Of a DNA stretch of 64,000 bases, positions 1 through 64,000 are shown piece by piece; the first letter of the stretch is position 1, and each line of letters begins with the position of its first letter. A program made the translations under genes and the position numbers. This stretch comes from Cypionkella aquatica (GTDB lineage Bacteria; Pseudomonadota; Alphaproteobacteria; Rhodobacterales; Rhodobacteraceae). The notes beneath the pieces were generated by a model. It worked only from the letters and a program-made list of their open reading frames with translations. It ran no database searches and was not told the DNA's origin. The DNA lies in contig NZ_BSPP01000007.1 in the NCBI RefSeq assembly GCF_030161095.1, positions 372,920-436,919 of the forward strand, read 5' to 3'.

Positions 1-191
1 GGCTGTCGTCCGGGGGTTTTGGCCATACGATCAAAAAGCCGATTGGCTATGGCTATGTCCGCAGCAAAGGCGTCGATGCGGCATTTATGGCCAGCGGAAG
101 CTATGAGCTGGAGGTCGCCGCAGAGCGCGTGCCAGCGCGACTGCACCTGACGCCGCTGTATGATCCGACAGGGGCGCGGATCAAGGCGTGA
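1..191 (+). CDS. C-terminal fragment of a GcvT-domain oxidoreductase/aminomethyltransferase
   Basis: Only the last 62 codons are in the window (reading frame starting at base 3). The peptide contains SGGFGHTIKKPIGYGYV and ends LTPLYDPTGARIKA. These are the C-terminal beta-barrel features of the aminomethyltransferase (GcvT) domain, which ends both glycine-cleavage T-proteins and the large FAD-dependent dimethylglycine/sarcosine dehydrogenases. The fragment cannot tell these apart. The stop codon (189-191) directly abuts the stop codon of the convergent mutarotase gene (192-194), so the two genes meet with no spacer. No terminator is visible between them. The fold assignment is good; the substrate is unknown. 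Confidence 0.75.
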   Translation, partial: LSSGGFGHTIKKPIGYGYVRSKGVDAAFMASGSYELEVAAERVPARLHLTPLYDPTGARIKA

Positions 192-506
192 TCAGGCCAT
201 ATAGAACTGTTTTGGCAGCAAATACGGGTAGTTGGTGGTGGGGTCGACTTCGATTTTCATGATCGGTGCCATCCATTCGCCCCAACGCTTGTCCACCTCG
301 GATGTGCGCAGATAGGCTTTTGTGGCCTCTAGATCATCGGTTTCAAAAAAGCCGAACAGGGTCAGGCCGTGGCGAAAGATGTTGTAATTGCGGATGCCTG
401 CAGCGTGCAAAGCCTCCAGCATCTCAGGCCAGATTTCGTCGTGGCGTTTGAGGTATTCGACCTCGTATCCGGGGCGGACTTCCAGCACCCATGCATATCC
501 GGGCAT
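192..506 (-). CDS. rhaM: L-rhamnose mutarotase
   Basis: A 104-residue cytoplasmic enzyme that interconverts the alpha and beta anomers of L-rhamnose (or a closely related 6-deoxysugar) after uptake. The length and sequence match the RhaM/COG3254 dimeric alpha/beta-barrel family: His22 in YLKRHDEIWPEM is at the catalytic position, and GIRNYNIF and the aromatic-rich C-terminus are typical. It is the last gene of the minus-strand operon beginning at 10565 and follows the isomerase gene by 3 bases. Co-transcription with a RhaSTPQ-like importer supports a deoxyhexose substrate. A second, divergent family member lies at 39412-39741. Confidence 0.9.
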   Translation of the reverse strand: MPGYAWVLEVRPGYEVEYLKRHDEIWPEMLEALHAAGIRNYNIFRHGLTLFGFFETDDLEATKAYLRTSEVDKRWGEWMAPIMKIEVDPTTNYPYLLPKQFYMA

Positions 507-509
507 CGC

Positions 510-1319
510 TTAACCTTTCCAGTTTTGGAAACAATCGCGCATCAGGATGGTTTCCGTCAGCACATCTTCGGTGAGGGTGTTCATGTAATCCTGATGCACG
601 GCCTCTAGCGCCAGATGGCCTTGGTAGCCGGCATCGCGCAGGGTGGCGAACATGGCCGGAAAATTCAGTGTGCCTTGGGCGAATTTGGCTTGCAGATGAC
701 CCATTTTGGCTTGGCGCAGATGGACGTGGCACGCATATTTGGCCAAGGGGTCAATTTCATCCTGACGGTAGCCGAGGCAGGTGAAGTGGCTGTAATCTAA
801 TGCCAATCCGATCCCGGTTTGGTCAATCAGCCGCTCCACCAAGGCAGGGCTTTCGGCCCAGCTTTGCACATGCGGTTCGACACAAAGTTTGGCTTTGTGG
901 TGGCGGGCGACTTGCAGCAGTTCCTTGATCGCAACTGCCGACTGCGCCGCCGCCTGATCGCGCGACTGACCGGGGTTGATTACGCCGGGCAGGATGAAAA
1001 CCGAGGCGATTTCGGCGGCATCGGCGAAGCGGAGCACCTGTTCGATGTCGCGGGTGTTCTGATCCAACGCGCCGGGCAGCGACAGGTTCTGCGCCACGAT
1101 GCCATCGCCAAACTGGTGGTAATAGTTCGGCACCGTGATGATCAGCGCGCGGATTTTGGCGGCTGCGGTAAGCGGGTCTGACAGGATTTCATCGCGGTTC
1201 AGGCCAGAGCGATAATGCAGCCCCACGTCCAAAGCATTGATGCCCAAGGCTATGGAAATGCTTGCACATTCGTTCAAATTGCATGCCGGGAACGACCATG
1301 CGGTTACGGAAAGTTTCAT
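510..1319 (-). CDS. Sugar phosphate isomerase/epimerase (xylose isomerase-like TIM barrel)
   Basis: About 269 residues. It is a member of the AP-endonuclease-2/xylose-isomerase-like TIM-barrel family (COG1082), with the N-terminal strand MKLSVTAWSFP, the metal-ligand-type segments CVEPHVQSW and GLALDYSHF, and the C-terminal HLALEAVHQDY. Such proteins isomerise or epimerise keto-sugars or inositol derivatives; the substrate here cannot be read from sequence. I start it at 1319, not the longer start at 1331, because a GAGGG Shine-Dalgarno lies 6 bases upstream and this leaves a 1-base gap from the preceding Gfo/Idh stop. It probably works with the neighbouring oxidoreductase on the imported sugar. 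Confidence 0.8.
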   Translation of the reverse strand: MKLSVTAWSFPACNLNECASISIALGINALDVGLHYRSGLNRDEILSDPLTAAAKIRALIITVPNYYHQFGDGIVAQNLSLPGALDQNTRDIEQVLRFADAAEIASVFILPGVINPGQSRDQAAAQSAVAIKELLQVARHHKAKLCVEPHVQSWAESPALVERLIDQTGIGLALDYSHFTCLGYRQDEIDPLAKYACHVHLRQAKMGHLQAKFAQGTLNFPAMFATLRDAGYQGHLALEAVHQDYMNTLTEDVLTETILMRDCFQNWKG

Positions 1320-1320
1320 G

Positions 1321-2370
1321 TTAACCCTCAATCAAAACGGGTGCGCCAGTGGCGGCAGAGGCGTACATTGCGGCGATCGCTTCGGTCACGCGGGCGCCGT
1401 TTTCGCCGTTGGCGGGGTTGCCAACCGGCTTTCCGGCGCACAGTGCGGCAAAGTGGGTCACCGGCAGAGTGCCGTCGTAATTGGCCTCGCCGGGGGCCAT
1501 TTCGTAGACCTCATTGCTGCCATCAAGGCGCGAGAGTTCCAGGCGCGCACGGCCGGATTCGCAGTCAAACCAGATCACGCCCTCGGTGCCATAGATGCGC
1601 ACATCAGTGTGCATGCCGCGCTGTTTTGGCACTGTAGAGGCTCCTGAAAGGGCCACGCTTGCGCCATTGGTGCAGCGACCCACGGCGGCGTCGTAATAAT
1701 CGACCCCGGTTTTCGATTTGGTATCAAGGCAGTAGATGGATTGGAACTGCACATCGGCGACATAGCACAGCCAGGCGAGCGAATGGCTCATCTGGCCCCA
1801 CGCATAGCCGCCTGCCTTTGCTGGATCGGCCCAAGTGGAGGCTGGGGGGCGGAACAGATGGCCTGCCGTTTCCAACATCGGCTCGCCGGCCATCAGATCG
1901 TCAAGCGCGCTGCCCATTTGGCAGGCTGCGTGGCGGACTTGGCCGATTTTGCCCTGTTTGACCCAAGCGGCGGCTTGGGCCGAGAATTTGGTGTAGTTGA
2001 GGCCTGTGGAGATCAGGACTTCACGCCCCGCTGCAACGCCTGCGGCGGCAATGGCGCGGCCATCGGCGGCGGTTGTGGCCATCGGTTTTTCGACCAACAC
2101 ATGGGCGCCCGCTTGCAGGGCTGCGATGGCGGGGCGGGTGTGGGCAATATGCGGGGTCGAGATGATCACGCCATCGAGGCCTTCGGCCTTAACCATTTCA
2201 GCCACATCACTGTAGCGCGCACTGATGCCGAACTGATCGCCAACCTGCGCAAGCCTGCCGGGATCCAGATCGCATATCGCGATTTTTTCAACATCATCAG
2301 AGACTTGCAGTGTGGGAATGTGGTTGAAGCAAGCCCACCATCCGATGCCGACGACTCCGATCTTGGCCAT
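1321..2370 (-). CDS. Gfo/Idh/MocA family NAD(P)-dependent oxidoreductase
   Basis: About 349 residues. The N-terminal Rossmann fold carries KIGVVGIGWWACFNHIP, with the VLVEKPMA loop holding the family's catalytic lysine; the C-terminal alpha/beta domain follows. Members oxidise a sugar or inositol hydroxyl using NAD(P). The start at 2370 is chosen because AGGAAG precedes it and it lies 1 base after the FadR stop; a longer frame to 2406 would run into the regulator gene. In this operon it is a candidate first oxidative step on the imported deoxysugar, working with the isomerase and mutarotase downstream. Substrate inferred only. Confidence 0.85.
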   Translation of the reverse strand: MAKIGVVGIGWWACFNHIPTLQVSDDVEKIAICDLDPGRLAQVGDQFGISARYSDVAEMVKAEGLDGVIISTPHIAHTRPAIAALQAGAHVLVEKPMATTAADGRAIAAAGVAAGREVLISTGLNYTKFSAQAAAWVKQGKIGQVRHAACQMGSALDDLMAGEPMLETAGHLFRPPASTWADPAKAGGYAWGQMSHSLAWLCYVADVQFQSIYCLDTKSKTGVDYYDAAVGRCTNGASVALSGASTVPKQRGMHTDVRIYGTEGVIWFDCESGRARLELSRLDGSNEVYEMAPGEANYDGTLPVTHFAALCAGKPVGNPANGENGARVTEAIAAMYASAATGAPVLIEG

Positions 2371-2371
2371 G

Positions 2372-3088
2372 TCAGTCTTCCTGTGCAACGGTGGATTGGT
2401 AAACATTTTGCATATGCACCTCGGCGGCGGCGGCGGCGGCGGCAGGGTCGCGGGCCTTTAGTGCGTCGAGCAGGCGGCGGTGGTCTTGCAGCGATTGCTC
2501 CAACACGCCGGGGCGTTCAGAGGCGCGTTTGCGGAACTCTAGCCCCAGCACGTTCAGAGTTTCGCCGATGCGTTTCAGAAAGGCGTTGCCCGAGCCGATC
2601 CAGATGATTTCGTGAAACTCGAAGTCAGATTTACGGAAGGCCAAAGCGTCGCCGATGGTGTCGTGTTGGGCGTTCAGCACCGCTTCAAGCCGGGCCAGAT
2701 CGACGTCGGTGATGTTCACGGCAGCGCGGCGGGCCACGTCAGATTCGATTAGGCTGCGGGCGTCGTAAAGCTCACGGATGTTCATTTGTTCCAGCGACAG
2801 GTAGAACTGGATCGGGCCAAGCAGGGCGTCGGGGCCAAGATCGCTGATATAGGCACCGCCGCCTTGGCGCGATTTCACCACACCCAGAACGGCAAGGCCC
2901 CGCATGGCTTCGCGGACGGAAGGTCTTGAAACATCAAGGGAAAGCGCCAGATCACGCTCGGGTGGCAGCGCATCGCCCGCCTTCAGCACGCCGGATTTGA
3001 CCATATCAAGGATGCGCCTGACCACCATTTCAGCAACAGATTCGCGCTGAATCGGCGTTTCAAATTCGATGCGGATCGGATCAGTCAT
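2372..3088 (-). CDS. GntR/FadR-type transcriptional regulator
   Basis: 238 residues. The N-terminal winged helix-turn-helix (about residues 15-85) contains [25 protein letters not shown], shown here as LPPERDLA and SRPSVREAM. It is followed by an all-helical FCD ligand-binding domain with the metal-binding pattern DFEFHEIIW ... DHRRLLDAL ... EVHM. FCD regulators usually repress catabolic operons until a sugar acid binds. The gene overlaps the permease stop by 4 bases, so it is cotranscribed with the system it probably controls. The likely operator is the palindrome at 10629-10647 between the divergent transcripts. Confidence 0.9.
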
Positions 3089-4044
3089 GGCGTCACCTCG
3101 GGTTTGAGGAAGCTGGGGGTCGCGAGTTTGGTGCGCGGGATCACGACGGAGGCGATCAGCAGCAGGCCAATCACCCCAGTTTGGATATGCCCGGTGATGC
3201 TGAGAAGCGCCATGCCGTTGCGCAGGTTAAGCACGATCAGGATCGACAAAAGCGTGCCAACGAGGCTGCCCTTGCCGCCAAAAATGCTGACGCCGCCCAG
3301 AAGCACAATGGTGATTACATCGAGCTCGAACCCCGAGGCCACATCGCCGCGCACAGCCCCTACGCGGGCAGCGTAAAGCAGGCCCGCGAAGGCGGCGGCT
3401 GCGCCCGACATGGTGAAGATGATGATTTTATGCCGCGCGGTGTCTATGCCTGCGAAATCGGCAACATCGCGGTTCGATCCGATGACATAGGTTTTGCGCC
3501 CAAAGCCAGAGCGTTCGAGCAGGATGTAAAGCACGAAGAACAGCACCACGAAGGAGATCAGCGCGAAGGGGATCGGGCCGATCAGGCCCTTTTGACCAAG
3601 GGCCGCGAACCAGTCCGGGAAACCGCCGATGCCGCGATCCTCCAACATCACGCGCGCAAGGCCGCGAAAGCCGATCAGCGTGGCGAGGGTCACAACCAGA
3701 CTTGGCAGGCCCAAACGTGCAGTGAACCAGCCGTTGAACAGCCCGCCCGCGACGCCGATGCACAGGCAAATCAGGATGACCAGCGCGGCGGGCATGCCCA
3801 TTTGGTGCAGGTAGCCGAAGGTGCAGGCCGACAGCCCCATCATCGAGCCGACCGAGAGGTCAATCTCGGCATTGATGATCACGAAGGTCATCACGAGGGC
3901 AAGGATGATCTTTTCGATCGAGAGCTGGAACAGGTTGATCTGGTTGGAAATGCTGAGAAAATCAGGGGCTGCCACGGCATTGAAGGTGAAAATCACGATC
4001 AGGCAGGCGAACAGGAAACCTTCCCAAGAGAACAGGCGGCTCAT
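3085..4044 (-). CDS. Rhamnose/ribose-type ABC importer permease (RhaQ-like)
   Basis: 319 residues, strongly hydrophobic, with about 8-10 membrane segments. It belongs to the BPD_transp_2 (RbsC/AraH) family, with the conserved [14 protein letters not shown] motif near residue 60 and [17 protein letters not shown] in the cytoplasmic loop that contacts the ATPase. It forms the transmembrane pore with the neighbouring permease (4041-5054). The start has an AAAGGAGA ribosome site; the gene overlaps its neighbours on both sides by 4 bases, the hallmark of translational coupling. Gene order SBP-ATPase-permease-permease matches the rhizobial rhaSTPQ system. Confidence 0.9.
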
Positions 4045-5054
4045 TTGGCGTCTCCTTTCTTTGTCGCGCGCAGGCGGGTGAGGCGGCGCGACAGGATCGT
4101 GTCGGTGGCGACGGCGGCCAAGATCAGCGCGCCAAGGACGGCTTCGCGCCAGAACTCAGAGACCACGGCCCAGCGGACGAGGGAGGTTTCCAGCAGATCG
4201 ACGAGGATCGCGCCAAGGAACGCGCCGATCACCGAGCCAGACCCACCAAAGATATTCACCCCGCCAACCACCGAGGAGGCGACGGATTTCAACTCGAACC
4301 CAAGCCCCGCGACGACGGTGATGGTGCCGAAGCGGGCTAGGAACATGAAGCCCGCAAGCCCCGCCATCAGGCCGGACAAAGCGAATGCGGCGAAAACCAC
4401 ACGTTTGGCGTCGATGCCTGCCATTTCGGCTGCTTCGGGGTTGGAGCCAACGGCGAACAACGCGCGTGCGGGGCGCAGGCGGGTCAGGCAGAGGTGAACG
4501 ATGATCACCACGGCAAGGCTGGCGGTGAAACCGGCGCGGAATTCCATCGCGCCGATGCTGAATACCGGCATGTTGGGAAAATCAGTCAACCAAGCGGGCA
4601 GGCCGCTTGTGGTGATGGATTTTGCGTCGGAGTATTCGACAAGGAACGAGCGATAGAGCGCCATTGTGGCGAGGGTGACGATGATTGAGGGCACGCGGGC
4701 ATAGGCCACCAAAGCGCCATTTACCATGCCAAACGCGGTGCCGACGACGGCGGCATAAAGCACCAATAACAGCGGGTTAAGGTCGGGGTTGTTGGTGATG
4801 ATGGATCCGGTTGCAAAGGCCGCGAAGCCCACCATCGAGCCTACTGAAAGGTCGATATTGCGCGTCAGGATCACCAAGGTTTGCCCGGTGGCGATCAGCG
4901 CCATGATGGCGACCGAAGACGAGATGCGGTTGAACAGGCGGCCGTTCAGATAGCCCTCGATCTGGACGGCGAAGAAAATCACGACGATGGCAAGCACCGC
5001 AAGCAGCGCGATGATGCGCAAAGCGGCGGGAGAAAGGCGGGAAATCAGGCCCAT
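4041..5054 (-). CDS. Rhamnose/ribose-type ABC importer permease (RhaP-like)
   Basis: 337 residues of BPD_transp_2 type with multiple membrane helices. It carries [17 protein letters not shown] and [17 protein letters not shown], the paired motifs of RbsC-like permeases. It pairs with the downstream permease, with which it shares these motifs but not close overall identity. Its start codon shares one base with the ATPase stop (TGATG arrangement), so translation is probably coupled. The role is import of the sugar captured by the binding protein at 6605-7645. Confidence 0.9.
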
Positions 5055-6547
5055 CAGGCGGCGTCCTTTTGTCCGGTGGCAAGCGCCATGATGGATTCTT
5101 GGCTCGCGTCTTCGTGGTTAATAATCGCCATCTGGCGGCCCTCGCGCATCACCAGAATACGGTCGCCAAGGGCCAGAACCTCGGGCAGATCGGACGAAAT
5201 CACCAAAGCGGTGCCGCCTGCGGCGGTAAAAGCGCGGATCAGGGCGTGGACCTCGGCTTTGGCACCGACGTCGATGCCACGGGTCGGCTCATCAACGATC
5301 AACAGGTCGGGTGCCATGTTCAGCCATTTTGCCAGCATCACCTTTTGCTGGTTGCCACCCGACAAAAGCCCCACCGCAATATCGGTGTTGGGAGTGCGGA
5401 TGTTCAGCTTTTTCTTGTAATCCCATGCGGTTGCCACTTCAGCCCCGGTGTTGATCAACCCCATCGGCGACAGGTATTTCTGCAAGGTCGCAAGCGTTAT
5501 GTTCCAGCGGATCGGCAGTGCCATCGCCAGCCCCATCTTGCGGCGATCTTCCGAGACATAGGCGATGCCCGCGTCAATCGCTTGGCGCGAGGAGGTGATT
5601 TGCAGCGGCTGACCTTTGTAGGTGACTTGGCCTGCGCTGGTTTTCAGCATCCCGAACAGGGCAAGCGCCACATCGGTGCGGCGTGCGCCGATCAGGCCTG
5701 CCATTGCCAGAACTTCGCCGCGTTTGATGTCAAAAGAGATGTTCTCAAACACGCCGTCAACGCTAAGCCCTTGCACGGAAATCAAGGTTTCCGAGGTGGC
5801 GGTCGATGGCATCTTGGTGAAATAATTGCCCACCTCGCGCCCCACCATCTCGGCGATCAGGGTTTGCGGGTTTGTATCGGCGATCCCTTTGGTCGAGATA
5901 TGCTTGCCGTCGCGGATCACTGAGACGCGGTTGGCAAGTTCAAACACTTCTTCCAGCCGGTGCGAGATATAGACGACCGAGACGCCATCCGCCGCCAAAG
6001 CCCGCGCGATCCGCCGCAATTCCGACGCCTCATGCGCGGAAAGGCTGGCGGTGGGCTCGTCCATGATCAACACGCGCACGTCTTGGGACAAAGCGCGCGC
6101 GATTTCCACCGCTTGCTGTTCGGCCAGCGACAGGCCAGAGGCAATGCGGTCCACATCCAGCGTCATGCCGATGCGGGCGATTAGTTCGCGGGCGCGGCGG
6201 CGCATCGCGGGGCGGTTCAACAAAAGGCCGGAAGTGGCTGAAATGAAGATGTTTTCAGTCACATCAAGATCGGGAAACACCATTGGTTCCTGATAGATCG
6301 CAGCCACCCCACGCAGGCGGGCGGCTTTGGAGCCACTCAGCACCACGGGCGCGCCATCCACCTCGACCGTGCCCGCAGATGGCTGGTGAATCCCGGTCAT
6401 GATCTTGATCATGGTGGATTTTCCGGCACCATTTTCACCGACGATGGCGTGAACTTCGCCGGGGAACAGTTCCAGCGTCATATCGGTCAGGGCGGCTGTC
6501 ATGCCGAAATTTTTCGAAACAGCCCGCAGGGCAAGCACTGGGTTCAT
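5054..6547 (-). CDS. Sugar ABC importer ATP-binding protein, tandem nucleotide-binding domains (RhaT/RbsA-like)
   Basis: 497 residues containing two ATP-binding domains, as in RbsA/XylG. The first has Walker A GENGAGKST, the signature-region LSLAEQQAVEIARAL and Walker B VLIMDEPTASLS. The second has a degenerate Walker A (GLIGARRTDVAL, no lysine), an intact signature LLSGGNQQKVMLAKWL and Walker B LLIVDEPTRGID. One degenerate site is normal for this family. It energises the two permeases encoded immediately downstream. A GC-rich hairpin separates it from the binding-protein gene and probably sets the expression ratio. Compare the split version of the same protein type at 26856-28317. Confidence 0.93.
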   Translation of the reverse strand: MNPVLALRAVSKNFGMTAALTDMTLELFPGEVHAIVGENGAGKSTMIKIMTGIHQPSAGTVEVDGAPVVLSGSKAARLRGVAAIYQEPMVFPDLDVTENIFISATSGLLLNRPAMRRRARELIARIGMTLDVDRIASGLSLAEQQAVEIARALSQDVRVLIMDEPTASLSAHEASELRRIARALAADGVSVVYISHRLEEVFELANRVSVIRDGKHISTKGIADTNPQTLIAEMVGREVGNYFTKMPSTATSETLISVQGLSVDGVFENISFDIKRGEVLAMAGLIGARRTDVALALFGMLKTSAGQVTYKGQPLQITSSRQAIDAGIAYVSEDRRKMGLAMALPIRWNITLATLQKYLSPMGLINTGAEVATAWDYKKKLNIRTPNTDIAVGLLSGGNQQKVMLAKWLNMAPDLLIVDEPTRGIDVGAKAEVHALIRAFTAAGGTALVISSDLPEVLALGDRILVMREGRQMAIINHEDASQESIMALATGQKDAA

Positions 6548-6569
6548 GGCACCAATCCGTCGGAAAGAA

Positions 6570-6595
6570 GCGCGGCCGAGGCTTCCCGGCCGCGC
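6570..6595 (-). other. Intercistronic hairpin after binding-protein gene
   Basis: A perfect 9-bp stem, GCGCGGCCG at 6570-6578 pairing with CGGCCGCGC at 6587-6595, with an 8-base loop. It lies between the stop of the binding-protein gene (6605) and the start of the ATPase gene (6547). On the minus transcript it is followed by a short pyrimidine-rich stretch. This is the position at which ABC operons commonly carry RNA stems that stabilise the abundant binding-protein message or partly terminate. The structure is seen; the function is inferred. Confidence 0.6.
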
Positions 6596-6604
6596 GAAAA
6601 AGCC

Positions 6605-7645
6605 TTACTTTGCAGCGGCTTCGACGTTGTCTTTGTTGTAGACAGTGAATGGCCCCATCAGGATACGTTTGGCACCTTCACGGCCCGGATCGGCCTCGAT
6701 TGTGTAATCGCCCATGCGGCCCGCGGTGAAGGTTTCGCCAATTTCACCCTTCAGCTGACCGGTCGCGAGGCCATAAGAGGTGAAGTAGGTCAGGTAGCCG
6801 AGGTCGCGGAAATCCCACAGCGCGAATTCCGGCGCGCAGCCGTTCATCGTGTAGCTTGCCATTTCCGACGGCAGGCCAAGGCCCGACACTTTTACCTTGT
6901 CGCACAGGCCTTCGTCCTGCATCGCCTTGGCCGAGGCTTGGATGCCCACGGTGGTCGGCGACATGATCAGGCCCAGATCAGGATACTTATCCACCAGCGC
7001 GAGGGCGCGGTTGTAGGAAACCTCGGCCTGATCGTCGCCGTAGACCACATCGACCAGTTCGATGTCCTTGTATTTCGGATCCGCGGCGAGGGCGGTTTTC
7101 ATCGACTCGATCCAAGCGTTCTGGTTCGAAGCATCCGGCGTTGCCGACAGCACGGCCATTTTGCCTTTGCCGCCCAGAATGTTCAGCGCCATATCAGCCA
7201 TCACCGTGCCGATCGAGCCGAAATCAACCTGTGCCACGAACACGCTTTCACCTTTACCGCCGGGGATCGGGCTGTCCCATGTCACCACTTTGGTGCCAGC
7301 CGCTTGCGCCGCCTCGGCGGCAGGCACGATCTGGTCGCCCGCGTTATTCGACAGCATCACCGCGCCCTGCTTCTGGGTGCCGGCGGTGGTCATAATCTCG
7401 ATCTGGCCAGCGGTGGAGTTTTCCGGGGTCGGGCCGGTGAATTCCAGCTTGCCGGGGTTACCGAGTTCTTTATGGGCCTCTTGCGCGCCCTCATTGGCCT
7501 GATCGAACACCAGAATGCCAAGGAATTTCGGCAGCAAAACCATGTTGGTTTCCTTGCCGGGCTCCAGCTTGATGGTGTCGGCATAGGCGAAATTCGCGGT
7601 GGTCAGCATCATCGCGGCGGCGGCACCAAGTAGAACGTGTTTCAT
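6605..7645 (-). CDS. Periplasmic rhamnose-type sugar-binding protein (RhaS-like)
   Basis: About 346 residues. A classic signal peptide ([22 protein letters not shown]) is followed by a periplasmic-binding-protein type 1 fold of the ribose-binding class. The segments [29 protein letters not shown] and the conserved ending [10 protein letters not shown] resemble proteins annotated as rhamnose ABC transporter binding components. The start at 7645 is set by GGGAGGA just upstream and by the signal peptide; the frame extends further but without a plausible leader. It delivers sugar to the two permeases downstream. The exact ligand (rhamnose, fucose or a related deoxysugar) is inferred from family and operon. 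Confidence 0.9.
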
Positions 7646-7667
7646 TGTAATCCTCCCAGATTGGTTT

Positions 7668-7684
7668 GGCACGAACCCCGTGCC
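7668..7684 (-). other. Short stem-loop between dehydrogenase and binding-protein genes
   Basis: GGCACG-AACCC-CGTGCC, a 6-bp perfect inverted repeat with a 5-base loop, lies in the 66-base gap between the 2-hydroxyacid dehydrogenase stop (7712) and the binding-protein start (7645). No T-run follows, so it is not a canonical terminator. It may be an RNA-processing or stability element, or a protein-binding site near an internal promoter. Weak evidence. Confidence 0.35.
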
Positions 7685-7711
7685 GGGTTATTTCCCTTGG
7701 TTGCCCGAGGG

Positions 7712-8665
7712 TTATTGCGGCACTGGCTTGCGTGGACCTTGGCCCTGCAAGGCGCGGGTGATGTCATTGGCGACCAGATGCTGCAGCTGATGGATCGCGG
7801 CCTCGGAATACCAAGCGGCATGCGGGGTCAGCAGCAGGTTCGGAGCGGTGCGCAGCGGATTGTCGGCCTGCAAAGGCTCGACGTGGAACACGTCCAATGC
7901 GGCGGCGGCGATGGTGCCAGCGATCAGAGCAGCTGCCAGATCGGCCTCGTTGATCAACTGACCACGGGCCGAATTTACCAACATTGCGTGGGGTTGCATG
8001 GTTTTCAGGCGTGCAGCGTTGAAATATTCGGTGGTTTCTGCCGTCGCCGGGGCGTGCAGGCTGATGATGTCAGCCTCGCGCAGCAGCACCTCGGGACTGA
8101 CCTTGCGCACGCCCATCTCAGCGGCTTGGGGTTCGGTCAGGCCAGGGTCGGCGGCCAGAAATTGAAAGCCAAAGCCCATCAGGCGGGCATGGACGGCGCG
8201 GCCAATGTTGCCAAGGCCAAAGAAACCGAAGTTGGTTTTGTTGAACGGCTTCATCGGTTTGGCGATCTTAACCGCTGCCCATTCCCCCGCCCGCACCGAT
8301 TGATCCATCGGCACAAGCTTGCGCAGCAGCGTCAAAGCGGCGGCGGCGGTATGGTCGGCGACCTCATCAGCGCAATAGTCGGGGACATAGCCGACTTTCA
8401 GCCCGTGTTTGGCGGCAGCGGCAAGGTCGATGTTGTTATACCCGACGCCGTAGCGGATTACAGTGGCGCCGGGTTTGACGGCCGCAGCCGCCTCGGGGCC
8501 GAAGCTTGCGAATTGCACCACGGCGACATCAGCCCCGGCCACGGCTGCGGCGACTTCGGCGGCGGATTTGCATTGATGTGCGGCGAAATCGGCCCCGGCG
8601 GCGCGGGCGGCGGCCTGTTCCTGATCCAAAGCAGGGAATGTGTAGTCTGTTACGACAACTTTCAT
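7712..8665 (-). CDS. D-isomer-specific 2-hydroxyacid dehydrogenase
   Basis: 317 residues. The C-terminal Rossmann domain carries GLGNIGRAVHARL and the catalytic triad of the family is visible: Arg in NSARGQLI, Glu in DVFHVEPL and His in LTPHAAW. Enzymes of this family reduce 2-keto acids to D-2-hydroxy acids (or the reverse) with NAD(P)H. The start at 8665 (MKVVVTDYTF) has a GAAGG ribosome site and overlaps the preceding decarboxylase gene by 4 bases; the upstream frame extension is not protein-like. In this operon it could handle a keto acid or glyoxylate/lactaldehyde-level product of deoxysugar breakdown. Substrate unknown. Confidence 0.88.
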   Translation of the reverse strand: MKVVVTDYTFPALDQEQAAARAAGADFAAHQCKSAAEVAAAVAGADVAVVQFASFGPEAAAAVKPGATVIRYGVGYNNIDLAAAAKHGLKVGYVPDYCADEVADHTAAAALTLLRKLVPMDQSVRAGEWAAVKIAKPMKPFNKTNFGFFGLGNIGRAVHARLMGFGFQFLAADPGLTEPQAAEMGVRKVSPEVLLREADIISLHAPATAETTEYFNAARLKTMQPHAMLVNSARGQLINEADLAAALIAGTIAAAALDVFHVEPLQADNPLRTAPNLLLTPHAAWYSEAAIHQLQHLVANDITRALQGQGPRKPVPQ

Positions 8666-9441
8666 GGTGAAACCTTCAGGTAGTCGTGAATGATCTCGCC
8701 GGGGACGAGGGTGAAATCGGCGCGCCAGTAGAAGCCTTGCAGAGGCTCCAGCACTGGCAGGCGGAAGATCGGCATCTGTGCATTGGCGCGCAGCTCGACC
8801 GTGCAGGGGCCTTCCCAACACTCATGCACCACCACATCCGACAGGCGGCGCGAGGTCAGTTGCCTAATCGCAGGCATACCGTCGATATGGTCGATGGCCT
8901 TGAGGTTCAGGTTGGTGGCAAAGTCGAAATAGGGCTTCAGCCGGGCCGGATCGCAGGGGTGTTGTTTATAGGGCAGGGTGGCGGTCAGAACGTCGATGCC
9001 GTTGCGTTCCACGGTGCCAACGAACAGATCACCGCGCGCTTCAAGCGTTGGTTTTCCCAGCTTTTTCGGCTGGCCGTGAATCTCGCGGCCATGCGTCACA
9101 CCCACATCGGACGACAGCACCAGATAGGGCGAGTAGGCGCCTTGACGACCCTCAAAAGACGCGCCGAACATCACATTGGCTTCGGCATAGGGCCCCAGCC
9201 AATCGGTGTCATTCATCTTGTAAATATGGCAGCAAACTACGTCACCTTCGGGGCGCAGCGGTGGTGGCAGCAGATAAGCCATCGCCGCAGGATCTGTGCG
9301 CCAGTACACCGTCAGGATTTCCGCATTGCGGAAGCGGAACGGAAATGGCGGGATCATCGGCGCATCCCACGGGGTCGAGAAACCACCCTTGCGGATGTCA
9401 TCCTCGGTTGGGGGCGGCAAATAGGGCGGGCGCGGTGTCAT
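8662..9441 (-). CDS. Acetoacetate decarboxylase family protein
   Basis: 259 residues of the ADC (PF06314) family. The Schiff-base region is present as REIHGQPKKLGKP, giving the adjacent lysine pair needed to perturb the catalytic lysine pKa. The N-terminal YWRTDPAAMAYLLPPPL and VCCHIYKMND segments are also typical. The family includes true acetoacetate decarboxylases and ADC-like enzymes that act as aldolases, dehydratases or keto-acid decarboxylases. Placement between an enolase-type dehydratase and a hydroxyacid dehydrogenase points to a sugar-acid intermediate rather than acetoacetate. It overlaps both neighbours by 4 bases. The family is secure; the substrate is open. Confidence 0.85.
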   Translation of the reverse strand: MTPRPPYLPPPTEDDIRKGGFSTPWDAPMIPPFPFRFRNAEILTVYWRTDPAAMAYLLPPPLRPEGDVVCCHIYKMNDTDWLGPYAEANVMFGASFEGRQGAYSPYLVLSSDVGVTHGREIHGQPKKLGKPTLEARGDLFVGTVERNGIDVLTATLPYKQHPCDPARLKPYFDFATNLNLKAIDHIDGMPAIRQLTSRRLSDVVVHECWEGPCTVELRANAQMPIFRLPVLEPLQGFYWRADFTLVPGEIIHDYLKVSP

Positions 9442-10565
9442 GCCATTGCAATCCGGCGCACGACATCTTCCTGCACCTCGATCCCCAGACCGGGGCCATG
9501 CAGCGGATAGGCCCAGCCGTCCTTGTGCCAGATTTTCTCGGCCAGCAACTCATCCTGCACGATCACAGGAAAGGGTTTGAATTCAAACACTTCGGTATTG
9601 GGCGAGGCCAGCGACAGATGCAAGGATGCCGCCGTTGTGATGCCGGTTGACCAAGCATGCGCGTTGACTGTTTTGCCATACTGGGTCGCCAAAGCATCGA
9701 CGCGGCGGAAACCGGTGATGCCTTCAACCCGCGCAGGGTCAACGCCGTAAACATCGACGGCCTGCACAAATTCCATCTGGCGGCGGTAGCCAGTTTCGGT
9801 GAATTCACGCTCGCCAGAGGCCAGCCGCACCTTGGTATTGGCGCGCAGTTTGCGGTAACCGGCGTCGTCGCTGACATAGAGCGGCTCTTCATACCAGCCG
9901 ATGCCCAGATCGTGCATCCGATTTGCGACGGAAATCGCGGTATCAACATCCCAGCGGACACCGTTGCCGATATCGACCAGAATTCCAGCCTCATCGCCCA
10001 AAGCCGAGCGCAACGCGCGGATGAACGAAACATCGGTATCAGGATCGCCGCCGATATTGCTCTCGCCCTTCTTCGCAAAGCCCAGCTTGGTTGAACGGAA
10101 GCCGTTGGCGAAAAAGCCTTCCACATCGGCCACACAAGCGGCTTCGCCCTTCTTGTTCACATGGCTGGAGGCGTTGGCAAGCAAGCGGTCGTGCTTCAGC
10201 CCGCCGAACAGCGCATACAGCGGCTGGCCTTCGAGCTTGCCGCGAATGTCCCACAAGGCCATGTCGATGCCAGAGATCGCAAGCGAGGCCACGCCGCCCT
10301 CACCATACCACCAGACATGGCGGCGCATCTTGACCCAAAGTGCCTCAATATCAATCGCTTCGCCCAGCAGGATCGGCGTCAGGCCTTCGCGGACCACCAG
10401 TGCAGTGGCCTTACAAGCCTCGGGCCACATGGCGATGCTTTCGCCCCAGCCGACAATGCCATCATCGGTTTCCACCCGCACCAGCACGGTGCGGCGGATG
10501 GTGCCGAAGTCATTCGGATCGGGGTATTCAATCGGGATCGGTTCGATCCGTGCAATCTTCGTCAT
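9438..10565 (-). CDS. Enolase-superfamily (mandelate racemase/muconate lactonizing type) sugar-acid dehydratase
   Basis: 375 residues. The capping domain is followed by a TIM barrel with metal ligands in ILVDIGNG (Asp), WYEEPL (Glu) and LASGERE (Glu), and a candidate general base in NAHAWSTG. The C-terminal GPGLGIEV closes the capping domain. Members dehydrate or cycloisomerise sugar acids via an enediolate. The start at 10565 is chosen because the upstream frame extension overlaps the divergent SDR gene and its promoter. The ribosome site is an unusual run of eight G residues (10569-10576) three bases before the ATG. First gene of the long minus-strand operon. Confidence 0.88.
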   Translation of the reverse strand: MTKIARIEPIPIEYPDPNDFGTIRRTVLVRVETDDGIVGWGESIAMWPEACKATALVVREGLTPILLGEAIDIEALWVKMRRHVWWYGEGGVASLAISGIDMALWDIRGKLEGQPLYALFGGLKHDRLLANASSHVNKKGEAACVADVEGFFANGFRSTKLGFAKKGESNIGGDPDTDVSFIRALRSALGDEAGILVDIGNGVRWDVDTAISVANRMHDLGIGWYEEPLYVSDDAGYRKLRANTKVRLASGEREFTETGYRRQMEFVQAVDVYGVDPARVEGITGFRRVDALATQYGKTVNAHAWSTGITTAASLHLSLASPNTEVFEFKPFPVIVQDELLAEKIWHKDGWAYPLHGPGLGIEVQEDVVRRIAMA

Positions 10566-10628
10566 ATTCCCCCCCCGACCCGCGTTTGGCTTTATCTTTG
10601 ACTTGGCCGCCAGATCGCGATACTTCAA

Positions 10629-10647
10629 TAATTGGTAAGGCCAATTA
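10629..10647. promoter_or_regulatory. Candidate FadR-family operator between divergent operons
   Basis: TAATTGGTAAGGCCAATTA has 7-base arms that are perfectly complementary around a 5-base centre. The core TTGGT-NNN-CCAA resembles the TNGT-N3-ACNA operators of FadR-subfamily GntR regulators. It sits midway in the 112-base gap between the enolase gene (minus, start 10565) and the SDR gene (plus, start 10678), so one protein could control both directions. The natural candidate is the FadR-type product of 2372-3088. Confidence 0.6.
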
Positions 10648-10677
10648 ACAACGCTTAGCAAACTGAGGTCAAGAAAA

Positions 10678-11439
10678 ATGTTCAATCTCGCAGCTGTTCC
10701 CGTGCCAGATCTGACGGGGCGCACTGTTTTGGTGACCGGAGCAGGGAAGGGAATTGGCGCGGAACTGGTAAGGATTCTCGTGGCTAACGGCGCGAAAGTG
10801 TTTGCCGGGGTGTTCTCGGGTGAGAGCATTGAGGCGCTGCCCGAGGCCGCGACGGTTTTGGGGTTGGATGTGACCAAACAGGCGGATGTCGATGCGGCGA
10901 TTGCGCGGGTGCAGGACGAATCGGGGCGGTTGGATGTGCTTGTGAACAACGCCGGTATGATCACGCCGATCGGGCCGCTGGCGGATTTGGCCTCGGATGC
11001 GCTGGCGCCGGCGTTTGCGGTGAATGTGATTGGTGTGCACCGGATGGCGATTGCGGCTTTGCCGTTGCTGCGGGCCTCTAAGGGTGTGATCGTCAATGCG
11101 GGGACGGGGGCTGCTACCACGCCGATGGAGGGGTGGACGGTGTATTGCGCGACCAAGGCCGGGATGCGCATGCTGAGCCAGATGATGGCTATGGAGCTTG
11201 CGCCGGATGTGAAGACCTATTTCGTCGGCATCCCGCCTACCGATACCGCTATGCAAGGTGCGATCCGAGATGCCGGATTTAACCCGATCAGCAAGATTCC
11301 ACAGGATAAACTGGTGCGCCCCGAGGTTCCGGCAAGCGTGATGGCTTGGATGTGCGGACCACAAGCCCGCGCTGTAGACGAGGTTTTGCTGGATGTACGG
11401 CAGGAAATTTTCACCAAGATGATGGACCTGCCAGCCTAA
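10678..11439 (+). CDS. SDR family NAD(P)-dependent oxidoreductase
   Basis: 253 residues of classical short-chain dehydrogenase. The nucleotide motif is TGAGKGIG (near residue 20), NNAG marks strand 4, and YCATKAG contains the active-site Tyr-x3-Lys. The C-terminus is atypical (PPTDTAMQGA, and no obvious Gly-rich end) but full length. It probably oxidises a sugar or 2-keto-3-deoxy sugar acid; the downstream FAH hydrolase would then cleave the 2,4-diketo product. GAGG precedes the start. First gene of the plus-strand arm of the divergent cluster. Confidence 0.85.
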   Translation: MFNLAAVPVPDLTGRTVLVTGAGKGIGAELVRILVANGAKVFAGVFSGESIEALPEAATVLGLDVTKQADVDAAIARVQDESGRLDVLVNNAGMITPIGPLADLASDALAPAFAVNVIGVHRMAIAALPLLRASKGVIVNAGTGAATTPMEGWTVYCATKAGMRMLSQMMAMELAPDVKTYFVGIPPTDTAMQGAIRDAGFNPISKIPQDKLVRPEVPASVMAWMCGPQARAVDEVLLDVRQEIFTKMMDLPA

Positions 11440-11493
11440 CGGCGGCATGTTGCGCCAAACGAGACGCTTGGATTTGAACACAAAGGAAAGACG

Positions 11494-12333
11494 ATGAAAC
11501 TGCTGCGTCATGGGCCCGCTGGGGCAGAAAAGCCGGGTATTCTGCATGAAGATGGCACGGTGCGCGATCTGTCGGCGATTGTGTCGGACATTGGCGGCGA
11601 TGTGCTGTCGGATGCGGGGCTTGCGAAAATTCGCGCAGCTGATCCGGCGCGGTTGCCGATTGTGACGGGGGCGCGGTTGGGGCCATGCGTGGCGGGCACG
11701 GGCAAATTCATCTGCATCGGGCTGAATTACTCTGATCATGCTGCCGAAACCGGGGCCACTGTGCCGCCCGAGCCGATTATCTTCATGAAGGCCACCAGCG
11801 CCATCGTGGGGCCGAATGATCCGATCATCATTCCACGCACGTCGGAAAAGACCGATTGGGAGGTCGAACTGGCGGTGATCATCGGCAAGAAGGCGAAATA
11901 TGTCACCGAGGCCGATGCGATGGATTATGTCGCGGGCTATGCGGTGACCAATGACGTGTCCGAACGTGCTTTTCAGACCGAGCGTTCGGGGCAGTGGACC
12001 AAGGGCAAATCCTGCGATAATTTTGGCCAGATCGGCCCGTGGCTGGTGACCCGCGATGAGGTGGCCGACCCACAAGACCTGCCGATGTGGCTGACGGTGA
12101 ACGGCAAGAAAATGCAGGATGGCTCGACCCGGACGATGGTTTACGGGGTGAAATATCTGGTCAGCTATCTTAGCCAGTTCATGACGCTGCATCCGGGCGA
12201 TGTGATCTCGACCGGGACGCCGCCGGGGGTTGGTCTGGGGATGAAGCCGCCGCAATACCTGAAAGCAGGCGATGTGGTGGAATTGGGGATCGAGGGTCTT
12301 GGTCAGCAGCGTCAGGATGTGATCGCAGATTGA
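11494..12333 (+). CDS. Fumarylacetoacetate hydrolase-family 2,4-diketo-3-deoxy-sugar-acid hydrolase
   Basis: 279 residues. The N-terminal small domain is followed by the FAH fold with GLNYSDHAAETG, PEPIIFMK, the metal-binding acidic pair in TDWEVELAVIIGK, and GDVISTGTPPGVGLGMK. The family cleaves C-C bonds of acylpyruvates; close relatives hydrolyse 2,4-diketo-3-deoxy-L-fuconate or -L-rhamnonate to pyruvate plus a hydroxy acid. It follows the SDR gene by 54 bases and ends in a clear terminator. It is a close paralogue of 34791-35630, with most motifs identical. The exact diketo substrate is inferred. Confidence 0.88.
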   Translation: MKLLRHGPAGAEKPGILHEDGTVRDLSAIVSDIGGDVLSDAGLAKIRAADPARLPIVTGARLGPCVAGTGKFICIGLNYSDHAAETGATVPPEPIIFMKATSAIVGPNDPIIIPRTSEKTDWEVELAVIIGKKAKYVTEADAMDYVAGYAVTNDVSERAFQTERSGQWTKGKSCDNFGQIGPWLVTRDEVADPQDLPMWLTVNGKKMQDGSTRTMVYGVKYLVSYLSQFMTLHPGDVISTGTPPGVGLGMKPPQYLKAGDVVELGIEGLGQQRQDVIAD

Positions 12334-12340
12334 ACAGAAG

Positions 12341-12365
12341 GCCCGGCCAATGTGCCGGGCTTTTT
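12341..12365 (+). terminator. Rho-independent terminator after FAH gene
   Basis: The stem GCCCGGC (12341-12347) pairs perfectly with GCCGGGC (12354-12360) around a 6-base loop and is followed by TTTTT (12361-12365). It ends the SDR-FAH transcript 8 bases past the stop codon. Confidence 0.9.
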
Positions 12366-12408
12366 GCTGCCCAAAGCCTGCTGCATGGTGGGTTTGCTGG
12401 CGAAAAAT

Positions 12409-12426
12409 CTGTCCCCGCTGGGACAG
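12409..12426. repeat. Palindrome shared with 34710-34725 (CTGTCCC-N4-GGGACAG)
   Basis: CTGTCCC-CGCT-GGGACAG is a perfect 7-base inverted repeat flanked by AT-rich arms (AAAT upstream). It lies 76 bases past the first FAH gene and about 175 bases before the trehalase start. The same element occurs as TGTCCC-AGCT-GGGACA next to the second FAH gene. It could be an operator for the trehalase gene, a dispersed REP-like element, or an RNA stem. It lacks a terminal T-run. Confidence 0.55.
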
Positions 12427-12600
12427 ACTTGTATCTGTTTGGGTTGTAATCACTATATCTGGTAATCCCATTTTCGGATCCGCAGGGCTGCAACGGCCAT
12501 GGCGCAAAAAATGCCGCAAAGCAGGCGGGGTGCTTGCCATGATGCTTGCAATATCAATTTGAATACGCTTTGGAAGGAAGACAGCCAAAGGAGGATCACT

Positions 12601-14019
12601 TTGGAACATCTGGAACAAAGCTTGGGCGATCTGTTCGTCGATCTGCATATGTCGGGATTCTGGCCGGACGAAAAGGCGATTTCGGATTCAATCCTGTTGG
12701 CCCCTGCGCCGGATATTTTGCGCGCCTATCACGCGGCAAAGGCTGCGGGCCCGGTCGATCTGCACGCATTTTACGCCGCGCATTTTCGCCCGGTTGCGGC
12801 GCAGGAGACAGCCTATCGCACCGACCCTACGCATAGCCCAAAGCAGCATTTGGCGGCGATCTGGCCGCATCTGATCCGGCCTGCCGATGATGCGGAGGAA
12901 CGCTCAACCCGGTTTGCTTTGCCACGGCCCTATGTTGTGGTCGGCGGGCGGTTTCAGGAAGCGTATTATTGGGACAGCTATTTCACCCAGCTTGGGCTGC
13001 TGAAGGTGGGAAAGACGGCACTTGTCCTTGATATGCTGGAAAACTTTGCCTTTGCGATTGAGCGGATCGGCCATATTCCGAACGGGTTTCGCAGCTATTT
13101 CCTGACCCGGTCGCAACCGCCGTTCTTTGCCGCGATGGTGCAGGATTATGGCCGTGCTGTCGGCGATCCGGCGGGCGCTTATGCGCGGTTTCTACCAGCG
13201 ATGCAGCGCGAATATCAGTATTTCATCGCATCGGAACACAACCACCAAGGCCTTGCGCGCTATTGGGATCAGGCCAGCGGCCCAAGGGTCGAGATGTATC
13301 GCACCGATCTGGAAGCCGTGCATAAAGGCGTGCCAGATGGCTATTTTCGCAACCTGCGCGCGGCCTGCGAAAGTGGCTGGGATTTCTCGGCGCGCTGGCT
13401 GACCGACAGCGCCGATCTGACCACAATCCGCACCACCGCGTTGTGGGCGATTGATCTGAACTGCCTGCTGCTGCGCTATGAAGAGATCCTTGCCGAGGCC
13501 AGTCATGAGGCCCGCTATGCAGAGGCCGCCAAGCTGCGCCGGGACCTGATTTCAAAGCGCTTTTATAGTGCCGAGACCGGATATTTCCACGATGTGCAGA
13601 TTGCGGATGGCAAGATCTCCCCGATCACCACTGCCGCGGGGATGTTTGCGCTTTATGCCGGGGCCGCGAGCCAAGCGCAGGCAGAAACGACCGCCGCTTG
13701 GATGCAGAGCCATCTGCTGGCACCCGGCGGATTGCTGACCACCGATGTCACCTCGGGCCAGCAATGGGATAGCCCGAATGGTTGGGCGCCGTTGCAATGG
13801 ATCGCGGTGCAGGGGTTGCTGCGCTATGGCTTTGGCGATCTGGCCGAAACCCTGCGGCAGCGCTGGCTTGCCACCTGTGACGCGGTGTTTGGGGCATCGG
13901 GCAAGTTTGTCGAGAAATACAACGTGCTTGACCCGTTGGCGCCAAGCTCGGGTGGCGAATATGCGCTGCAAGATGGTTTTGGCTGGTCGAACGGGGTGTA
14001 TCTTGATCTGGCTGACTGA
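12601..14019 (+). CDS. treF: Cytoplasmic alpha,alpha-trehalase (GH37)
   Basis: 472 residues hydrolysing trehalose to two glucoses. Both GH37 signatures are seen: GGRFQEAYYWDSYF near residue 118 (the usual leading proline replaced by Val) and QQWDSPNGWAPLQW near residue 387. No signal peptide is present, so it should be cytoplasmic and TreF-like. I start it at the TTG at 12601 because GGAGG lies 6 bases upstream; a longer frame from 12499 covers a non-coding-looking leader. It stands alone with a terminator on both sides. The gene symbol is by family resemblance. Regulation is possibly through the palindrome at 12409-12426. Confidence 0.85.
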   Translation: MEHLEQSLGDLFVDLHMSGFWPDEKAISDSILLAPAPDILRAYHAAKAAGPVDLHAFYAAHFRPVAAQETAYRTDPTHSPKQHLAAIWPHLIRPADDAEERSTRFALPRPYVVVGGRFQEAYYWDSYFTQLGLLKVGKTALVLDMLENFAFAIERIGHIPNGFRSYFLTRSQPPFFAAMVQDYGRAVGDPAGAYARFLPAMQREYQYFIASEHNHQGLARYWDQASGPRVEMYRTDLEAVHKGVPDGYFRNLRAACESGWDFSARWLTDSADLTTIRTTALWAIDLNCLLLRYEEILAEASHEARYAEAAKLRRDLISKRFYSAETGYFHDVQIADGKISPITTAAGMFALYAGAASQAQAETTAAWMQSHLLAPGGLLTTDVTSGQQWDSPNGWAPLQWIAVQGLLRYGFGDLAETLRQRWLATCDAVFGASGKFVEKYNVLDPLAPSSGGEYALQDGFGWSNGVYLDLAD

Positions 14020-14047
14020 CCGAGATTGATCGGTTTGGTCAGCCTTT
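14010..14047 (+). terminator. Hairpin spanning the trehalase stop codon
   Basis: GGCTGAC (14010-14016) pairs with GTCAGCC (14038-14044), and inside it ACCGA (14019-14023) pairs with TCGGT (14030-14034); TTT follows. The stem includes the TGA stop. It probably terminates the trehalase transcript before the convergent DUF4105 gene. Confidence 0.55.
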
Positions 14048-14070
14048 CTGCACGGCTACCGCCTTTGGGC

Positions 14071-14091
14071 GCGGGGGCGTGAAACCCCCGC
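14071..14091. terminator. Convergent-gap hairpin without T-run
   Basis: GCGGGGG (14071-14077) and CCCCCGC (14085-14091) form a perfect 7-bp stem with a 7-base loop in the gap between the trehalase (plus) and DUF4105 (minus) genes. It may act as a weak terminator in either direction. It has no T-tract. Confidence 0.4.
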
Positions 14092-14109
14092 TGCAGCAGC
14101 GCAAACGTC

Positions 14110-15126
14110 TCACCGCCCCCGGATTAGCGCCGAGAAATCCTGCCCCGGCACCCAAGTCAGCGCCTTGGCACTGATTGCCGCCTGTGCGCGGCGTTGATCC
14201 ATGGGGACGGTGCCGGGAAGCCCGCCCAACTCGTCGATATATTCCGGCAGTTGCCCCGAGAACAGCAGGCGGTAATCCAGCGGCATATCGGGTTTGATCA
14301 CCTGCACCAGATGATAGACGGTTGAGGCACAATTGGCGGTGACGGTGTTGTAGAATTGCGGTGCCAGCGCCAGATCATTGCCAAAGGCGATATAGCGCAA
14401 AAACAGGGCGCGGCGTTGGGCGGCATCGAGTTTGACCGGGAACAGGTGGACATCTTCGGCGCGGTAATTGGTGCGCAGTTTGACAATGTCGGCCTCATCT
14501 GCGGCGATCAGGACCAGTTCGAACTTGCGGAAGAATCCGCCGATACTGGAGAAGATTTCATCACTTTCGCGGCGGATCTCGACCGAGAATACGACTTGCT
14601 GGCCGCCGGTAAAGCCAAAGCTGACCAGCAGATGCGCGATGTCGGGGTTGCCCCAGGTTGAGGTCAGCATATCGACGCTTTGCAGCTGCGAAAGGTCGTA
14701 GTGCCGGGTTTCCCAATGCGGGCTGGCGGTGGTCTCTGGGCTCCAGTCGAAATTGCGCACATGGTCCAGTGTGACCAGATCGCCGGTCACGGTGCCGGTC
14801 ACGCCTTGGGCGACATCGGCGGCCCAGTTGCGGTCTTGGCGCGGTTGGATGGTTTGATACCAGAGGCCGATGCCAAGGGCTGCAAGCGCAAAGCCAGCCC
14901 AAGCATGGCGGCGCTTTTGGCGGCGCAATACGAGGATGGCCGCGAAGGCCAGTGCAAGGACGGCGAGGGCTGTGATTTGCAGCGCGCCGTTCAGTTGCAG
15001 ATAAAGCGCCGTGGCGGCCCATGCGGTGGCGAGCACCAGCAGCAGCACAAAACCGGCATGTCCAAGCCAGCGGCCAAGGCTGCGGGTGCGAGAGCGGGGG
15101 GTGCGAGAGCGGGGGGTAGCGGGCAT
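14110..15126 (-). CDS. Membrane protein with DUF4105 (Lnb N-terminal type) periplasmic domain
   Basis: About 338 residues. A basic N-terminus is followed by about three hydrophobic segments (residues 20-110), then a soluble DUF4105 domain with HLLVSFGF, SVEIRRESDE, NYRAEDVHLFP and QFYNTVTANCASTVYHL, the last holding the family's conserved Asn-Cys. DUF4105 domains occur in envelope proteins, some linked to lipoprotein acylation; the activity here is unknown. The start at 15126 has GGAG 6 bases upstream. It is the last gene of the PspA-YiaA-DUF4105 run and probably falls under the TetR regulator at 16336. Arg/Ser/Thr-rich tandem repeats RSRTP occur at the very N-terminus. Confidence 0.8.
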   Translation of the reverse strand: MPATPRSRTPRSRTRSLGRWLGHAGFVLLLVLATAWAATALYLQLNGALQITALAVLALAFAAILVLRRQKRRHAWAGFALAALGIGLWYQTIQPRQDRNWAADVAQGVTGTVTGDLVTLDHVRNFDWSPETTASPHWETRHYDLSQLQSVDMLTSTWGNPDIAHLLVSFGFTGGQQVVFSVEIRRESDEIFSSIGGFFRKFELVLIAADEADIVKLRTNYRAEDVHLFPVKLDAAQRRALFLRYIAFGNDLALAPQFYNTVTANCASTVYHLVQVIKPDMPLDYRLLFSGQLPEYIDELGGLPGTVPMDQRRAQAAISAKALTWVPGQDFSALIRGR

Positions 15127-15198
15127 TGGATACTCCAGCAAAAAAACCGCTGGGCCGCGCGGGTGGGGCGCGGGCCAGCTTGTCAGATCTCAGCCAGT

Positions 15199-15480
15199 CT
15201 AGCTGCGCGGCGCGTTGACTTCCATCAGCAGACGCTCGGTGCGGGCTTCGTCGATCTTGTTGTGCAGGCGCTGCGATTCCTCGGCGTCACGGATGGATTT
15301 GGTGATCGCGGCGGTCGAGCTGACCAGCATCAGGGCTGCCATGGCGTAAAAGCCTTTGGCGGCGAAGGTGGCTTCCATGAAGAAGATGCCTCCGCCCATC
15401 ATCACGGCGGCGACGACAAAGTTGAGATAGGTGAACATGGTCCAGGCAGAGGATGGTTTGTTGGGAAGCAGGTCGTTCAT
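15199..15480 (-). CDS. YiaA/YiaB two-helix inner-membrane protein
   Basis: 93 residues. Two hydrophobic helices (about 17-37 and 44-62) precede a charged C-terminal tail, matching the YiaAB two-helix domain family. The conserved FFMEATFAAKGFYAMAALML hairpin is recognisable. The function of the family is not established; it is a small inner-membrane protein often found with stress genes. It lies between pspA-like and DUF4105 genes in one minus-strand run, 80 bases after the pspA-like gene. Confidence 0.85.
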   Translation of the reverse strand: MNDLLPNKPSSAWTMFTYLNFVVAAVMMGGGIFFMEATFAAKGFYAMAALMLVSSTAAITKSIRDAEESQRLHNKIDEARTERLLMEVNAPRS

Positions 15481-15560
15481 GGTAAACTCCTATACAGGGT
15501 AAGGTCGGGCGCAGTGGCCATTTTGCGACCTTAGGGTGAAGTGTGGTGGTTTTCGGGATG

Positions 15561-16229
15561 TCAGGCGGCGCGAGCCTTCAGGCGTTGCAAGACGGATGCG
15601 GCATCGGGGCGCAAGGGTGCGCCGCAGCCGGCAGCGGCAAGGCGGTTTTGCATCGCTTCGGCATTGGTCGAGGCTGAAAGTTCCAGCACGGCGGCGCGGG
15701 TTGCTTCGGTATCGGCTTGGCGCTGTTGCAGGCGGGCGAGGGTGGTTTCGGCCTCTGTCAGGGTGGCGACGGCGGCGGTGCCATGCAGGCGCTGGGTGTG
15801 ATTGGTGGCGATCGCAAGGCGCTGACCGCGTTGCAGATCGCGCAGGCGGGACTCGGCATCGGCCAATGCACCGCGCAGATGGGCGATTTCGGCGTCATAG
15901 GTGGCAAGGGCGCGGGTGGTGGTGGCGGCCTCGGCCTCGAGTTGCGCGATTGCGCCTGCGGCCTCGGTTGCCAGATCCTCGCGGCCTTTTGACAAGGCAT
16001 CAAGGGCGCGGGTCTCTAGATCGGCAAGCTGGGTTGCGATGCGGGCAGAGGCTTTACGCTCGCGCTCGGCATAGGCCATCACCATGGCGACGGCGCGGCG
16101 GGCGGTTTCAACCCCGGCGGCGCAATCGCGCAACTGCTGGCGCAGAAGTGGCAGCGCCAAAGTATCGGTCAGATTTTCGGCGGCATCGGCGTTGCGGCCG
16201 CGCAGCAGGGTGACAAACAGTTTGATCAT
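15561..16229 (-). CDS. pspA: PspA/IM30 family protein
   Basis: 222 residues, almost entirely predicted helix and coiled coil. It begins MIKLFVTLLRGRNADAAENL, the amphipathic helix region expected of PspA/Vipp1, followed by long Ala/Glu/Arg-rich heptads. PspA proteins polymerise on damaged inner membrane and preserve proton-motive force. GGGAGAGAG precedes the start. Here it is not next to pspF/pspBC; instead a divergent TetR-type gene and three palindromic operators lie immediately upstream, the nearest 18 bases from the ATG. The sequence is divergent, so the symbol is by family only. Confidence 0.8.
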   Translation of the reverse strand: MIKLFVTLLRGRNADAAENLTDTLALPLLRQQLRDCAAGVETARRAVAMVMAYAERERKASARIATQLADLETRALDALSKGREDLATEAAGAIAQLEAEAATTTRALATYDAEIAHLRGALADAESRLRDLQRGQRLAIATNHTQRLHGTAAVATLTEAETTLARLQQRQADTEATRAAVLELSASTNAEAMQNRLAAAGCGAPLRPDAASVLQRLKARAA

Positions 16230-16246
16230 TTCTCTCTCCCTTGTTA

Positions 16247-16316
16247 TGAACGATGTTCATGAATACTGTATGGCAGAGACGTGAACGTCGTTCAAGAAAA
16301 TAATGAACGCTGTTCA
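16247..16316. promoter_or_regulatory. Three TetR operators, TGAAC-N3-GTTCA
   Basis: Three perfect palindromes occur in the divergent gap: TGAACGATGTTCA (16247-16259), TGAACGTCGTTCA (16282-16294) and TGAACGCTGTTCA (16304-16316). Centres are 35 and 22 bases apart. The pattern TGAAC-N3-GTTCA matches the short inverted repeats bound by TetR-family dimers (the core sequence is also AcrR/UidR-like in style). Position between pspA-like (minus) and tetR (plus) genes implies control of both. The third site overlaps an upstream ATG at 16303, which argues that translation starts later, at 16336. Confidence 0.85.
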
Positions 16317-16335
16317 AGAAACAATCGAGGGTGAA

Positions 16336-16935
16336 ATGCGAAACAATCGCGAAGCGCAGCGGGACGCGTTGAAGCAGCGGCTGATTGATGCCGCCGAAGC
16401 CCAGATTGCGGTGGGTGGTTTAAGCGGCTTGAAGGCGCGGGATGTGACAGCAGCGGCGGGCTGCGCTTTGGGTGCGCTTTACACCGCGTTTGAGGATCTG
16501 GATCGGCTGATCCTGCAGGTGAATTCGCGCACTTTGGCGCGGCTTGGGGCGGCGTTGCAGGACTCGGTTGCCGCAGTGCAGGGGCCGCGCGCGGTGATGG
16601 CGGCGCTGGCGCAGGGCTATGTCAGCTTTGCGCAAAACAATTTTCGGCTGTGGGCGGCGTTGTTCACGCATCGGCTGCCCGAGGGCATTGATGCGCCGGA
16701 GTGGCACCGGGCGGAGCATGCCGTGCTTATTGCGCAGATCATCGCGCCGCTGTCACAACTGCGCCCCGATCTGACCGGCGAGGCGCTGCGCCAGCGCGCG
16801 GGCACGGTGTTTGCGGCGGTGCATGGCGTGGTGATGCTGGCACTGACGGCGCGGTTTGTCGGCACGCCCGTCGCACAGCTGCCCGGCGAGGTCGCGGCTT
16901 TGGTCGAGGCGATGATGCGCGGACTGGAGCAGTAA
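16336..16935 (+). CDS. TetR/AcrR family transcriptional regulator
   Basis: 199 residues. The N-terminal helix-turn-helix is LKARDVTAAAGCALGALYTAF, i.e. VTAAAGCALGALY, preceded by the typical RLIDAAEAQIAVGG helix. The C-terminal domain ends in the WHG-like region seen in some TetR families (VFAAVHGVVMLAL). The start at 16336 is chosen because GAGGG lies 4 bases upstream and because an earlier ATG (16303) is inside an operator. It should repress itself and the divergent pspA-yiaA-DUF4105 genes through the three TGAAC-N3-GTTCA sites. The inducer is unknown; membrane-active small molecules are a reasonable guess given PspA. Confidence 0.9.
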   Translation: MRNNREAQRDALKQRLIDAAEAQIAVGGLSGLKARDVTAAAGCALGALYTAFEDLDRLILQVNSRTLARLGAALQDSVAAVQGPRAVMAALAQGYVSFAQNNFRLWAALFTHRLPEGIDAPEWHRAEHAVLIAQIIAPLSQLRPDLTGEALRQRAGTVFAAVHGVVMLALTARFVGTPVAQLPGEVAALVEAMMRGLEQ

Positions 16936-17015
16936 TCTGGGCGAACCTGCCACCACACGCTTTCTATCGCAGAGAATAGATTGGCGGCGGTGGCTTGAGG
17001 CGCGGTTTCGCTGTG

Positions 17016-18497
17016 TCAGCTTTGCAAAATATGCCGGGCGGTGCGCAGGGCCAAAGCCGCGACCGTCAAAGACGGGTTGGCAGCCGCAGAGGTTGGCAGC
17101 ACCGAGGCATCAACGATGAACAGGTTTTCCAGATCATGGCTGCGGCAGAATGGGTTGACCACGCTGGTCGCCGGATCATGGCCCATCCGGGCGGTGCCGC
17201 ATTGGTGGCTGGGGGTGCGTTTCTCGAACGTCTTTGTCAGCACCAAGGGCCAGCCCGCCTTTTTCAGCGTGGCTTTCAGCTTGGCGTTCAGGGCGGCGTG
17301 AGCCTCCCAGTTCGAGCGTTGCCATTGCAGCACGATATTGCCATCGCGCAGGGTCACGCGGCTGTCGGGGTTGGGCAGATCTTCGGACATCGTCATCATA
17401 TGCACCGAATGATCGGCCAGCCAGCGCGAGATCGGCAAGGGCAGGCCGGATTCGGCGGCCATGATCTCGCCCGTGATGCGGCCCAGCATCTGCACATTGC
17501 CCAAAGGTTCGCCATTCGGGCCGCCGGTCAGATACCAGTCGTTCATCTGGATGGTTTTTTCATAGATCGAGCGGTTGCGGCGGAACGGGCTGAAACCAAG
17601 CACCGCCGTGATATTGTGGTTCATGAAATTGCGGCCAACCTGATCCGAGGCATTGGCAAGCCCGGTGGGGTGGTCAGCATTGGCCGAGGCCAGCAGCATC
17701 GCGGCGGACTTCACAGCGCCCATGCACAGGCAGACCAGCGGGGCCGAGATGGTTTGGGTGGCCCCGTCCTGTTCGTATTCAACGCCAGTGACGCGCCCGC
17801 CTGCGGCGATCAGTTTGGTCACCTTGGCCTTGGTGATCAGCGTCACGTTGGGGTGTTTCAGGGCCTGTGCCAGACCGATGGTTTCGGCATCGCTTTTGCC
17901 GCCACGGGTGTTTGGAAAGCCGTCAAAGGTCAGCGGGCCGCCCTTGAGCCACAGATCAATGTCAACGCCGACCGGCAAGGCGCCGGGATGCAGGCCTTGG
18001 GCTTTCAGGCGGTTGCACAGATCAATCATATCGGGTTCGTGCGGCACCGGCGGGAAGGCATAGGGGCGGGAGTGGTGCGGCTCTGTCGGGTCTTCGCCCA
18101 AAGCGCCGCGCACCTCATACATTTCTTCGGCGGCTTGGTAGTCTGGCTCGAATTCGTCATAGGACATCGGCCAGCCCGGCGCGGTGCCGCCCATGTGCTT
18201 CAGGGGGCTGAAATCTTCGGCGCGGTAGCGCATCAGCACGGCGCCATAGAATTTTGAATTGCCGCCGGGGTGGTAGTAATTGTTCGGCGTAAAGGTGCCG
18301 CCATTGGCATCATACCACGTCTCACCCGGGCTGAAATAGCCGCCGAAGACTGCTGCGGGGTCACGCGCCTGCGGGCTGTCTTTCAGAAAATCGCCACGCT
18401 CCAGAATCACGATGTTTTTGCCCGAAGGGGCCAAAGCGGCTGCCAGAGTTGCTCCGCCCATGCCAGAGCCGAGGATCAGAATATCAGGGGTTGTCAT
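17016..18497 (-). CDS. GMC family FAD-dependent oxidoreductase
   Basis: 493 residues. The FAD-binding GxGxxG is LGSGMGGATLAAAL at the N-terminus with ILERGD at the end of beta-2; substrate-domain and C-terminal GMC features include HQCGTARMG (the catalytic-histidine region) and ANPSLTVAALALRTARH. GMC enzymes oxidise alcohols or sugars using FAD. No signal peptide or cytochrome partner is adjacent, so the electron acceptor is unknown. AAGG precedes the start. It is monocistronic: the TetR gene converges on it from the left and a 750-bp gap lies upstream. Confidence 0.9.
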   Translation of the reverse strand: MTTPDILILGSGMGGATLAAALAPSGKNIVILERGDFLKDSPQARDPAAVFGGYFSPGETWYDANGGTFTPNNYYHPGGNSKFYGAVLMRYRAEDFSPLKHMGGTAPGWPMSYDEFEPDYQAAEEMYEVRGALGEDPTEPHHSRPYAFPPVPHEPDMIDLCNRLKAQGLHPGALPVGVDIDLWLKGGPLTFDGFPNTRGGKSDAETIGLAQALKHPNVTLITKAKVTKLIAAGGRVTGVEYEQDGATQTISAPLVCLCMGAVKSAAMLLASANADHPTGLANASDQVGRNFMNHNITAVLGFSPFRRNRSIYEKTIQMNDWYLTGGPNGEPLGNVQMLGRITGEIMAAESGLPLPISRWLADHSVHMMTMSEDLPNPDSRVTLRDGNIVLQWQRSNWEAHAALNAKLKATLKKAGWPLVLTKTFEKRTPSHQCGTARMGHDPATSVVNPFCRSHDLENLFIVDASVLPTSAAANPSLTVAALALRTARHILQS

Positions 18498-19247
18498 GCG
18501 TGGCCTTGCTGTGATTGCGAAAATTCAGGTGAACTCTGGTGGCGCGGCGGTGTGGTTTTGGGGATGCGCAAGCCTGCGCCCGACGCGGCGATGGCACGTT
18601 TGCCGCAACGCATCATCGGCGCGGAATGTGTCAGAATGGCGCTGCAACGTCATCCCCAAAGCGACGGATTCGGTGAGAAAAATTGCAGAAAGATCGTGAA
18701 TAGGCGGATTGTTACCGCAAACATTGCGGAAAAATGTCGCAAAATGCTCGGTTTCGGTCAGAAATGCTATGATGCGCTTCTGTGCGATGGGTCTGTGCCT
18801 GCCTGTGCTGCGTGGGATGCGAACAGGCGTTGATGCCGCGGTGGTCGGGGCGAGAATCTGTGACTGCGGGCATCGTCCGGTTGACAGGTGGACGCCCAGA
18901 AGATGTGCTGCGCCGGGTCAGATCGCGCGCGATTCCAAGCTTTGCTCAAGGCCAATATGAGGTAACGCGGCGCCGCACTTGTGGTTCCCAAAATTCCGCA
19001 AGATTTTGCATATTTTGGCCGAAAATAACGCGCGATTTTGGCAGAGCTGCCGCAACTGCGGAATCTGCGTTGCCGCTGCATCTGTGGTGTTGACAAGGTT
19101 ATGCGGCGGAATTTACCCCATCAAGCAACCATTGGCGGCAATGGTCGTGACGGTTGGGGTCAAACCTGACTGGGCGGGATCTGTGCCGGCTAGACAAGAC
19201 AAATCGGGATGGCAGATCCTGCGGCGGATCTGGGGAAGGGCTGCGCT
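18498..19247. other. 750-bp stretch without a convincing gene
   Basis: Located between the divergent GMC and histidine-kinase genes. The short frames in it have no protein-like composition. It holds a 10-bp long-range inverted repeat (18557-18660), an AT-rich patch at about 18988-19042 where CCAAAAT (18988-18994) is inverted as ATTTTGG (19012-19018) and repeated near 19035, and a TTGACA at 19090-19095 that could be a -35 element for the kinase gene. No good -10 pairs with it. It may be a decayed gene or a long regulatory region. Confidence 0.5.
18557..18660. ncRNA. Possible structured RNA element
   Basis: TTTGGGGATG (18557-18566) is the perfect reverse complement of CATCCCCAAA (18651-18660), closing a 104-base segment. 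Inside are smaller stems: GCGCA-AGCC-TGCGC starting at 18566 and GCGGC (18585-18589) with GCCGC (18602-18606). It lies 60 bases upstream of the GMC start, in its leader if read on the minus strand. No known riboswitch class was recognised. A structured leader or small RNA is only a suggestion. Confidence 0.25.
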
Positions 19248-22136
19248 ATGCTGATTGATCTGGATGCGATTTATGCCGCCTCGCCGTCGCCGCATGTGCT
19301 GCTGGACCGCGATTTGCGGATCGTCTGGGCGAATGACGCCTATCTTGCGGTGACAGATCGCAGTCGGGAGCGGCTGATCGGGCGGATCATGACCGAGGAA
19401 TTCCCTGCTCCGCCGGATTCTATTGCCGACCGGATGCTGCGGGGCTCGTTTCAGCGGGTGTTGGACAGCGGCAAGGCGGATCATTTGCCGCTGATCCCCT
19501 ATCCGATCGTGGCTGCAGATGGCACCGAGACGGCGAGGTATTGGAGTGCGACGCATACTCCGGTGCTGGATGAGACGGGGGCGGTGCAATATCTGCTGCA
19601 AAACACCAATGATGTGACGCCGCTGTATGTGGCGGGCGGGCAGGGCGGGATATCGACACCGATTGACCGTGCAACGATGATACAGCGCGCCGAGGCCGTG
19701 ACGCTGCAAAATCTTGAACTGGGCAGTGTGGCCGATTTCTTTCGCACCATCTTCGATCAGGCCCCCAGCTTTATCGCCATTCTGTCCGGCCCCGACCATG
19801 TGTTTCAGCTGACCAACAAAGCCTATATGCAACTGGTCGGGCGCAGCGATCTGCTGGGGCAGACGGTGCGGGCAGGGCTGCCGGATCTGGAGGGGCAGGG
19901 CTTTTACGAGCTGCTGGATGAGGTCTATCGCAGCGGGGTTGCTGTTGCGCAGTCGGGTGCGGCGGTGCGGTTTCGTGACAGCAGCGACAGTGGCGGTGAT
20001 GCTCCGCAGGTGCTGCGCTTTGTCGATTTCATCTTTCAGCCCTTGCGGGATCGCGCGGGCAACACCACGGGCATCTTTGTGCAGGGCCATGAAGTCACCC
20101 GGCAGAAGCTGGCAGAGCTGGAGCTGTACGAGACGCGCGAGCGCTTTCGCGTTATGGCGCAATCCATGCCGAACCATGTCTGGACGGCAACGGCGGATGG
20201 CGCGCTGGATTGGCTGAACGATCAAGCCTATGCCTATACTGGCCGTGCCGAGGGCGAGCTTTACGGCGACGACTGGGCGCATGCGCTGCACCCCGAGGAT
20301 TTGGCCTCGGCTGGGGCGGATTGGGCCAATGCTGTGGCGCAGGGCGTGCCCTATCAAACCGAATTCCGCATCCGCCGTCACGATGGCGCATATCGCTGGC
20401 ATATCGTGCGGGCATCACCGATACGCTCGGCTGCGGGCGAGGTGCAGCGTTGGGTCGGCAGCAACACCGATATTGAAGATCGCAAGCTGCACGAGGCCGC
20501 CGTCGCCGAGATGAACCAACAACTGGAAGACCGCGTCGCCGAGCGTAACCGCGAGTTGGAGATGGTGAACGCGGCACTGCGCCAAAGCCAGAAGATGGAG
20601 GCGATTGGCAATCTTGCGGGCGGCATTGCGCATGATTTCAACAACCTTTTGCAAACCATCAGCGGCAGTTTGCAACTGGCGATGCGCAAGATGGACTCCA
20701 GCTCGGAGGTGATGCCGCGGGTGACGCTGGCGATGAAGGCGGTAGAGCGGGGGGCGACGCTGGCCTCGCAGCTGCTGTCGTTCGGGCGCAGGCAGCCGCT
20801 GGCGCCCAAGGTTGTCAATCTTGGCCGGATGCTGCGCGATGCCGATAACATCATCCGCAGCGCGATCGGCGAGGCGATAGAGGTCGAAACTGTCGTCGCA
20901 GGCGGCTTGTGGAACACCTGCGTTGATCTGACCAATGTGGAAAGCGCTGTGTTGAACATGGCGATCAATGGCCGCGACGCGATGGAGGGCCATGGCAAGC
21001 TGACGATTGAGGTCGGCAATGCCGATCTGGACGATGCCTATGCGCGCCGCCATCTGGATGTGGTGCCGGGGCAATATGTCATGCTGGCGGTGACGGATAC
21101 CGGGTCGGGCATGTCGCCCGAAGTGATAGAGCGGGTGTTTGATCCGTTTTTCACCACCAAACCCGAGGGCCGCGGAACGGGGCTTGGCATGTCCATGGTC
21201 TATGGCTTCGTCAAGCAATCCGGCGGCCATATCAAGATTTACAGCGAGCTTGGCAGTGGCACCTCGGTGAAAATCTATTTGCCGCGCTCGCTTGATGCCG
21301 AAGAGCTGCCCGCCAAGGTGCCGCATGGCGCGCTGGCGGGGGGGCATGAAACCATTCTTCTGGTGGAAGATGACGAGGATGTGCGCAGCACTGCCGCAAG
21401 TCTGCTGGATGATCTGGGCTATACCGTGCTGCAGGCCCGCGACGCGGATCGGGCGCTGGCGGTGATTGAAAGCGGCGCGCGGATTGATCTGTTGTTCACC
21501 GATGTGGTGATGCCGGGCAAGATCACCAGCCGCGAGTTGGCAGATCGCGCGCGACAGGTGATCCCACAGCTGCCGGTGCTGTTCACCTCGGGCTACACCC
21601 GCAATTCCATCGTGCATGGCGGGCGCTTGGACCCCGGCGTGCAGCTGCTGAGCAAGCCTTACACGCAAGAACAGCTGGCGTTGAAAATCCATGAAGTTCT
21701 GGGCAAGCCTGAGTCTGAGCGTGCACAGCTGGCTGATCCGGATGCGCCGCAGGGCCCGGCTGGTGCGCCCAGCCTGTCAGATTTGCGGGTGCTGGTCTGC
21801 GAGGACGAGGTGTTGATCCGCATGGATATGGTCGATGCACTGACCGAGCAGGGCTGCAAGGTGCAGGGTGTGGGCTTGGGCGCGCAGGCGCTGGGCTTGC
21901 TTGCTGCCGAGCCGTTTGATCTGCTGATCGTCGATCTGGGTCTGCCGGATATGTCTGGGGTCGAGGTGGCGCGGCGGGCGGTGGCGCAAGTGGCTGGCCT
22001 GCGAGTGATCTTCGCCACCGGAGAGCGGGCTGTGTCAGGTGCGGACGATGTGCCAAACCATGCTGTTCTGGGCAAGCCATTCTCGGATTTCGAGCTGACA
22101 GATACGATTTTGGCGGTGCTGGCTCGGCGGGAATGA
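19248..22136 (+). CDS. Hybrid sensor histidine kinase with PAS domains and two receiver domains
   Basis: 962 residues, no membrane segments, so a cytoplasmic sensor. Order: PAS-like (about 1-125), PAS-like (about 145-290), PAS/PAC (about 300-410), a short coiled coil, HisKA with GIAHDFNNLL (phospho-His462), and HATPase with NMAINGRDAM, DTGSGMSP and GRGTGLGMSMVYG. REC1 follows with DVVMPG (Asp752), then REC2 with DLGLPD (Asp896). The C-terminal REC looks like a response-regulator core. There is no DNA-binding output, so the signal probably passes to another protein. GGAAGGG before 19248 sets the start. No partner regulator is nearby. Confidence 0.9.
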   Translation: MLIDLDAIYAASPSPHVLLDRDLRIVWANDAYLAVTDRSRERLIGRIMTEEFPAPPDSIADRMLRGSFQRVLDSGKADHLPLIPYPIVAADGTETARYWSATHTPVLDETGAVQYLLQNTNDVTPLYVAGGQGGISTPIDRATMIQRAEAVTLQNLELGSVADFFRTIFDQAPSFIAILSGPDHVFQLTNKAYMQLVGRSDLLGQTVRAGLPDLEGQGFYELLDEVYRSGVAVAQSGAAVRFRDSSDSGGDAPQVLRFVDFIFQPLRDRAGNTTGIFVQGHEVTRQKLAELELYETRERFRVMAQSMPNHVWTATADGALDWLNDQAYAYTGRAEGELYGDDWAHALHPEDLASAGADWANAVAQGVPYQTEFRIRRHDGAYRWHIVRASPIRSAAGEVQRWVGSNTDIEDRKLHEAAVAEMNQQLEDRVAERNRELEMVNAALRQSQKMEAIGNLAGGIAHDFNNLLQTISGSLQLAMRKMDSSSEVMPRVTLAMKAVERGATLASQLLSFGRRQPLAPKVVNLGRMLRDADNIIRSAIGEAIEVETVVAGGLWNTCVDLTNVESAVLNMAINGRDAMEGHGKLTIEVGNADLDDAYARRHLDVVPGQYVMLAVTDTGSGMSPEVIERVFDPFFTTKPEGRGTGLGMSMVYGFVKQSGGHIKIYSELGSGTSVKIYLPRSLDAEELPAKVPHGALAGGHETILLVEDDEDVRSTAASLLDDLGYTVLQARDADRALAVIESGARIDLLFTDVVMPGKITSRELADRARQVIPQLPVLFTSGYTRNSIVHGGRLDPGVQLLSKPYTQEQLALKIHEVLGKPESERAQLADPDAPQGPAGAPSLSDLRVLVCEDEVLIRMDMVDALTEQGCKVQGVGLGAQALGLLAAEPFDLLIVDLGLPDMSGVEVARRAVAQVAGLRVIFATGERAVSGADDVPNHAVLGKPFSDFELTDTILAVLARRE

Positions 22137-22202
22137 CGCGTTTCCGCTGAGTTGATCCGGCGGCGCATTGACGAACAAACGAGGAACATCTATTTTGCTG
22201 TC

Positions 22203-23435
22203 ATGGCAAAATTGACGCTTCAAGACAAACTCGCGGTGCTGTCGGATGCGGCGAAATATGACGCCTCTTGTGCGTCATCCGGCGGTGAAAAACGTGATGC
22301 GACCAAGGGCGGCTTGGGATCATCGGGGGGCAGCGGCATTTGTCATGCCTATACGCCGGATGGGCGCTGCATTTCCTTGCTGAAAATCCTGATGACCAAT
22401 TTCTGCATCTTTGATTGTGCCTATTGCATCAATCGGGTGTCCTCGAATGTCGAGCGGGCGCGGTTTTCGGTGGAAGAGGTTGTGTCGCTTACGCTGGAGT
22501 TTTATCGCCGCAACTATATCGAGGGGCTGTTTTTGTCGTCGGGGATCATCCGCTCGCCGGATCAGACCATGGCGGATATGGTGCGGATCGCGCAGACATT
22601 GCGCGAGGATCATGGTTTCAAAGGCTATATCCATCTGAAAACCATCCCCGATGCCGCGCCAGATCTGATCCAGCAGGCGGGGTTTTATGCGGACCGTTTG
22701 TCGATCAATGTCGAGCTGCCGCAGGATGCTGGGTTGCGCGCACTTGCCCCGGAAAAGCGGCCCGAAACCATCCGCGCGACGATGGCGCAGGTGCGACTGG
22801 AAGGCGAGGCGGCGAAAGAGGTGTCGTTCAGGGGCAAAAAGGCGCGGCGGTTTGCGCCTGCGGGGCAAAGCACGCAGATGATCATTGGCGCGGATGCCAG
22901 CGATGATGTGGCGATCCTGACCAGTGCGACGCGGCTTTACAGCGGCTACAAGCTGCGGCGGGTGTATTATTCGGCGTTCTCGCCGATCCCGGATGCGTCG
23001 GCAGCGCTGCCGCTGATCCAGCCGCCGTTGCTGCGCGAGCATCGGCTGTATCAGGCCGATTGGCTGCTGCGGTTTTATGGCTTCAGCGCCGAAGATATCG
23101 CCACAGGCACCAGCGCCGGGCATCTGGATCTCGAGATTGATCCAAAGCTGGCTTGGGCCTTGCAGCATCGCGGGCTGTTTCCGCTGGCAGTGAACAGCGC
23201 CCCGCGTGAGATGTTGCTGCGGGTGCCGGGGTTTGGCACCCGCACGGTGGACCGCATCCTTGCCGCGCGCAAAAACCGGGCTTTGCGCTATGAGGATCTG
23301 GTGCGGATCGGCGCGTTGATGAAAAAAGCGCGTGCGTTCATTAGCTTGCCCGGCTGGACGCCTGCAGGCATGACCGACAGCGCCGATCTGCGGGCGCGGT
23401 TTTTGCCACCGCCGCAACAGCTGGCCTTGTTTTGA
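22203..23435 (+). CDS. Putative DNA modification/repair radical SAM protein
   Basis: 410 residues. The radical-SAM cluster motif is C68-x3-C72-x2-C75 (NFCIFDCAYCINR), which binds the 4Fe-4S cluster. The N-terminal ASCASSGGEKRD and C-terminal helix-hairpin-helix segment APREMLLRVPGFGTRTVDRI match the radical-SAM family that is genetically paired with UdgX-type proteins. The HhH implies nucleic-acid binding. The start at 22203 is preferred over an in-frame TTG at 22152, although the GAGG box is about 17 bases away, so the start is uncertain. Its stop overlaps the TTG start of the next gene, consistent with translational coupling. Confidence 0.85.
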   Translation: MAKLTLQDKLAVLSDAAKYDASCASSGGEKRDATKGGLGSSGGSGICHAYTPDGRCISLLKILMTNFCIFDCAYCINRVSSNVERARFSVEEVVSLTLEFYRRNYIEGLFLSSGIIRSPDQTMADMVRIAQTLREDHGFKGYIHLKTIPDAAPDLIQQAGFYADRLSINVELPQDAGLRALAPEKRPETIRATMAQVRLEGEAAKEVSFRGKKARRFAPAGQSTQMIIGADASDDVAILTSATRLYSGYKLRRVYYSAFSPIPDASAALPLIQPPLLREHRLYQADWLLRFYGFSAEDIATGTSAGHLDLEIDPKLAWALQHRGLFPLAVNSAPREMLLRVPGFGTRTVDRILAARKNRALRYEDLVRIGALMKKARAFISLPGWTPAGMTDSADLRARFLPPPQQLALF

Positions 23436-24904
23436 ATTACGCCGTCGCTTTGCCGGATCGCGGCACCTTTGCGGCGTGGCGGATGGCGGCGCGCGTGGCC
23501 ATTTCGCACCGCATCGCGCCTGATCAGATAGATTGGCAGACCGATGGGCTGTCTGGTGCGGGTCTGTTTGCGGCGCAGGCTTTGCCGGATGATCTGGGGG
23601 CGCATCAGGCGCGGGTGCCCGAGGCGTTTGTGAAACTGGCCGGATCGGTGATCTGGCACGCAGCGCCGCATCGGTTTGCGCTGCTGTATCAAGCGTTGTG
23701 GCGGCTGGATCAGCGCGACGGCGCGCCGCTGTCGCCCGCCGATGACTTGGGGCGGCGCTTGCAGCTGATGGCGAAAGCGGTCGGGCGCGATATTCACAAG
23801 ATGCACGCCTTCGTGCGGTTTCGCGAATGTGCGTCTGACGGTGCGCGCCGCAGTTTTGCGGCTTGGTTCGAGCCCGAGCATCACACGTTGGAGCCGGGAT
23901 CGGCTTTCTTCGTCAAGCGCTTTGCCGATATGGATTGGATGATTGCGACACCGCGGTTGACCGCGCAGTTCCGGGCTGGTGATCTGAGTTTTGGCGCGGG
24001 TGGTGCGCGGCCTGATCTGCCCGAAGATGCGTCAGAAGCGCTGTGGGCGACCTATTTTGCCAATATCTTCAACCCGGCACGGGTCAAGCTGGACGCGATG
24101 CGATCAGAGATGCCGAAGAAATACTGGAAGAACCTGCCCGAAACCCGGTTGATCCCTGAAATGTTGAAAGATGCCGAGGCGCGGGTGCAGCGGATGCGCG
24201 ATGCGGGTGGCAGCGTTGCGCGTCCGGGGGCGGCGGCGATCTCGACGCGCTACCGTGCGGCTATGGTGCAGCGGGTGGACGTGCCCGACAGCCTGCAGGC
24301 GGCTGGGGTTGCGGCCAGCCAGTGCCGCCGTTGTGGGTTGTGTGAGGCCGCGACCCAAACTGTCTGGGGCGAGGGTGCCCCGGATGCGCGGCTGATGATC
24401 GTGGGCGAGCAACCCGGCGATCAGGAAGACCTTGCAGGTCGCCCGTTTGTCGGGCCTGCGGGCGGTTTGTTGCGCCAATTGATGGCCGAAGCGGCACTGG
24501 ATCCGGGCGGCGTCTGGCTGACCAATGCGGTGAAACATTTCAAATTCGCCCCGCGCGGGAAGCAGCGTCTGCATCAATCGGTGGATCGGCAAGAGATCGA
24601 GCATTGCCGCTGGTGGCTGGGGCTGGAATTGCGCTTTGTGCAACCGCGCATCACGCTGGCGCTGGGGGCCTCGGCGGCCTTTGCGTTGACGGGCGATGCC
24701 ACACCGCTTGCGGCGCGGCGCGGTGGTGTAGAGGCGGGGCTGCATCAGGGGGCTGTGCTGATCAGCTGGCATCCGGCCTATATTCTGCGGCTGCCCGATC
24801 CAACCCGGCAAGCGCAGGCAAGGCAGCAACTTTTGGCGGATTTGCAAAAAGCGCGCGCGCTTGCCGCCGACGATGCCCCGGGCTTGAAGGTGCTAGGGGC
24901 CTGA
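23432..24904 (+). CDS. DUF4130-UdgX fusion, covalent uracil-DNA glycosylase-like protein
   Basis: 490 residues. Residues about 1-250 are a DUF4130 domain (FAAWRMAARVAI, QLMAKAVGRDIHKMHAFVRF, KYWKNLPETRLIPEM). Residues about 285-480 are a uracil-DNA glycosylase fold with Cys ligands in CRRCGLC, motif A GEQPGDQED (Glu326 region) and motif C SWHPAYILR. The UdgX-specific loop is present as K377-Q-R-L-H381 in FAPRGKQRLH. In UdgX the histidine of the KRRIH loop forms a covalent bond to the abasic sugar after uracil release, so this protein probably traps damaged DNA. It starts with TTG overlapping the upstream TGA. Confidence 0.88.
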   Translation: MNYAVALPDRGTFAAWRMAARVAISHRIAPDQIDWQTDGLSGAGLFAAQALPDDLGAHQARVPEAFVKLAGSVIWHAAPHRFALLYQALWRLDQRDGAPLSPADDLGRRLQLMAKAVGRDIHKMHAFVRFRECASDGARRSFAAWFEPEHHTLEPGSAFFVKRFADMDWMIATPRLTAQFRAGDLSFGAGGARPDLPEDASEALWATYFANIFNPARVKLDAMRSEMPKKYWKNLPETRLIPEMLKDAEARVQRMRDAGGSVARPGAAAISTRYRAAMVQRVDVPDSLQAAGVAASQCRRCGLCEAATQTVWGEGAPDARLMIVGEQPGDQEDLAGRPFVGPAGGLLRQLMAEAALDPGGVWLTNAVKHFKFAPRGKQRLHQSVDRQEIEHCRWWLGLELRFVQPRITLALGASAAFALTGDATPLAARRGGVEAGLHQGAVLISWHPAYILRLPDPTRQAQARQQLLADLQKARALAADDAPGLKVLGA

Positions 24905-24935
24905 AGATGCTGGGGGCCCGACGTTCCTGGGGGCT
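24885..24935. repeat. Three tandem 17-bp units at the end of the UdgX gene
   Basis: TGAAGGTGCTAGGGGCC (24885-24901), TGAAGATGCTGGGGGCC (24902-24918) and the more diverged CGACGTTCCTGGGGGCT (24919-24935) lie head to tail. Units 1 and 2 differ at 2 of 17 positions. The TGA of unit 2 is the gene's stop codon, so the duplication may have shortened or created the C-terminus. Confidence 0.7.
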
Positions 24936-24952
24936 AAGCGCGCGCCGCTGTT

Positions 24953-25927
24953 TTAGACAGTGCTGCGGAAGTGCCGCTCGCGCCCGTAAAGTGAGACCAG
25001 CAGCAGGATGATCGCGCCAAATGCTGACTGCACCGCAGCGGGTGAGAAATTGAGGCCGATCAGCAGGGTGTTGATCTCGGTCAGCACCAGAACGCCCGCA
25101 ATGGTGCCGATAAAGCTGCCGCGCCCGCCCACCAGCGCCGTGCCACCCACCACCACCGCCGCGATGGTCTGGAACAGATAGGGCTGGCCAACATCGCCGT
25201 AAGCCGATCCGGTGAAGCCCAGCAGCAAAATCCCTGCCATCGCAGCAAACACCGATGAGGCCGCAAAGGTGGCGGTCCAGATCCGCAGTGGATTGATCAG
25301 CGCATAGGGGGCAGCGCCGGGGTTTGATCCCAGCGCATAAAGCCTGCGCCCGTAGGGTGTACGCTCTAGCACCAGCACGATCAGCACGGTCAGGATCAGC
25401 AGCGCGGGGATCAGGGCGGGCACCGGCAGCGGCCCGAACGATCCGCCGATAGAGACGAAGGCGGATACCGCTTTCGGCGCGGAGCCGGACGGAAAGCCTT
25501 TGGTCCAGATCAGCACCAGCCCTTGCACGATCATGCCCACCCCCAGCGTGACGATCAGCGGATGCAGGTTCAGCCCGCGCGACAAAGCGCCGTTGAACGC
25601 GCCGATCAGCGCGGCCAAGCCAAACACCACCACGCAGACCAGCGCAAAGTGCCAGCCTTGGCCGTAAAGCTGCGCTGCGACCACATTTGCAAAGCCGATG
25701 ACGAACGGGATCGACAGATCAATGCCGCCCAAGATCACCACCAAGGTTTGCCCGATCGACGCCACCGCCAGCAGCGATGCGATCACCAGCATGGCACGGA
25801 TGGCAAAGGGTGCAGAATAGCCGGGGATCAGAGCAGTGCCGGCACCATGCAGCACCACAGCCACCGCGAAAGCACCGATCACGCGGGCCTTGATGCTGTC
25901 CAGTTGAAGGGCCGATGTCAGGGTCAT
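24953..25927 (-). CDS. Ribose-type ABC importer permease
   Basis: 324 residues with about 8-10 hydrophobic helices. Family BPD_transp_2: GGIDLSIPFVIGFANV near residue 70 and VVGGTALVGGRGSFIGT in the ATPase-contacting loop. It forms the pore with the permease at 25924-26859, overlapping it by 4 bases. Last gene of the minus-strand operon starting with the CoA-transferase at 31883. Substrate unknown. It converges on the UdgX gene with a 48-base gap. Confidence 0.88.
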   Translation of the reverse strand: MTLTSALQLDSIKARVIGAFAVAVVLHGAGTALIPGYSAPFAIRAMLVIASLLAVASIGQTLVVILGGIDLSIPFVIGFANVVAAQLYGQGWHFALVCVVVFGLAALIGAFNGALSRGLNLHPLIVTLGVGMIVQGLVLIWTKGFPSGSAPKAVSAFVSIGGSFGPLPVPALIPALLILTVLIVLVLERTPYGRRLYALGSNPGAAPYALINPLRIWTATFAASSVFAAMAGILLLGFTGSAYGDVGQPYLFQTIAAVVVGGTALVGGRGSFIGTIAGVLVLTEINTLLIGLNFSPAAVQSAFGAIILLLVSLYGRERHFRSTV

Positions 25928-26859
25928 GCGTGGCTCCGTTTGGCGCTGCGGTCTTGCAAGGCGATCAGCACCACGGCTGCGACAAGGATGGTGCCATACG
26001 CCACTTGCAGGACATAGGTTGAGACGTTGAAGGCGGTCAGCAGGCTTTGCAGCAGGAAGATGTCGACGGCTCCGATCGCGGCGCCCAGCAAGCCGCCACG
26101 CCCACCCGCAAGACTGACGCCGCCCAAAGCAACGGCGGCAATGGCGATCAGGGTGTAATTCGCACCAACCTTGGGATCAGCCGAGCCGATCAGCGCGGTC
26201 AGCATCATGCCAGCTGCCCCCGCCAACACTCCGGTCAACACATAAGCCAGAAAGCGCGTCAGGGTGACGGGCACGCCCGCCGTGTAGGCGGCGCGGTCAT
26301 CGCTGCCCACCGCCATCAACTGACCGTGGAATGGCGTGCGGCACAAAGCCCACCACAGGGCGGCGATGATGCCCAGCGGCAGAAAGCTCCACGCGCCCGC
26401 CATCGCCTTTAGCCAGTCTGGCGCGGGGCCGATGGGGGCGGGCAGGATGGTCAGCGTCAGGCCGCCCAGGATCAGATAGGTGCCCAGCGTCGCCACAATC
26501 GGCTGCACCCGCACCACAGTCGCCATAAAGCCGTTAAACGCGCCAATCGCAGCCCCCACCAGCAAAGCGGCTGGCCACAGGATGAACGGCGAGGCAAGCC
26601 CCGCATCCAGATACAGCACCTTGATCACCACGGCGCTGACCAGCCCCATCACCGGGCCGACCGAGATATCAATGCCCCCGCGCCCGGCCAGAATAACCGG
26701 TGTCGAGGCCAAGGCCGCGCCAATCAAAGGGGCGGCCAACCCCAGCAGCGTGCCCCAATTGCCGGGGGCAAAGCGGGCGGGGTTCATCACCAGATTGGCG
26801 ATCAGCAACACCACCAGAATGGCGATGGCGAAGCCGTAGCGGCCAAAGATGCGGGTCAT
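25924..26859 (-). CDS. Ribose-type ABC importer permease
   Basis: About 311 residues, starting MTRIFGRYGFAIAILVVLL. The start at 26859 has GGGAGG 5 bases upstream; the longer frame adds an Arg-rich, non-membrane stretch that overlaps the ATPase gene and is rejected. It carries GGIDISVGPVMGLVSA and ALGGVSLAGGRGGLLGA, typical of RbsC-like permeases. Partner of 24953-25927. It overlaps the ATPase-half gene by 4 bases. Confidence 0.88.
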   Translation of the reverse strand: MTRIFGRYGFAIAILVVLLIANLVMNPARFAPGNWGTLLGLAAPLIGAALASTPVILAGRGGIDISVGPVMGLVSAVVIKVLYLDAGLASPFILWPAALLVGAAIGAFNGFMATVVRVQPIVATLGTYLILGGLTLTILPAPIGPAPDWLKAMAGAWSFLPLGIIAALWWALCRTPFHGQLMAVGSDDRAAYTAGVPVTLTRFLAYVLTGVLAGAAGMMLTALIGSADPKVGANYTLIAIAAVALGGVSLAGGRGGLLGAAIGAVDIFLLQSLLTAFNVSTYVLQVAYGTILVAAVVLIALQDRSAKRSHA

Positions 26860-27581
26860 GCTTGCCTCCCGAACATGGCGGCGATGACGGTATCGGTGCG
26901 CATCGCAGCGCCGCTGATTTCGGCGGCGAGGGCGTGATCGCGGAACACCAGAACGCGGTTGCACAGCACGAGGATCTCCTCGATTTCGGATGACAGGATC
27001 ACCAAGGCCATGCCTTGCGCGGCAAGATCGCGGAACAGATCATAAAGCACCAGACGTGTCGCCACGTCGACACCGCGGGTCGGATCGTTCAGCAAAAGCA
27101 CTTTAGGATCACGCGCCAAGGCACGCGCCAACAACACTTTTTGCTGATTGCCGCCTGACAGCGCGGTGATCGGTGCATCGGGGCTGGGGGCTTTGATTTG
27201 CAGGCGCTCTTTCCAGTCTTCATAGCGCGCGCGGCGGGCTTTGGCGCTGATCAGCAGGCCGCGCCGGTCGCGTCCGGGGGTGGCTATGGCAAAGTTGTCA
27301 AGGATCGACAGGCCGGGGAAAATGCCGGTCGAGCGGCGGTCGCGCGGCACATAGACCACGGCATTTTTCTCGGCATCCCGAAAGCTGGCGATGCTGTTGC
27401 CTTGCAGATCAACGGCGGCCTGATTGCGCTCTAACCCGGCAAGGCTGCGCAGAAACACGTCTTGGCCGTGGCCATCAAGACCCGCAAGGCCGACGATCTC
27501 TCCGCCACTGATCTGGGTCGAGACAGCGGCCGCGCCGGGGCGCAGGGTAAGATCGCGGATGCGCATGGAAAGGTCAGGCAT
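26856..27581 (-). CDS. Split sugar ABC ATPase, C-terminal half (second NBD of RbsA type)
   Basis: 241 residues corresponding only to the second nucleotide-binding domain of RbsA-type proteins. Walker A is degenerate (GLAGLDGHGQDVF, no Lys-Ser/Thr); the signature ALSGGNQQKVLLARAL and Walker B VLLLNDPTRGVD are present, the usual Asp-Glu of Walker B here being Asn-Asp. It has its own GGAGG ribosome site before the start, inside the end of the N-half gene (8-base overlap), so the split looks real rather than a sequencing frameshift. It should pair with 27574-28317 to form one composite ATP site. Confidence 0.85.
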   Translation of the reverse strand: MPDLSMRIRDLTLRPGAAAVSTQISGGEIVGLAGLDGHGQDVFLRSLAGLERNQAAVDLQGNSIASFRDAEKNAVVYVPRDRRSTGIFPGLSILDNFAIATPGRDRRGLLISAKARRARYEDWKERLQIKAPSPDAPITALSGGNQQKVLLARALARDPKVLLLNDPTRGVDVATRLVLYDLFRDLAAQGMALVILSSEIEEILVLCNRVLVFRDHALAAEISGAAMRTDTVIAAMFGRQA

Positions 27582-28317
27582 GGTGAGCCTCCAACGCTTG
27601 CGCCTTTTGCGGGGCCATCAGGTGCAAAAGTTGCGCCGGGGTCGAAGCGTCTCGGGTTTGCGTGGCAACCACACGGCCCGAGCGCAGGATGGAGATATCG
27701 TCTGACAGCGCCATCACCTCGTCCATGCGGTGGGTGATGAACAGGATCAGAAAGCCCGCAGCGGCGCGTGCGCGCATGAAGGCAAAGACGGATTCGCGGT
27801 CGCCAAAATCGAGCGCTGCGGTGATCTCATCCAGGATCAACACGCGGGGTTCACGGGCGACGGCGCGGGCGAGGACGACCAATTGTTGGGCCGCGAGGGG
27901 CAGCGATCCTGCGGGCGCGTCCAGATCAATTGGGGTGCGGGCAAAGCGTGACAGCACTTCGGCTGCGCGGGGGCGGCGTTCTGCGCGCGGGATGCGGCGG
28001 GTAAACAGACCATCAAGGCCCAGCAGAATGTTGTCGGTGACAGAGCGATCTGGCGCGATCAGCACCTCTTGGAAAGCAGTGGCAAACCCTGCGGCCTGAA
28101 AGGCGGCGGGGGTGCGGGCGGTGACGGGTTGGCCGTTGAACTGGATCGTGCCCGCATCCGGCAAAACGATGCCCGACAGCAACTTGACCAAGGTGCTTTT
28201 GCCCGAGCCGTTTTCGCCCAAGATGGTGTGGACGGTGCCCGCCCGAAATGAAATGTGCGCCTGATCCAGCGCCACGGTTTCCCCATAGCGTTTGGACAGG
28301 CCGGTGATCGCCAGCAT
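27574..28317 (-). CDS. Split sugar ABC ATPase, N-terminal half (first NBD of RbsA type)
   Basis: 247 residues equal to the first domain of RbsA. Walker A GENGSGKST is intact, the Q-loop follows in ATAFQEVL, and Walker B is VLILDEITAALD. The signature region is degenerate, GSLPLAAQQLVVLARA, with no LSGGQ. Combined with the other half, whose signature is intact and Walker A dead, one productive ATP site is expected. The end of this gene falls exactly at the inter-domain linker (HLMAPQ). It is preceded by the binding-protein gene and an 8-bp hairpin. Confidence 0.88.
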   Translation of the reverse strand: MLAITGLSKRYGETVALDQAHISFRAGTVHTILGENGSGKSTLVKLLSGIVLPDAGTIQFNGQPVTARTPAAFQAAGFATAFQEVLIAPDRSVTDNILLGLDGLFTRRIPRAERRPRAAEVLSRFARTPIDLDAPAGSLPLAAQQLVVLARAVAREPRVLILDEITAALDFGDRESVFAFMRARAAAGFLILFITHRMDEVMALSDDISILRSGRVVATQTRDASTPAQLLHLMAPQKAQALEAHHA

Positions 28318-28340
28318 CGTTGTCTCCGGTCAGGGGGGAT

Positions 28341-28363
28341 GCCGCGCCCTTGTCAGGCGCGGC
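28341..28363 (-). other. Intercistronic hairpin after binding-protein gene
   Basis: GCCGCGCC (28341-28348) and GGCGCGGC (28356-28363) form a perfect 8-bp stem with a 7-base loop between the binding-protein stop (28372) and the ATPase start (28317). No T-run follows. It is a probable mRNA-stability element that keeps binding-protein levels above transporter levels. Confidence 0.6.
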
Positions 28364-28371
28364 AGCTTGGT

Positions 28372-29556
28372 TTACTTGGCGCAGGCAGCCGGAACGGCGG
28401 CGTAATCCCAACCCGGGCTTGCGGCGGGGTTTGAGAAATAGGCGTCCATATCGGCCTCGGATACCGGATCGGTCGGCGGCACCGGGAACACGGATACCGC
28501 ATCGGGGGTCATGCAATCCTGATACCAGCCCGCAAGATCGGCCTCATGCACGGGTGGCAGCGGGATCAGCAGGGTGTTCAGCACGGGTTTTTGGCCATCC
28601 ATGATACGGGCGGCCACGCGGAACAGGGTTTGCGCGGTCCAGCCCGGCAGCACAGCATGGCCTTCAAAGCGGTAGCCTTCGGGATTGGCCTTCCAATAGC
28701 CCAAAGCATCGCCGGTGATCGAGCCGGTGATCAGCGGCACCGGGCGACCGGCCTCAGCAAACGCCTCGGCAATCACCCGCGATTCCGATCCGGCAGACCA
28801 GACCGCATCAATCGGGGCGGGGTTGGTGGCCAAGGTTTGCAGCACCACGGTCTTGGTGACATTCGCCGTCCAGTCGCCATTGACCACGCGTGCGGTTTTC
28901 AGGTTCGGATAAAGCGCCATCGCCGCATCGCCACCCGCGCGTTCTTGCGCCACAATCGGATGGCCCGCGATACCTTCGACGATCAGCACATTGCCGCCCT
29001 CGGGCAGGGCTTTGCCGATGGCGTCCATCATCTCGTAGCCCCAGCGCGCATAGTTGCTGTCAACATTGACCGCCGAAGGGGCTGTGACCGAACCAGCCGC
29101 CGTGATGAACGGGATACCTGCCGCAGAGGCTGCCGCGATGGCCTCGTCCAGACCAGTGGCCGAGCCGGGGATCGAAGTGATCACGCCGCAGCCTTTGTCG
29201 ATGAACGCGCGGATCTGGTTGATCTGCTGGCCGACATCGCTGTTGGAATCCGAGACCTCAAAATCCGACACCACACCTTGCGCGATCAGGCCATCCACCA
29301 GCCGTTTCAGCTCGGTCGTGACAGAAACCCGCCACGGATTGCCCTGATAGCTTTCGGAATGGCACCATTTGTAAGGCTTGGCCTTGGGGGTGAAATCGGC
29401 GAGAGGGCCGGGGGTGATGGCTTGCGGCGCCCCTTCGTATTGCGCGCGCAAAGCCTCTGGCAGGGCGGCGATGGTTTCTTCCACCGTCGCGGCAAAAGCG
29501 GGCAGTGCCGCTGTCAGTGCGGTTGCGGCCATCAGGCCACAGATCAGGGTCTTCAT
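28372..29556 (-). CDS. Periplasmic sugar-type binding protein of ABC importer
   Basis: 394 residues with a signal peptide (MKTLICGLMAATALTAALPAFA). The mature protein has a type-1 periplasmic-binding fold: YQGNPWRVSVTTELKRLVDG, SNSDVGQQINQIRAFIDKGC and PGSATGLDEAIAAASAAGIPF are the usual ribose-binding-class blocks. The N-terminal extension TVEETIAALPEALRAQYEGAP and the long C-terminus are unusual. Its ligand is unknown; the operon also encodes a CoA-transferase, so a carboxylated or aromatic ligand is as possible as a sugar. Confidence 0.85.
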   Translation of the reverse strand: MKTLICGLMAATALTAALPAFAATVEETIAALPEALRAQYEGAPQAITPGPLADFTPKAKPYKWCHSESYQGNPWRVSVTTELKRLVDGLIAQGVVSDFEVSDSNSDVGQQINQIRAFIDKGCGVITSIPGSATGLDEAIAAASAAGIPFITAAGSVTAPSAVNVDSNYARWGYEMMDAIGKALPEGGNVLIVEGIAGHPIVAQERAGGDAAMALYPNLKTARVVNGDWTANVTKTVVLQTLATNPAPIDAVWSAGSESRVIAEAFAEAGRPVPLITGSITGDALGYWKANPEGYRFEGHAVLPGWTAQTLFRVAARIMDGQKPVLNTLLIPLPPVHEADLAGWYQDCMTPDAVSVFPVPPTDPVSEADMDAYFSNPAASPGWDYAAVPAACAK

Positions 29557-29598
29557 TGGGTTCCTCCTCCCTATTGCCCCTTGAGGGGCGGTTTCGTG

Positions 29599-30723
29599 TT
29601 AAAAACTTTGTTGGAACAGGCGGTTGATGTCGGCAATCACCTGCGCGCCCGGGTCTTTGGCGGCAAGACCTGCGGTGATGCGCTGGGACGCAGCCTCTTG
29701 CAGCGCCATGTAGCCGTTGTGGCGGGGGCGCACCCATGCGCCTTGCAGGGTGGCACGGGTGGCTGCGTAGAAATCCGACGTGCTGGCATTGACGGCGGCA
29801 TCTTCCCAAGCGCTGGCATGGCCGGGCTGCCCGCCAGCTGCGGCAAAGGGGCCGCGCTGCACATCCGCGCTGGCGACCCAATAGGCAAAGTCGATGGCAG
29901 CATCTTTGGCGGCGGAAAAGGCTGATACGGCAATACCAGTGCCACCCAAAGCCGAGCCTACCGGGCCATGCGTGCCCGCCACTGGCATATCGGCAAAGCG
30001 TATCAGATTGGCGCGGAAGCCGGGGATGGCATAGTTGACATAGCCATAGATCAGCGGCGCGCAGGCGATCTGCGAGCCGGGTTTTGCCATCTCTTCAAAC
30101 ACCGCAATCGGATCGTGACCGGCGCAGGCGGGGTCCACCAGATCGGTGATTTCCCGCAGCATGTCCCAGACTTGCGCACCCGTTGCGGGATCAATCAGCG
30201 TGTCGCCTTCCACCGCGCAGGGCACACCGATATTGCCCGCCAGCGTGTAAAGGCACATCAACGAATGTGGCGGGCGCAGCGGCAACAGCACGCGGCCTTG
30301 GCGGGCAAGCGTGATCACCTCGGCCCAAGTTGCGGGCGGCGCGTCCAGCAGATCGGGTCGCCACGCCAGCACTTGCGTTGCTGCATCAATCGGGAAGGCC
30401 CATTGCTGGCCACGCCAGAAATAGCTGGGATAGCTTGCGCCGACCGAGCCTGCGGCCAGTGCTGCGCGTTCGGCCTGTCGCCCCGGAATGTCGAGCGGGG
30501 CCAAGCAGCCTTCGTCGGTGATCTGCCCGACATGCGGGTGATCAATCACGATCAGATCATAGGCGCGGGCCAGTTCTTCGACCGGAAAGCTTTCAAAATC
30601 CTGCAAGGACCGCTTTTCCCAATCAATCTGCACGCTGGTTTTCTCGGCCCAGATCGCCGAACATGCCACCATCGGATCAAAGCCGCGCGGGTGGCTCCAT
30701 GTCATGCCTTTAAGCCGGGTCAC
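29599..30723 (-). CDS. Solute-binding-protein-like protein lacking a signal peptide
   Basis: 374 residues resembling family-1 extracellular solute-binding proteins: DLIVIDHPHVGQ near residue 57, PIDAATQVLAWRPDLL, APLIYGYVNYA and the repeating GGTGIAVSAFSAAKDAAIDFAYWV block. There is no N-terminal hydrophobic leader; it starts MTRLKGMTWSHPRGFDPMV. A cytoplasmic ligand-sensing or chaperoning role, or export by another route, is possible. The gene overlaps the CoA-transferase stop by 4 bases and precedes the secreted binding protein by 42 bases, so it belongs to this operon. No relevant permeases of its own class are adjacent. Confidence 0.75.
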   Translation of the reverse strand: MTRLKGMTWSHPRGFDPMVACSAIWAEKTSVQIDWEKRSLQDFESFPVEELARAYDLIVIDHPHVGQITDEGCLAPLDIPGRQAERAALAAGSVGASYPSYFWRGQQWAFPIDAATQVLAWRPDLLDAPPATWAEVITLARQGRVLLPLRPPHSLMCLYTLAGNIGVPCAVEGDTLIDPATGAQVWDMLREITDLVDPACAGHDPIAVFEEMAKPGSQIACAPLIYGYVNYAIPGFRANLIRFADMPVAGTHGPVGSALGGTGIAVSAFSAAKDAAIDFAYWVASADVQRGPFAAAGGQPGHASAWEDAAVNASTSDFYAATRATLQGAWVRPRHNGYMALQEAASQRITAGLAAKDPGAQVIADINRLFQQSF

Positions 30724-31883
30724 AGGTTGAACTCCTTGCGGATGGCAGCCGAGTGTGCGCCGATCAGCGGCGCGGCTGCGGTATTGACCGGGCGGTGGCC
30801 GTTCAGCCGCAGCGGCAGGCGGGTGGTGGCAATGGAAACACCATCGTCACGTGTGACGGTTTGCAGCATATCCAACGTCTGAAACCCTTCGGACGCCAGC
30901 AGCGCAGGCCAATCCAGCACGCGAGCGCACCAGATATCTGCGGGTTCCAGCACTGCCAGCCATTCATCGACTGACCGGGTCGCCACCTTGTCGGCGATCA
31001 GGCGCTTGATGGTGTCGCGCTGGGTAAAGCTGAGTTTCGGATCATCCCGGTAGGGGGCGAGCGTGTCGAGATCCATCAGATCGGCCAGCTTTGGCAAAGG
31101 CGTCATTGCAATTGCCAGCCAGCCATCACTCGCCTGATAAACGCCGTAAGGTGCCGAAAGATAAGCATGCGCGCTGCGGAAATCTGATCGTTTCGGCAGG
31201 CGGCGACCATCGTTCAGATGCGTGGTCAGCACCTCAAACTGAAAATCGACCAAAGCCTCCATCAGGCTGGTTTGCACATGCATGCCTTGGTTGGAAATCC
31301 CGCGCCGCACGAGGCCCGCAAGGATGCCTTGGCAGCATGCCGCCCCCGCAAGCATATCGGCAATCGCCAGACCAAACGGCACCGGGCCTTGGTCGTCATC
31401 CCCGTTCAGCCACATCACACCCGAGCGCGCCTGCGCCAACAAATCCTGACCGGGGCGCGACACCCAAGGGCCTTCGTCGCCATATCCGCTGATCGAGGCA
31501 TAGACGAGGCGCGGATTGATCGCCTTTACCGCTGCATAGTCCAAGCCAAGCCGTTCGATCACACCGGGGCGGAAATTCTGGATCAGAACATCGGCGCTGC
31601 TGATCAGCTTGCGCAGGGCCGCCAGATCAGCAGGGTTTTTCAGATCAATCGCAAGGCTTTCCTTGCCGCGGTTGATCGCGTGGAAAATCGTGGAATCGCC
31701 GCCGATCTCGGTATCGGACAGGTAGAGGCGGCGCGACAGATCACCGCCATCTGGCCGTTCAATCTTGATCACCCGCGCGCCCATGTCGGCCAAACGCAAC
31801 GAGCAATAGGGGCCGGATAGAAACTGGCTCATGTCCAGCACGATCAGACCGTCAAGCGGCAAGATGGCCTCGGGTTGTGTCAC
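30720..31883 (-). CDS. CaiB/BaiF class III CoA-transferase
   Basis: 387 residues. The N-terminal region has LDMSQFLSGPYCSLRLADMGARVIKIE, abbreviated here as SQFLSGPYCSLRLAD, and VLIQNFRPGVIERLGLDY, with the catalytic-Asp segment GLAIADMLAGAACC. Family III enzymes move CoA between carboxylic acids. First gene of the operon running to 24953, which suggests the imported compound or its product is a carboxylic acid activated as a CoA ester. IclR-type half-sites lie 57-97 bases upstream. Confidence 0.9.
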   Translation of the reverse strand: MTQPEAILPLDGLIVLDMSQFLSGPYCSLRLADMGARVIKIERPDGGDLSRRLYLSDTEIGGDSTIFHAINRGKESLAIDLKNPADLAALRKLISSADVLIQNFRPGVIERLGLDYAAVKAINPRLVYASISGYGDEGPWVSRPGQDLLAQARSGVMWLNGDDDQGPVPFGLAIADMLAGAACCQGILAGLVRRGISNQGMHVQTSLMEALVDFQFEVLTTHLNDGRRLPKRSDFRSAHAYLSAPYGVYQASDGWLAIAMTPLPKLADLMDLDTLAPYRDDPKLSFTQRDTIKRLIADKVATRSVDEWLAVLEPADIWCARVLDWPALLASEGFQTLDMLQTVTRDDGVSIATTRLPLRLNGHRPVNTAAAPLIGAHSAAIRKEFNL

Positions 31884-31939
31884 GTCATGGTCTCCTCGCC
31901 GTTGCTGCAGACTGCCTTGTTTATGCGGCGCTGCAGCAC

Positions 31940-31980
31940 AATCTTTCGTTGGTAAATTATAGTTTCATTTATGGAAGATT
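31940..31980. promoter_or_regulatory. Candidate IclR half-sites before the CoA-transferase operon
   Basis: AATCTTTCGT (31940-31949) is inverted as ATGGAAGATT (31971-31980). The same AATCTT(T/C)(T/C) half-site occurs twice, inverted, in the promoter of the iclR and lactonase genes (32924-32945). Between the two halves is an AT-rich segment with TAAATTATAG that could hold a promoter -10. This is suggestive of control by the IclR-type regulator at 32083. Confidence 0.4.
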
Positions 31981-32020
31981 GACGCAAGCGGGAATCTGAT
32001 CGCGGCCACAAAGAAAATGC

Positions 32021-32053
32021 GCAAAGAAAAAGCCCCGGCTTGGGGCCGGGGCT
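32021..32053 (-). terminator. Rho-independent terminator after iclR-type gene
   Basis: AGCCCCGGC (32031-32039) pairs with GCCGGGGCT (32045-32053). On the minus strand the stem is followed by TTTTTCTTTG (complement of 32021-32030). It lies 30 bases past the IclR stop and separates it from the CoA-transferase operon. Confidence 0.88.
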
Positions 32054-32082
32054 GTGGGTTCTTGGCTTTGCGAAAGGAAGGC

Positions 32083-32850
32083 TTAATGCGCGGTCGAGGT
32101 CACTGACAGGGCGTCGCCGCCAGCGCGCAGCAGGGCCAGCACGCGGTCAAGGTCCGGCGCATTTGGGTTTTCCAGCCGCCGCACGAAGGGGCAGGTCAAG
32201 GCTGCCAGCACGGTGCCATTCGGGCCAAGGATTGGCACAGACAGGTTCCAGACCGTCGGGGTTTGCTGGCTTTGCATCGCTTCATAGCCCTTTTCGGCCA
32301 CCTCGGCCAAGCGGGCGTCGAGGTCGGGGGGGGCGACCTCATAGGGCATCAGATCATGTTCTTCAAACATCAAGGCGCGTTCTTCCGGTGATGCAAACGC
32401 CAGAATCACATGGCCCGAGCCAGAGTTTACCAAACCAATCTGCGCGCCGACGCGGATGGTGACGCCCCAATAACCGGGGGCCTCTACCTGCGCGATTACC
32501 ACCAGATCGCCACGATCATATTTCACCAGATGGCAGGCTTGCTCGGCCTCGTTGGTGAAGCGGCGCATCACCGGCATGGCTTGGCCGACCAGACGGCGGA
32601 TCGGCGGACGCAGATGCGCAAGCAGGAACAGCTTCATCGTCAGCGCATAGGTATCGCCATGGCGCGCGACATAACCGCGCCGTGCAAGGCGATCGAGCAT
32701 GCGGTAAAGCTCGGTCGGCGAGCGGTCGAGCGCGGTAGAGATGTCTTTCAGCGTCATGCCTTCTTCGCGGGCGGCAAGAAGCTCCAACATATCCAGCCCC
32801 TTGTCCAAAGCGGGGGCACGGTAGCGGCCGTCGTCGTCTGTCTCGGACAT
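32083..32850 (-). CDS. IclR family transcriptional regulator
   Basis: 255 residues. The winged helix-turn-helix (about residues 14-75) includes MTLKDISTALDRSPTELYRMLDRLARRGYV; key part SPTELYRMLDRL. The GAF-like effector domain follows, with CHLVKYDRGDLVVIAQVE, SGSGHVILAF and WNLSVPILGPNG. The start at 32850 has AGGTGAAACC upstream. It is divergent from the lactonase gene and upstream of the CoA-transferase operon; inverted AATCTT half-sites in both promoters make it the probable local regulator. Confidence 0.9.
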   Translation of the reverse strand: MSETDDDGRYRAPALDKGLDMLELLAAREEGMTLKDISTALDRSPTELYRMLDRLARRGYVARHGDTYALTMKLFLLAHLRPPIRRLVGQAMPVMRRFTNEAEQACHLVKYDRGDLVVIAQVEAPGYWGVTIRVGAQIGLVNSGSGHVILAFASPEERALMFEEHDLMPYEVAPPDLDARLAEVAEKGYEAMQSQQTPTVWNLSVPILGPNGTVLAALTCPFVRRLENPNAPDLDRVLALLRAGGDALSVTSTAH

Positions 32851-32923
32851 GGTTTCACCTGTGAAATTGTCTCTGTAAGCTACGCATTGACGCGGCAAGG
32901 TCAACAGCGTTTACTGGCGGGAT

Positions 32924-32945
32924 AATCTTTTACAAGTGGAAGATT
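32924..32945. promoter_or_regulatory. Candidate IclR operator in iclR-lactonase divergent gap
   Basis: AATCTTTTAC (32924-32933) and GTGGAAGATT (32936-32945) form a 22-base imperfect palindrome matching at 8 of 10 arm positions. It is 33 bases upstream of the lactonase start and about 75 bases upstream of the iclR start, placing it to control both. Confidence 0.5.
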
Positions 32946-32977
32946 TGCCGTTGAGAGACGGTATGGGGGAGGGGAAT

Positions 32978-34075
32978 ATGCCGGAAGAGTTGCTGCTGTT
33001 CATTGGCACGTTGAACCGTGAGGCGCCTTATTTTCAGGGCGCGCGGGGGGATGGGTTGAATGTGTTTGGCTTTGACGAGCAGGCTTTGAGGTTTCGCAAG
33101 CGGGCGGGATACGGCCAAGTTGAAAATCCCACCTACCTTTCTGTCAGCCCGGATGGGCGGCGGGTTTATACCAATTCGGAAGTGTCGGATTGGCGCGAGG
33201 GTTTGGTTACGGCGTTTGCTTTTGATCCTGCAACCAATGCGTTGGACTATCTGAACACGCAGCCCAGCCTTGGCAGCATCACCGCGCATAACATGATCTC
33301 GCGGGATGGGCGGCGGTTGTTTGTGGCGAATTACACGGTGGGGGTCGGGGGGCCGGATCAGTCTGTGGTGGTTTTTGACTTGCTCGACAATGGCTTGTCG
33401 CCGGCGGTGGCGCATGTGGCGCATCAGGGGTCTGGGCCGGATGGGGCGCGGCAGGAGCGGGCGCATGCGCATAGTGTCACAGAGGTTTTGCAGGGCGGGA
33501 TGGTGATTGTGGCTGATCTGGGGATGGATCAGTTGATCACTTACCGCATTGGCGCAGGAGCAGGTCTGGAGAAGGTGGCGGTGACGCAGACTGCGCCGGG
33601 TGCGGGGCCGCGTCATCTGGCGTTGCATCCGAATGGGCGGTTTGTGTTTGTGATGAATGAGTTGAACTCGACCGTCACGGCGCATGGGTTTGATGCGGCC
33701 AGTGGGGCGCTTACGCCGATTGACAGCCAGCCAGCGGTGCCCGCTGAAGCGCGGGCGGGCAACCATTGTTCGGATATCCAGATCTCGGGCGATGGGCGGT
33801 TTGTTTATGGTGCCAACCGGGGGCATGACAGCATTTCGATTTTCGCGGTGGATCAGGCCAGCGGGCAGCTGTCCCCTCGGGGATTTGTGCCTTGCGGGGG
33901 GGCGACGCCGCGGCATCTGGCGCTGACGCCTTCGGGGCGGCATCTGTTGGTGGCCAATCAAAACGCGGACCGGGTCAGCGTTTTGGCGCGGGATTCCGAG
34001 ACGGGCGGGCTGACGGATACCGGGGCCTTTTTGCAGATCGGCACGCCGATGTGTCTGAAATTCGCAGGAGTGTGA
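32978..34075 (+). CDS. Beta-propeller lactonase (6-phosphogluconolactonase/COG2706 family)
   Basis: 365 residues of repeated beta-propeller blades: LSVSPDGRRVYTNSE, ISRDGRRLFVANYT, LALHPNGRFVFVMNE, ISGDGRFVYGANRG and LTPSGRHLLVANQN each mark a blade. Family members hydrolyse 6-phosphogluconolactone or other sugar lactones, or cleave cyclic muconolactones. GGAGGGG before 32978 fixes the start. It is followed 3 bases later by a MaoC-like gene, so the two are cotranscribed. A sugar-lactone role fits the surrounding sugar-acid modules but the substrate is not shown. Confidence 0.85.
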   Translation: MPEELLLFIGTLNREAPYFQGARGDGLNVFGFDEQALRFRKRAGYGQVENPTYLSVSPDGRRVYTNSEVSDWREGLVTAFAFDPATNALDYLNTQPSLGSITAHNMISRDGRRLFVANYTVGVGGPDQSVVVFDLLDNGLSPAVAHVAHQGSGPDGARQERAHAHSVTEVLQGGMVIVADLGMDQLITYRIGAGAGLEKVAVTQTAPGAGPRHLALHPNGRFVFVMNELNSTVTAHGFDAASGALTPIDSQPAVPAEARAGNHCSDIQISGDGRFVYGANRGHDSISIFAVDQASGQLSPRGFVPCGGATPRHLALTPSGRHLLVANQNADRVSVLARDSETGGLTDTGAFLQIGTPMCLKFAGV

Positions 34076-34078
34076 GGC

Positions 34079-34657
34079 ATGGCTGAGATTGGCGTGCATG
34101 CGCGTGGTTTGCCGGGATTGCCGGAGGATCACGCGAAAATTCCGGTGTGGAATGCCGAGAATTGGTTTTACGAGGATTTTGCGATTGGCGATAAAATCCG
34201 CTCGATCCGCCGCACGATTGCCGAAGGCGAGTCGATGCAGTTCAACAGTCTGGTGATGGATCACCACCCCTATGTCAGCGACGAGCGCTTTGCGGTGGAA
34301 GAAGGCGTGTTCGGGCGGCGGTTGGTGGCGGGGGCGTTTGTGTTCTCGCTGGGGCTTGGGCTGGCTGCCACGAATTGCCTGAATTCGTTCAGCTACGGCT
34401 ATGACCGGCTGCGGTTTATCAAGCCGGTGTTCATTGGCGACACCATTTACACCATCCGCGAGAACCTTGCGAAAGAAGTTCATTCCGAGAAAATGGGCAA
34501 GCTGCGGGTCAGCTATTCGGTCTATAAGGGCGAGGGCGAGTTGGTTCTATATGCCGAGCATTTGCTGACCGCACTTTACCGCGATCCGGCGGCATTTGCC
34601 GAAGCGGCGCAGGAGCGTGGACGGGCGCGGATGGCGGAAAAGGCGGCGCGAGGCTAG
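34079..34657 (+). CDS. MaoC-like hot-dog-fold protein lacking the catalytic histidine
   Basis: 192 residues, hot-dog fold of the MaoC/R-hydratase family: [11 protein letters not shown] at the start and [19 protein letters not shown] in the central helix/strand region, the same block as in the MaoC protein at 37922-38368. The family active-site signature is Asp-x4-His; here it reads MDHHPYVSD, so the position normally His is Val. It may bind rather than hydrate, or use a different mechanism. A C-terminal tail rich in Ala/Arg/Glu extends beyond the usual domain. Cotranscribed with the lactonase. Confidence 0.8.
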
Positions 34658-34704
34658 GGGCGTTGCCGTTCCGGCGGCGGCTTTTTCGGCTTGGAAAGCG
34701 GGGT

Positions 34705-34730
34705 AAATCTGTCCCAGCTGGGACAAATTT
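34705..34730. repeat. Palindrome shared with 12409-12426 (TGTCCC-AGCT-GGGACA)
   Basis: TGTCCCAGCTGGGACA (34710-34725) is a perfect 16-base palindrome; outer AAAT (34705-34708) and ATTT (34727-34730) extend it to 26 bases with one mismatched pair. It lies in the convergent gap between the MaoC gene and the second FAH gene. The matching element sits just past the first FAH gene. Confidence 0.6.
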
Positions 34731-34754
34731 CTGTAGCTTGTGGTTTGTGGATTT

Positions 34755-34780
34755 CGCCCCGCACTATGTAGTGCGGGGCG
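34755..34780. terminator. Strong convergent-gap hairpin
   Basis: CGCCCCGCAC (34755-34764) and GTGCGGGGCG (34771-34780) give a perfect 10-bp stem with a TATGTA loop, 10 bases past the FAH stop on the minus strand. AT-rich bases flank both sides but without a long T-run. It is a probable bidirectional terminator for the MaoC gene (plus) and the long minus-strand operon. Confidence 0.7.
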
Positions 34781-34790
34781 ACTTTATGGT

Positions 34791-35630
34791 TTACAGATCG
34801 TTCACACAAATCTGGCGTTGCGTGCCCAAGCCTTCGATGCCGAGTTCGACCACATCGCCCGCTTTCAGATAGCGCGGTGGCTTCATGCCCAGACCGACGC
34901 CCGGGGGCGTTCCAGTCGAGATCACATCGCCCGGATGCAGGGTGAAGAATTGCGACAGGTAAGATACCAGAAACGGGATCTGATAGACCATCGTGTTGGT
35001 CGAGCCGTTCTGCATCTGCGCGTCGTTGACCTTGAGCCACATATGCAGGTTGTTCGGATCGGCGACCTCATCCCGCGTCACCAGCCACGGGCCGATCGGG
35101 CCGAAGTTGTCAGAGGATTTGCCCTTGGACCATTGGCCGGACCGTTCGGTCTGATAGGCGCGCTCGGACACGTCATTGCAGACGCAAAAGCCTGCGACAT
35201 GATCCATCGCATCGGCCTCGGCGATGTATTTGCCGGGTTTGCCGATCACGAAGGCCAGTTCAACCTCCCAATCGGTTTTTTCCGATCCGCGCGGGATGAT
35301 GATATCGTCATTCGGGCCGCAGACGGCAGAGGTGTATTTGGCGAAGATCACCGGCTCGGGTGGCACGGCCATGCCGGATTCGGCGGCGTGGTCGGAATAG
35401 TTCAGGCCAATGCAGATGAATTTGCCGATCTGGCCGACGCAAGCGCCATAGCGGGGGTCGCCTTCGACCAAGGGCAGGCTGGTGGGGTCGATGGTGCTGA
35501 GCTGGCTCAGATCGGCCAGCACGTTGCCTGCGATGTCTGGGATATGGGCGGACAGATCGCGCAGCTGGCCATCAGCGTCGATCATACCGGGCTTTTCGGC
35601 GCCGCGGGTGCCGTAACGGACGAGTTTCAT
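34791..35630 (-). CDS. FAH-family hydrolase, likely 2,4-diketo-3-deoxy-L-fuconate hydrolase
   Basis: 279 residues, the last step of the oxidative deoxysugar pathway: cleavage of a 2,4-diketo-3-deoxy acid to pyruvate and lactate. Motifs: KFICIGLNYSDHAAESG, PPEPVIFAKYTSAV, the acidic pair in TDWEVELAFVIGK, and GDVISTGTPPGVGLGMK. It has the same length as, and long identical blocks with, the paralogue at 11494-12333. AGGAAAATC precedes the start. It follows the SDR gene by 14 bases, the order seen in characterised L-fucose clusters. Terminates at the 10-bp hairpin. Confidence 0.88.
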   Translation of the reverse strand: MKLVRYGTRGAEKPGMIDADGQLRDLSAHIPDIAGNVLADLSQLSTIDPTSLPLVEGDPRYGACVGQIGKFICIGLNYSDHAAESGMAVPPEPVIFAKYTSAVCGPNDDIIIPRGSEKTDWEVELAFVIGKPGKYIAEADAMDHVAGFCVCNDVSERAYQTERSGQWSKGKSSDNFGPIGPWLVTRDEVADPNNLHMWLKVNDAQMQNGSTNTMVYQIPFLVSYLSQFFTLHPGDVISTGTPPGVGLGMKPPRYLKAGDVVELGIEGLGTQRQICVNDL

Positions 35631-35644
35631 GAGATTTTCCTGTT

Positions 35645-36382
35645 TTAGATGGTCCAGCCGCCGTCGAGCGCGAGCAGTTGGCCGGTGGTATAGGCGGATT
35701 CGTCGGCCCCGAGATAGGCGACCATCGCCGCGATTTCTTCGGGTTTGCCGATGCGGCCCATCGGTTGACGGGCGATGAAGGCCGACATTGCGGCGTCGTA
35801 ATTGCCAGTGTCGCGCAGGCGTTGGTGCAAGGACGGGCTGTCGACCGTGCCGGGGCAGACGGCGTTACAGCGGATGCCTTGCTTGACGTAATCCTGCGCC
35901 ACCGATTTGGTGATGCCGCCGACAGCGGCCTTGGAGGCCGAGTAGATAAAGCGGTTCGGCGGCGCGGTCAGTGGGCCTGCGACCGAAGCCATGTTAATGA
36001 TCGAGCCGCCACCCTGCGCCACCATTCCGGGCAGGACGGCGCGCAGCATGCGATACATCGCCTTGCAGTTCAGCGCGAAGGCGAAATCCCACTCATCCTC
36101 GGTCGATTGCATGATGTCGCCCGCATGCACCACACCTGCGCAGTTGAACAGAATGTCGATGCGGCCCGCGGCGGCCACAGTGGCGGTGATGGCGGCGGCA
36201 TCGAGCACGTTCAGCACTTGGGTGGTGATGCCTTGGGTGCCGTTCAGGTCTGCCAAAGTCTCGGCGTTCACATCGGTGGCCAGCACTTGCGCGCCTTCTT
36301 CTGCCAAACGCAGGGCGGTGGCTTTGCCGATGCCTTGTCCGGCGGCGGTGATCAGGGCGCGTTTGCCCAGCAGTCTTTGCAT
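35645..36382 (-). CDS. SDR dehydrogenase, likely 2-keto-3-deoxy-L-fuconate dehydrogenase
   Basis: 245 residues, classical SDR. The nucleotide motif is the unusual ITAAGQGIG (Ala-Ala in place of Thr-Gly), which is characteristic of the 2-keto-3-deoxy-L-fuconate dehydrogenase/BDH2 subgroup. NCAG marks strand 4, YSASKAAV carries the catalytic Tyr and Lys, and the C-terminus ends TTGQLLALDGGWTI. It would oxidise C4 of the keto-deoxy acid made by the dehydratase, giving the substrate of the downstream FAH hydrolase. AAAGGAGA precedes the start. Confidence 0.88.
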   Translation of the reverse strand: MQRLLGKRALITAAGQGIGKATALRLAEEGAQVLATDVNAETLADLNGTQGITTQVLNVLDAAAITATVAAAGRIDILFNCAGVVHAGDIMQSTEDEWDFAFALNCKAMYRMLRAVLPGMVAQGGGSIINMASVAGPLTAPPNRFIYSASKAAVGGITKSVAQDYVKQGIRCNAVCPGTVDSPSLHQRLRDTGNYDAAMSAFIARQPMGRIGKPEEIAAMVAYLGADESAYTTGQLLALDGGWTI

Positions 36383-36393
36383 GGTCGTCTCCT

Positions 36394-37602
36394 TTAGGCG
36401 GCGCTTGGCAGGCAGGCCGGGCCGATGGGCTCGAATGATTTGTAGGTCAGGATGAATTCGCGGTGGCCGAGGTCTTCGGATTTGGTCTGCGCGCCTTGGG
36501 CCACGGCAATGACCAGATCGCGGATTTCCTGGCCGACCTCGGCGATAGAGCGTTTGCCTTCGATGATGTCGCCTGCGTTGACGTCCATATCCTCGGCGAG
36601 CGCGCGATAGGTGTCGGGGTTGGCGCAGATCTTGATCACGGGCGAGATGGCAGAGCCCACGACCGAGCCGCGCCCGGTGACGAACAGCGTCATATGCGCG
36701 CCAGAGGCGATCATCTCGACGATTTCAGCGTTGTCGGAAATGTTGGGGAAGCCAAAGCGCACTTCGCCGTCGGGGACCACATCCATCAGGTAAAGCCCGC
36801 CGGTGGGGGGGATGTCGCCGGGTTTGATCAGGCCGGAAATCGGGCTGTCGCCGGATTTGACATATGCGCCGAGGGATTTTTCCTCGATGGTAGAAAGGCC
36901 CCCTGCGGCGTTGCCTGCGGCGAAGGATCCATAGCCGAGGGTGGCGTAGTAGCGCTCGGCCTTCTGGACGGATTCGCGCAGGATCTGGCCGAGTTCAGGG
37001 GTGATGGCGCGTTCGGCCATGATGTCTTCGCAGCCGATCAACTCGCCGGTTTCCTCGAAGATGCAGGCAGCACCTTCGGCGACCAGCAGATCAAACGCCT
37101 TGCCCGCAGCGGGGTTGCCGGAGATGCCAGAGGTGCCGTCTGATCCGCCGCAGACGGTGCCGATGATCAGCTCGTCAACGCCCATCTGCGTGCGGGGGGT
37201 TTCGGCGATCTGGGCGATGGTCTGGGTGATCCAATCGGCGCCCGCTTGCACGGTGGAGCGGGTGCCGCCTGCGCGTTGGATCACAAGGGTTTTCACCGGG
37301 CGGCCCGAGGTATCGACGGCATTGGCGGCGCGAACTTTGTCGAAGCTTTCGCAGCCGAGCGAGACGAACAAAACTGCGCCGACATTGGGATGGGTGCAGA
37401 GTTTCTCCATCATCTGGGCGGCGTATTCGTTGGGATAGCAGCCGGGAAAGCCGATCAGTTGCACATCGCCTTCATGGGGCGTGTTGCGGAAGCGGTGGAC
37501 GATTTCGGAGGCGACGAAATGCGCACATTCGACCAGATAGGCCACCACAACGGTATTGCGGATGCCTTTGCGGCCATCGGCGCGGGCCCATGCGTTGATC
37601 AT
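36394..37602 (-). CDS. UxaA family dehydratase, large (catalytic) subunit
   Basis: 402 residues matching the C-terminal catalytic part of altronate/galactarate dehydratases (UxaA/GarD) and of SuyB-type sulfo-lyases: GRKGIRNTVVV at the start, VSLGCESFD, VCGGSDGTSGISGNPAAGKAFD and FVTGRGSVVGSAISPVIKICAN. The family uses an iron centre to dehydrate sugar acids. The N-terminal SAF domain is encoded separately just upstream (37599-37925, 4-base overlap). The cluster already has an enolase-type dehydratase, so this pair may dehydrate a different acid or act on a different epimer. Substrate unknown. Confidence 0.85.
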   Translation of the reverse strand: MINAWARADGRKGIRNTVVVAYLVECAHFVASEIVHRFRNTPHEGDVQLIGFPGCYPNEYAAQMMEKLCTHPNVGAVLFVSLGCESFDKVRAANAVDTSGRPVKTLVIQRAGGTRSTVQAGADWITQTIAQIAETPRTQMGVDELIIGTVCGGSDGTSGISGNPAAGKAFDLLVAEGAACIFEETGELIGCEDIMAERAITPELGQILRESVQKAERYYATLGYGSFAAGNAAGGLSTIEEKSLGAYVKSGDSPISGLIKPGDIPPTGGLYLMDVVPDGEVRFGFPNISDNAEIVEMIASGAHMTLFVTGRGSVVGSAISPVIKICANPDTYRALAEDMDVNAGDIIEGKRSIAEVGQEIRDLVIAVAQGAQTKSEDLGHREFILTYKSFEPIGPACLPSAA

Positions 37603-37925
37603 AGCGATACTCCTGCCGAGACGCCGTCGGCATCCTGCAACGAGATCGTCGCGGTATAGGCCGAGCGGATGTTGTGGATATGGACGTGTTCGCCTGCCGC
37701 GATGGCTGCGGTGGCGATGCCGATGGGCATGCCGTATTTCAGGATGGTGTCGCCTGCGGCAATGGCGTGGCGCGCGATTTTATGCGCCATCGGGATCGGG
37801 CGGGTGAGGGTGACGGGGCCGGATTCAAGCGTGACGGCCAGACCTTCGGCCGCATTGGCGCGGGCCACCAGCACGTTGTCTTTGCCCGACAGCAGCAGGA
37901 ACGGGCCGAAGTCGAAGGCGGTCAT
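37599..37925 (-). CDS. UxaA family small subunit (SAF domain)
   Basis: 108 residues forming a SAF domain: NVLVARANAAEG, IPMAHKIARHAIAAGDTILKYGMPIG and GEHVHIHNIRS are the typical altronate-dehydratase N-terminal motifs. In UxaA this domain is fused to the catalytic part; here, as in SuyA/SuyB sulfo-lyases, it is a separate gene overlapping the large-subunit gene by 4 bases. The ATG at 37925 is chosen over a GTG at 37934 on spacing from GGAG and because it overlaps the preceding stop by 4 bases. Confidence 0.85.
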   Translation of the reverse strand: MTAFDFGPFLLLSGKDNVLVARANAAEGLAVTLESGPVTLTRPIPMAHKIARHAIAAGDTILKYGMPIGIATAAIAAGEHVHIHNIRSAYTATISLQDADGVSAGVSL

Positions 37926-38368
37926 TTGCGGCACTCCACCATATAGATGTGATCGGCGACCAGAGCGACCTCGCCTGTGTGTTTGGTCACCGTCAGGCGT
38001 TCGGTGACGCGGCCAAAGCCGGGGCGTTTTTCCATCAGCTCTTTGGCAATGATCTCGACGCGGCTGCGCAGGGTGTCGCCGATGAACACGGGTTTCACAA
38101 AGCGCATGCGGTCGTAGCCATAGGAAAATGCAACCGGGTTGATCACCGTGGCAGTCAGGCCGACGCCGATGGTGAACACCATCGTGCCATGCGCGATGCG
38201 TTGGCCGAAAGGCAGGGTCTTGCAGAACTCGGCATCCAGATGATGCGGAAAGAAATCGCCGGAATGGCCTGCGTGGACCACGAAATCGGTTTCGGTGATG
38301 GTGCGGCCCATGGTGTCGCGGGTCTCGCCGATCTGGTAATCCTCGTAGTATCTGGTCTGCTCAAACAT
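37922..38368 (-). CDS. MaoC family (R)-specific hydratase-like protein
   Basis: 148 residues with a complete MaoC active-site signature: HSGDFFPHHLDAEF contains Asp-x4-His. It shares [19 protein letters not shown] with the MaoC-like protein at 34079-34657. MaoC enzymes hydrate enoyl-CoA or related alkenes. The start at 38368 (MFEQTRYYEDYQIGE) is chosen because the longer frame would overlap the Gfo/Idh gene for about 160 bases with non-protein-like sequence. It sits between the Gfo/Idh and UxaA genes; no other CoA enzymes are in this operon, so it may dehydrate/hydrate a sugar acid. Confidence 0.82.
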   Translation of the reverse strand: MFEQTRYYEDYQIGETRDTMGRTITETDFVVHAGHSGDFFPHHLDAEFCKTLPFGQRIAHGTMVFTIGVGLTATVINPVAFSYGYDRMRFVKPVFIGDTLRSRVEIIAKELMEKRPGFGRVTERLTVTKHTGEVALVADHIYMVECRK

Positions 38369-39419
38369 GCGGTTGCGTCCTGATCGGATGGAGGGGCGCT
38401 GCGGCGCTTTCATAGGCGGCCTCGACCAAAGCCATAGTGTGCCATGCGTCTTCGGCGCTGCCTTGCAAGACCGTATCCTCGCCCGTGGCAAAGCGCATGA
38501 CTTGGGTGATGCGGCCCACAAAAGCGGCAATGAACCAGTTGCCGACCAGCGGGATTTGCTGCCAATCGCCGCCTGTGTTCAGCCAAAGCTCATCCGGTTC
38601 GCCCTTGGGGTAATCAAGGTTGACGCCCATTTTCAGATAGGCCGCACCTTTGGTGCCGCAGATGCGGAACTCGCAGGCCTGAAACTTGCGCCCAAAGGCG
38701 TGGTTGTGGTTGATCGACAGATTGGCGCGCAGATCGGGGCCGTAATCCATCAGCAGCGCGGTGCGGGTGTTTGAGATCGACGAGGACGGATGCCCCATGG
38801 TGCGCGCCGAGATGCCAGACGGGTTGCCCAGCAGATCACGCATGAAATCGAGGTAATGGATCGAGTGCAGCAAAATCTCGACCCGCGGCAGATCGGCAAG
38901 AAAGGCCCAAAGATGCCAAGGCGTGTCCAAGGCCAGCCATGCGTCAAAATCCACCACATCGCCCAGCAGACCCTGCGCGATGGCATCCTTTAGCGCCAAG
39001 CACATCGGCGCAAAGCGCAGCTGAAAGTTCACCGCCGCATGGATGTTGCGGGCGCGCAGGGTGGCGATGATCTTGTCGGCTTTGGCCAGATCACTGCCCA
39101 TCGGCTTTTGGATCAGTGCGGTGGAGCCTTGCGGCAGCGCATCGAGCAGGCCGGGAAGGGCTGCGGGCGGCACGGCCAGATCATAGAGCGCTTGGGTGCC
39201 AAGCGCTGTGGCTTCGGTCAAAGAGGCAAAGGCGCGGGTGCCGTGGGCCTTTGCCAGCGCTGCAGCCTTGGCGTGATCGGGATCATAGATGCCCGCAACC
39301 GCGAAGCCTGCCTGCGCATAGGCGGGCAGATGCGCGTCTGACACGATCGAGCCTGCGCCGAAGATCACGATCGGCAGGCTGGTTTTTGGCGGTGTGATGG
39401 TTTGGCGCAGATCAGGCAT
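38361..39419 (-). CDS. Gfo/Idh/MocA family oxidoreductase
   Basis: 352 residues. Rossmann motif IFGAGSIVSDAHLP; the catalytic loop reads ALIQKPMG (Gln for the usual Glu before Lys-Pro). The C-terminal domain has HSIHYLDFMRDLLG and ends with DAWHTMALVEAAYESA. In this operon it is the best candidate for the first oxidation of the imported deoxysugar to its lactone, since no AKR- or SDR-type sugar dehydrogenase other than the KDF-type SDR is present. It overlaps both neighbours by 8 bases. Confidence 0.85.
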   Translation of the reverse strand: MPDLRQTITPPKTSLPIVIFGAGSIVSDAHLPAYAQAGFAVAGIYDPDHAKAAALAKAHGTRAFASLTEATALGTQALYDLAVPPAALPGLLDALPQGSTALIQKPMGSDLAKADKIIATLRARNIHAAVNFQLRFAPMCLALKDAIAQGLLGDVVDFDAWLALDTPWHLWAFLADLPRVEILLHSIHYLDFMRDLLGNPSGISARTMGHPSSSISNTRTALLMDYGPDLRANLSINHNHAFGRKFQACEFRICGTKGAAYLKMGVNLDYPKGEPDELWLNTGGDWQQIPLVGNWFIAAFVGRITQVMRFATGEDTVLQGSAEDAWHTMALVEAAYESAAAPLHPIRTQPHV

Positions 39420-39741
39420 GATGAAAAATCTCGGTCATATCGGCCCACCATTCCCCGTCGCTGCGGGTGTCGAGCGGGCGTTGCAGTGGCATGTTCAGCG
39501 CCCACCAGTCTTGGGTTGTGGGGTCGGCGGCCATCTTGGCCATATCGCCAGCATAATCGCTGCCGTGGTATTCAAAATAGGAAAACAGCAGGTTTTCAGG
39601 TTCTTTCAGGAAGATTGAATAATTGCGGATATTGCTGGCGCTGATCTGGGCCAGAACGGCGGGCCAAACGGCGGCATGCAGCTTGCGGTAGTCGGCTTTG
39701 CCGTCTTCTGACAGGCCGATCAGGGCGGCGTAGCGTTTCAT
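39412..39741 (-). CDS. L-rhamnose/L-fucose-type mutarotase
   Basis: 109 residues of the RhaM (COG3254) family. His22 in DYRKLHAAVWPAVL aligns with the catalytic histidine and NIRNYSIF with the substrate-contacting strand. The C-terminus PLQRPLDTRSDGEWWADMTEIFH is typical of the subgroup found with fucose-type genes. It would speed anomer interconversion of the imported sugar before dehydrogenation. It overlaps the dehydratase gene by 4 bases. Only distantly similar to the mutarotase at 192-506. Confidence 0.85.
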   Translation of the reverse strand: MKRYAALIGLSEDGKADYRKLHAAVWPAVLAQISASNIRNYSIFLKEPENLLFSYFEYHGSDYAGDMAKMAADPTTQDWWALNMPLQRPLDTRSDGEWWADMTEIFHHA

Positions 39742-40850
39742 GCGGGCCTCACCGTCAAGCGCGAGCCGGGGGCGGTGCGGGCTGTCAGTTCAGCATGATC
39801 CCAATCAATGCCAAGACCGGGGGCGGTGGGGGCAAGGGCATGGCCGCCGTCGCGCGCCATCGGGGCTGCGATATCGTCAAGCTGCGGGATATATTCCAGC
39901 CACGGCGCGTTGGGGACGGCGCAGACCAGTGACACATGCAGTTCCATCAGAAAATGCGGGCAGATCATCAGGTTATGCGCCTCGGCCATATGCGCGACTT
40001 TCAGCCATGGGGTGATGCCGCCGATACGGGCGACATCGGCCTGCACGATGCCGCAAGCCTGGGCCGCGATGTAATCGGCGAATTGGCCGGGGGAATACAG
40101 CGACTCGCCCACTGCAATCGGCACGCGGGATTGGCGGTTCAGCCGGGCGTGGCCTGCAATGTCATCGGCGGGCAGGGGTTCTTCAAACCACGCGATATTG
40201 AGGGATTCCAGCAGGTTCAGGCGGCGCGAGGCCTCGGGTTGCGTCAGGGATTGGTTGGCGTCGGTCATGATCTCGTAATCATCACCAAGTGCGGCGCGCA
40301 CCGCGGTCAGGCGGGCGGCGTCGGCTGCGACAGTGGGCTTGCCGATCTTGATTTTCGAGCCTTTGAAGCCTGCTTCGCGCATCGCCAAGGCATCCTCGAC
40401 CAAAGCGGCGGGTTCCAGATGCAGCCAGCCGCCTTCGGTGGAATACATCGGCACGCGGGTCTTTGCGCCGCCTGCCAGAATGTGCAGCGGCAGGTTGGCG
40501 CGTTTGCCGCGCAGATCCCACAGGGCGGTGTCGATGGCAGCTTGTGCCAGCGCCATGATCGGGCCGGTGGCGGTGGCGTGGCTGGTGAACAAAAGATCGC
40601 GCCAGATTTGTTCGATCATCTCGGCCTCGCGCCCCATGAGGACGGGCAGCAGGGTGCGTTGCAGCAGCGACAGGATGGCGGGGCCGCCGTCACCGATGGT
40701 GTAGGAATAGCCCATGCCCGACGCGCCATCGGCATCGGTCAGGGTGACAAAGATGGTTTCCTGCGATTTGAACGACTGGATCGCGTCGGTGCGTTTGACC
40801 TTGGGGATCAGATCGACCAGAAAAGCCTCGGCTAGGGTGATGCGTGCCAT
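39738..40850 (-). CDS. Enolase-superfamily sugar-acid dehydratase
   Basis: 370 residues of the mandelate-racemase subgroup. Lys pair GSKIKIGK, metal ligands in MTDANQS (Asp), WFEEPL (Glu) and AVGESLYS (Glu), and a histidine in CPHFLMELHVSL. The His-plus-KxK arrangement is the full MR-type machinery, unlike the enolase homologue at 9438-10565, which lacks a clear KxK. Members include L-fuconate, L-rhamnonate, L-talarate/galactarate and mannonate dehydratases. The local pathway argues for L-fuconate or an epimer. It is 370 residues, shorter than characterised XC-type L-fuconate dehydratases. Confidence 0.85.
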   Translation of the reverse strand: MARITLAEAFLVDLIPKVKRTDAIQSFKSQETIFVTLTDADGASGMGYSYTIGDGGPAILSLLQRTLLPVLMGREAEMIEQIWRDLLFTSHATATGPIMALAQAAIDTALWDLRGKRANLPLHILAGGAKTRVPMYSTEGGWLHLEPAALVEDALAMREAGFKGSKIKIGKPTVAADAARLTAVRAALGDDYEIMTDANQSLTQPEASRRLNLLESLNIAWFEEPLPADDIAGHARLNRQSRVPIAVGESLYSPGQFADYIAAQACGIVQADVARIGGITPWLKVAHMAEAHNLMICPHFLMELHVSLVCAVPNAPWLEYIPQLDDIAAPMARDGGHALAPTAPGLGIDWDHAELTARTAPGSRLTVRPA

Positions 40851-40853
40851 GAG

Positions 40854-41939
40854 TTAACCCCGCAAGTTGAGGCCGGTGTCGGCGTCGAAGATGTGGCATT
40901 TGTCGAGGGCTACGCCAAAGCGCATCGTCTCACCCGGCGATACCGGGCGGGGGTTGAGCATTTTGGCTTGAATCTCTGTGCCTGCAAGCGTGGCATAAAG
41001 CAGGGTTTCGGTGCCCAAGGGCTCGGTCAGGGTGACGGCCATGTCGACAAAGGCCATATGCGCGGTGGGTGGCAGGGCGTGGCCTTCGGGCATGATGTTG
41101 TCGGCACGCACGCCAAATTGCACGCGGCGCCCGTCGGCGATGTGCAGACCCGGCGGCAGCGGGATGGTGGTGCCATCGGCCAGCACGACTTGCCCCGCCT
41201 GCACGGTGCCATCCAGCAGGTTCATCGGGGGGGAGCCGATGAAGGTGGCGACAAAGGTGTTCACCGGGTTTTCAAACACCTGCAACGGCGTGCCGACCTG
41301 CACGATATGGCCATCGCGCATGATCACGATGCGGTCGGCGAGGGTCATCGCCTCGATCTGATCATGGGTGACGTAGATCACGGTGGAGCCAACGCGCTGG
41401 TGCAGCTTTTTGATCTCGACCCGCATCTGGGTGCGCAGTTTGGCGTCGAGGTTCGACAAGGGTTCGTCGAACAGAAACACCTCGGGCTGGCGGACGATGG
41501 CGCGGCCCATGGCAACGCGCTGGCGCTGGCCGCCCGACAAAGCGCCGGGTTTGCGATCAAGCAGCGGGGTGAGCGAGAGGATATTGGCGGCCTCATCCAC
41601 GGCGCGGTCGATCTCGGGTTGCGATTTCTTGGCAATCTTCAGGCTGAAACCAAGGTTTTCGCGCACGGTCATGTGGGGGTATAGGGCGTAGTTCTGGAAC
41701 ACCATCGCCAGATTGCGCTCGCGTGGCGGCAGGTCGTTGACCACGCGGTCGCCGATCACAATGTCACCGCCGGTGATGTCTTCGAGCCCCGCGACCATGC
41801 GCAGGGTGGTGGATTTGCCGCAGCCGGATGGGCCGACCAGCACGACAAACTCGCCCTCGGCAATGTCGAGGTTGACGCCGTGGACGACACCAAGGGCACC
41901 GTATTTCTTGACGACGTTTTTAAGTTGAACCTGAGCCAT
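40854..41939 (-). CDS. MalK/UgpC-type sugar ABC importer ATPase
   Basis: 361 residues. Walker A GPSGCGKST, signature ALSGGQRQRVAMGRAI, Walker B VFLFDEPLSNLDAKLR, switch histidine in VTHDQIEAMTLAD. The C-terminal regulatory OB-like (TOBE) domain includes FGVRADNIMPEG. It powers the MalF/MalG-type permeases encoded upstream (41943-43708). Last transport gene of the set; the catabolic genes follow directly. Confidence 0.93.
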   Translation of the reverse strand: MAQVQLKNVVKKYGALGVVHGVNLDIAEGEFVVLVGPSGCGKSTTLRMVAGLEDITGGDIVIGDRVVNDLPPRERNLAMVFQNYALYPHMTVRENLGFSLKIAKKSQPEIDRAVDEAANILSLTPLLDRKPGALSGGQRQRVAMGRAIVRQPEVFLFDEPLSNLDAKLRTQMRVEIKKLHQRVGSTVIYVTHDQIEAMTLADRIVIMRDGHIVQVGTPLQVFENPVNTFVATFIGSPPMNLLDGTVQAGQVVLADGTTIPLPPGLHIADGRRVQFGVRADNIMPEGHALPPTAHMAFVDMAVTLTEPLGTETLLYATLAGTEIQAKMLNPRPVSPGETMRFGVALDKCHIFDADTGLNLRG

Positions 41940-41942
41940 GAT

Positions 41943-42809
41943 TTATCCTTTGACGCCGCCGAAGGTCAGCCCGGCGATCAGGTGTTTTTGCACAACGAAG
42001 GTCAGCAGCAGGGCTGGAATGATCATCAAGACCGCCAGCGCGCACATGCCGCCCCAGTTGAGGGTGAATTGCGAGGTGAAATCCAGCAGACCCACCGGCA
42101 TGGTTTTTGAGGTGGTGGAGCGGGTCAGTTGGCTGGCAAGGGCATATTCGTTCCACGAGGTCAGGAAGGCGAAAATGCCAGCGCTTGCGATGCCAGAGCG
42201 GGCGACCGGAAATTCAACCTTCCAGAACGCCTGCCAGCGGGTGCAGCCGTCAATCTCGGCGGCCTCGGCCAGTTCTTTTGGCACTTGCCGGAAAAAGCCG
42301 TCGATCAGCCAGATGGTGAACGGCACGTTCATTGCGACATAGACAAGGATCAGGCCGAAATGGGTGTCGATGATGCCCGTGCGGCCAAAGATAATGAACA
42401 GCGGCAAGGACAGCGCCACGCCGGGGACGGCGCGGCTGGCCATCAGGGCCACGAACATCATGCCCTTGGCCTTGAAGCTATAGCGCGCGAACGCATAGCC
42501 GCCCGCCATGCCGACCAGCAAAGCGATCACGGTTGAGGTGATCGAGATGATCAGCGAGTTGCGGAAATAGGTCATCACCGGGATGCCGCCTTCGCCTGCG
42601 CCACCGAACATGGCGCGGTAGTGATCAAGGCTGAGGCTTTGCGGCATCCAGACCGGAGGTTTCGCCATGATCTCGATGGTTGGGCGGAAGCTGTTCAGCA
42701 CCACCCACAGACCGGGGATGCAGATCAGCGACATTGCAAGGAAAAGCCCGAGAAAATGCGCGGTTTTCAGGGCGCGTTTCTTGATGCGGTGTTGGGTGGC
42801 AGAGGCCAT
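41943..42809 (-). CDS. Sugar ABC importer permease, MalG type
   Basis: 288 residues with six predicted helices. The EAA loop reads ELAEAAEIDGCTRWQAFWKVEFP, shown here as EAAEIDGCTRWQAFWK. The C-terminal membrane region ends with QKHLIAGLTFGGVKG, the standard end of MalG/CUT1 permeases. The ATG at 42809 shares a base with the preceding permease's TGA. Works with 42809-43708. Confidence 0.9.
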   Translation of the reverse strand: MASATQHRIKKRALKTAHFLGLFLAMSLICIPGLWVVLNSFRPTIEIMAKPPVWMPQSLSLDHYRAMFGGAGEGGIPVMTYFRNSLIISITSTVIALLVGMAGGYAFARYSFKAKGMMFVALMASRAVPGVALSLPLFIIFGRTGIIDTHFGLILVYVAMNVPFTIWLIDGFFRQVPKELAEAAEIDGCTRWQAFWKVEFPVARSGIASAGIFAFLTSWNEYALASQLTRSTTSKTMPVGLLDFTSQFTLNWGGMCALAVLMIIPALLLTFVVQKHLIAGLTFGGVKG

Positions 42810-43708
42810 CACATTTCCCCCATGCCCAGCTCTCGCCGGGCGGTTTGCAGTTTCAGGAAGAAATAGATCGTGAAGCCAATCGACATCAGGATCGCGATGT
42901 AGCCCATGGCATTGGCATAGCCCATGCGGGCATCGACGTAGCCGGTGCGCCCGATCAGGGTCCAGAGCAGTTCTGTACGTCGCGCGGGGCCGCCGTTGGT
43001 CATCACTTGCACGATGTCATAGGCGCGGGCCACATCCAGCGAACGGATGGCCATGGCGATGTAGATGAACGGCATCAGGAAGGGCAGGGTGACAAAGCGG
43101 AACGATTGCCATGGCGTGCAGCCGTCAACCTTGGCGGCCTCTAGCGGGTCTTGCGGGATGGCGAACAGGCCTGCGAGGATCAGGATGGCGAAAACGGAAG
43201 TCGAGGTCCAGACCTCGGCAAAGATGATGGCGAACATCGCAAGGTTGCCATCGACCAACCACGGGATCGCCACATCGGTCAGGCCCAGAGATTGCAGGGC
43301 GTTGTTCACCAAGCCCACGTTATCATTGAAGATAAACTTGAACTGAAAGCCCACCAGAATCGGCGAGAACATCATTGGGAACATCATCGCGGTGCGCAAA
43401 GCGCGCTGGCCGCGGGTGACTTTCGACACCATCAGCGCAAGGCCAAGGCCCAGCAGCATCTCGGTGTTCAGGGCAATCGTCAGCAGCAGGACGGTGCGGC
43501 CAAAGGCTTTCCAGAAATTCGCATCACTGGCGGCTTTGATGTAGTTGAAGCTGCCTGTCCACTTCCACAGCGTATCGGGCCGGGTCAGATGGTAGGGCGT
43601 AAAGCTGGAATATAGCGACAGGATCAGCGGGATCGCGACCACCGCCAGAATGATGATGAAGGCGGGCAGCAAAAGCACCAGCCATGGGGGCAGTTTGGCA
43701 CGAAACAT
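42809..43708 (-). CDS. Sugar ABC importer permease, MalF type
   Basis: 299 residues with six helices; starts MFRAKLPPWLVLLLPAFIII after a GGAG box, which is why 43708 is chosen over a start 30 bases upstream. EAA motif: DPLEAAKVDGCTPWQSFRFVTLP, in short EAAKVDGCTPWQSFRF. CUT1 family, partner of the MalG-type protein. Confidence 0.9.
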   Translation of the reverse strand: MFRAKLPPWLVLLLPAFIIILAVVAIPLILSLYSSFTPYHLTRPDTLWKWTGSFNYIKAASDANFWKAFGRTVLLLTIALNTEMLLGLGLALMVSKVTRGQRALRTAMMFPMMFSPILVGFQFKFIFNDNVGLVNNALQSLGLTDVAIPWLVDGNLAMFAIIFAEVWTSTSVFAILILAGLFAIPQDPLEAAKVDGCTPWQSFRFVTLPFLMPFIYIAMAIRSLDVARAYDIVQVMTNGGPARRTELLWTLIGRTGYVDARMGYANAMGYIAILMSIGFTIYFFLKLQTARRELGMGEM

Positions 43709-43755
43709 GGAAACTCCGGGCTGAGGCGGGGCCATCAAGCGACAAGAGAGGGGGA

Positions 43756-43779
43756 AGGGGCGGCGCGGTGGCCGCCCCT
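43756..43779 (-). other. Intercistronic hairpin after binding-protein gene
   Basis: AGGGGCGGC (43756-43764) pairs perfectly with GCCGCCCCT (43771-43779), loop GCGGTG, between the binding-protein stop (43796) and the permease start (43708). It is the same architectural feature as at 6570, 28341 and 54603. Confidence 0.65.
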
Positions 43780-43795
43780 GTTGGCTAAGCGGCGA

Positions 43796-45106
43796 TCAAT
43801 AGACGCCGTTTTCTTTCATCAGACTGTCCACGGCATCTGACGCGTCTTGCAACGCTTGATCCACGGTTTTGTCGCCAAGGATGGCGGCTTGCAGTTCCGG
43901 GAAGATCAGGTTGCCGGATTCGATCCAATAGGGCGTTGGCGGCACCGGGAACGCGGTTTTCGCGGTTTCCTCGAATGCGGCCAGAACCTCGGTCTTGTAA
44001 GGATCAGCCTTGGCTTGGTCTTTGACATAGGCCCAGACAGCGGTGCGGGATGGCAGCGGACCTGCGGCAGATTCCAGCTTTTGGCTGTCCTCATTGGTCA
44101 GGAAATCCACCAAGGATGCAGCGGCTTCTTTGGTTGCACAGCCTTCGGTGACCGAAAAGCCGTGGAAGCCTGACCAGCCGGTGCGCACGCCAGCCGAGCC
44201 TTTGGGCGCAGGGGCGACGCCGACATTGCCCGCGACTTTCGAGGCTGCCGGGTCGTTGAAGAAGCCCGACCATCCCGGCCAATCGAGGTTCAGCGCGATG
44301 GTGCCCGAGGCAAAGCCGTTGCCCAGATCATCCCACAGATAGTTGGTGGTGCCGGGTGGAACTGCGCCCGCCTTATACAGATCCACGAACCACTGCAGCG
44401 CCTCTTTGCCCGCAGCCGAGTTGAAGGCGGGCGACATGTCGTCGTTGAACATCTTGCCGCCGTTGGCGACGACAAGCTCGTAGAAGCGGCCGTTGATCGC
44501 CTCGTCCTTGCCCGCGTATTGGGTGCCGTAGAAGTTTGGCGGGGCGGCAAAGAATTCCGCCTGATCGCGGAACTGGTCCCAGGTTTCCGGCACGGCCAGA
44601 TCATAGCCGAACTTGGTCTTGAAGGCTTCGGCCTTGGCCGGGTCGGCGTAAAGCGATTTCTGGTAATACAGTGCCGAGACATCGAACTGCGCGCGCGGCA
44701 GCATGGTCAGTTTGCCGTTGATGGTGGCGGCGGTGATGTTGGCGGGCACAAAGCCTGCCACCGATTCCGCTGGCACCAAGGGCGTCAGATCGGTGAACAG
44801 ATCGGGGTATTGCGGCGCGAAGGACGAATGGTTCGAGCCCACGCACCAGCTGGTGGTGCCTGCCGCGATATCGGCCTTGTATTCCTTATCCAGCTCAAAA
44901 TGGTTCTTCTGGCTGATGATATTGACCTTGGCGCCGGTCGCTTTTTCCCAATCGGCGATGCGGGCGTAGAGGGCCTCATATTGTTGGCCGCCGATCAGTT
45001 TGGCCTCGATGGTCACGCCGGCATATTCGCCATCGGCCAAGGCGGCTGTGGCAAATCCCAAACCAGCGGCAAGCGCCAGCACAGAGCTGGCAACGCGTCC
45101 CTTCAT
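43796..45106 (-). CDS. Periplasmic binding protein of CUT1 sugar importer
   Basis: 436 residues with a signal peptide ending near ALADGEYAG. Family-1 solute-binding protein: TIEAKLIGGQQYEALYARIADWEKATGAKV is the usual N-lobe start (key part ADWEKATGAKV), with TMLPRAQFDVSALYYQKSLY, NLDWPGWSGFF and a C-lobe of Trp/Pro-rich contacts. It feeds the MalFG-type permeases. First gene of the minus-strand fucose-type operon; the promoter lies in the 172-base gap shared with the divergent lactonase. Confidence 0.9.
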   Translation of the reverse strand: MKGRVASSVLALAAGLGFATAALADGEYAGVTIEAKLIGGQQYEALYARIADWEKATGAKVNIISQKNHFELDKEYKADIAAGTTSWCVGSNHSSFAPQYPDLFTDLTPLVPAESVAGFVPANITAATINGKLTMLPRAQFDVSALYYQKSLYADPAKAEAFKTKFGYDLAVPETWDQFRDQAEFFAAPPNFYGTQYAGKDEAINGRFYELVVANGGKMFNDDMSPAFNSAAGKEALQWFVDLYKAGAVPPGTTNYLWDDLGNGFASGTIALNLDWPGWSGFFNDPAASKVAGNVGVAPAPKGSAGVRTGWSGFHGFSVTEGCATKEAAASLVDFLTNEDSQKLESAAGPLPSRTAVWAYVKDQAKADPYKTEVLAAFEETAKTAFPVPPTPYWIESGNLIFPELQAAILGDKTVDQALQDASDAVDSLMKENGVY

Positions 45107-45127
45107 GTCGTCTCCTCCCGTTTTTGT

Positions 45128-45179
45128 GATGTTCCAATGGGGTGATCCCGGATGATGGCAATTTCATATCCAGAACATC
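45128..45179. promoter_or_regulatory. Inverted GATGTTC/GAACATC pair in divergent promoter
   Basis: GATGTTC (45128-45134) is inverted as GAACATC (45173-45179) in the gap between the binding-protein gene (minus) and the lactonase (plus). An AT-rich TTTTTATAG follows the right arm. The wide spacing suggests two half-sites bound by a dimer of dimers, as IclR or LysR proteins do, but no regulator gene is adjacent to assign it to. Confidence 0.35.
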
Positions 45180-45278
45180 TTTTTATAGTTAAACGTGACA
45201 TGCGGCGGCGAGTCAAGTATGACTGTGTGCAAATCCGGCGGTTTGGTCGGGGTGATTGCCATAACAGGGGGCCTGCCG

Positions 45279-46121
45279 ATGATCTTTGACACCCATCTGC
45301 ATCTGATCGACCGCAAGCGGCTGTCTTATCCGTGGCTGGGCGATGCCCCGGCGCTGAACCGCGATTGGACGTATGATGACTACGAGTCCGTGGCCCGCCG
45401 CGTTGGCATCAGGGATGTGCTGCATATGGAAGTGGACGTGGCTGAGGCGGATATGGAGGCTGAAACCGCCTTTGTCGCCGAACTGATGCAGCGGCCGGGC
45501 AGTTTGATCCGCGGGGCGATTGCGGCGGCGCGACCCGAGGCCGCGGGCTTTGCGGCTTGGTTGGAGCGGGCTGATCTGCGGGTGGTGAAGGGGGTGCGGC
45601 GGGTGCTGCATGTGGTGCCGGATGCGGTGTCGCAGGGGGCGCTTTTCCGGCAGAACATCGCGCGGTTGGGAAAGGCTGGGCTGCCTTTCGATATTGTGAT
45701 GCTGGCGCGGCAATTGCCGCTGGCGCAAAGTCTGGCCGATGCCTGCCCGGAAACGGCGTTTGTGCTGGATCACTGCGGCGTGCCCGATATTGCGGGTGAC
45801 GCTTTTGCGGTTTGGGCGGCGGGGATCACCGCTTTGGCCGAGCGGCCCAATGTCAGCCTCAAGCTTTCTGGCATCACCGCGTATACCGGGGGCGGCTGGA
45901 GCCTTGAAAGCCTGCGGCCTTGGGTCGATCATGTGCTGCAAAGTTTTGGCCCGGCGCGGATGGTTTGGGGGTCGGACAGCCCGGTGTGCAGTTTGCAGTC
46001 CAACCTTGCGGAATGGGTGGCTTGCACGCAGGCGCTGCTTTCGGGGCTGAGTGCGCCCGAACGCGATGCGGTCTTGCAAGGCAATGCGCGCCGGATTTGG
46101 GACGTAGCGGCAAGGCCTTAG
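45279..46121 (+). CDS. Amidohydrolase-family sugar lactonase, likely L-fucono-1,5-lactonase (COG3618)
   Basis: 280 residues, amidohydrolase-2 TIM barrel. The N-terminal metal motif is FDTHLHLID, followed by LDHCGVPD, LKLSGITAY and WGSDSPV, the usual COG3618 ligand and base segments. Characterised COG3618 members hydrolyse L-fucono-lactone and related lactones. GGGGG before the ATG at 45279 sets the start; the upstream frame extension is not protein-like. It supplies the lactone-opening step that the minus-strand operon lacks, so the two transcripts form one pathway. Confidence 0.87.
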   Translation: MIFDTHLHLIDRKRLSYPWLGDAPALNRDWTYDDYESVARRVGIRDVLHMEVDVAEADMEAETAFVAELMQRPGSLIRGAIAAARPEAAGFAAWLERADLRVVKGVRRVLHVVPDAVSQGALFRQNIARLGKAGLPFDIVMLARQLPLAQSLADACPETAFVLDHCGVPDIAGDAFAVWAAGITALAERPNVSLKLSGITAYTGGGWSLESLRPWVDHVLQSFGPARMVWGSDSPVCSLQSNLAEWVACTQALLSGLSAPERDAVLQGNARRIWDVAARP

Positions 46122-46277
46122 CCCCGGAGTTTCGAGTGGGGCTGCATTGACTTTCGCAGCTTGGCCCCCATGTTAGGGCCTCGGGCGCGCTGGCCAGATC
46201 AACGGTTCTGATGAGATGGGCCGATCGGGGTTCTGGCGCACAGGATGCGCCGGCTTCAGCCGCCGAAAATTGCAAAT

Positions 46278-46300
46278 ATGGCCAAATTTGAAATGGCCAA
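46278..46300 (+). promoter_or_regulatory. Direct repeat ATGGCCAA upstream of the ene-reductase
   Basis: ATGGCCAA occurs at 46278-46285 and 46293-46300, 15 bases apart start to start, separated by an AT-rich spacer containing the palindrome CAAATTTG. It ends 18 bases before the OYE start, overlapping the expected leader. It may be an operator for an unlinked redox-responsive regulator; none is adjacent. Confidence 0.3.
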
Positions 46301-46318
46301 GTCACCAAAGGACTGCCT

Positions 46319-47398
46319 ATGACTTCGCTTTTCCAACCCTATCAGCTGGGTGCGACCCCGCTGGCAAACCGTATTGTCATGGCCCCATTGACCCGCAGCC
46401 GGGCGATTGCGGGGCTGGTGCCGGGGCCGTTGACGGTGGAATATTACGCCCAACGTGCAAGTGCCGGGCTGATCATTGCCGAGGCCACGCAAGTCTCGGC
46501 GCAGGCGCAGGGCTATCAGGACACGCCGGGGATATTCACCCAAGATCAGATAGACGGCTGGCGCAAAGTGACGGATGCGGTGCATGGCAAGGGCGGGCGG
46601 ATTTTTCTGCAGATCTGGCATGTCGGGCGGATTTCGCATGTTGATCTGCAACCGGGCGGGCAAGCGCCTGTGGCACCTTCGGCGATTGCCTCGGGCACCA
46701 CGACTTTTGTGCACAATCAGATCGTCGCGACTTCGATGCCGCGCGCGCTGAAGCTGGACGAGATCCCGGCGATCATTGAGGATTTCCGCCAAGCGGCGGC
46801 CAATGCGATCAAGGCCGGGTTTGATGGCGTTGAGGTGCATGGCGCGAATGGCTATCTGCTGGACCAATTCGCCAAGGATGGGGCGAACCAGCGCACCGAT
46901 GGCTATGGCGGCTCGATAGAAAACCGCGCGCGGCTGATGCTGGAAGTGACCGAAGCGGTGGCGCGCGAGATTGGTGCGGATCGCACTGGCATCCGGTTGT
47001 CTCCGGTGACGCCTGCGAATGGGGTTTCGACCAGCGATCCGCAGCCGCTGTTCGACTATATCGTGGCCAAGCTGAATGCGTTGGGCATCAGCTATATCCA
47101 CCTGATCGAAGGTGCCACCGGTGGTCCGCGCGATGTTGCGCCGTTTGATTATGCCGCCCTGCGCCGTGCGTTCAGCGGCACATATATCGGCAACAACGGC
47201 TATGATGCGGCCTTGGCTGCCGAGCACCTTGACAGCGGCGCTGCTGATCTGGTGGCGTTTGGGCGACCTTTCATTGCCAACCCCGATCTGGTGGCACGCC
47301 TGCAAAGCGGGGCTGCATTGGCCGAAAGCAATCCGGCCACGATCTATGGTGGCGGGGCAGAGGGCTATACTGATTATCCGGCGCTGGCCCAAAGCTAA
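46319..47398 (+). CDS. Old Yellow Enzyme family ene-reductase (NemA-like)
   Basis: 359 residues, FMN-dependent alkene reductase. MAPLTRSRA at the start is the OYE N-terminal motif; GRIFLQIWHVGRISH, GFDGVEVHGANGYLLDQF, NQRTDGYGGSIENR and GNNGYD are the FMN- and substrate-binding segments (His/Asn pair present in VHGANGYL). It reduces activated C=C bonds and nitro compounds. Monocistronic, bounded by a strong terminator; unrelated to the neighbouring pathways as far as can be seen. Confidence 0.92.
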   Translation: MTSLFQPYQLGATPLANRIVMAPLTRSRAIAGLVPGPLTVEYYAQRASAGLIIAEATQVSAQAQGYQDTPGIFTQDQIDGWRKVTDAVHGKGGRIFLQIWHVGRISHVDLQPGGQAPVAPSAIASGTTTFVHNQIVATSMPRALKLDEIPAIIEDFRQAAANAIKAGFDGVEVHGANGYLLDQFAKDGANQRTDGYGGSIENRARLMLEVTEAVAREIGADRTGIRLSPVTPANGVSTSDPQPLFDYIVAKLNALGISYIHLIEGATGGPRDVAPFDYAALRRAFSGTYIGNNGYDAALAAEHLDSGAADLVAFGRPFIANPDLVARLQSGAALAESNPATIYGGGAEGYTDYPALAQS

Positions 47399-47465
47399 AG
47401 CGCGGTTTCAGCTGGCGACCGAGGTGGCCAGATGTCCGAATTGCCAGATTTCAGGCAAGACTTAT

Positions 47466-47496
47466 CCCGCCGTGGTTTCCACGGCGGGTTTTGTTT
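47466..47496 (+). terminator. Rho-independent terminator after ene-reductase
   Basis: CCCGCCGTGG (47466-47475) pairs perfectly with CCACGGCGGG (47479-47488) around a TTT loop, followed by TTTTGTTT (47489-47496). It separates the OYE gene from the convergent Na/Pi gene. Confidence 0.93.
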
Positions 47497-47551
47497 TGCG
47501 GGGCGGGCATGATCTGGGGGGGCAGCATTGGCGGCAAAGTGTGCTGCCCTG

Positions 47552-49192
47552 TCAGCGCACGCGGCTCTCGCGCAGAGCGCCCAGCTCTTCCAAAATCGGA
47601 TGCGCGACCGAGGCAAGGTGGGCATTGACGCGCTTGAGGTCGCGCAGAAGATCAAGGTGCAGCGTGCTGGTTTCTATCGTCTCGACGCGGCCTGCGCGGA
47701 CGCGGTTCAGGTGATGTTCGGCAGATTGCGCTTCGATCTTGCGGATGATCACCTTTTGATCCAGCAGGCGGCGGGCCATTTGCGGATCGCGCGACAGAAA
47801 GATCGCCTGCGCCATTTGCAGGTTTTCACGGGTATGGGCGTAGAAATCCTTGATCTCGGCAAGACCCTCGGCCGAGAAACTCAGCTTTTTGCGCGCCTTT
47901 TTCAGGGCAATCTCGGCCAGACCGCTTTCGATGATATCGCCGACATGCTCCAGATTGATCGCATAGGAAATCACCTCATGCGCACGGCGGGAATCGTCTG
48001 GATCAAGCTCTGATCGGCCAAGGCGGGTGACATAAAGCTTGATCGCCTCGTGCAGCTCGTCGACCTCGTTTTCCAGCCGTGCAACATCGGTGCAGGCCAG
48101 CTCGTCCGAGGTGTTCAGCGTCACCAGCGTGCGGTCCAGCATTTCGCCGATGATGTCGCCGACCCGCAGCGTCTCGCGGGCGGCGACAGCAAGCGCCATG
48201 TCGGGGGTGTGCAAAAGGCTGTCATCAAGATAGGCCGGGCCGCCGCGCGTGGGATCAGTGCGATCCGGCATCACGCGTTCCACCAACCGGGCCACCGGGC
48301 CAATCAGCGGCAGGAAAATCACCAGAAGCGCAAGGTTGAAGCCCACATGCGCGCCCACTGTCAGCTGCGCCGGATCAGGCAGCACCTGCTGCAATGCCGC
48401 CGCGAGTGGGACTGCAAAGATCATCACCAAGACCGATCCCAGCATCCGCACGATCATGTTTGACAGCGTCAAGCGCCGTGCGGCGACCCCTTCAGAGGCC
48501 ACCGCCAGATGCGGCGGGATTGCGCCGCCCAGATTGGCCCCGGCGACAAGGCACAGCGCAAGCGGTGGCGCGACCACGCCAGCCCCTGCAAGCAGCATCA
48601 CCAGCACCACCACCGCCAAGCTGGAGGATGCCAGCACGGCAAGCGCCGCCGCCACCAGCACCGCAAACACCGGGGCATTGTCCAGCGCCGACAGCACCGT
48701 GACCACGGTGGGCGACGACCGCAGCGGGGCCGTGATGCCGGACAACAGATGCAGCGCCAGCAGCATCAGCCCCAGCCCCAGCACTGCCCGGCCCAAGTTG
48801 CGCGGCATGTTGGTTTCAGCCGAGGTTGACAGCACCACGCCGACAAATATCAGCACGCTGCCCAGCCAGTGAATGTCCATCGACAGCACCAATGTCACCA
48901 GCGCCGTGCCCAGATTGGCCCCCAGCAACACCGCCTGCGCCATGCGCGGATTGACGATGTCGCGGGCGGTGAATGAGGCGGTGATCACCGCCGTCGCCGT
49001 GCTGGATTGCAACCCCAACGTCACCAGAAAGCCCCAGAACGCCGCATAGACCCGGTTGGTGGTGCCCTTGGCGATCCATTGCCGCAGGACCGCGCCAAAA
49101 GCCCGCAGCACCCCGGTCTTGATCATCCGCAAGCCCCAGATCAGCAGCGAAGCCGCGCCAAGCAGGTCAATCAGCTGTATCGTCGATTCCAA
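47552..49192 (-). CDS. Na/Pi cotransporter family protein with C-terminal PhoU-like domain
   Basis: About 546 residues. Two Na/Pi repeats: LGLQSSTATAVITASF with GANLGTALVT, then LASSSLAVVVLV with GANLGGAIPP; about 8-9 membrane helices to residue 310. A cytoplasmic PhoU-like helical domain follows (ISYAINLEHVGDIIE). YjbB-type relatives in enteric bacteria export phosphate. No ATG fits; I use the TTG at 49192 (GGGGG upstream), so the N-terminus is uncertain. It is divergent from the LacI gene, with a LacI-type operator 57 bases upstream of its start. Role inferred: releasing phosphate freed by the neighbouring phosphatases. Confidence 0.8.
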   Translation of the reverse strand: MESTIQLIDLLGAASLLIWGLRMIKTGVLRAFGAVLRQWIAKGTTNRVYAAFWGFLVTLGLQSSTATAVITASFTARDIVNPRMAQAVLLGANLGTALVTLVLSMDIHWLGSVLIFVGVVLSTSAETNMPRNLGRAVLGLGLMLLALHLLSGITAPLRSSPTVVTVLSALDNAPVFAVLVAAALAVLASSSLAVVVLVMLLAGAGVVAPPLALCLVAGANLGGAIPPHLAVASEGVAARRLTLSNMIVRMLGSVLVMIFAVPLAAALQQVLPDPAQLTVGAHVGFNLALLVIFLPLIGPVARLVERVMPDRTDPTRGGPAYLDDSLLHTPDMALAVAARETLRVGDIIGEMLDRTLVTLNTSDELACTDVARLENEVDELHEAIKLYVTRLGRSELDPDDSRRAHEVISYAINLEHVGDIIESGLAEIALKKARKKLSFSAEGLAEIKDFYAHTRENLQMAQAIFLSRDPQMARRLLDQKVIIRKIEAQSAEHHLNRVRAGRVETIETSTLHLDLLRDLKRVNAHLASVAHPILEELGALRESRVR

Positions 49193-49248
49193 GGTGGCCC
49201 CCGTCGCTGGGCGCGGTATGCGCCTTTTGCAGGGCAGGGTGACAGGTT

Positions 49249-49264
49249 GTGCACATGTGTGCAA
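49249..49264. promoter_or_regulatory. LacI-family operator A (upstream of Na/Pi gene)
   Basis: GTGCACATGTGTGCAA matches TTGCACA-NN-TGTGCAA at 13 of the 14 fixed positions. It is 57 bases upstream of the Na/Pi gene start. A lone half-site TGTGCAA also occurs at 49315-49321. Confidence 0.7.
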
Positions 49265-49424
49265 TATTTGATGCTGGAAACCAGAATGTATTGCAACGCT
49301 GCCGAAGATATAGTTGTGCAAGCGATCGGCCGGGCGCAGATTTTTCCAGTATTTTTAAGGTATACCGCGCAATCAGCGGATTTTGCGGCGGTGCAATCGA
49401 AGTGGTTTTCTTGTTCACACATCT

Positions 49425-49440
49425 GTGCAACACTGCAACA
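49425..49440. promoter_or_regulatory. LacI-family operator B (upstream of lacI-type gene)
   Basis: TCACACATCTGTGCAA matches TTGCACA-NN-TGTGCAA at 12 of 14 fixed positions and ends 17 bases before the regulator's start codon, the place expected for autoregulation. Confidence 0.6.
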
Positions 49441-49457
49441 AGTTGCCTTAACGCCGG

Positions 49458-50480
49458 ATGCCGATCTTGCCCAAGTCGAAATCAAAGCCGCAAAAGGCGC
49501 CGATCAGCGCGCATAAGGTGGCAGAGCTTGCTGGCGTGTCGCGCTCGGCTGTGTCGCGCACCTTTACTGAAGGCGCGAGTGTGTCTGACTCGACGCGGCG
49601 CAAGGTCATGGCTGCGGCGGAAAAGCTGGGCTACCACGTCAACCATCTGGCGCGTGGGCTGATCCAGCATCGGTCGGGGATCGTGTGTCTGATCGTGGCG
49701 GAAATGCAGACGCCCTATCAATCGGCCTTCCTTGAGGCGGTGACACGTCGGTTGCAGGAAATCGGCAAGGTGGTGATGGTGCTGAACACCGCAGGGCTGG
49801 CGGCCAATGTCGAAGCGGCGCTGCGCCAGACGTTGAACTATCGTGCCGATGCCACGGTGGTGGTGTCGGGCAGCCCCTCGGCCTCGTTGATTGAAACCTG
49901 CATTGATAATGGCCAGCGGGTGATCCTGATCAACCGGGATGATCCGATCGTGGGGCCGGAATGTATCATGGTTGGCAATGAAGATGCGGCGCGCGAGGCC
50001 TGTCTGATGTTGCTTCGCGCTGGCTGCACGCGGCTTGCGGTGGTCAGCTCGACCGCGGGGACGCCAAGTGTCACCGCGCGCGAAAATGCCTTTGTCGCGG
50101 CGGCGGCGGCAGAGGGATTTGCTGTCACCGTCAGCCGGGCGGGGCCTACGGGTTATGCGGCGGGCGGCGATAGTGCGCGGCAGCTGCTGGCGGCGTCTTT
50201 GCGGCCTGACGGGGTGTTTTGCGTCACTGATCTTTTGGCGATTGGCTTTATAGATGCGGCGCGGCAGGATTTCCGTCTGTCGATCCCGGATGATCTGTGT
50301 GTGATCGGCTTTGACGATATCGCCGAGGCGGGATGGCTGGGCTATAACCTGACCACATTCCGCCAACCTATTGGCGAGATTGCAGAGTATATCGCAGCGA
50401 TCCTGACCACGGATGAGGTCGCCACCCAGAACAAGAAATTCCCGGTGCAGGTGGTGTGGCGGCGCAGCGTGCGGCCCTAG
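49458..50480 (+). CDS. LacI family transcriptional regulator
   Basis: 340 residues. The N-terminal helix-turn-helix (about residues 17-45) reads ISAHKVAELAGVSRSAVSRTF, i.e. VAELAGVSRSAVSR, followed by the hinge LGYHVNHLARGL that inserts a leucine in the minor groove. The effector domain is a periplasmic-binding fold with GTPSVTARENAFVAA and VIGFDDIAEAGW. LacI proteins bind even palindromes; the TTGCACA-NN-TGTGCAA sites at 49249, 49425, 53621 and 61222 fit. No clear Shine-Dalgarno precedes the ATG. Inferred to control the phosphatase, importer and Na/Pi genes around it; inducer unknown. Confidence 0.92.
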   Translation: MPILPKSKSKPQKAPISAHKVAELAGVSRSAVSRTFTEGASVSDSTRRKVMAAAEKLGYHVNHLARGLIQHRSGIVCLIVAEMQTPYQSAFLEAVTRRLQEIGKVVMVLNTAGLAANVEAALRQTLNYRADATVVVSGSPSASLIETCIDNGQRVILINRDDPIVGPECIMVGNEDAAREACLMLLRAGCTRLAVVSSTAGTPSVTARENAFVAAAAAEGFAVTVSRAGPTGYAAGGDSARQLLAASLRPDGVFCVTDLLAIGFIDAARQDFRLSIPDDLCVIGFDDIAEAGWLGYNLTTFRQPIGEIAEYIAAILTTDEVATQNKKFPVQVVWRRSVRP

Positions 50481-50515
50481 GGGCAGACCGGGCAGTTTTG
50501 GTCAGAGCGCGGTGA

Positions 50516-52099
50516 TCAGAGCGGGGTGATCCGCAGATCGGCCATGTCGATCACGAAATCCCCATTCGGCAGGCGATCCAGATAGGCGCGCATCATCCGC
50601 AACAGCGCCACAAATTGTGCGGCAAGCGGGGTGCCGTCTGACTTTGGCAGCTGAGCGCAGAGCGCGCGGTAGAATGTCAGCCGCTGGGCGGGGATGTAGG
50701 GCAGGGCAAGCGCGCCGCCTTTGCGCAACCGATACCAGTCTTCGGCGAACACCGGCAGCGGCAGGTCTGGCGCGTGCAGCGCCACGCCGATCAGCGCCAG
50801 CAAGTCTGACATCTGATGACCGATCAGAAAAGCTGCCATGTCCTTGGGCCATTCGCGCGCGATGTAGCGGCCTTGCGCGATTGCGCGCAGGTGGTGATCC
50901 ATGAAGGCGCCGTAGGTCTTTGCATCCGTCGCCCGCGCCTGCAGACCTGTGCCCTGCGCCTCGGCGCGGTAGGCTGCAAAGGCTGCGTCATGTCCGGCGG
51001 CTTGGGCCAGCGAGACTGTGCGCAGGCTAATCTGGCCGTGGTCAATCTCGGCCAGTTTCATCGCGGGCGGAAAGCCCACTGGCGACGGCACCGCGATGTT
51101 CAGAAACCGGCTTTGCGTGGTCTGATATAGCGCGGTGTCGTTGACATGCAGATGTCCCGAAAAATGCACAGCGACGCCTGTGGCCGCGAAAGCCTGCGCC
51201 ACCGCTGGACCGGGTGCGCGGCGCGCAAGTCCGGTTGCACCAAACAGCGCCACCTCATCCGCCGAAGCGCCTGCCAGCGGATCAAGCACCGGATAATGCG
51301 AAAATGCGATCAGCTGCTTGCCTGCGGCTTTCGCGCGGGCGGCCACATCGGTCATCCAGCCCAGCAGATGCGCGCGGTGGCGCAGCAGGCTGGGCCAGCC
51401 GCCGTTGCTGGGATCGTGAAACTGCGCGGGATCGCTGAAATCCGTAGCCCCATCGCGCGGCACACAGACATTGGCATCAATCGACAACAGCCAAAGCCCG
51501 GCGACTGGCTCCACCAGATAAGAGGCATCTATCATCGGGCATTGCGTGGCGCCATCGGGGCTGAAGGTTGCATAACTGCGCGCGGCCCAGTCGGGGTTTT
51601 GGCCAAAGGGGGTTTCCCAATGCAGATCATCGGGATCGGGTTGATAGCCCAGCCGCGCCATTTTCTGCAGCGCGGGCAGGGTGCCAAGCGTTGCGGCATC
51701 GGGCGCGGTTGCGCTGTCAACCGCGATGCAGCGGCCATCGGCGGCTATGAAGTTCTTCACCTGAGGCCGCCCGCTTTGCGCAAAGCAGTCGTGATTGCCA
51801 AGCGTCGCAAACACCCGCAGCCCGTGCAGCCTGCGATAATCGGCAAGCAGGGCAACAGCGGCATCAATGTTGGGAGCTTGGCCGTCATCGGTCAGATCGC
51901 CCACCAGAATGGCAAGTTTTGCGCCTGCAGCCACCGCGTGATCCAAAGCCGCGCGAAAGGCTGCGGCGGATTCGTTGAACACGCGGGTGGAGTCTATGCT
52001 GTCTGCAAAGCTGCGGATCGCCCCCGGCAGGCCGCTGTCTTTGGGCACCCAATTGCAATTGTGGAAATGCGGGTCGGCGATGACGGCAAGGCGTATCAT
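50516..52099 (-). CDS. Calcineurin-like metallophosphoesterase
   Basis: 527 residues, no signal peptide, so cytoplasmic. The five metal-binding motifs are all visible: ADPHFH (Asp-x-His), VGDLTDDG (Gly-Asp), TLGNHDC (Gly-Asn-His-Asp), FSHYP and SGHLHVND. About 190 C-terminal residues beyond the catalytic domain are helical and not recognised. It should hydrolyse phosphomono- or diesters with two metal ions. Third gene of the phosphatase operon downstream of operator C. The substrate is probably the product of the AfuABC-like importer or an intermediate left by the other phosphatases. Confidence 0.88.
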   Translation of the reverse strand: MIRLAVIADPHFHNCNWVPKDSGLPGAIRSFADSIDSTRVFNESAAAFRAALDHAVAAGAKLAILVGDLTDDGQAPNIDAAVALLADYRRLHGLRVFATLGNHDCFAQSGRPQVKNFIAADGRCIAVDSATAPDAATLGTLPALQKMARLGYQPDPDDLHWETPFGQNPDWAARSYATFSPDGATQCPMIDASYLVEPVAGLWLLSIDANVCVPRDGATDFSDPAQFHDPSNGGWPSLLRHRAHLLGWMTDVAARAKAAGKQLIAFSHYPVLDPLAGASADEVALFGATGLARRAPGPAVAQAFAATGVAVHFSGHLHVNDTALYQTTQSRFLNIAVPSPVGFPPAMKLAEIDHGQISLRTVSLAQAAGHDAAFAAYRAEAQGTGLQARATDAKTYGAFMDHHLRAIAQGRYIAREWPKDMAAFLIGHQMSDLLALIGVALHAPDLPLPVFAEDWYRLRKGGALALPYIPAQRLTFYRALCAQLPKSDGTPLAAQFVALLRMMRAYLDRLPNGDFVIDMADLRITPL

Positions 52100-52102
52100 C
52101 GC

Positions 52103-52726
52103 TTAGGGCTTGGCGCTGCGGGCGATGTCGGCATCAATCAACGCAACCCAATGCGCGGTGCGCTCGGCTGCGGCGATCAGCATGGGCTTTGGCGTCTCGT
52201 GCCATTCCTCAGGCTGCAGGGCGCGCTGGGTGCGCACATGGTCGATGGCTGCGGACAGGCTTGGAAACTCTTGCGGCAGATGCACATGCAGAAAAAGCGC
52301 CACCAAGGCCACAGAGCGCGAGCGGCCCGCCCGGCAGTTTACCAAAAGGTTGCCGCGTTCGCGCCGGGGATAGCTGGGCTTTTCGGGCAGGATCTGATCC
52401 AGCGCGCCGCGCAGCTGGAAAAAGCCCGCCAGCATCATCGTGTCAGGATTGCCCGGCCCATCGACGATGCCCAGCTTGTAATAGCGGATCAGCGCGGGGC
52501 CATAGCCGACCGAGTCGTGCGAGACTTCATCCGGGGTGGCGACATAGTTGAAATCCAGGTTCACCGCGCAATTCAGCACGGTAGAGATGCCATGCGCGCG
52601 CAACAACGGGATGTCAGAGGCCCCCTCGCGCCCGCCGACATAAAGATCGACGCCGTAGCCGGGCAGGTTTTCGTAAACCTTGCTGATCGTCGGGCGGTCA
52701 AAGCGGGGGGAGGGTTTTTCGGTCAT
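52103..52726 (-). CDS. Dual-specificity/PTP-like phosphatase
   Basis: 207 residues with a cysteine phosphatase P-loop C131-R-A-G-R-S-R137 (LLVNCRAGRSRSVALVAL). The residue before the Cys is Asn in place of the usual His. A candidate general acid lies in KLGIVDGPGN (Asp89). Such small CX5R enzymes act on phosphoproteins, but also on phosphoinositides and inositol polyphosphates (PTP-like phytases). With two IMPase-like enzymes and a metallophosphoesterase in the same operon a small-molecule substrate is more likely than protein. It overlaps the IMPase gene by 4 bases. Confidence 0.82.
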   Translation of the reverse strand: MTEKPSPRFDRPTISKVYENLPGYGVDLYVGGREGASDIPLLRAHGISTVLNCAVNLDFNYVATPDEVSHDSVGYGPALIRYYKLGIVDGPGNPDTMMLAGFFQLRGALDQILPEKPSYPRRERGNLLVNCRAGRSRSVALVALFLHVHLPQEFPSLSAAIDHVRTQRALQPEEWHETPKPMLIAAAERTAHWVALIDADIARSAKP

Positions 52727-53577
52727 GCGGTCCTCAGGGTGGTAAGGGTCGGCTGGTTTGGGGTGGCCAGAATATCGGCTTGGGTCAAAAGGGCGATGCC
52801 GGTGGCGGCGGACAGTGCGGCCGCCACAGCGGGCGAGGCTGCCAGCACCGGCGCGCCGTCAAGCAAACCGCCCAGCGACAGGAACGGGCCGGTGACGCCG
52901 CCCGCCTCGCGCACCAGCAGCAGGCCCGCCAGACAATCCCATGAATTCATGTGCAATTCGGCGTAACCGTCGGTGCGCCCATCCGCCACATAGGCCAATG
53001 CCATCGCCCCCGACGCGCTGCGCCGCACGTTGCTGCCCGCTTCAAACAGGGCGGTCAGCGCCTGAATATAGCGCGCCAGCGGCACGCGGTTTGACCAGCC
53101 AAGCTCGAACGAGGTGGCGTTCAGATCGGTGGTCGGGGAGACCCTTAAACTTTGGCCATTGCGGGTGGCACCACGGCCTTTGCGGGCAAAGTAAAGCTCT
53201 TGGGTTGCGGGGTTCAGGATTGCGCCCAGTTGCACCTCGCCATTGGCAACAAAGGCGATAGAGATGCAAAAATGCGGGATGGCGCGGGCGAAATTCGCGG
53301 TGCCATCAATCGGGTCCACCACCCAAGCGACATCCCCCGGCGTGCCGCCGGTTTCCTCGCCGAGAAAGCCGTCTTGCGGAAAGGCCGTGGCGATGCGGTT
53401 GCGGATATGCTGTTCAACGGCACCATCGGTTTCGGTCAGATAGTCTTGCGGGCCCTTCATGCCGATCGGCTGGCCTGCCTGCCGCTCAAACCCCGCCAAA
53501 GCCAGAATTGCCGCGCTGCGTGCCAGATCAAGGCAGAAGGCCTCGCGCTGGTCGATGGCCAAATCATCAAGGATCAT
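52723..53577 (-). CDS. Inositol monophosphatase family protein
   Basis: 284 residues, Mg-dependent phosphatase fold. Metal-site motifs: FLGEETGG (Glu), VDPIDGTANF (Asp-x-x-Asp-Gly-Thr) and WDCLAGLLLVREAGG (Asp). It removes phosphate from inositol phosphates, sugar phosphates or PAP-like compounds. The start at 53577 is preferred because GGAAACACC lies upstream and the longer frame would run into operator C. First gene of the three-gene phosphatase transcript. Paralogue of 53693-54562. Confidence 0.92.
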   Translation of the reverse strand: MILDDLAIDQREAFCLDLARSAAILALAGFERQAGQPIGMKGPQDYLTETDGAVEQHIRNRIATAFPQDGFLGEETGGTPGDVAWVVDPIDGTANFARAIPHFCISIAFVANGEVQLGAILNPATQELYFARKGRGATRNGQSLRVSPTTDLNATSFELGWSNRVPLARYIQALTALFEAGSNVRRSASGAMALAYVADGRTDGYAELHMNSWDCLAGLLLVREAGGVTGPFLSLGGLLDGAPVLAASPAVAAALSAATGIALLTQADILATPNQPTLTTLRTA

Positions 53578-53620
53578 CGGGTGTTTCCTGTGGTGTTGGT
53601 CGAAGTGTTCCCATGGGTAA

Positions 53621-53657
53621 TTGCACATGTGTGCATTGGCTTCAACTCTGATTTATA
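53621..53657 (-). promoter_or_regulatory. LacI-family operator C with a -10-like element, phosphatase operon promoter
   Basis: TTGCACATGTGTGCAT (53621-53636) matches TTGCACA-NN-TGTGCAA at 13 of 14 positions, 44 bases upstream of the IMPase start. Reading on the minus strand, TATAAA (53657-53652) lies 15 bases before it, so the operator would sit at about +5 to +25, a classical steric-block position. The -35 is weak. Confidence 0.65.
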
Positions 53658-53692
53658 TGGGTAATTAATGCTGTTTTTCATCTGAATCCAGA

Positions 53693-54562
53693 TCATGATG
53701 CACGCGCGTTCTGTGGCGCTTCTTTTGCCGTGCGCGCGACAGTCCGCCCTGCCGAGATTTCAGCGGCGATGCTGCGCAAAACCGGATACTGCGCGCCTGC
53801 CCCAAGGGCTATATAGCCCGGATGCAGGTGGGGTGGGGCGTCTTCGGCCACTTTGCCAAGGCTGTAGGGGTGATAGCTGCCGCCCGCGTGCTGCAAGATC
53901 GCAATTGCGGCGGTGACATCCCATGGGTTGACGCCAAAACCCGCCGCCGCATCGACCCAACCCGCCGCAACATGCGCAATCGACAGCGCCGCACTGCCCG
54001 GACGCCGCACTGTGGCGAAGGTTTCAGTCAGCCGTCCAAAGCGCTGCAAGGCCAGCGTCTGACCATCAAGGCGAAAGTCCCGTGTCACCGGATAGCCGGT
54101 GATCAGAACGGCATGGGCCTCGTCGGGTTCGGCCCGCGACTGCATGGGTTTGCCGTTCAGAAATGCCCCCGCTGCCGATCCGGTGAACATGTTATCGGCG
54201 ACAGGATCGAAGATTGCACCGGCGACGACCTTATCGCCGATCATCACCCCGACCGAGACGCACCAGAACGCCAGCCCGCGCGCGAAGTTTGAGGTGCCGT
54301 CGATCGGATCGACAAACCAGCGCACCGGGCCGGTGCCCACACTGCCGCCTTCCTCGCCCATGAAGGTGGAATCGGGCACTTCACGGAAGATAAAGTCGCG
54401 GATGGCCGCTTCGGCGGCGCGGTCATGTTCGGTGACGGGATCGTGGCGATCCACTTTGAAGTCGATCTGCATTTGCGACCGAAAGGCTGTCAGCAGGGCA
54501 GGGCCAACCAAACGGCAGGCGGCTTCGGCAGTGGCAGCGATATGGCGGTGGGCATCGGTCAT
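53693..54562 (-). CDS. Inositol monophosphatase family protein
   Basis: 289 residues. Motifs FMGEEGGS (Glu), VDPIDGTSNF and NPWDVTAAIAILQHAGG give the complete IMPase two-metal site. It is more distantly related to the neighbouring IMPase than a recent duplicate would be. It lies downstream of the three binding-protein genes and a strong hairpin, so it is the last gene of the importer transcript rather than the first of the phosphatase transcript. This physically links the importer to phosphate-ester hydrolysis. Confidence 0.92.
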   Translation of the reverse strand: MTDAHRHIAATAEAACRLVGPALLTAFRSQMQIDFKVDRHDPVTEHDRAAEAAIRDFIFREVPDSTFMGEEGGSVGTGPVRWFVDPIDGTSNFARGLAFWCVSVGVMIGDKVVAGAIFDPVADNMFTGSAAGAFLNGKPMQSRAEPDEAHAVLITGYPVTRDFRLDGQTLALQRFGRLTETFATVRRPGSAALSIAHVAAGWVDAAAGFGVNPWDVTAAIAILQHAGGSYHPYSLGKVAEDAPPHLHPGYIALGAGAQYPVLRSIAAEISAGRTVARTAKEAPQNARAS

Positions 54563-54602
54563 CTGGGGTTCCAGCGCATGAACGGGGTCAATGATTGAAA
54601 CG

Positions 54603-54629
54603 GGGGGGCGGTTTGGAGAGCCGCCCCCC
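54603..54629 (-). other. Hairpin between binding-protein and IMPase genes
   Basis: GGGGGGCGG (54603-54611) pairs with CCGCCCCCC (54621-54629), a perfect 9-bp GC stem with a 9-base loop; on the minus strand it is followed by a short TTT. It may attenuate transcription into the IMPase gene. Confidence 0.6.
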
Positions 54630-54641
54630 GCATGGCAGGGG

Positions 54642-55739
54642 CTAGCGCTTGTGGTTCAGCTGCCAGAAGTCCTGCCAATCCTGTCGGGTTTCCCAATCTT
54701 GCAGACCGGTCGAGGCGTCATAGGCAAACAGATCGCCGATATGCGCCGCAAGCCCCGAAGGCTCGTCAGCGGGCAGGGTGATCTTGCTGCTGGTGGGGAT
54801 CTTGCCATCCAGCATCTGCGGCATGATGCCTTCTTCGGTCAGCACATAGTGGATGAACAGCCGCGCGGCATTCGGGCTGTCGGTGCCTTTGGCGATCAGG
54901 CCAAGTTTGGTATAGGTCCAGCCCAGCCACGGGTCCAAACCGGTGCAAAGCCCCAACTTGTAGCCTTTGTCGGCGTTGTCGCGGAACTTGGCGGAACTGA
55001 CGAGGCCCATGAACGGCTCTGCCTGTCCGGCGGCCCCGACGGCTTCGGAGATGCGGTCATCGCCATCTGCCATCAGGGGGGCATTGGCGGCAAGTGCGGC
55101 AAGCCAAGCGGCGGCGGGGCTGGCCTGATCGGTTTCCAGCGGCTTGCCGTATTGCGCCTGATAGGCGGCGGCAATCTTGTCACCGCCATGCAGCGCCATC
55201 TGGTTGAACCAATCGGTATAGGTGCCCTTGGTCAAAGGGTCGATCAAGGCGACCTTGCCCTTCCATTCAGGCTCGGTCAGCTGCCAGATGTTTTGCACCG
55301 GGCAGGCGGGATATTTCTCGGTGTTATAAACCCAGACGTTGGCATTGGTCGAAATCGCCAGTGGATTTCGATAGCCTTCGGGAATATCGGCCTCGATATC
55401 GGCAGGCACCCAGCTTTCCAGAATATCGGTCGGCAACAATTGTGCCATCGCAGCTGGGGTATCGGTCAGCAGAGCAACATCGCCTTGTACATTTCCGGCC
55501 TGAGATTCGCGGATCAGCATTTCCAGCTGGCTGTTGGCCGAGACCTTTTCGCCGGTCGCCTGCAGCCCATATTTCGCGCTGAATGCGTCAGCCATATCGA
55601 CGATCTTGCCGGTGCTGTCATAGATGGTGATCGGCGGTTCGGTCTTGGCGGCGGCGATCAGCGCGTCAAGATCAAAGCTTTGCGCCTGTGCGGTCGTGGC
55701 GAGCAAAATCCCCAAGGGGACGAGCATTTTGGGGGTCAT
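54642..55739 (-). CDS. Fe/AfuA-type periplasmic binding protein, copy 1
   Basis: 365 residues with a signal peptide (MTPKMLVPLGILLATTAQAQ). Family-1 binding protein of the AfuA/FbpA type: DLDALIAAAKTEPPITIYDSTGKI, NVWVYNTEKYP, YTDWFNQM, SSAKFRDN, KGTDSPNAARLFIHY, and the ending TRQDWQDFWQLN. AfuABC in pasteurellaceae binds hexose phosphates rather than iron, which fits the phosphatases here. The start at 55739 has AAAGGA upstream. One of three tandem paralogues (with 55756-56856 and 56929-58050). Confidence 0.88.
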   Translation of the reverse strand: MTPKMLVPLGILLATTAQAQSFDLDALIAAAKTEPPITIYDSTGKIVDMADAFSAKYGLQATGEKVSANSQLEMLIRESQAGNVQGDVALLTDTPAAMAQLLPTDILESWVPADIEADIPEGYRNPLAISTNANVWVYNTEKYPACPVQNIWQLTEPEWKGKVALIDPLTKGTYTDWFNQMALHGGDKIAAAYQAQYGKPLETDQASPAAAWLAALAANAPLMADGDDRISEAVGAAGQAEPFMGLVSSAKFRDNADKGYKLGLCTGLDPWLGWTYTKLGLIAKGTDSPNAARLFIHYVLTEEGIMPQMLDGKIPTSSKITLPADEPSGLAAHIGDLFAYDASTGLQDWETRQDWQDFWQLNHKR

Positions 55740-55755
55740 ATTGCGAGTCCTTTGT

Positions 55756-56856
55756 TCATTTTGCATAGTTCAAACGCCAGAAATCTTGCCAATCCTGGCG
55801 CGTGTCCCAATCTTCCAGCCCCGATGCCGGGTTGTAGGCCAAAAGCTCGGCGGTATGCGCGGCGATGCCTGACGGTTCATCTGCGGGCAGGCTGACTTTG
55901 GTGTTCAGCGAGATCTTGCCATCCTCGGCCTGCGGCGCGATGCCTTCGGCGGTCATGGCGTAGTGAATGAACAGCTTGGCTGCATTCGGGCTGTCGGTGC
56001 CTTTGACGATCAGCCCGACGGTTGCATTGGTAAAGCCGATGAACGGATCAACGCCCGCGCATAACCCCAAGGTAAAGCCCGCGCCAGCATTGTCGCGGAA
56101 CTTGGCGGCGCTGACGAGGCCTACGAAGGGTTCGGTTTGCCCGGGTGCGGCCACGGCCTCTGCCGCCGCTGCATCGGCATCGGTCAACAGCGGACCATTG
56201 GCGGCGAGCGCTGCCACAAAAGCCTCGGTCGCGCTGGCTTTGTCGGTTTCAAGGGCTTTGCCGTAGTGGGACTGGTAGGCGGCGCGGATCTTGTCATCGC
56301 TGTAGCTGCGCATCTGGTTGAACCAATCCGTATAGGATGGCTTGCCAAGCGGGTCTTGCATCGCGACCTTGCCCTTCCAATCGGGGTCGGTCAGTTGCCA
56401 GATGTTGGTGATCGGGCAGGTCTCGAAAAGTTTGGTGTTATAGGCCAGCACATTCGGGCTTGCGACCACCAGCAGCGGGTTTTGGGCCTCGGGCGCGATG
56501 TCGGCGGCAAGATCCGGCGGCACCCAGCTTTCGGCAAAACCACCCGGCAGCAATTGCCCCATCGCCGCAGGCACATCCGCGATCAGCGAGACATCGCCCT
56601 GCACATTGCCCGCCTGCACTTCGCGGATGATGGTTTCCATCTGCGCGGGCGCTTTGGTCTTGGTGCCAGTGGCGGCGATGCCGTATTTCGCGGTAAAGCC
56701 TTCGGCCATATCAGCAATCTTGCCCGTGCTGTCGAAAACCGTGATCGGCGGTTCGGTCTTGGCTGCGGCGATCAGCGCGTTCAGATCAAAATCTTCGGCA
56801 GATGCGGTGGTGGTCAGGGCCAACAAAATTGCCACCGATGTCGTCAGATGTTTCAT
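55756..56856 (-). CDS. Fe/AfuA-type periplasmic binding protein, copy 2
   Basis: 366 residues with signal peptide MKHLTTSVAILLALTTTASA. It shares with copy 1 the blocks DFDLNALIAAAKTEPPIT, ESWVPPDL, NVLAYNTK, YTDWFNQM, SAAKFRDN, KGTDSPNAAKLFIHY, LPADEPSGIAAH and DTRQDWQDFWRLN. Clearly a duplicate of copy 1 with changes spread through the ligand-facing regions, for example FIGFTNATVG in place of WLGWTYTKLG. GGGAGGAAG precedes the start. Lies 16 bases before copy 1. Confidence 0.88.
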   Translation of the reverse strand: MKHLTTSVAILLALTTTASAEDFDLNALIAAAKTEPPITVFDSTGKIADMAEGFTAKYGIAATGTKTKAPAQMETIIREVQAGNVQGDVSLIADVPAAMGQLLPGGFAESWVPPDLAADIAPEAQNPLLVVASPNVLAYNTKLFETCPITNIWQLTDPDWKGKVAMQDPLGKPSYTDWFNQMRSYSDDKIRAAYQSHYGKALETDKASATEAFVAALAANGPLLTDADAAAAEAVAAPGQTEPFVGLVSAAKFRDNAGAGFTLGLCAGVDPFIGFTNATVGLIVKGTDSPNAAKLFIHYAMTAEGIAPQAEDGKISLNTKVSLPADEPSGIAAHTAELLAYNPASGLEDWDTRQDWQDFWRLNYAK

Positions 56857-56886
56857 TGCTTCCTCCCAGTGGTCGCGGGGTGTGAG

Positions 56887-56920
56887 CCTGCGCGCAGCCC
56901 TCCTCAGATCGGCGCGCAGG
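56887..56920 (-). other. Hairpin between binding-protein copies 3 and 2
   Basis: CCTGCGCGC (56887-56895) and GCGCGCAGG (56912-56920) form a perfect 9-bp stem with a 16-base loop in the 72-base gap between the two binding-protein genes. Probably an mRNA-stability or attenuation element. Confidence 0.5.
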
Positions 56921-56928
56921 TTGGGTAT

Positions 56929-58050
56929 TCAGCGCAGGTTGGTGCGCCACAGATCTTGCCAGTCTTGCCGGCGGTCCAGATCGCTTTGCGCCCCGGCATT
57001 GGTCCAGACCATCAGCTGATCCAGATGCGCCGCGATGCCGGATGCCTCATCTGCGGGCAGGCCGACGCGCGGGTCAGACGGCACTTTGCCATCCACGCTT
57101 TGGGGCGCGATGCCTTCGGCTGTCAGCAGATAGCTGATGAACAGCTTGGCGGTGTTCGGGCTGGCGGTGCCTTTTGCAATCACGCCAAGGCCGGGATAGA
57201 GCCAGCCGCTGAACGGCGCGACATTGGCGCAGAAGCCCAGCTTGTGGCCTTTGTCGACATTGTCACGGAACTTGGCAGTGGACAGGATGCCAAAGAACGG
57301 GCTGGTCTGACCAGCCGCGCCAATCGCATCGGACACACCAGAGGAATCGGCGATCAGCACGCCATTTGCGGCAAAAGCCTTGACCCAAGCCTGCGTGGCC
57401 GAGCCTTCGGCGCTGTCAAACGGCTTGCCATAATGCGCCTCATAAGCGGCGGCCATGGCTGGGTCGTGATGCTCTTCCAGCTGGTTGAACCAATCGGCAT
57501 AGGCGGGCTTTTCCAGCGGATCCATCATGCTGACGCGCGATTTCCATTCTGGATCAACCAGTTGCCAGACGTTAGAGATCGGGCAGGCCGCGTAGGCTTC
57601 GGTGTTATAGCTCCAGACCATCGGGTCGCTGACCACCACAAGCGGATCGCGCGCGCTGGCGGCAAGCTGATCTGCCACATCGGGCGGCACCCAGCTTTCG
57701 ACGATGCCTTCGGGGATCAGCTGCGCCGCGATCGTGGCGGCGTCAGCGGCCAGCGACACACCACCGACCACGTTGTTTGCCTGAGCTTCGCGGATCAAAA
57801 GCTCGATCTGTCCGGCTTCGTTCACCTTCTTGCCAGTAACCGACAGCCCATATTTGGCGCTGAAAGCCTCGGCGGTGTCGACGATCTTGCCGGTCACCGC
57901 ATAGGCGGTCATCGGGGGTTCGGCTTTGGCCGCGGCCAGCAATTCGGCCTCGGTTTGGGGCCCGGTCTGTGTTTCGGCCCCGGTCTGAGTTTGGGCGTGA
58001 CCTGTGGTTGCTGCCAACAGACCGATCATTGCCATCGTTACGCGTTTCAT
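56929..58050 (-). CDS. Fe/AfuA-type periplasmic binding protein, copy 3
   Basis: 373 residues, signal peptide ending near GHAQ. It has an extra low-complexity segment (QTQTGAETQTGPQTE, Gln/Thr/Gly/Glu repeats) between the leader and the conserved ELLAAAKAEPPMTAYAVTGKI. Shared blocks: ESWVPPDV, MVWSYNTEAYAACPISNVWQL, YADWFNQL, STAKFRDN and DRRQDWQDLWRTNLR. It is the most diverged of the three. GGAGGGAT precedes the start. First of the binding-protein genes after the ATPase. Confidence 0.88.
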   Translation of the reverse strand: MKRVTMAMIGLLAATTGHAQTQTGAETQTGPQTEAELLAAAKAEPPMTAYAVTGKIVDTAEAFSAKYGLSVTGKKVNEAGQIELLIREAQANNVVGGVSLAADAATIAAQLIPEGIVESWVPPDVADQLAASARDPLVVVSDPMVWSYNTEAYAACPISNVWQLVDPEWKSRVSMMDPLEKPAYADWFNQLEEHHDPAMAAAYEAHYGKPFDSAEGSATQAWVKAFAANGVLIADSSGVSDAIGAAGQTSPFFGILSTAKFRDNVDKGHKLGFCANVAPFSGWLYPGLGVIAKGTASPNTAKLFISYLLTAEGIAPQSVDGKVPSDPRVGLPADEASGIAAHLDQLMVWTNAGAQSDLDRRQDWQDLWRTNLR

Positions 58051-58085
58051 TAATCCCTCCTGTTCATTGATTTCTGCGGCACGGG

Positions 58086-59213
58086 TTAGGCGACCCGGGC
58101 CAGTGCATCATCGACCCCGGCCAACCGGTTCTGATGGCTGTCGAACACATGCAAGGCTGCGGGGCGCGCGTGCAGCGTGACGATCTCGCCGCCCTGCAAG
58201 GTCGGGCTTTCGGTGGTGGTCAGAAAGATCACCCGCCCTGCGCAATTCACCTCGATGATCCAGCTACCACCGGTGGGCAGAACTGCGGTGACGCTGGCGC
58301 CGTGCCGGAAATGGCCCGGTGGTACGGGCGCATCGTCCAGGGCCAGCATCAACGCCTCTGGCCTGATCCCGACCGAGCCAAGATCGGCCGCAGCACCAAG
58401 CCGGGCGCGCAGGTAGTCGCGGGCGGCGCGTTCCAGCGGATCACTGCCAGACGCTGCCAGCTCGATGATATTGATGGGTGGGCTGCCGACAAATTCGGCG
58501 ACAAAGCGGTTGGCGGGGCGTTCGTAGATGTCGTTTGGGGTGCCGCGCTGTTGCAGGGTGCCTTCGTTCATCACGGCGATTGTGGTGGCTAGGGTCATCG
58601 CCTCCCACTGATCATGGGTCACGAAAACGATGGTGGTTTTGAAAGCGGCGTGGATGCGTTTCAGCTCGGCGCGCATTTCCAGACGCAGGCGGGCATCAAG
58701 GTTCGACAGCGGCTCGTCGAGCAACAGCACACCGGGGTTGACCGCCAGCATCCGCGCCAAGGCCACCCGTTGCTGCTGCCCTCCTGACAGTTGCGAGGGA
58801 TAGCGGTCGCGGTATTTCTCGATGTCGAGCGCCTTCATCACGGTGTTGACGCGGGACTCACGTTCGGCCTTGGGCACTTTGCGCAGGCGCAGACCGAAAT
58901 CGGTGTTGCGCTCGATCGTCAGATGCGGCCAGAGCGCGTAGGATTGAAACACCAGCCCCATGCCGCGCTTTTCCGGGCCCACAAAGATGCCCTGCGGGAT
59001 CGAATCCACCACGCGACCACCGACCGAAATTTCGCCGCCTGACAGGTTTTCAAGCCCGGCGATCATCCGCAATGTGGTGGTTTTGCCGCAGCCCGATGGC
59101 CCCAGCAGGCACATGAATTCGCCATCCCCGATGTGCAAATCCAAATCGGCAACCGCATTGGGCGAGCCTGCGCCATAGTTTTTCTGAACGTTCCGCAGAA
59201 TGATATCAGGCAT
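58086..59213 (-). CDS. Fe/AfuC-type ABC importer ATPase
   Basis: 375 residues, MalK/FbpC class. Walker A GPSGCGKTT, signature QLSGGQQQRVALARML, Walker B VLLLDEPLSNLDARLR, switch VTHDQWEAMTLA. The C-terminal TOBE-like domain carries GSVGIRPEALML. The start at 59213 shares one base with the permease stop (TGATG); a longer frame into the permease gene is a shadow. It powers the 12-helix permease. Precedes the three binding-protein genes. Confidence 0.92.
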   Translation of the reverse strand: MPDIILRNVQKNYGAGSPNAVADLDLHIGDGEFMCLLGPSGCGKTTTLRMIAGLENLSGGEISVGGRVVDSIPQGIFVGPEKRGMGLVFQSYALWPHLTIERNTDFGLRLRKVPKAERESRVNTVMKALDIEKYRDRYPSQLSGGQQQRVALARMLAVNPGVLLLDEPLSNLDARLRLEMRAELKRIHAAFKTTIVFVTHDQWEAMTLATTIAVMNEGTLQQRGTPNDIYERPANRFVAEFVGSPPINIIELAASGSDPLERAARDYLRARLGAAADLGSVGIRPEALMLALDDAPVPPGHFRHGASVTAVLPTGGSWIIEVNCAGRVIFLTTTESPTLQGGEIVTLHARPAALHVFDSHQNRLAGVDDALARVA

Positions 59214-61039
59214 CAGCTTCCAAGTCCTTCGGCCAGATTTGTCTTGGTGAGTTTCTGCGCGGTCAGCGTGCCGACATAGGCCAGCCCCGCGATGATCAGC
59301 ACGACCGCATTGGCCGCCTGGGTGTAGTGGTAATCGACCAGCCGCAGCGAGAACGTGGTCAATACGTCTGTCGCAGGCACAGCCAGGATCACAAACAGGC
59401 TTAAACCTTTGATGCCAGAGATAAACGGCAGCAAGATACCGGTGACAAGCGATCCTTTCTGGATCGGAATAACCACCCATGTCATCCGCCGCAGCCAACC
59501 AGCGCCAACCACTTGTGCTGCTTCTTCGGGGTCTTTGCCCAGCTGCATCATCGCCGATATCCCCGCGCGTGAGGCATAGGGCATCTGATCGGCCATCAGC
59601 GCCAGAATAAGGATCGCATAGGTGCCATACAAGGCGGGAACCGGGCCGCGCTGCACCGCAAACAGCGACAGATAGGCGGCGGCAAAGGCAATCCCCGGCA
59701 CAAGGTAGGGCATGAACGTCACCTGCCGCAAAAAGACTGACAGCGGCCGATAGGGTGAGCGCACGACGATATAGCCGGTCAGAATCCCCAGCAGCCCTGA
59801 GCAGATCGACGCCGATCCGACAATCCAGATCGTGTTGAACGCGGCGCGCCACAGATCGGGGCTGAACAGGATACCCGTGCGCATGGCGACAGTTGGCAGA
59901 TCCCAGCCGATCCAGTAATCCAGCGTGAAATTGGACCATGCAAAATTCGCAGGCATCCGCATCACGGTGGACAGGAACAGCGTCAGGATCGGCATTGCCA
60001 CGCTTGCGGCAAAGATCAATCCGGCAAACCCGGTGGCAGGCAGCCGCCAGCCCTTCAGCCGCGAGGCGCGGTTCATCGAGCCTTTGGAGCCCACGGTGAC
60101 AAAGCGCCGTGCCTCACGGGCAAGATAAGCATCGACCAGAATGGCAATCACCCCGATCAGCATGATCGCGCCTGCCAGCACCCCTGCGACCCCGGTTTGC
60201 CGCGAGCCGATCGAGCGGTAGAGCGAGGTTGCCAGCACGTCGAATTTCACCGGCAGGCCCAACACATAGGGCACGCCAAATTCGCCCAGACATTTTGCGA
60301 AAATCAGCACCACCGCCGACATCAGCGCCGGACGCATCAGGGGCAAGATCACCTGCCGCGCCACGGTGGCACCCGAGGCGCCAAGAATTCGGGCTGAATC
60401 TTCTAGCTGGCTGTCAAACCGCCGCAGCGCCGAACCAAAGAGCAAGATGACGAAGGGCGTGTAATGCAGTGCAAGGATGACGGTGATCGGGAATTGGCCA
60501 TAGGCCAGCCAATCGGGGGGTGTCAGGCCGATGGCCTCAAACCAGCCTTGCTGGCCGCCGACGGTGCGGTTCTTGAACAGCGTCGTCCAGGCCAAGGCAA
60601 AGGTCCAGGCGGGCAGCATGTAAGGCACGATCAACGCCGTCGCAAACCAGCGGCGGCCGAACATGTCGGTGCGCGCGATCAGCCAGCCGAGGATGCCGCC
60701 CACCACCATCGAGATGGCAATAGCGCCACCTGCCACCATCAGCGTGTTGCGCAGCGGCACCCAGAACAAATCGCGCGCCACCGCCGAGGTGAATGTGCGC
60801 GTCAAATAATACAGGGTGACGCTGCCAAGCTCGGCCTTGGTGCGGCGGTCATCGCCAAATTGCACGGTGGCGGAATCCATCAGGATCGACAGGATCGGCA
60901 CCACGATCAGATAGGCGAACAGCAGAGCCATCAGCACGCCGATCACCGTCGTAGGCTCTCGCAGCGTGAGACGCATCTGGTAGCGCAGGCGATTGCGCCA
61001 TGATGGCGCCGCAGCTGTCGTGATGGGCGGCGCGCTCAT
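59213..61039 (-). CDS. Fused Fe/AfuB-type ABC permease (two permease units in one chain)
   Basis: 608 residues with about 12 membrane helices; two BPD_transp_1 units. EAA-type loops: LEDSARILGASGATVARQVILPL near residue 235 (short form ARILGASGATVARQV) and PEEAAQVVGAGWLRRMTWVVIP near residue 500. It is the SfuB/AfuB arrangement used by Fe3+ and hexose-phosphate importers. The start at 61039 has GAGG 11 bases upstream; the extra 48 codons upstream are not protein-like. First gene of the importer operon; operator D is 183 bases upstream, giving a long leader. Confidence 0.9.
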   Translation of the reverse strand: MSAPPITTAAAPSWRNRLRYQMRLTLREPTTVIGVLMALLFAYLIVVPILSILMDSATVQFGDDRRTKAELGSVTLYYLTRTFTSAVARDLFWVPLRNTLMVAGGAIAISMVVGGILGWLIARTDMFGRRWFATALIVPYMLPAWTFALAWTTLFKNRTVGGQQGWFEAIGLTPPDWLAYGQFPITVILALHYTPFVILLFGSALRRFDSQLEDSARILGASGATVARQVILPLMRPALMSAVVLIFAKCLGEFGVPYVLGLPVKFDVLATSLYRSIGSRQTGVAGVLAGAIMLIGVIAILVDAYLAREARRFVTVGSKGSMNRASRLKGWRLPATGFAGLIFAASVAMPILTLFLSTVMRMPANFAWSNFTLDYWIGWDLPTVAMRTGILFSPDLWRAAFNTIWIVGSASICSGLLGILTGYIVVRSPYRPLSVFLRQVTFMPYLVPGIAFAAAYLSLFAVQRGPVPALYGTYAILILALMADQMPYASRAGISAMMQLGKDPEEAAQVVGAGWLRRMTWVVIPIQKGSLVTGILLPFISGIKGLSLFVILAVPATDVLTTFSLRLVDYHYTQAANAVVLIIAGLAYVGTLTAQKLTKTNLAEGLGS

Positions 61040-61423
61040 GCCCGGGCCTCTGGCCGTGACAGCGCAACCGGCCCGTAGCCAGTGATCAGCATAGTATCGT
61101 TCCCTCCACGGTGGCGGTCTGGGTTGCCCCAATGCGCCGTGACAGCCCTCCTTAGCCACCACGGCAATCCGCCGAACTGACATTAGGATTCACCAAAAGG
61201 CGAATTGGTGTCAACAGAAAATTGCACAGCTGTGCAAGGTTGAAATTATAGATAAATTTCATGATATTACATAGTAATTGTCACTCATGTAAGTCAGATA
61301 CAAGCACGCGCGTGCATCGGGGTATTTCGCCATTTCATCCTTGCGGACGATTCTTGCGCTGATCGGTAAACCAATCCAGCGCCGCCCAAGATTTTGACGC
61401 GGTGCAGGGCAGATCAGGTCAAT
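61040..61423. other. 384-bp gap upstream of the importer operon
   Basis: Contains operator D (61222-61237), an AT-rich tract at about 61245-61285 suitable for a promoter, and a leader of about 180 bases before the permease start with no convincing gene. A weak inverted repeat GCGCTG...CAGCGC (about 61356-61382) near the LysR end may help terminate the LysR transcript. Confidence 0.5.
61222..61237. promoter_or_regulatory. LacI-family operator D, perfect palindrome
   Basis: TTGCACAGCTGTGCAA is a perfect 16-base palindrome of TTGCACA-NN-TGTGCAA. It is next to an AT-rich tract in the promoter gap of the AfuABC-like importer operon. It is the best match of the four sites. Confidence 0.8.
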
Positions 61424-62362
61424 CTATGCGCCCAAGGCTGGCTCTAACAGGCGTCCGCGCATGCGATGTTGGGTCAGCAATTCGCCGATATGAGCGCGAA
61501 ACAGGTCTTTGACGGCCTTTGCAGACAGCGACAGTTCGGAGTGTTCGTGCCAGACGAACGACAGCGTGCGCTCGATCACGGGGTTGACGATGCGCGTCGC
61601 GCTCAGCAGGCCGGCTTCGATTTCGACGGCGAAGGCTGAATAGGGCACCACGGTGAAGGCGGGTCCATTCATCACAATGCTGCGGAATACCGAAAGCGAG
61701 TCCTGTTCGATGGCGATGTTGATGCGGTTGCCGGTGCGAAGTGCTGTGTTTTCCAACTCGATCCGCAACTGATTGTGACGGCTGCCCATCACAAGCGGGA
61801 AATTCTTTAGCGCGGCAAAATCAATCTCGTCGCCGATGTGATCTGGCCGATGGCGCCCGACAAGGTGCAAATCCTGCGCCAGAACCGGTTCGGACGTGGC
61901 ACCCACAAGGGTCGAGACATTGGGCAGCAGCCCGAAATCGACCTGCCGCGAGGTGACGAGCGTATCGCTTTCCATCCGCAAAAGGTCGAGAATCGTCAGG
62001 CGAATCTGCGGATGCTGTTGGGCGGTGCGCCAATAAAGCTGCCCGGCAAGCATCGCCGCCGCCGACGCCGCCAGCACAACGCGGACCTCGCCGGTCAGAC
62101 TGGTTGCGGCATTGACGGTTTCTTCGCGCACCTGTTCGACGTGACGAAACAGTGAAACCGCGCCGTCATACAGCCGCTGTCCGGCCTCTGTCAGCACCAC
62201 ACCTTTGCGGGAGCGTTCAAACAGCTGCACGCCAAGCTCTTGTTCCAGCGTGCGAATATGGGCCGAGAACGCGGGCTGGGCCAGATGCACGATCCGTGCC
62301 GCCGCCGAGATAGAGCCGCTTTGGCTGGCCGCGATGAAGTATTTCAGCTGATCGAGGCGCAT
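61424..62362 (-). CDS. LysR family transcriptional regulator
   Basis: 312 residues. N-terminal winged HTH MRLDQLKYFIAASQSGSISAAARIVHLAQPAFSAHIRTLEQELGVQLFER; key part AARIVHLAQPAFSAHIRTLE. The effector domain follows. It is divergent from the uroporphyrinogen-decarboxylase-like gene, the standard LysR arrangement. LysR proteins usually need a pathway intermediate as co-inducer; here likely a substrate of the URO-D-like enzyme or of the TTT importer downstream. Confidence 0.92.
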   Translation of the reverse strand: MRLDQLKYFIAASQSGSISAAARIVHLAQPAFSAHIRTLEQELGVQLFERSRKGVVLTEAGQRLYDGAVSLFRHVEQVREETVNAATSLTGEVRVVLAASAAAMLAGQLYWRTAQQHPQIRLTILDLLRMESDTLVTSRQVDFGLLPNVSTLVGATSEPVLAQDLHLVGRHRPDHIGDEIDFAALKNFPLVMGSRHNQLRIELENTALRTGNRINIAIEQDSLSVFRSIVMNGPAFTVVPYSAFAVEIEAGLLSATRIVNPVIERTLSFVWHEHSELSLSAKAVKDLFRAHIGELLTQHRMRGRLLEPALGA

Positions 62363-62370
62363 GGGTTTTC

Positions 62371-62397
62371 TATCGTAGTTTGCGATAAGACATATCG
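62371..62397. promoter_or_regulatory. Candidate LysR-binding site
   Basis: TATCG (62371-62375) is inverted as CGATA (62383-62387) and repeated as TATCG (62393-62397), starting 9 bases upstream of the LysR start. ATCG-N7-CGAT resembles the interrupted-dyad recognition sites of LysR regulators. Confidence 0.5.
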
Positions 62398-62474
62398 TGA
62401 AGTACTATTTTTCAGATAACAACCCCCTCGCTACAACCAAGTCACAGCCCTGTTACACGAGCGAAAGACTTCGG

Positions 62475-63497
62475 ATGCCCTATAGCGATGCGATCAAAAC
62501 CGTCTTTGCCGACCGACTTGGAAAGGGGCCGCTGTTTTCGGTCTGGAGCCATTTTCCCGCGCTGGATATGGAAGCCGAGCGACTGGCCGAGGCGAGTGTC
62601 GCCTTTCAGCGCGACTTCGATCTGGATTTTCTGAAGACCGCGCCAAATGGCATGTATGCGGTCGAGGATATGGGGGTGACGATTGATTTCTCAGAGGTTG
62701 CTCGCGGTGGCGTGGCCCGTATCGTCGAAACGCCGTTCGAGCGCGCGCAGGATTGGGCGCGGCTGCCACAGGTTGACCCGCAAGCCGGGGCGTTGGGGCG
62801 CGAGTTGCATGCACTGCGGCTAATGCGGGCAGAATTGCCCAAGCTGCCGATCATCTTCACGATTTTCAGCCCGATGACGATTGCCTCAAAGCTTAGCCGT
62901 GGGGCGGTTCATCGTCAGATTGCTGAAAGGCAGGGGTTGGACGGGCTGCATGCGGCGCTGGAGCGGATCGCGATCAATGTGCGCGAATACGCCAAGGCCG
63001 CTATCGCGGCAGGGGCTGACGGCGTGTTCTTTGCGCATCAGGACAGCGGGCGCGATGTGCTGGGCTATGATGATTTTTGTGAATTTGTGGCTCCGTACGA
63101 TATCGAGGCTTTGGTGGGGGCGCAGCGGGGCCGCTTTAACATCCTGCATGCCCATGGCGCGCAGATCCGCTTTCGCGATATCCGCGATTATCCTGTGCAT
63201 GCGCTGAACTGGCACAATTGGGAGACCCGGCCCAGTGCTGCGGCGGCCATGATCAGCAGCAACAAATGCATCGTCGGCGGCATCGACCGCCGTGCGCTGA
63301 CCGGCAATGACGTGGATCTGGTCAAGGCGCAGATCCTGCAGACTTTGGACGAGGTGCAGGGGCTTGGCGGTGATTTGATCATCGCGCCCAGTTGTTCGAT
63401 CCGCGCCGGATTTTCCCGCGACACCCTGCGCGAGGTGCGCGACTTTGTCCGCGCTTTGCCAGAGTTCGCGCCAGATACTGCCGAAGCCGCAGCCTGA
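62475..63497 (+). CDS. Uroporphyrinogen decarboxylase-like (URO-D fold) protein
   Basis: 340 residues with the URO-D TIM-barrel layout: SVWSHFPALDMEAERLAEASVAF at the start, FTIFSPMTIASKLS, GADGVFFAHQDSGRDV, NILHAHGAQIRF and GGIDRRALTGND. The family contains haem-biosynthetic HemE but also methyltransferases (MtaA/CmuA-type) that move methyl groups from small molecules to a corrinoid or folate. The catalytic Asp/Arg set of true HemE is not recognisable, and context (LysR plus TTT importer) argues for catabolism. The start at 62475 has only a weak ribosome site. Confidence 0.8.
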   Translation: MPYSDAIKTVFADRLGKGPLFSVWSHFPALDMEAERLAEASVAFQRDFDLDFLKTAPNGMYAVEDMGVTIDFSEVARGGVARIVETPFERAQDWARLPQVDPQAGALGRELHALRLMRAELPKLPIIFTIFSPMTIASKLSRGAVHRQIAERQGLDGLHAALERIAINVREYAKAAIAAGADGVFFAHQDSGRDVLGYDDFCEFVAPYDIEALVGAQRGRFNILHAHGAQIRFRDIRDYPVHALNWHNWETRPSAAAAMISSNKCIVGGIDRRALTGNDVDLVKAQILQTLDEVQGLGGDLIIAPSCSIRAGFSRDTLREVRDFVRALPEFAPDTAEAAA

Positions 63498-63509
63498 ATG
63501 GGCGGGGTG

Positions 63510-63527
63510 CTGTCAAGACAGGTTTTT
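63510..63527 (+). terminator. Possible weak terminator after URO-D-like gene
   Basis: CTGTC-AA-GACAG (63510-63521; effectively a 4-bp stem and 4-base loop) is followed by GTTTTT. It is short; read-through to the binding-protein gene is likely. Confidence 0.35.
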
Positions 63528-63655
63528 GCGGGCAGCGGCCGGATCGCGCGCCGTGACCCGCCTTTAGATGTCCGATACCGTGACACCAAAGATCACGAAT
63601 GGTGGTTAGGGCTGCCAGACCAAGAGATGATGAACCACAACAGAACGAGGATGAC

Positions 63656-64000
63656 ATGAAGCTTCCGAAACTTCTACTTGGGGCGGCGATGGCCGCACTG
63701 TTGGCACAGCCTGCGCTGGCCGAATATCCTGAAAAGCCCATCGAGCTGATCGTGGCCTTTGCGCCCGGCGGCGGCACCGATGTGGCGGCGCGCTCTGTCG
63801 CGATGTTCATGGAAAAATATCTGGGCAATGGTGCGTCGATCGCCGTGATCAACAAGCCGGGGGCCGGCGGTGAATTGGGCTGGACCGCGCTGTCGCAGGC
63901 CGCGCCGGATGGCTATACAATCGGCATGATCAACCCGCCGTCCTTTGTGGCGCTGACGGTCGAAGGCAAGGCGAAGTACAAGCTGCAAGACTTTCAGATG
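63656..64000 (+). CDS. TTT (Bug-family) periplasmic binding protein, 5-prime part
   Basis: 115 codons, open at the window edge. A signal peptide (MKLPKLLLGAAMAALLAQPALA) is followed by EYPEKPIELIVAFAPGGGTDVAARSVAMF, the hallmark N-terminus of Bug-type proteins of the tripartite tricarboxylate transporter family (P-G-G-G-T-D ligand loop), and by NKPGAGGELGWTAL. GAGG precedes the ATG. The permease genes (tctA/tctB) are presumably beyond the window. It probably imports a carboxylate connected with the URO-D-like enzyme; LysR-regulated. Confidence 0.9.
   Translation, partial: MKLPKLLLGAAMAALLAQPALAEYPEKPIELIVAFAPGGGTDVAARSVAMFMEKYLGNGASIAVINKPGAGGELGWTALSQAAPDGYTIGMINPPSFVALTVEGKAKYKLQDFQM

Follow-up and report, generated by a model that had tools for sequence, protein, structure and literature searches.

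What would a bacterium do with a LacI-family regulator, a Na/Pi-PhoU transporter, four hydrolases and an ABC importer served by three periplasmic binding proteins (SBPs), all encoded side by side? The question is raised by Cypionkella aquatica, in a stretch of 64,000 nucleotides that is here called the window. A first-pass annotation had named such a gene set between 47.55 and 61.24 kb, and had proposed that it imports a phosphorylated compound, dephosphorylates it in the cytoplasm, and exports the phosphate. Every gene in that set is indeed present, the ATPase and the permease of the importer included (Table 1). We consider LacI-controlled import of an organophosphate, its cytoplasmic dephosphorylation, and exit of the phosphate to be the probable explanation of the cluster. 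What survives of the original proposal is the LacI-type regulon, the regulatory tie of the Na/Pi gene, and the cytoplasmic hydrolases; what falls is its argument from AfuABC, and conservation within the Rhodobacteraceae, for which it had suggested a search, is not general.

Table 1. Genes and putative operators of the cluster, in window coordinates.
Feature	Position	Strand	Support
Na/Pi-PhoU transporter	47552..49192	-	PF02690 5.2e-38, PF01895 2.1e-16; NF037997 above cut-off
Operator, Na/Pi promoter	49249..49264		1 mismatch
Operator, LacI promoter	49415..49430		2 mismatches
LacI-family regulator	49458..50480	+	Pfam LacI HTH 1e-11, Peripla_BP_3 8.5e-22
Metallophosphoesterase, phosphodiesterase-type fold	50516..52099	-	Pfam Metallophos 8e-10
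CX5R dual-specificity-type phosphatase	52103..52726	-	DSPc 4.9e-7
IMPase-family phosphatase 1 (IMPase-1)	52723..53577	-	PF00459 7e-55
Internal operator, before IMPase-1/CX5R/metallophosphoesterase	53621..53636		1 mismatch
IMPase-family phosphatase 2 (IMPase-2)	53693..54562	-	PF00459 3e-49
Periplasmic binding protein 1	54642..55766	-	SBP_bac_11 1.5e-13
Periplasmic binding protein 2 (SBP2)	55756..56856	-	SBP_bac_11 6e-11
Periplasmic binding protein 3	56929..58050	-	SBP_bac_11 5e-10
ABC ATPase	58086..59213	-	UgpC-like and PhnT2-like matches, below cut-offs
Two-domain ABC permease	59213..61039	-	best match PhnU2, below cut-off
Operator, importer promoter	61222..61237		perfect palindrome TTGCACAGCTGTGCAA

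Two of these starts were picked by eye. The Na/Pi gene likely begins at a TTG (49192), judged against the S. meliloti homologue, and IMPase-1 at an ATG (53577); the start given for the latter in the ORF listing, 53628, falls inside an operator. The permease stop and the ATPase start share one base. No RNA family (at gathering score) and no tRNA was found within the window.

Is this a set at all, or an accident of neighborhood? Most of it recurs in about 70 loci, mainly from Rhizobiales, with Sinorhizobium meliloti 1021 (where the cluster has two SBPs) and several loci titled Agrobacterium among them. The comparison drew on 72 sequences surrounding the CX5R gene, made up of 67 loci, four further genome stretches, and the window. 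LacI, IMPase and SBP genes are each found in 70 of these, the permease in 69, the Na/Pi gene in 48, and the metallophosphoesterase in 38, counts that leave out the ATPase and that miss some genes, since the flanks reach no further than about 10 kb. Because the gene set recurs in this way around the CX5R gene, its assembly is not a matter of chance. Within the family itself the set is rare; the CX5R gene occurs in only five of 198 Rhodobacteraceae genomes, the window's own included, and only six of the 67 loci are placed in Rhodobacterales by record title, the others being Rhizobiales. The cluster is common to nodule bacteria and some aquatic relatives. Five sequences have a HAD-family hydrolase inserted into it.

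The regulator has both an HTH and a sugar-binding-like domain, each over its Pfam cut-off, and the palindrome TTGCACAnnTGTGCAA lies upstream of the permease, IMPase-1, Na/Pi and LacI genes. The end that the first-pass annotation gave to the block, 61237, is the last base of the operator at 61222-61237. Across the 4.04-Mb genome of the window, three sites have at most one mismatch, and all are inside the cluster. Sites with two mismatches number 20 beyond the cluster, against one with a reversed control; the seven that were inspected (L087-L091, L093, L094) gave no convincing regulon target. A three-mismatch site at window position 46270, about 50 bp before an N-ethylmaleimide-reductase-type gene, was judged to be chance.

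The relatives tell the same story with larger numbers. The 72 sequences hold 27, 57 and 92 sites at no more than zero, one and two mismatches; 60 permuted half-sites, run on 72 sequences without L079, gave means of 0, 0.12 and 2.7 and maxima of 0, 2 and 24. L079 itself has three sites, two before IMPase-1 and one between LacI and the permease. All 92 sites fall in stretches upstream of cluster genes, which make up 8.4% of the bases. They are distributed over 43 of the 72 sequences. The other 29, with no site at up to two mismatches, are for the most part Agrobacterium/Rhizobium types with a LacI of about 40% identity, together with L008-L011; a variant operator, TGCnCACGTGnGCA, was found in only one of them (L056). 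A relaxed pattern, TGCNCANNTGNGCA, was tried across 16 genomes and proved insufficiently specific. Whole genomes of 20 relatives contain 57 sites with at most one mismatch (three in the reversed control), of which 50 are in the cluster, three ahead of a Na/Pi gene that lies on a different contig, one before a sister cluster of importer, GDPD and IMPase, and three unexplained. With a common operator at four window positions, conserved in many relatives, the reading of the cluster as a single LacI-type regulon holds up as far as DNA patterns can speak, and the site at 49415..49430 suggests that LacI also regulates itself.

Does the Na/Pi gene belong to this regulon? Twenty of the 24 sequences without it in the fetched stretch were followed into their genomes (L037, L042, L067 and L076 are the other four), and ten of these genomes carry an operator-bearing Na/Pi gene on another contig. 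This ties the gene to the cluster by regulation, as had been claimed. Thirty of 39 Na/Pi matches were inspected, including seven of the ten lower-identity Aminobacter copies. Eight of the ten copies at least 76% identical to the Aminobacter one have a site (at most two mismatches) 100-134 bp upstream, seven of seven in Aminobacter and one of three in Mesorhizobium; so do one Devosia copy and one from an unclassified member of the Rhizobiales. None of the seven Aminobacter paralogues examined has the operator. The remaining ten genomes show no site within two mismatches at any examined Na/Pi copy, and one of them, G039, gives no Na/Pi match whatever. What the sequences establish so far is a shared palindrome, the putative LacI operator, a gene set kept together in relatives, and the presence of this palindrome ahead of Na/Pi genes that lie on separate contigs.

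Na/Pi-PhoU proteins of the YjbB type export phosphate, and the window protein has both the Na_Pi_cotrans repeat and the PhoU domain of NptA/YjbB-type proteins. The family name, of course, implies import, and the Pfam and NCBIfam models for the family do not distinguish the direction of transport. One might then imagine phosphorus scavenging, with the Na/Pi protein taking phosphate in and the hydrolases recycling internal phosphate esters. The importer would lend this some color, its ATPase and permease matching glycerol-phosphate and phosphonate models best, if below cut-offs (ATPase, 355.7 bits against a UgpC-like model with cut-off 432 and 321.6 against a PhnT2-like one with cut-off 457.7; permease, 131 bits against PhnU2, far under its cut-off of 593). 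Such scavenging is nevertheless improbable, the operator that links the genes being of LacI type and not a known Pho element.

What, then, does the importer carry? All three SBPs have signal peptides, as read by eye from their N-termini. The model of SBP2 (pLDDT 93.6) has an FbpA/MctA/AfuA-type fold. FbpA-class structures, HitA/FutA/FbpA included, are among its best 50 listed matches at 14-20% identity, and ferric- and citrate-binding proteins rank above a G6P-binding one. Because so many FbpA-class structures match, the attempt to name the ligand from the fold failed. The hallmark of the ferric importer FbpABC is a pair of iron-ligating tyrosines. Should the top matches of SBP2 be taken literally, the importer's cargo would be Fe3+ or metal-citrate, with the phosphatases as unrelated passengers. 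This is very improbable; importer and phosphatases have common operators and are kept together in relatives, and the SBPs have an invariant Lys252 and Arg254 (36 of 36 aligned, being the three window copies and 33 representatives of 167 matches) at or beside the place of H205 and D206 in AfuA.

Those AfuA residues bear on a further claim, that AfuABC offers an analogy for hexose-phosphate uptake. The likeness to AfuABC (PMC4546632; PDB 4r72-4r75) extends to the general SBP fold class and the ABC layout. The residues which that paper names as coordinating the sugar, H205, D206 and E229, are however not found at the aligned places, where hhalign puts A251, K252 (36/36) and F272 (F in 20, W in 14, I in 2) with low per-column confidence, and a second alignment, in another register, likewise has no matching E. 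An HD dipeptide occurs in the corresponding stretch of one SBP of the 36, outside the aligned columns. As the sugar residues are not conserved, the argument from AfuA to hexose phosphates was rejected.

None of the four hydrolases has a signal peptide when its N-terminus is read by eye, just as the first reading had it. All four had been called phosphatases, a name that suits three of them; the fourth, the metallophosphoesterase, has a phosphodiesterase-type fold (model pLDDT 94.7). Its best matches are Lmo2642, SMPDL3B, a dimetal phosphatase and GpdQ, and the best 50 listed, at 8-16% identity, are mostly phosphodiesterases and nucleases, with phosphatases also among them. Lmo2642 is a phosphodiesterase, and the calcineurin-like phosphodiesterases of the GpdQ/Rv0805/Lmo2642 class have the metal motifs DxH, GD, GNHD, H and GHxH. 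That set is complete here, D68, N102, H103, H268, H316 and H318 being invariant and D9 and H11 near-invariant over 24 aligned sequences of 34 listed. Judged by its model, the enzyme would cleave phosphodiesters. The CX5R phosphatase scores 30.1 bits against DSPc, under the curated Pfam cut-off of 33.5; its loop residues C131 and R137 are invariant in all 21 sequences aligned (of 73 rows), as is D89, the presumed general acid. Both IMPase genes are over the PF00459 cut-off and show by eye the DPIDGT and WD motifs of the inositol monophosphatase family, and the nearest solved relatives of IMPase-1 are inositol monophosphatases/SuhB.

A sister LacI cluster bears on the substrate. It occurs in Devosia faecipullorum and three more genomes of its order (L151, L165-L167), with a LacI 56% identical (in L151, known from its ORF list alone), the same operator, an ABC importer, a phosphodiesterase and an IMPase. 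It differs in that a GDPD replaces the metallophosphoesterase, the SBP is of another type, and there are two separate permeases; regions L165-L174 gave no CX5R, metallophosphoesterase or Na/Pi match. Importer, GDPD and IMPase stand together in seven of ten sister regions (drawn from 11 further genomes, G255 being the eleventh); LacI is retained in only three, and six have no operator site within three mismatches. The pairing of a phosphodiesterase with an IMPase under one operator thus recurs in the main and the sister cluster.

Might the imported compounds nonetheless be phosphomonoesters, such as hexose or inositol phosphates, the metallophosphoesterase being another phosphatase or an enzyme for side products? 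Three of the four hydrolases come from monoesterase families, and the phosphatases among the fold matches of the fourth would fit. Thirteen of the 72 sequences have an AfuA-like ORF beside the cluster, and the seven of these 13 ORFs that were aligned retain the H, D and E sugar residues. The gene iolE is over cut-off in four of five cluster holders against 66 of 193 other genomes (p=0.054), a co-occurrence too weak for inositol to be adopted as the substrate. We regard phosphomonoesters as unlikely: Lmo2642 and most other fold matches are phosphodiesterases or nucleases, the sister cluster has its GDPD under the same operator, and the window's own SBPs are without the sugar residues of AfuA. 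Because of the metallophosphoesterase fold, and of the importer, GDPD and IMPase in the sister cluster, a phosphodiester or phospho-polyol is the favoured substrate.

The pathway would then run as follows. The LacI-family repressor would govern, through its palindrome, three or four transcription units: importer with IMPase-2; IMPase-1 with CX5R and metallophosphoesterase; Na/Pi-PhoU; and lacI. An importer of the FbpA class, with three SBPs, would bring in an intact organophosphate, most likely a phosphodiester or phospho-polyol, for which a glycerophosphodiester such as glycerophosphoinositol is a candidate. Diester cleavage would fall to the metallophosphoesterase and removal of the leftover monoester phosphates to the CX5R and IMPase enzymes; the freed polyol or sugar would enter metabolism as a carbon source, and Na/Pi-PhoU would let the surplus phosphate out. 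Either the compound taken up or a product of its partial hydrolysis probably serves as inducer.

Such schemes have precedents. The Ugp/UgpQ system takes up glycerophosphodiesters and then cleaves the diester in the cytoplasm; the cluster would share this order of events, and its ATPase matches UgpC best (below cut-off), but it lacks a GDPD, and its SBP and permease are of other families. Another is agrocinopine catabolism in Agrobacterium, whose acc genes encode the AccA importer, the AccF phosphodiesterase, the AccG phosphatase and AccR (PMC4526662). As described there, an intact phosphodiester is taken up by an ABC system and meets first a cytoplasmic phosphodiesterase and then a phosphatase, while the repressor answers to a phosphorylated product, which we count as a further likeness. 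Here too, importer, putative phosphodiesterase and phosphatase lie in one regulated cluster. The cluster differs in that its phosphodiesterase candidate is calcineurin-like and in that it also encodes a CX5R phosphatase, a second IMPase-family protein and a Na/Pi transporter. The cluster would work like acc, by likeness of description and predicted activities, and is not filed as a member of it.

Our literature search found no paper on this gene set and no reported function for the cluster. The locus tags SMb20150-SMb20160 gave one mention, in the available text of PMC4414408, where the ABC operon SMb20155-8 is up-regulated in an EcpR1 experiment; because of its gene order, the plasmid record being unannotated, this operon is presumably the S. 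meliloti copy of the cluster. The word "phosphatase" occurs neither in the main text of the LacI regulon survey (PMC4052901) nor in that of the AfuABC paper (PMC4546632).

Because it has an operator, the regulon is directly testable, in a laboratory strain as well. If the proposal is true, a function would be assigned to a cluster that is present in Sinorhizobium meliloti 1021 and several Agrobacterium-titled loci, and a phosphate exporter would be co-regulated with organophosphate catabolism, which bears on phosphate cycling near roots and algae. A more specific version, that the regulon exists to use phosphoesters as carbon source, with LacI coordinating the intact uptake of a phosphodiester from plants or algae, its full dephosphorylation by four cytoplasmic hydrolases, and an exporter for the waste phosphate, is offered tentatively, its chances falling a little short of even. 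Were it correct, rhizobia and their relatives on such a diet would release phosphate to their surroundings.

All of the genes named in the first-pass annotation were found in the window by Pfam and NCBIfam profile matches and by reading of the open reading frames. From 61.2 kb, the minus strand carries a two-domain permease, an ATPase, three binding proteins (SBP1 to SBP3), two IMPase-family genes, a CX5R phosphatase, and a metallophosphoesterase; the permease stop and the ATPase start overlap by one base. The lacI gene, on the plus strand, and the Na/Pi-PhoU gene are divergently oriented. Inspection of N-termini finds signal peptides on the binding proteins and, as that annotation held, none on the hydrolases.

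A candidate operator, TTGCACAnnTGTGCAA, was derived from palindromes in the promoter regions. At one mismatch or fewer, it occurs in just three places in the whole genome, all of them in the cluster (see the table). Two-mismatch places number 21 genome-wide, the lacI site among them, against one for the reversed control.

Predicted operator sites and other located features (window positions unless another sequence is named)
Feature	Position	Mismatches	Context
Operator	61222	0	before permease
Operator	53621	1	before IMPase-1
Operator	49249	1	Na/Pi
Operator	49415	2	lacI
Operator-like site	46270	3	
Operator	L116:4921 (G204:C14:81920)	0	off cluster, ~320 bp before gene for 577-residue protein
SBP1	54642..55766		
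SBP2	55756..56856		
SBP3	56929..58050		
LysR border	61424-63497		
Other border	43796-47398		
AfuA-like SBP gene	L017, L018, L024, L025, L026, L028, L029, L034, L044, L069, L072, L074, L078		with its permease, adjoining LacI or just outside cluster (13 loci)

The same operator recurs in relatives. The 72 sequences around the CX5R gene (67 loci, four genome stretches, and the window) hold 27, 57, and 92 sites at zero, at most one, and at most two mismatches, against means of 0, 0.12, and 2.7 (maxima 0, 2, and 24) for 60 permuted half-sites. All 92 sites fall inside upstream windows, which make up 8.4% of the bases. Sites are present in 43 of the 72 sequences; the 29 without one at two mismatches or fewer are mostly Agrobacterium/Rhizobium types (LacI about 40% identical), plus L008 to L011, and a variant, TGCnCACGTGnGCA, occurs in only one of these 29, L056. 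Across 20 relatives' genomes, 57 places are found at one mismatch or fewer versus three for the reversed control, 50 of them in the cluster and seven elsewhere. With one predicted operator set before the importer, IMPase-1, Na/Pi, and lacI, recurring in relatives, the shared LacI-type regulon proposed at first pass is upheld, and is very nearly certain.

The cluster is bordered on one side by a LysR regulator and a uroporphyrinogen-decarboxylase/MtaA-like gene in divergent orientation, and the intergenic stretch there holds no operator within three mismatches. On the other side stand genes for a binding protein, a fuconolactonase-like amidohydrolase, and a protein of N-ethylmaleimide-reductase type; at the thresholds used, none of the three was scored in the remaining 71 sequences.

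Three of the seven off-cluster places precede a Na/Pi-PhoU gene that adjoins, by eye, a dnaG-like gene (genomes G204 and G209, Aminobacter; G207, a Mesorhizobium MAG). In these genomes, the cluster stretch fetched has no Na/Pi gene. A follow-up took 20 genomes without Na/Pi in the fetched stretch and read 30 Na/Pi copies. Of these copies, 10, each from a different genome, carry a site at two mismatches or fewer, 31-134 bp before the match start. Among copies at least 76% identical to the Aminobacter Na/Pi, eight of ten have the site (Aminobacter 7/7, Mesorhizobium 1/3, the copies in L128 and L129 being without one at two mismatches or fewer). It precedes none of the seven Aminobacter paralogues read, and of 3000 pieces taken at random within Na/Pi genes, not one matches the operator at three mismatches or fewer. 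The Aminobacter copies probably represent one evolutionary event; the cases in Devosia (L132) and an unclassified Rhizobiales (L139) look separate. These predicted sites tie the Na/Pi transporter to the cluster by regulation.

Another off-cluster site, in Devosia faecipullorum, lies between a sister LacI (56% identical to the window LacI) and an importer, followed by GDPD-family (PF03009, 1.5e-11) and IMPase-family (PF00459, 2e-51) proteins. The sister GDPD is matched at E<=1e-40 in 12 of 199 genomes of the order, that species included. Importer, GDPD, and IMPase stand together in seven of ten further regions read (IMPase on the opposite strand in L168, L169, L171, and L173); the complete set is absent from L170, L172, and L174. 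In three of the seven, the LacI is kept as well, and the stretch from LacI to SBP then holds two operator-like sites, the better of them at 0-1 mismatch. One region that lacks this LacI nearby has a perfect site before its SBP, and the other six of the ten have none within three mismatches.

The metallophosphoesterase has, by alignment, a complete metal-site motif set. Its model (pLDDT 94.7) matches first the fold of Lmo2642 (E 1.7e-16), next SMPDL3B, a dimetal phosphatase, GpdQ, and acid sphingomyelinase, and later Rv0805, Mre11, LpxH, and purple acid phosphatases. In 21 of 21 aligned proteins, the CX5R loop has the sequence C-R-[AG]-G-R-S-R, which we liken to PTPMT1-type lipid phosphatases. 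Both IMPase-family proteins match best inositol monophosphatases and SuhB, a family of broad specificity. A HAD-family hydrolase gene, called by a scan of the L028 copy only, lies between SBP and IMPase-2 (~7-8 kb) in L028, L034, L044, L075, and L078.

The suggested argument from AfuABC is not upheld. The SBP2 model (pLDDT 93.6) has the FbpA/MctA/FutA/AfuA fold. However, the AfuA sugar residues H205, D206, and E229, numbered as in PMC4546632, align to Ala251, Lys252, and Phe272, in a profile alignment of low per-column confidence. Ala251, Lys252, and Arg254 do not vary among the 36 SBPs aligned, and position 272 is F in 20, W in 14, and I in two. An AfuA-like mode of ligand binding is not predicted from these sequences; an anionic ligand would be in keeping with the fully conserved Lys and Arg. 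Separate AfuA-like SBPs do occur in relatives (see the table). A fragment in L017 matches PDB 4r72 (AfuA) at 6e-55, and the H, D, and E residues are kept in all seven aligned of the 13. By eye, L024, L026, and L028 have a Nudix-like reading frame (~13.4-14.1 kb) in the interval from LacI to AfuA.

In other Rhodobacteraceae the gene set is uncommon: CX5R matches occur in just five of 198 same-family genomes, the window's own included. To judge from record titles, the 67 loci matched in the species-level collection belong mostly to Rhizobiales, with six in Rhodobacterales. Around CX5R the gene set recurs: the 72 sequences have LacI, IMPase, and SBP in 70 each, permease in 69, Na/Pi in 48, and metallophosphoesterase in 38. 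S. meliloti 1021 pSymB (L079, 160563-197156) has the set with two SBPs and two CX5R copies, ~9 kb from what we take to be formaldehyde-dehydrogenase and XoxF-type genes. The window CX5R protein is 83% identical to a Gemmobacter protein and 77-81% to several from Devosia, Paracoccus, and Shinella, yet 49-59% to those of the four other same-family genomes; this pattern suggests movement of the gene between orders. A CX5R relative occurs in four Klebsiella plasmid records.

At sequence level, the analysis shows a single operator set and a single gene set, with one transporter brought in through regulation. In its predicted way of working, the cluster resembles Ugp/UgpQ and the agrocinopine system (PMC4526662); membership in neither is assigned. 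A co-regulated Na/Pi transporter and CX5R phosphatase in such a system were not found described in the literature searched. It is likely that an organophosphate is imported and hydrolyzed in the cytoplasm and that phosphate is exported, and a phosphodiester has an even chance of being the main substrate; the statement as a whole, with the diester named only as most likely, is somewhat favored. Here, an organophosphate would be imported intact, a diester would be cleaved and monoester phosphates then removed, the freed phosphate would be exported, and the alcohol part would be put to use by the cell.
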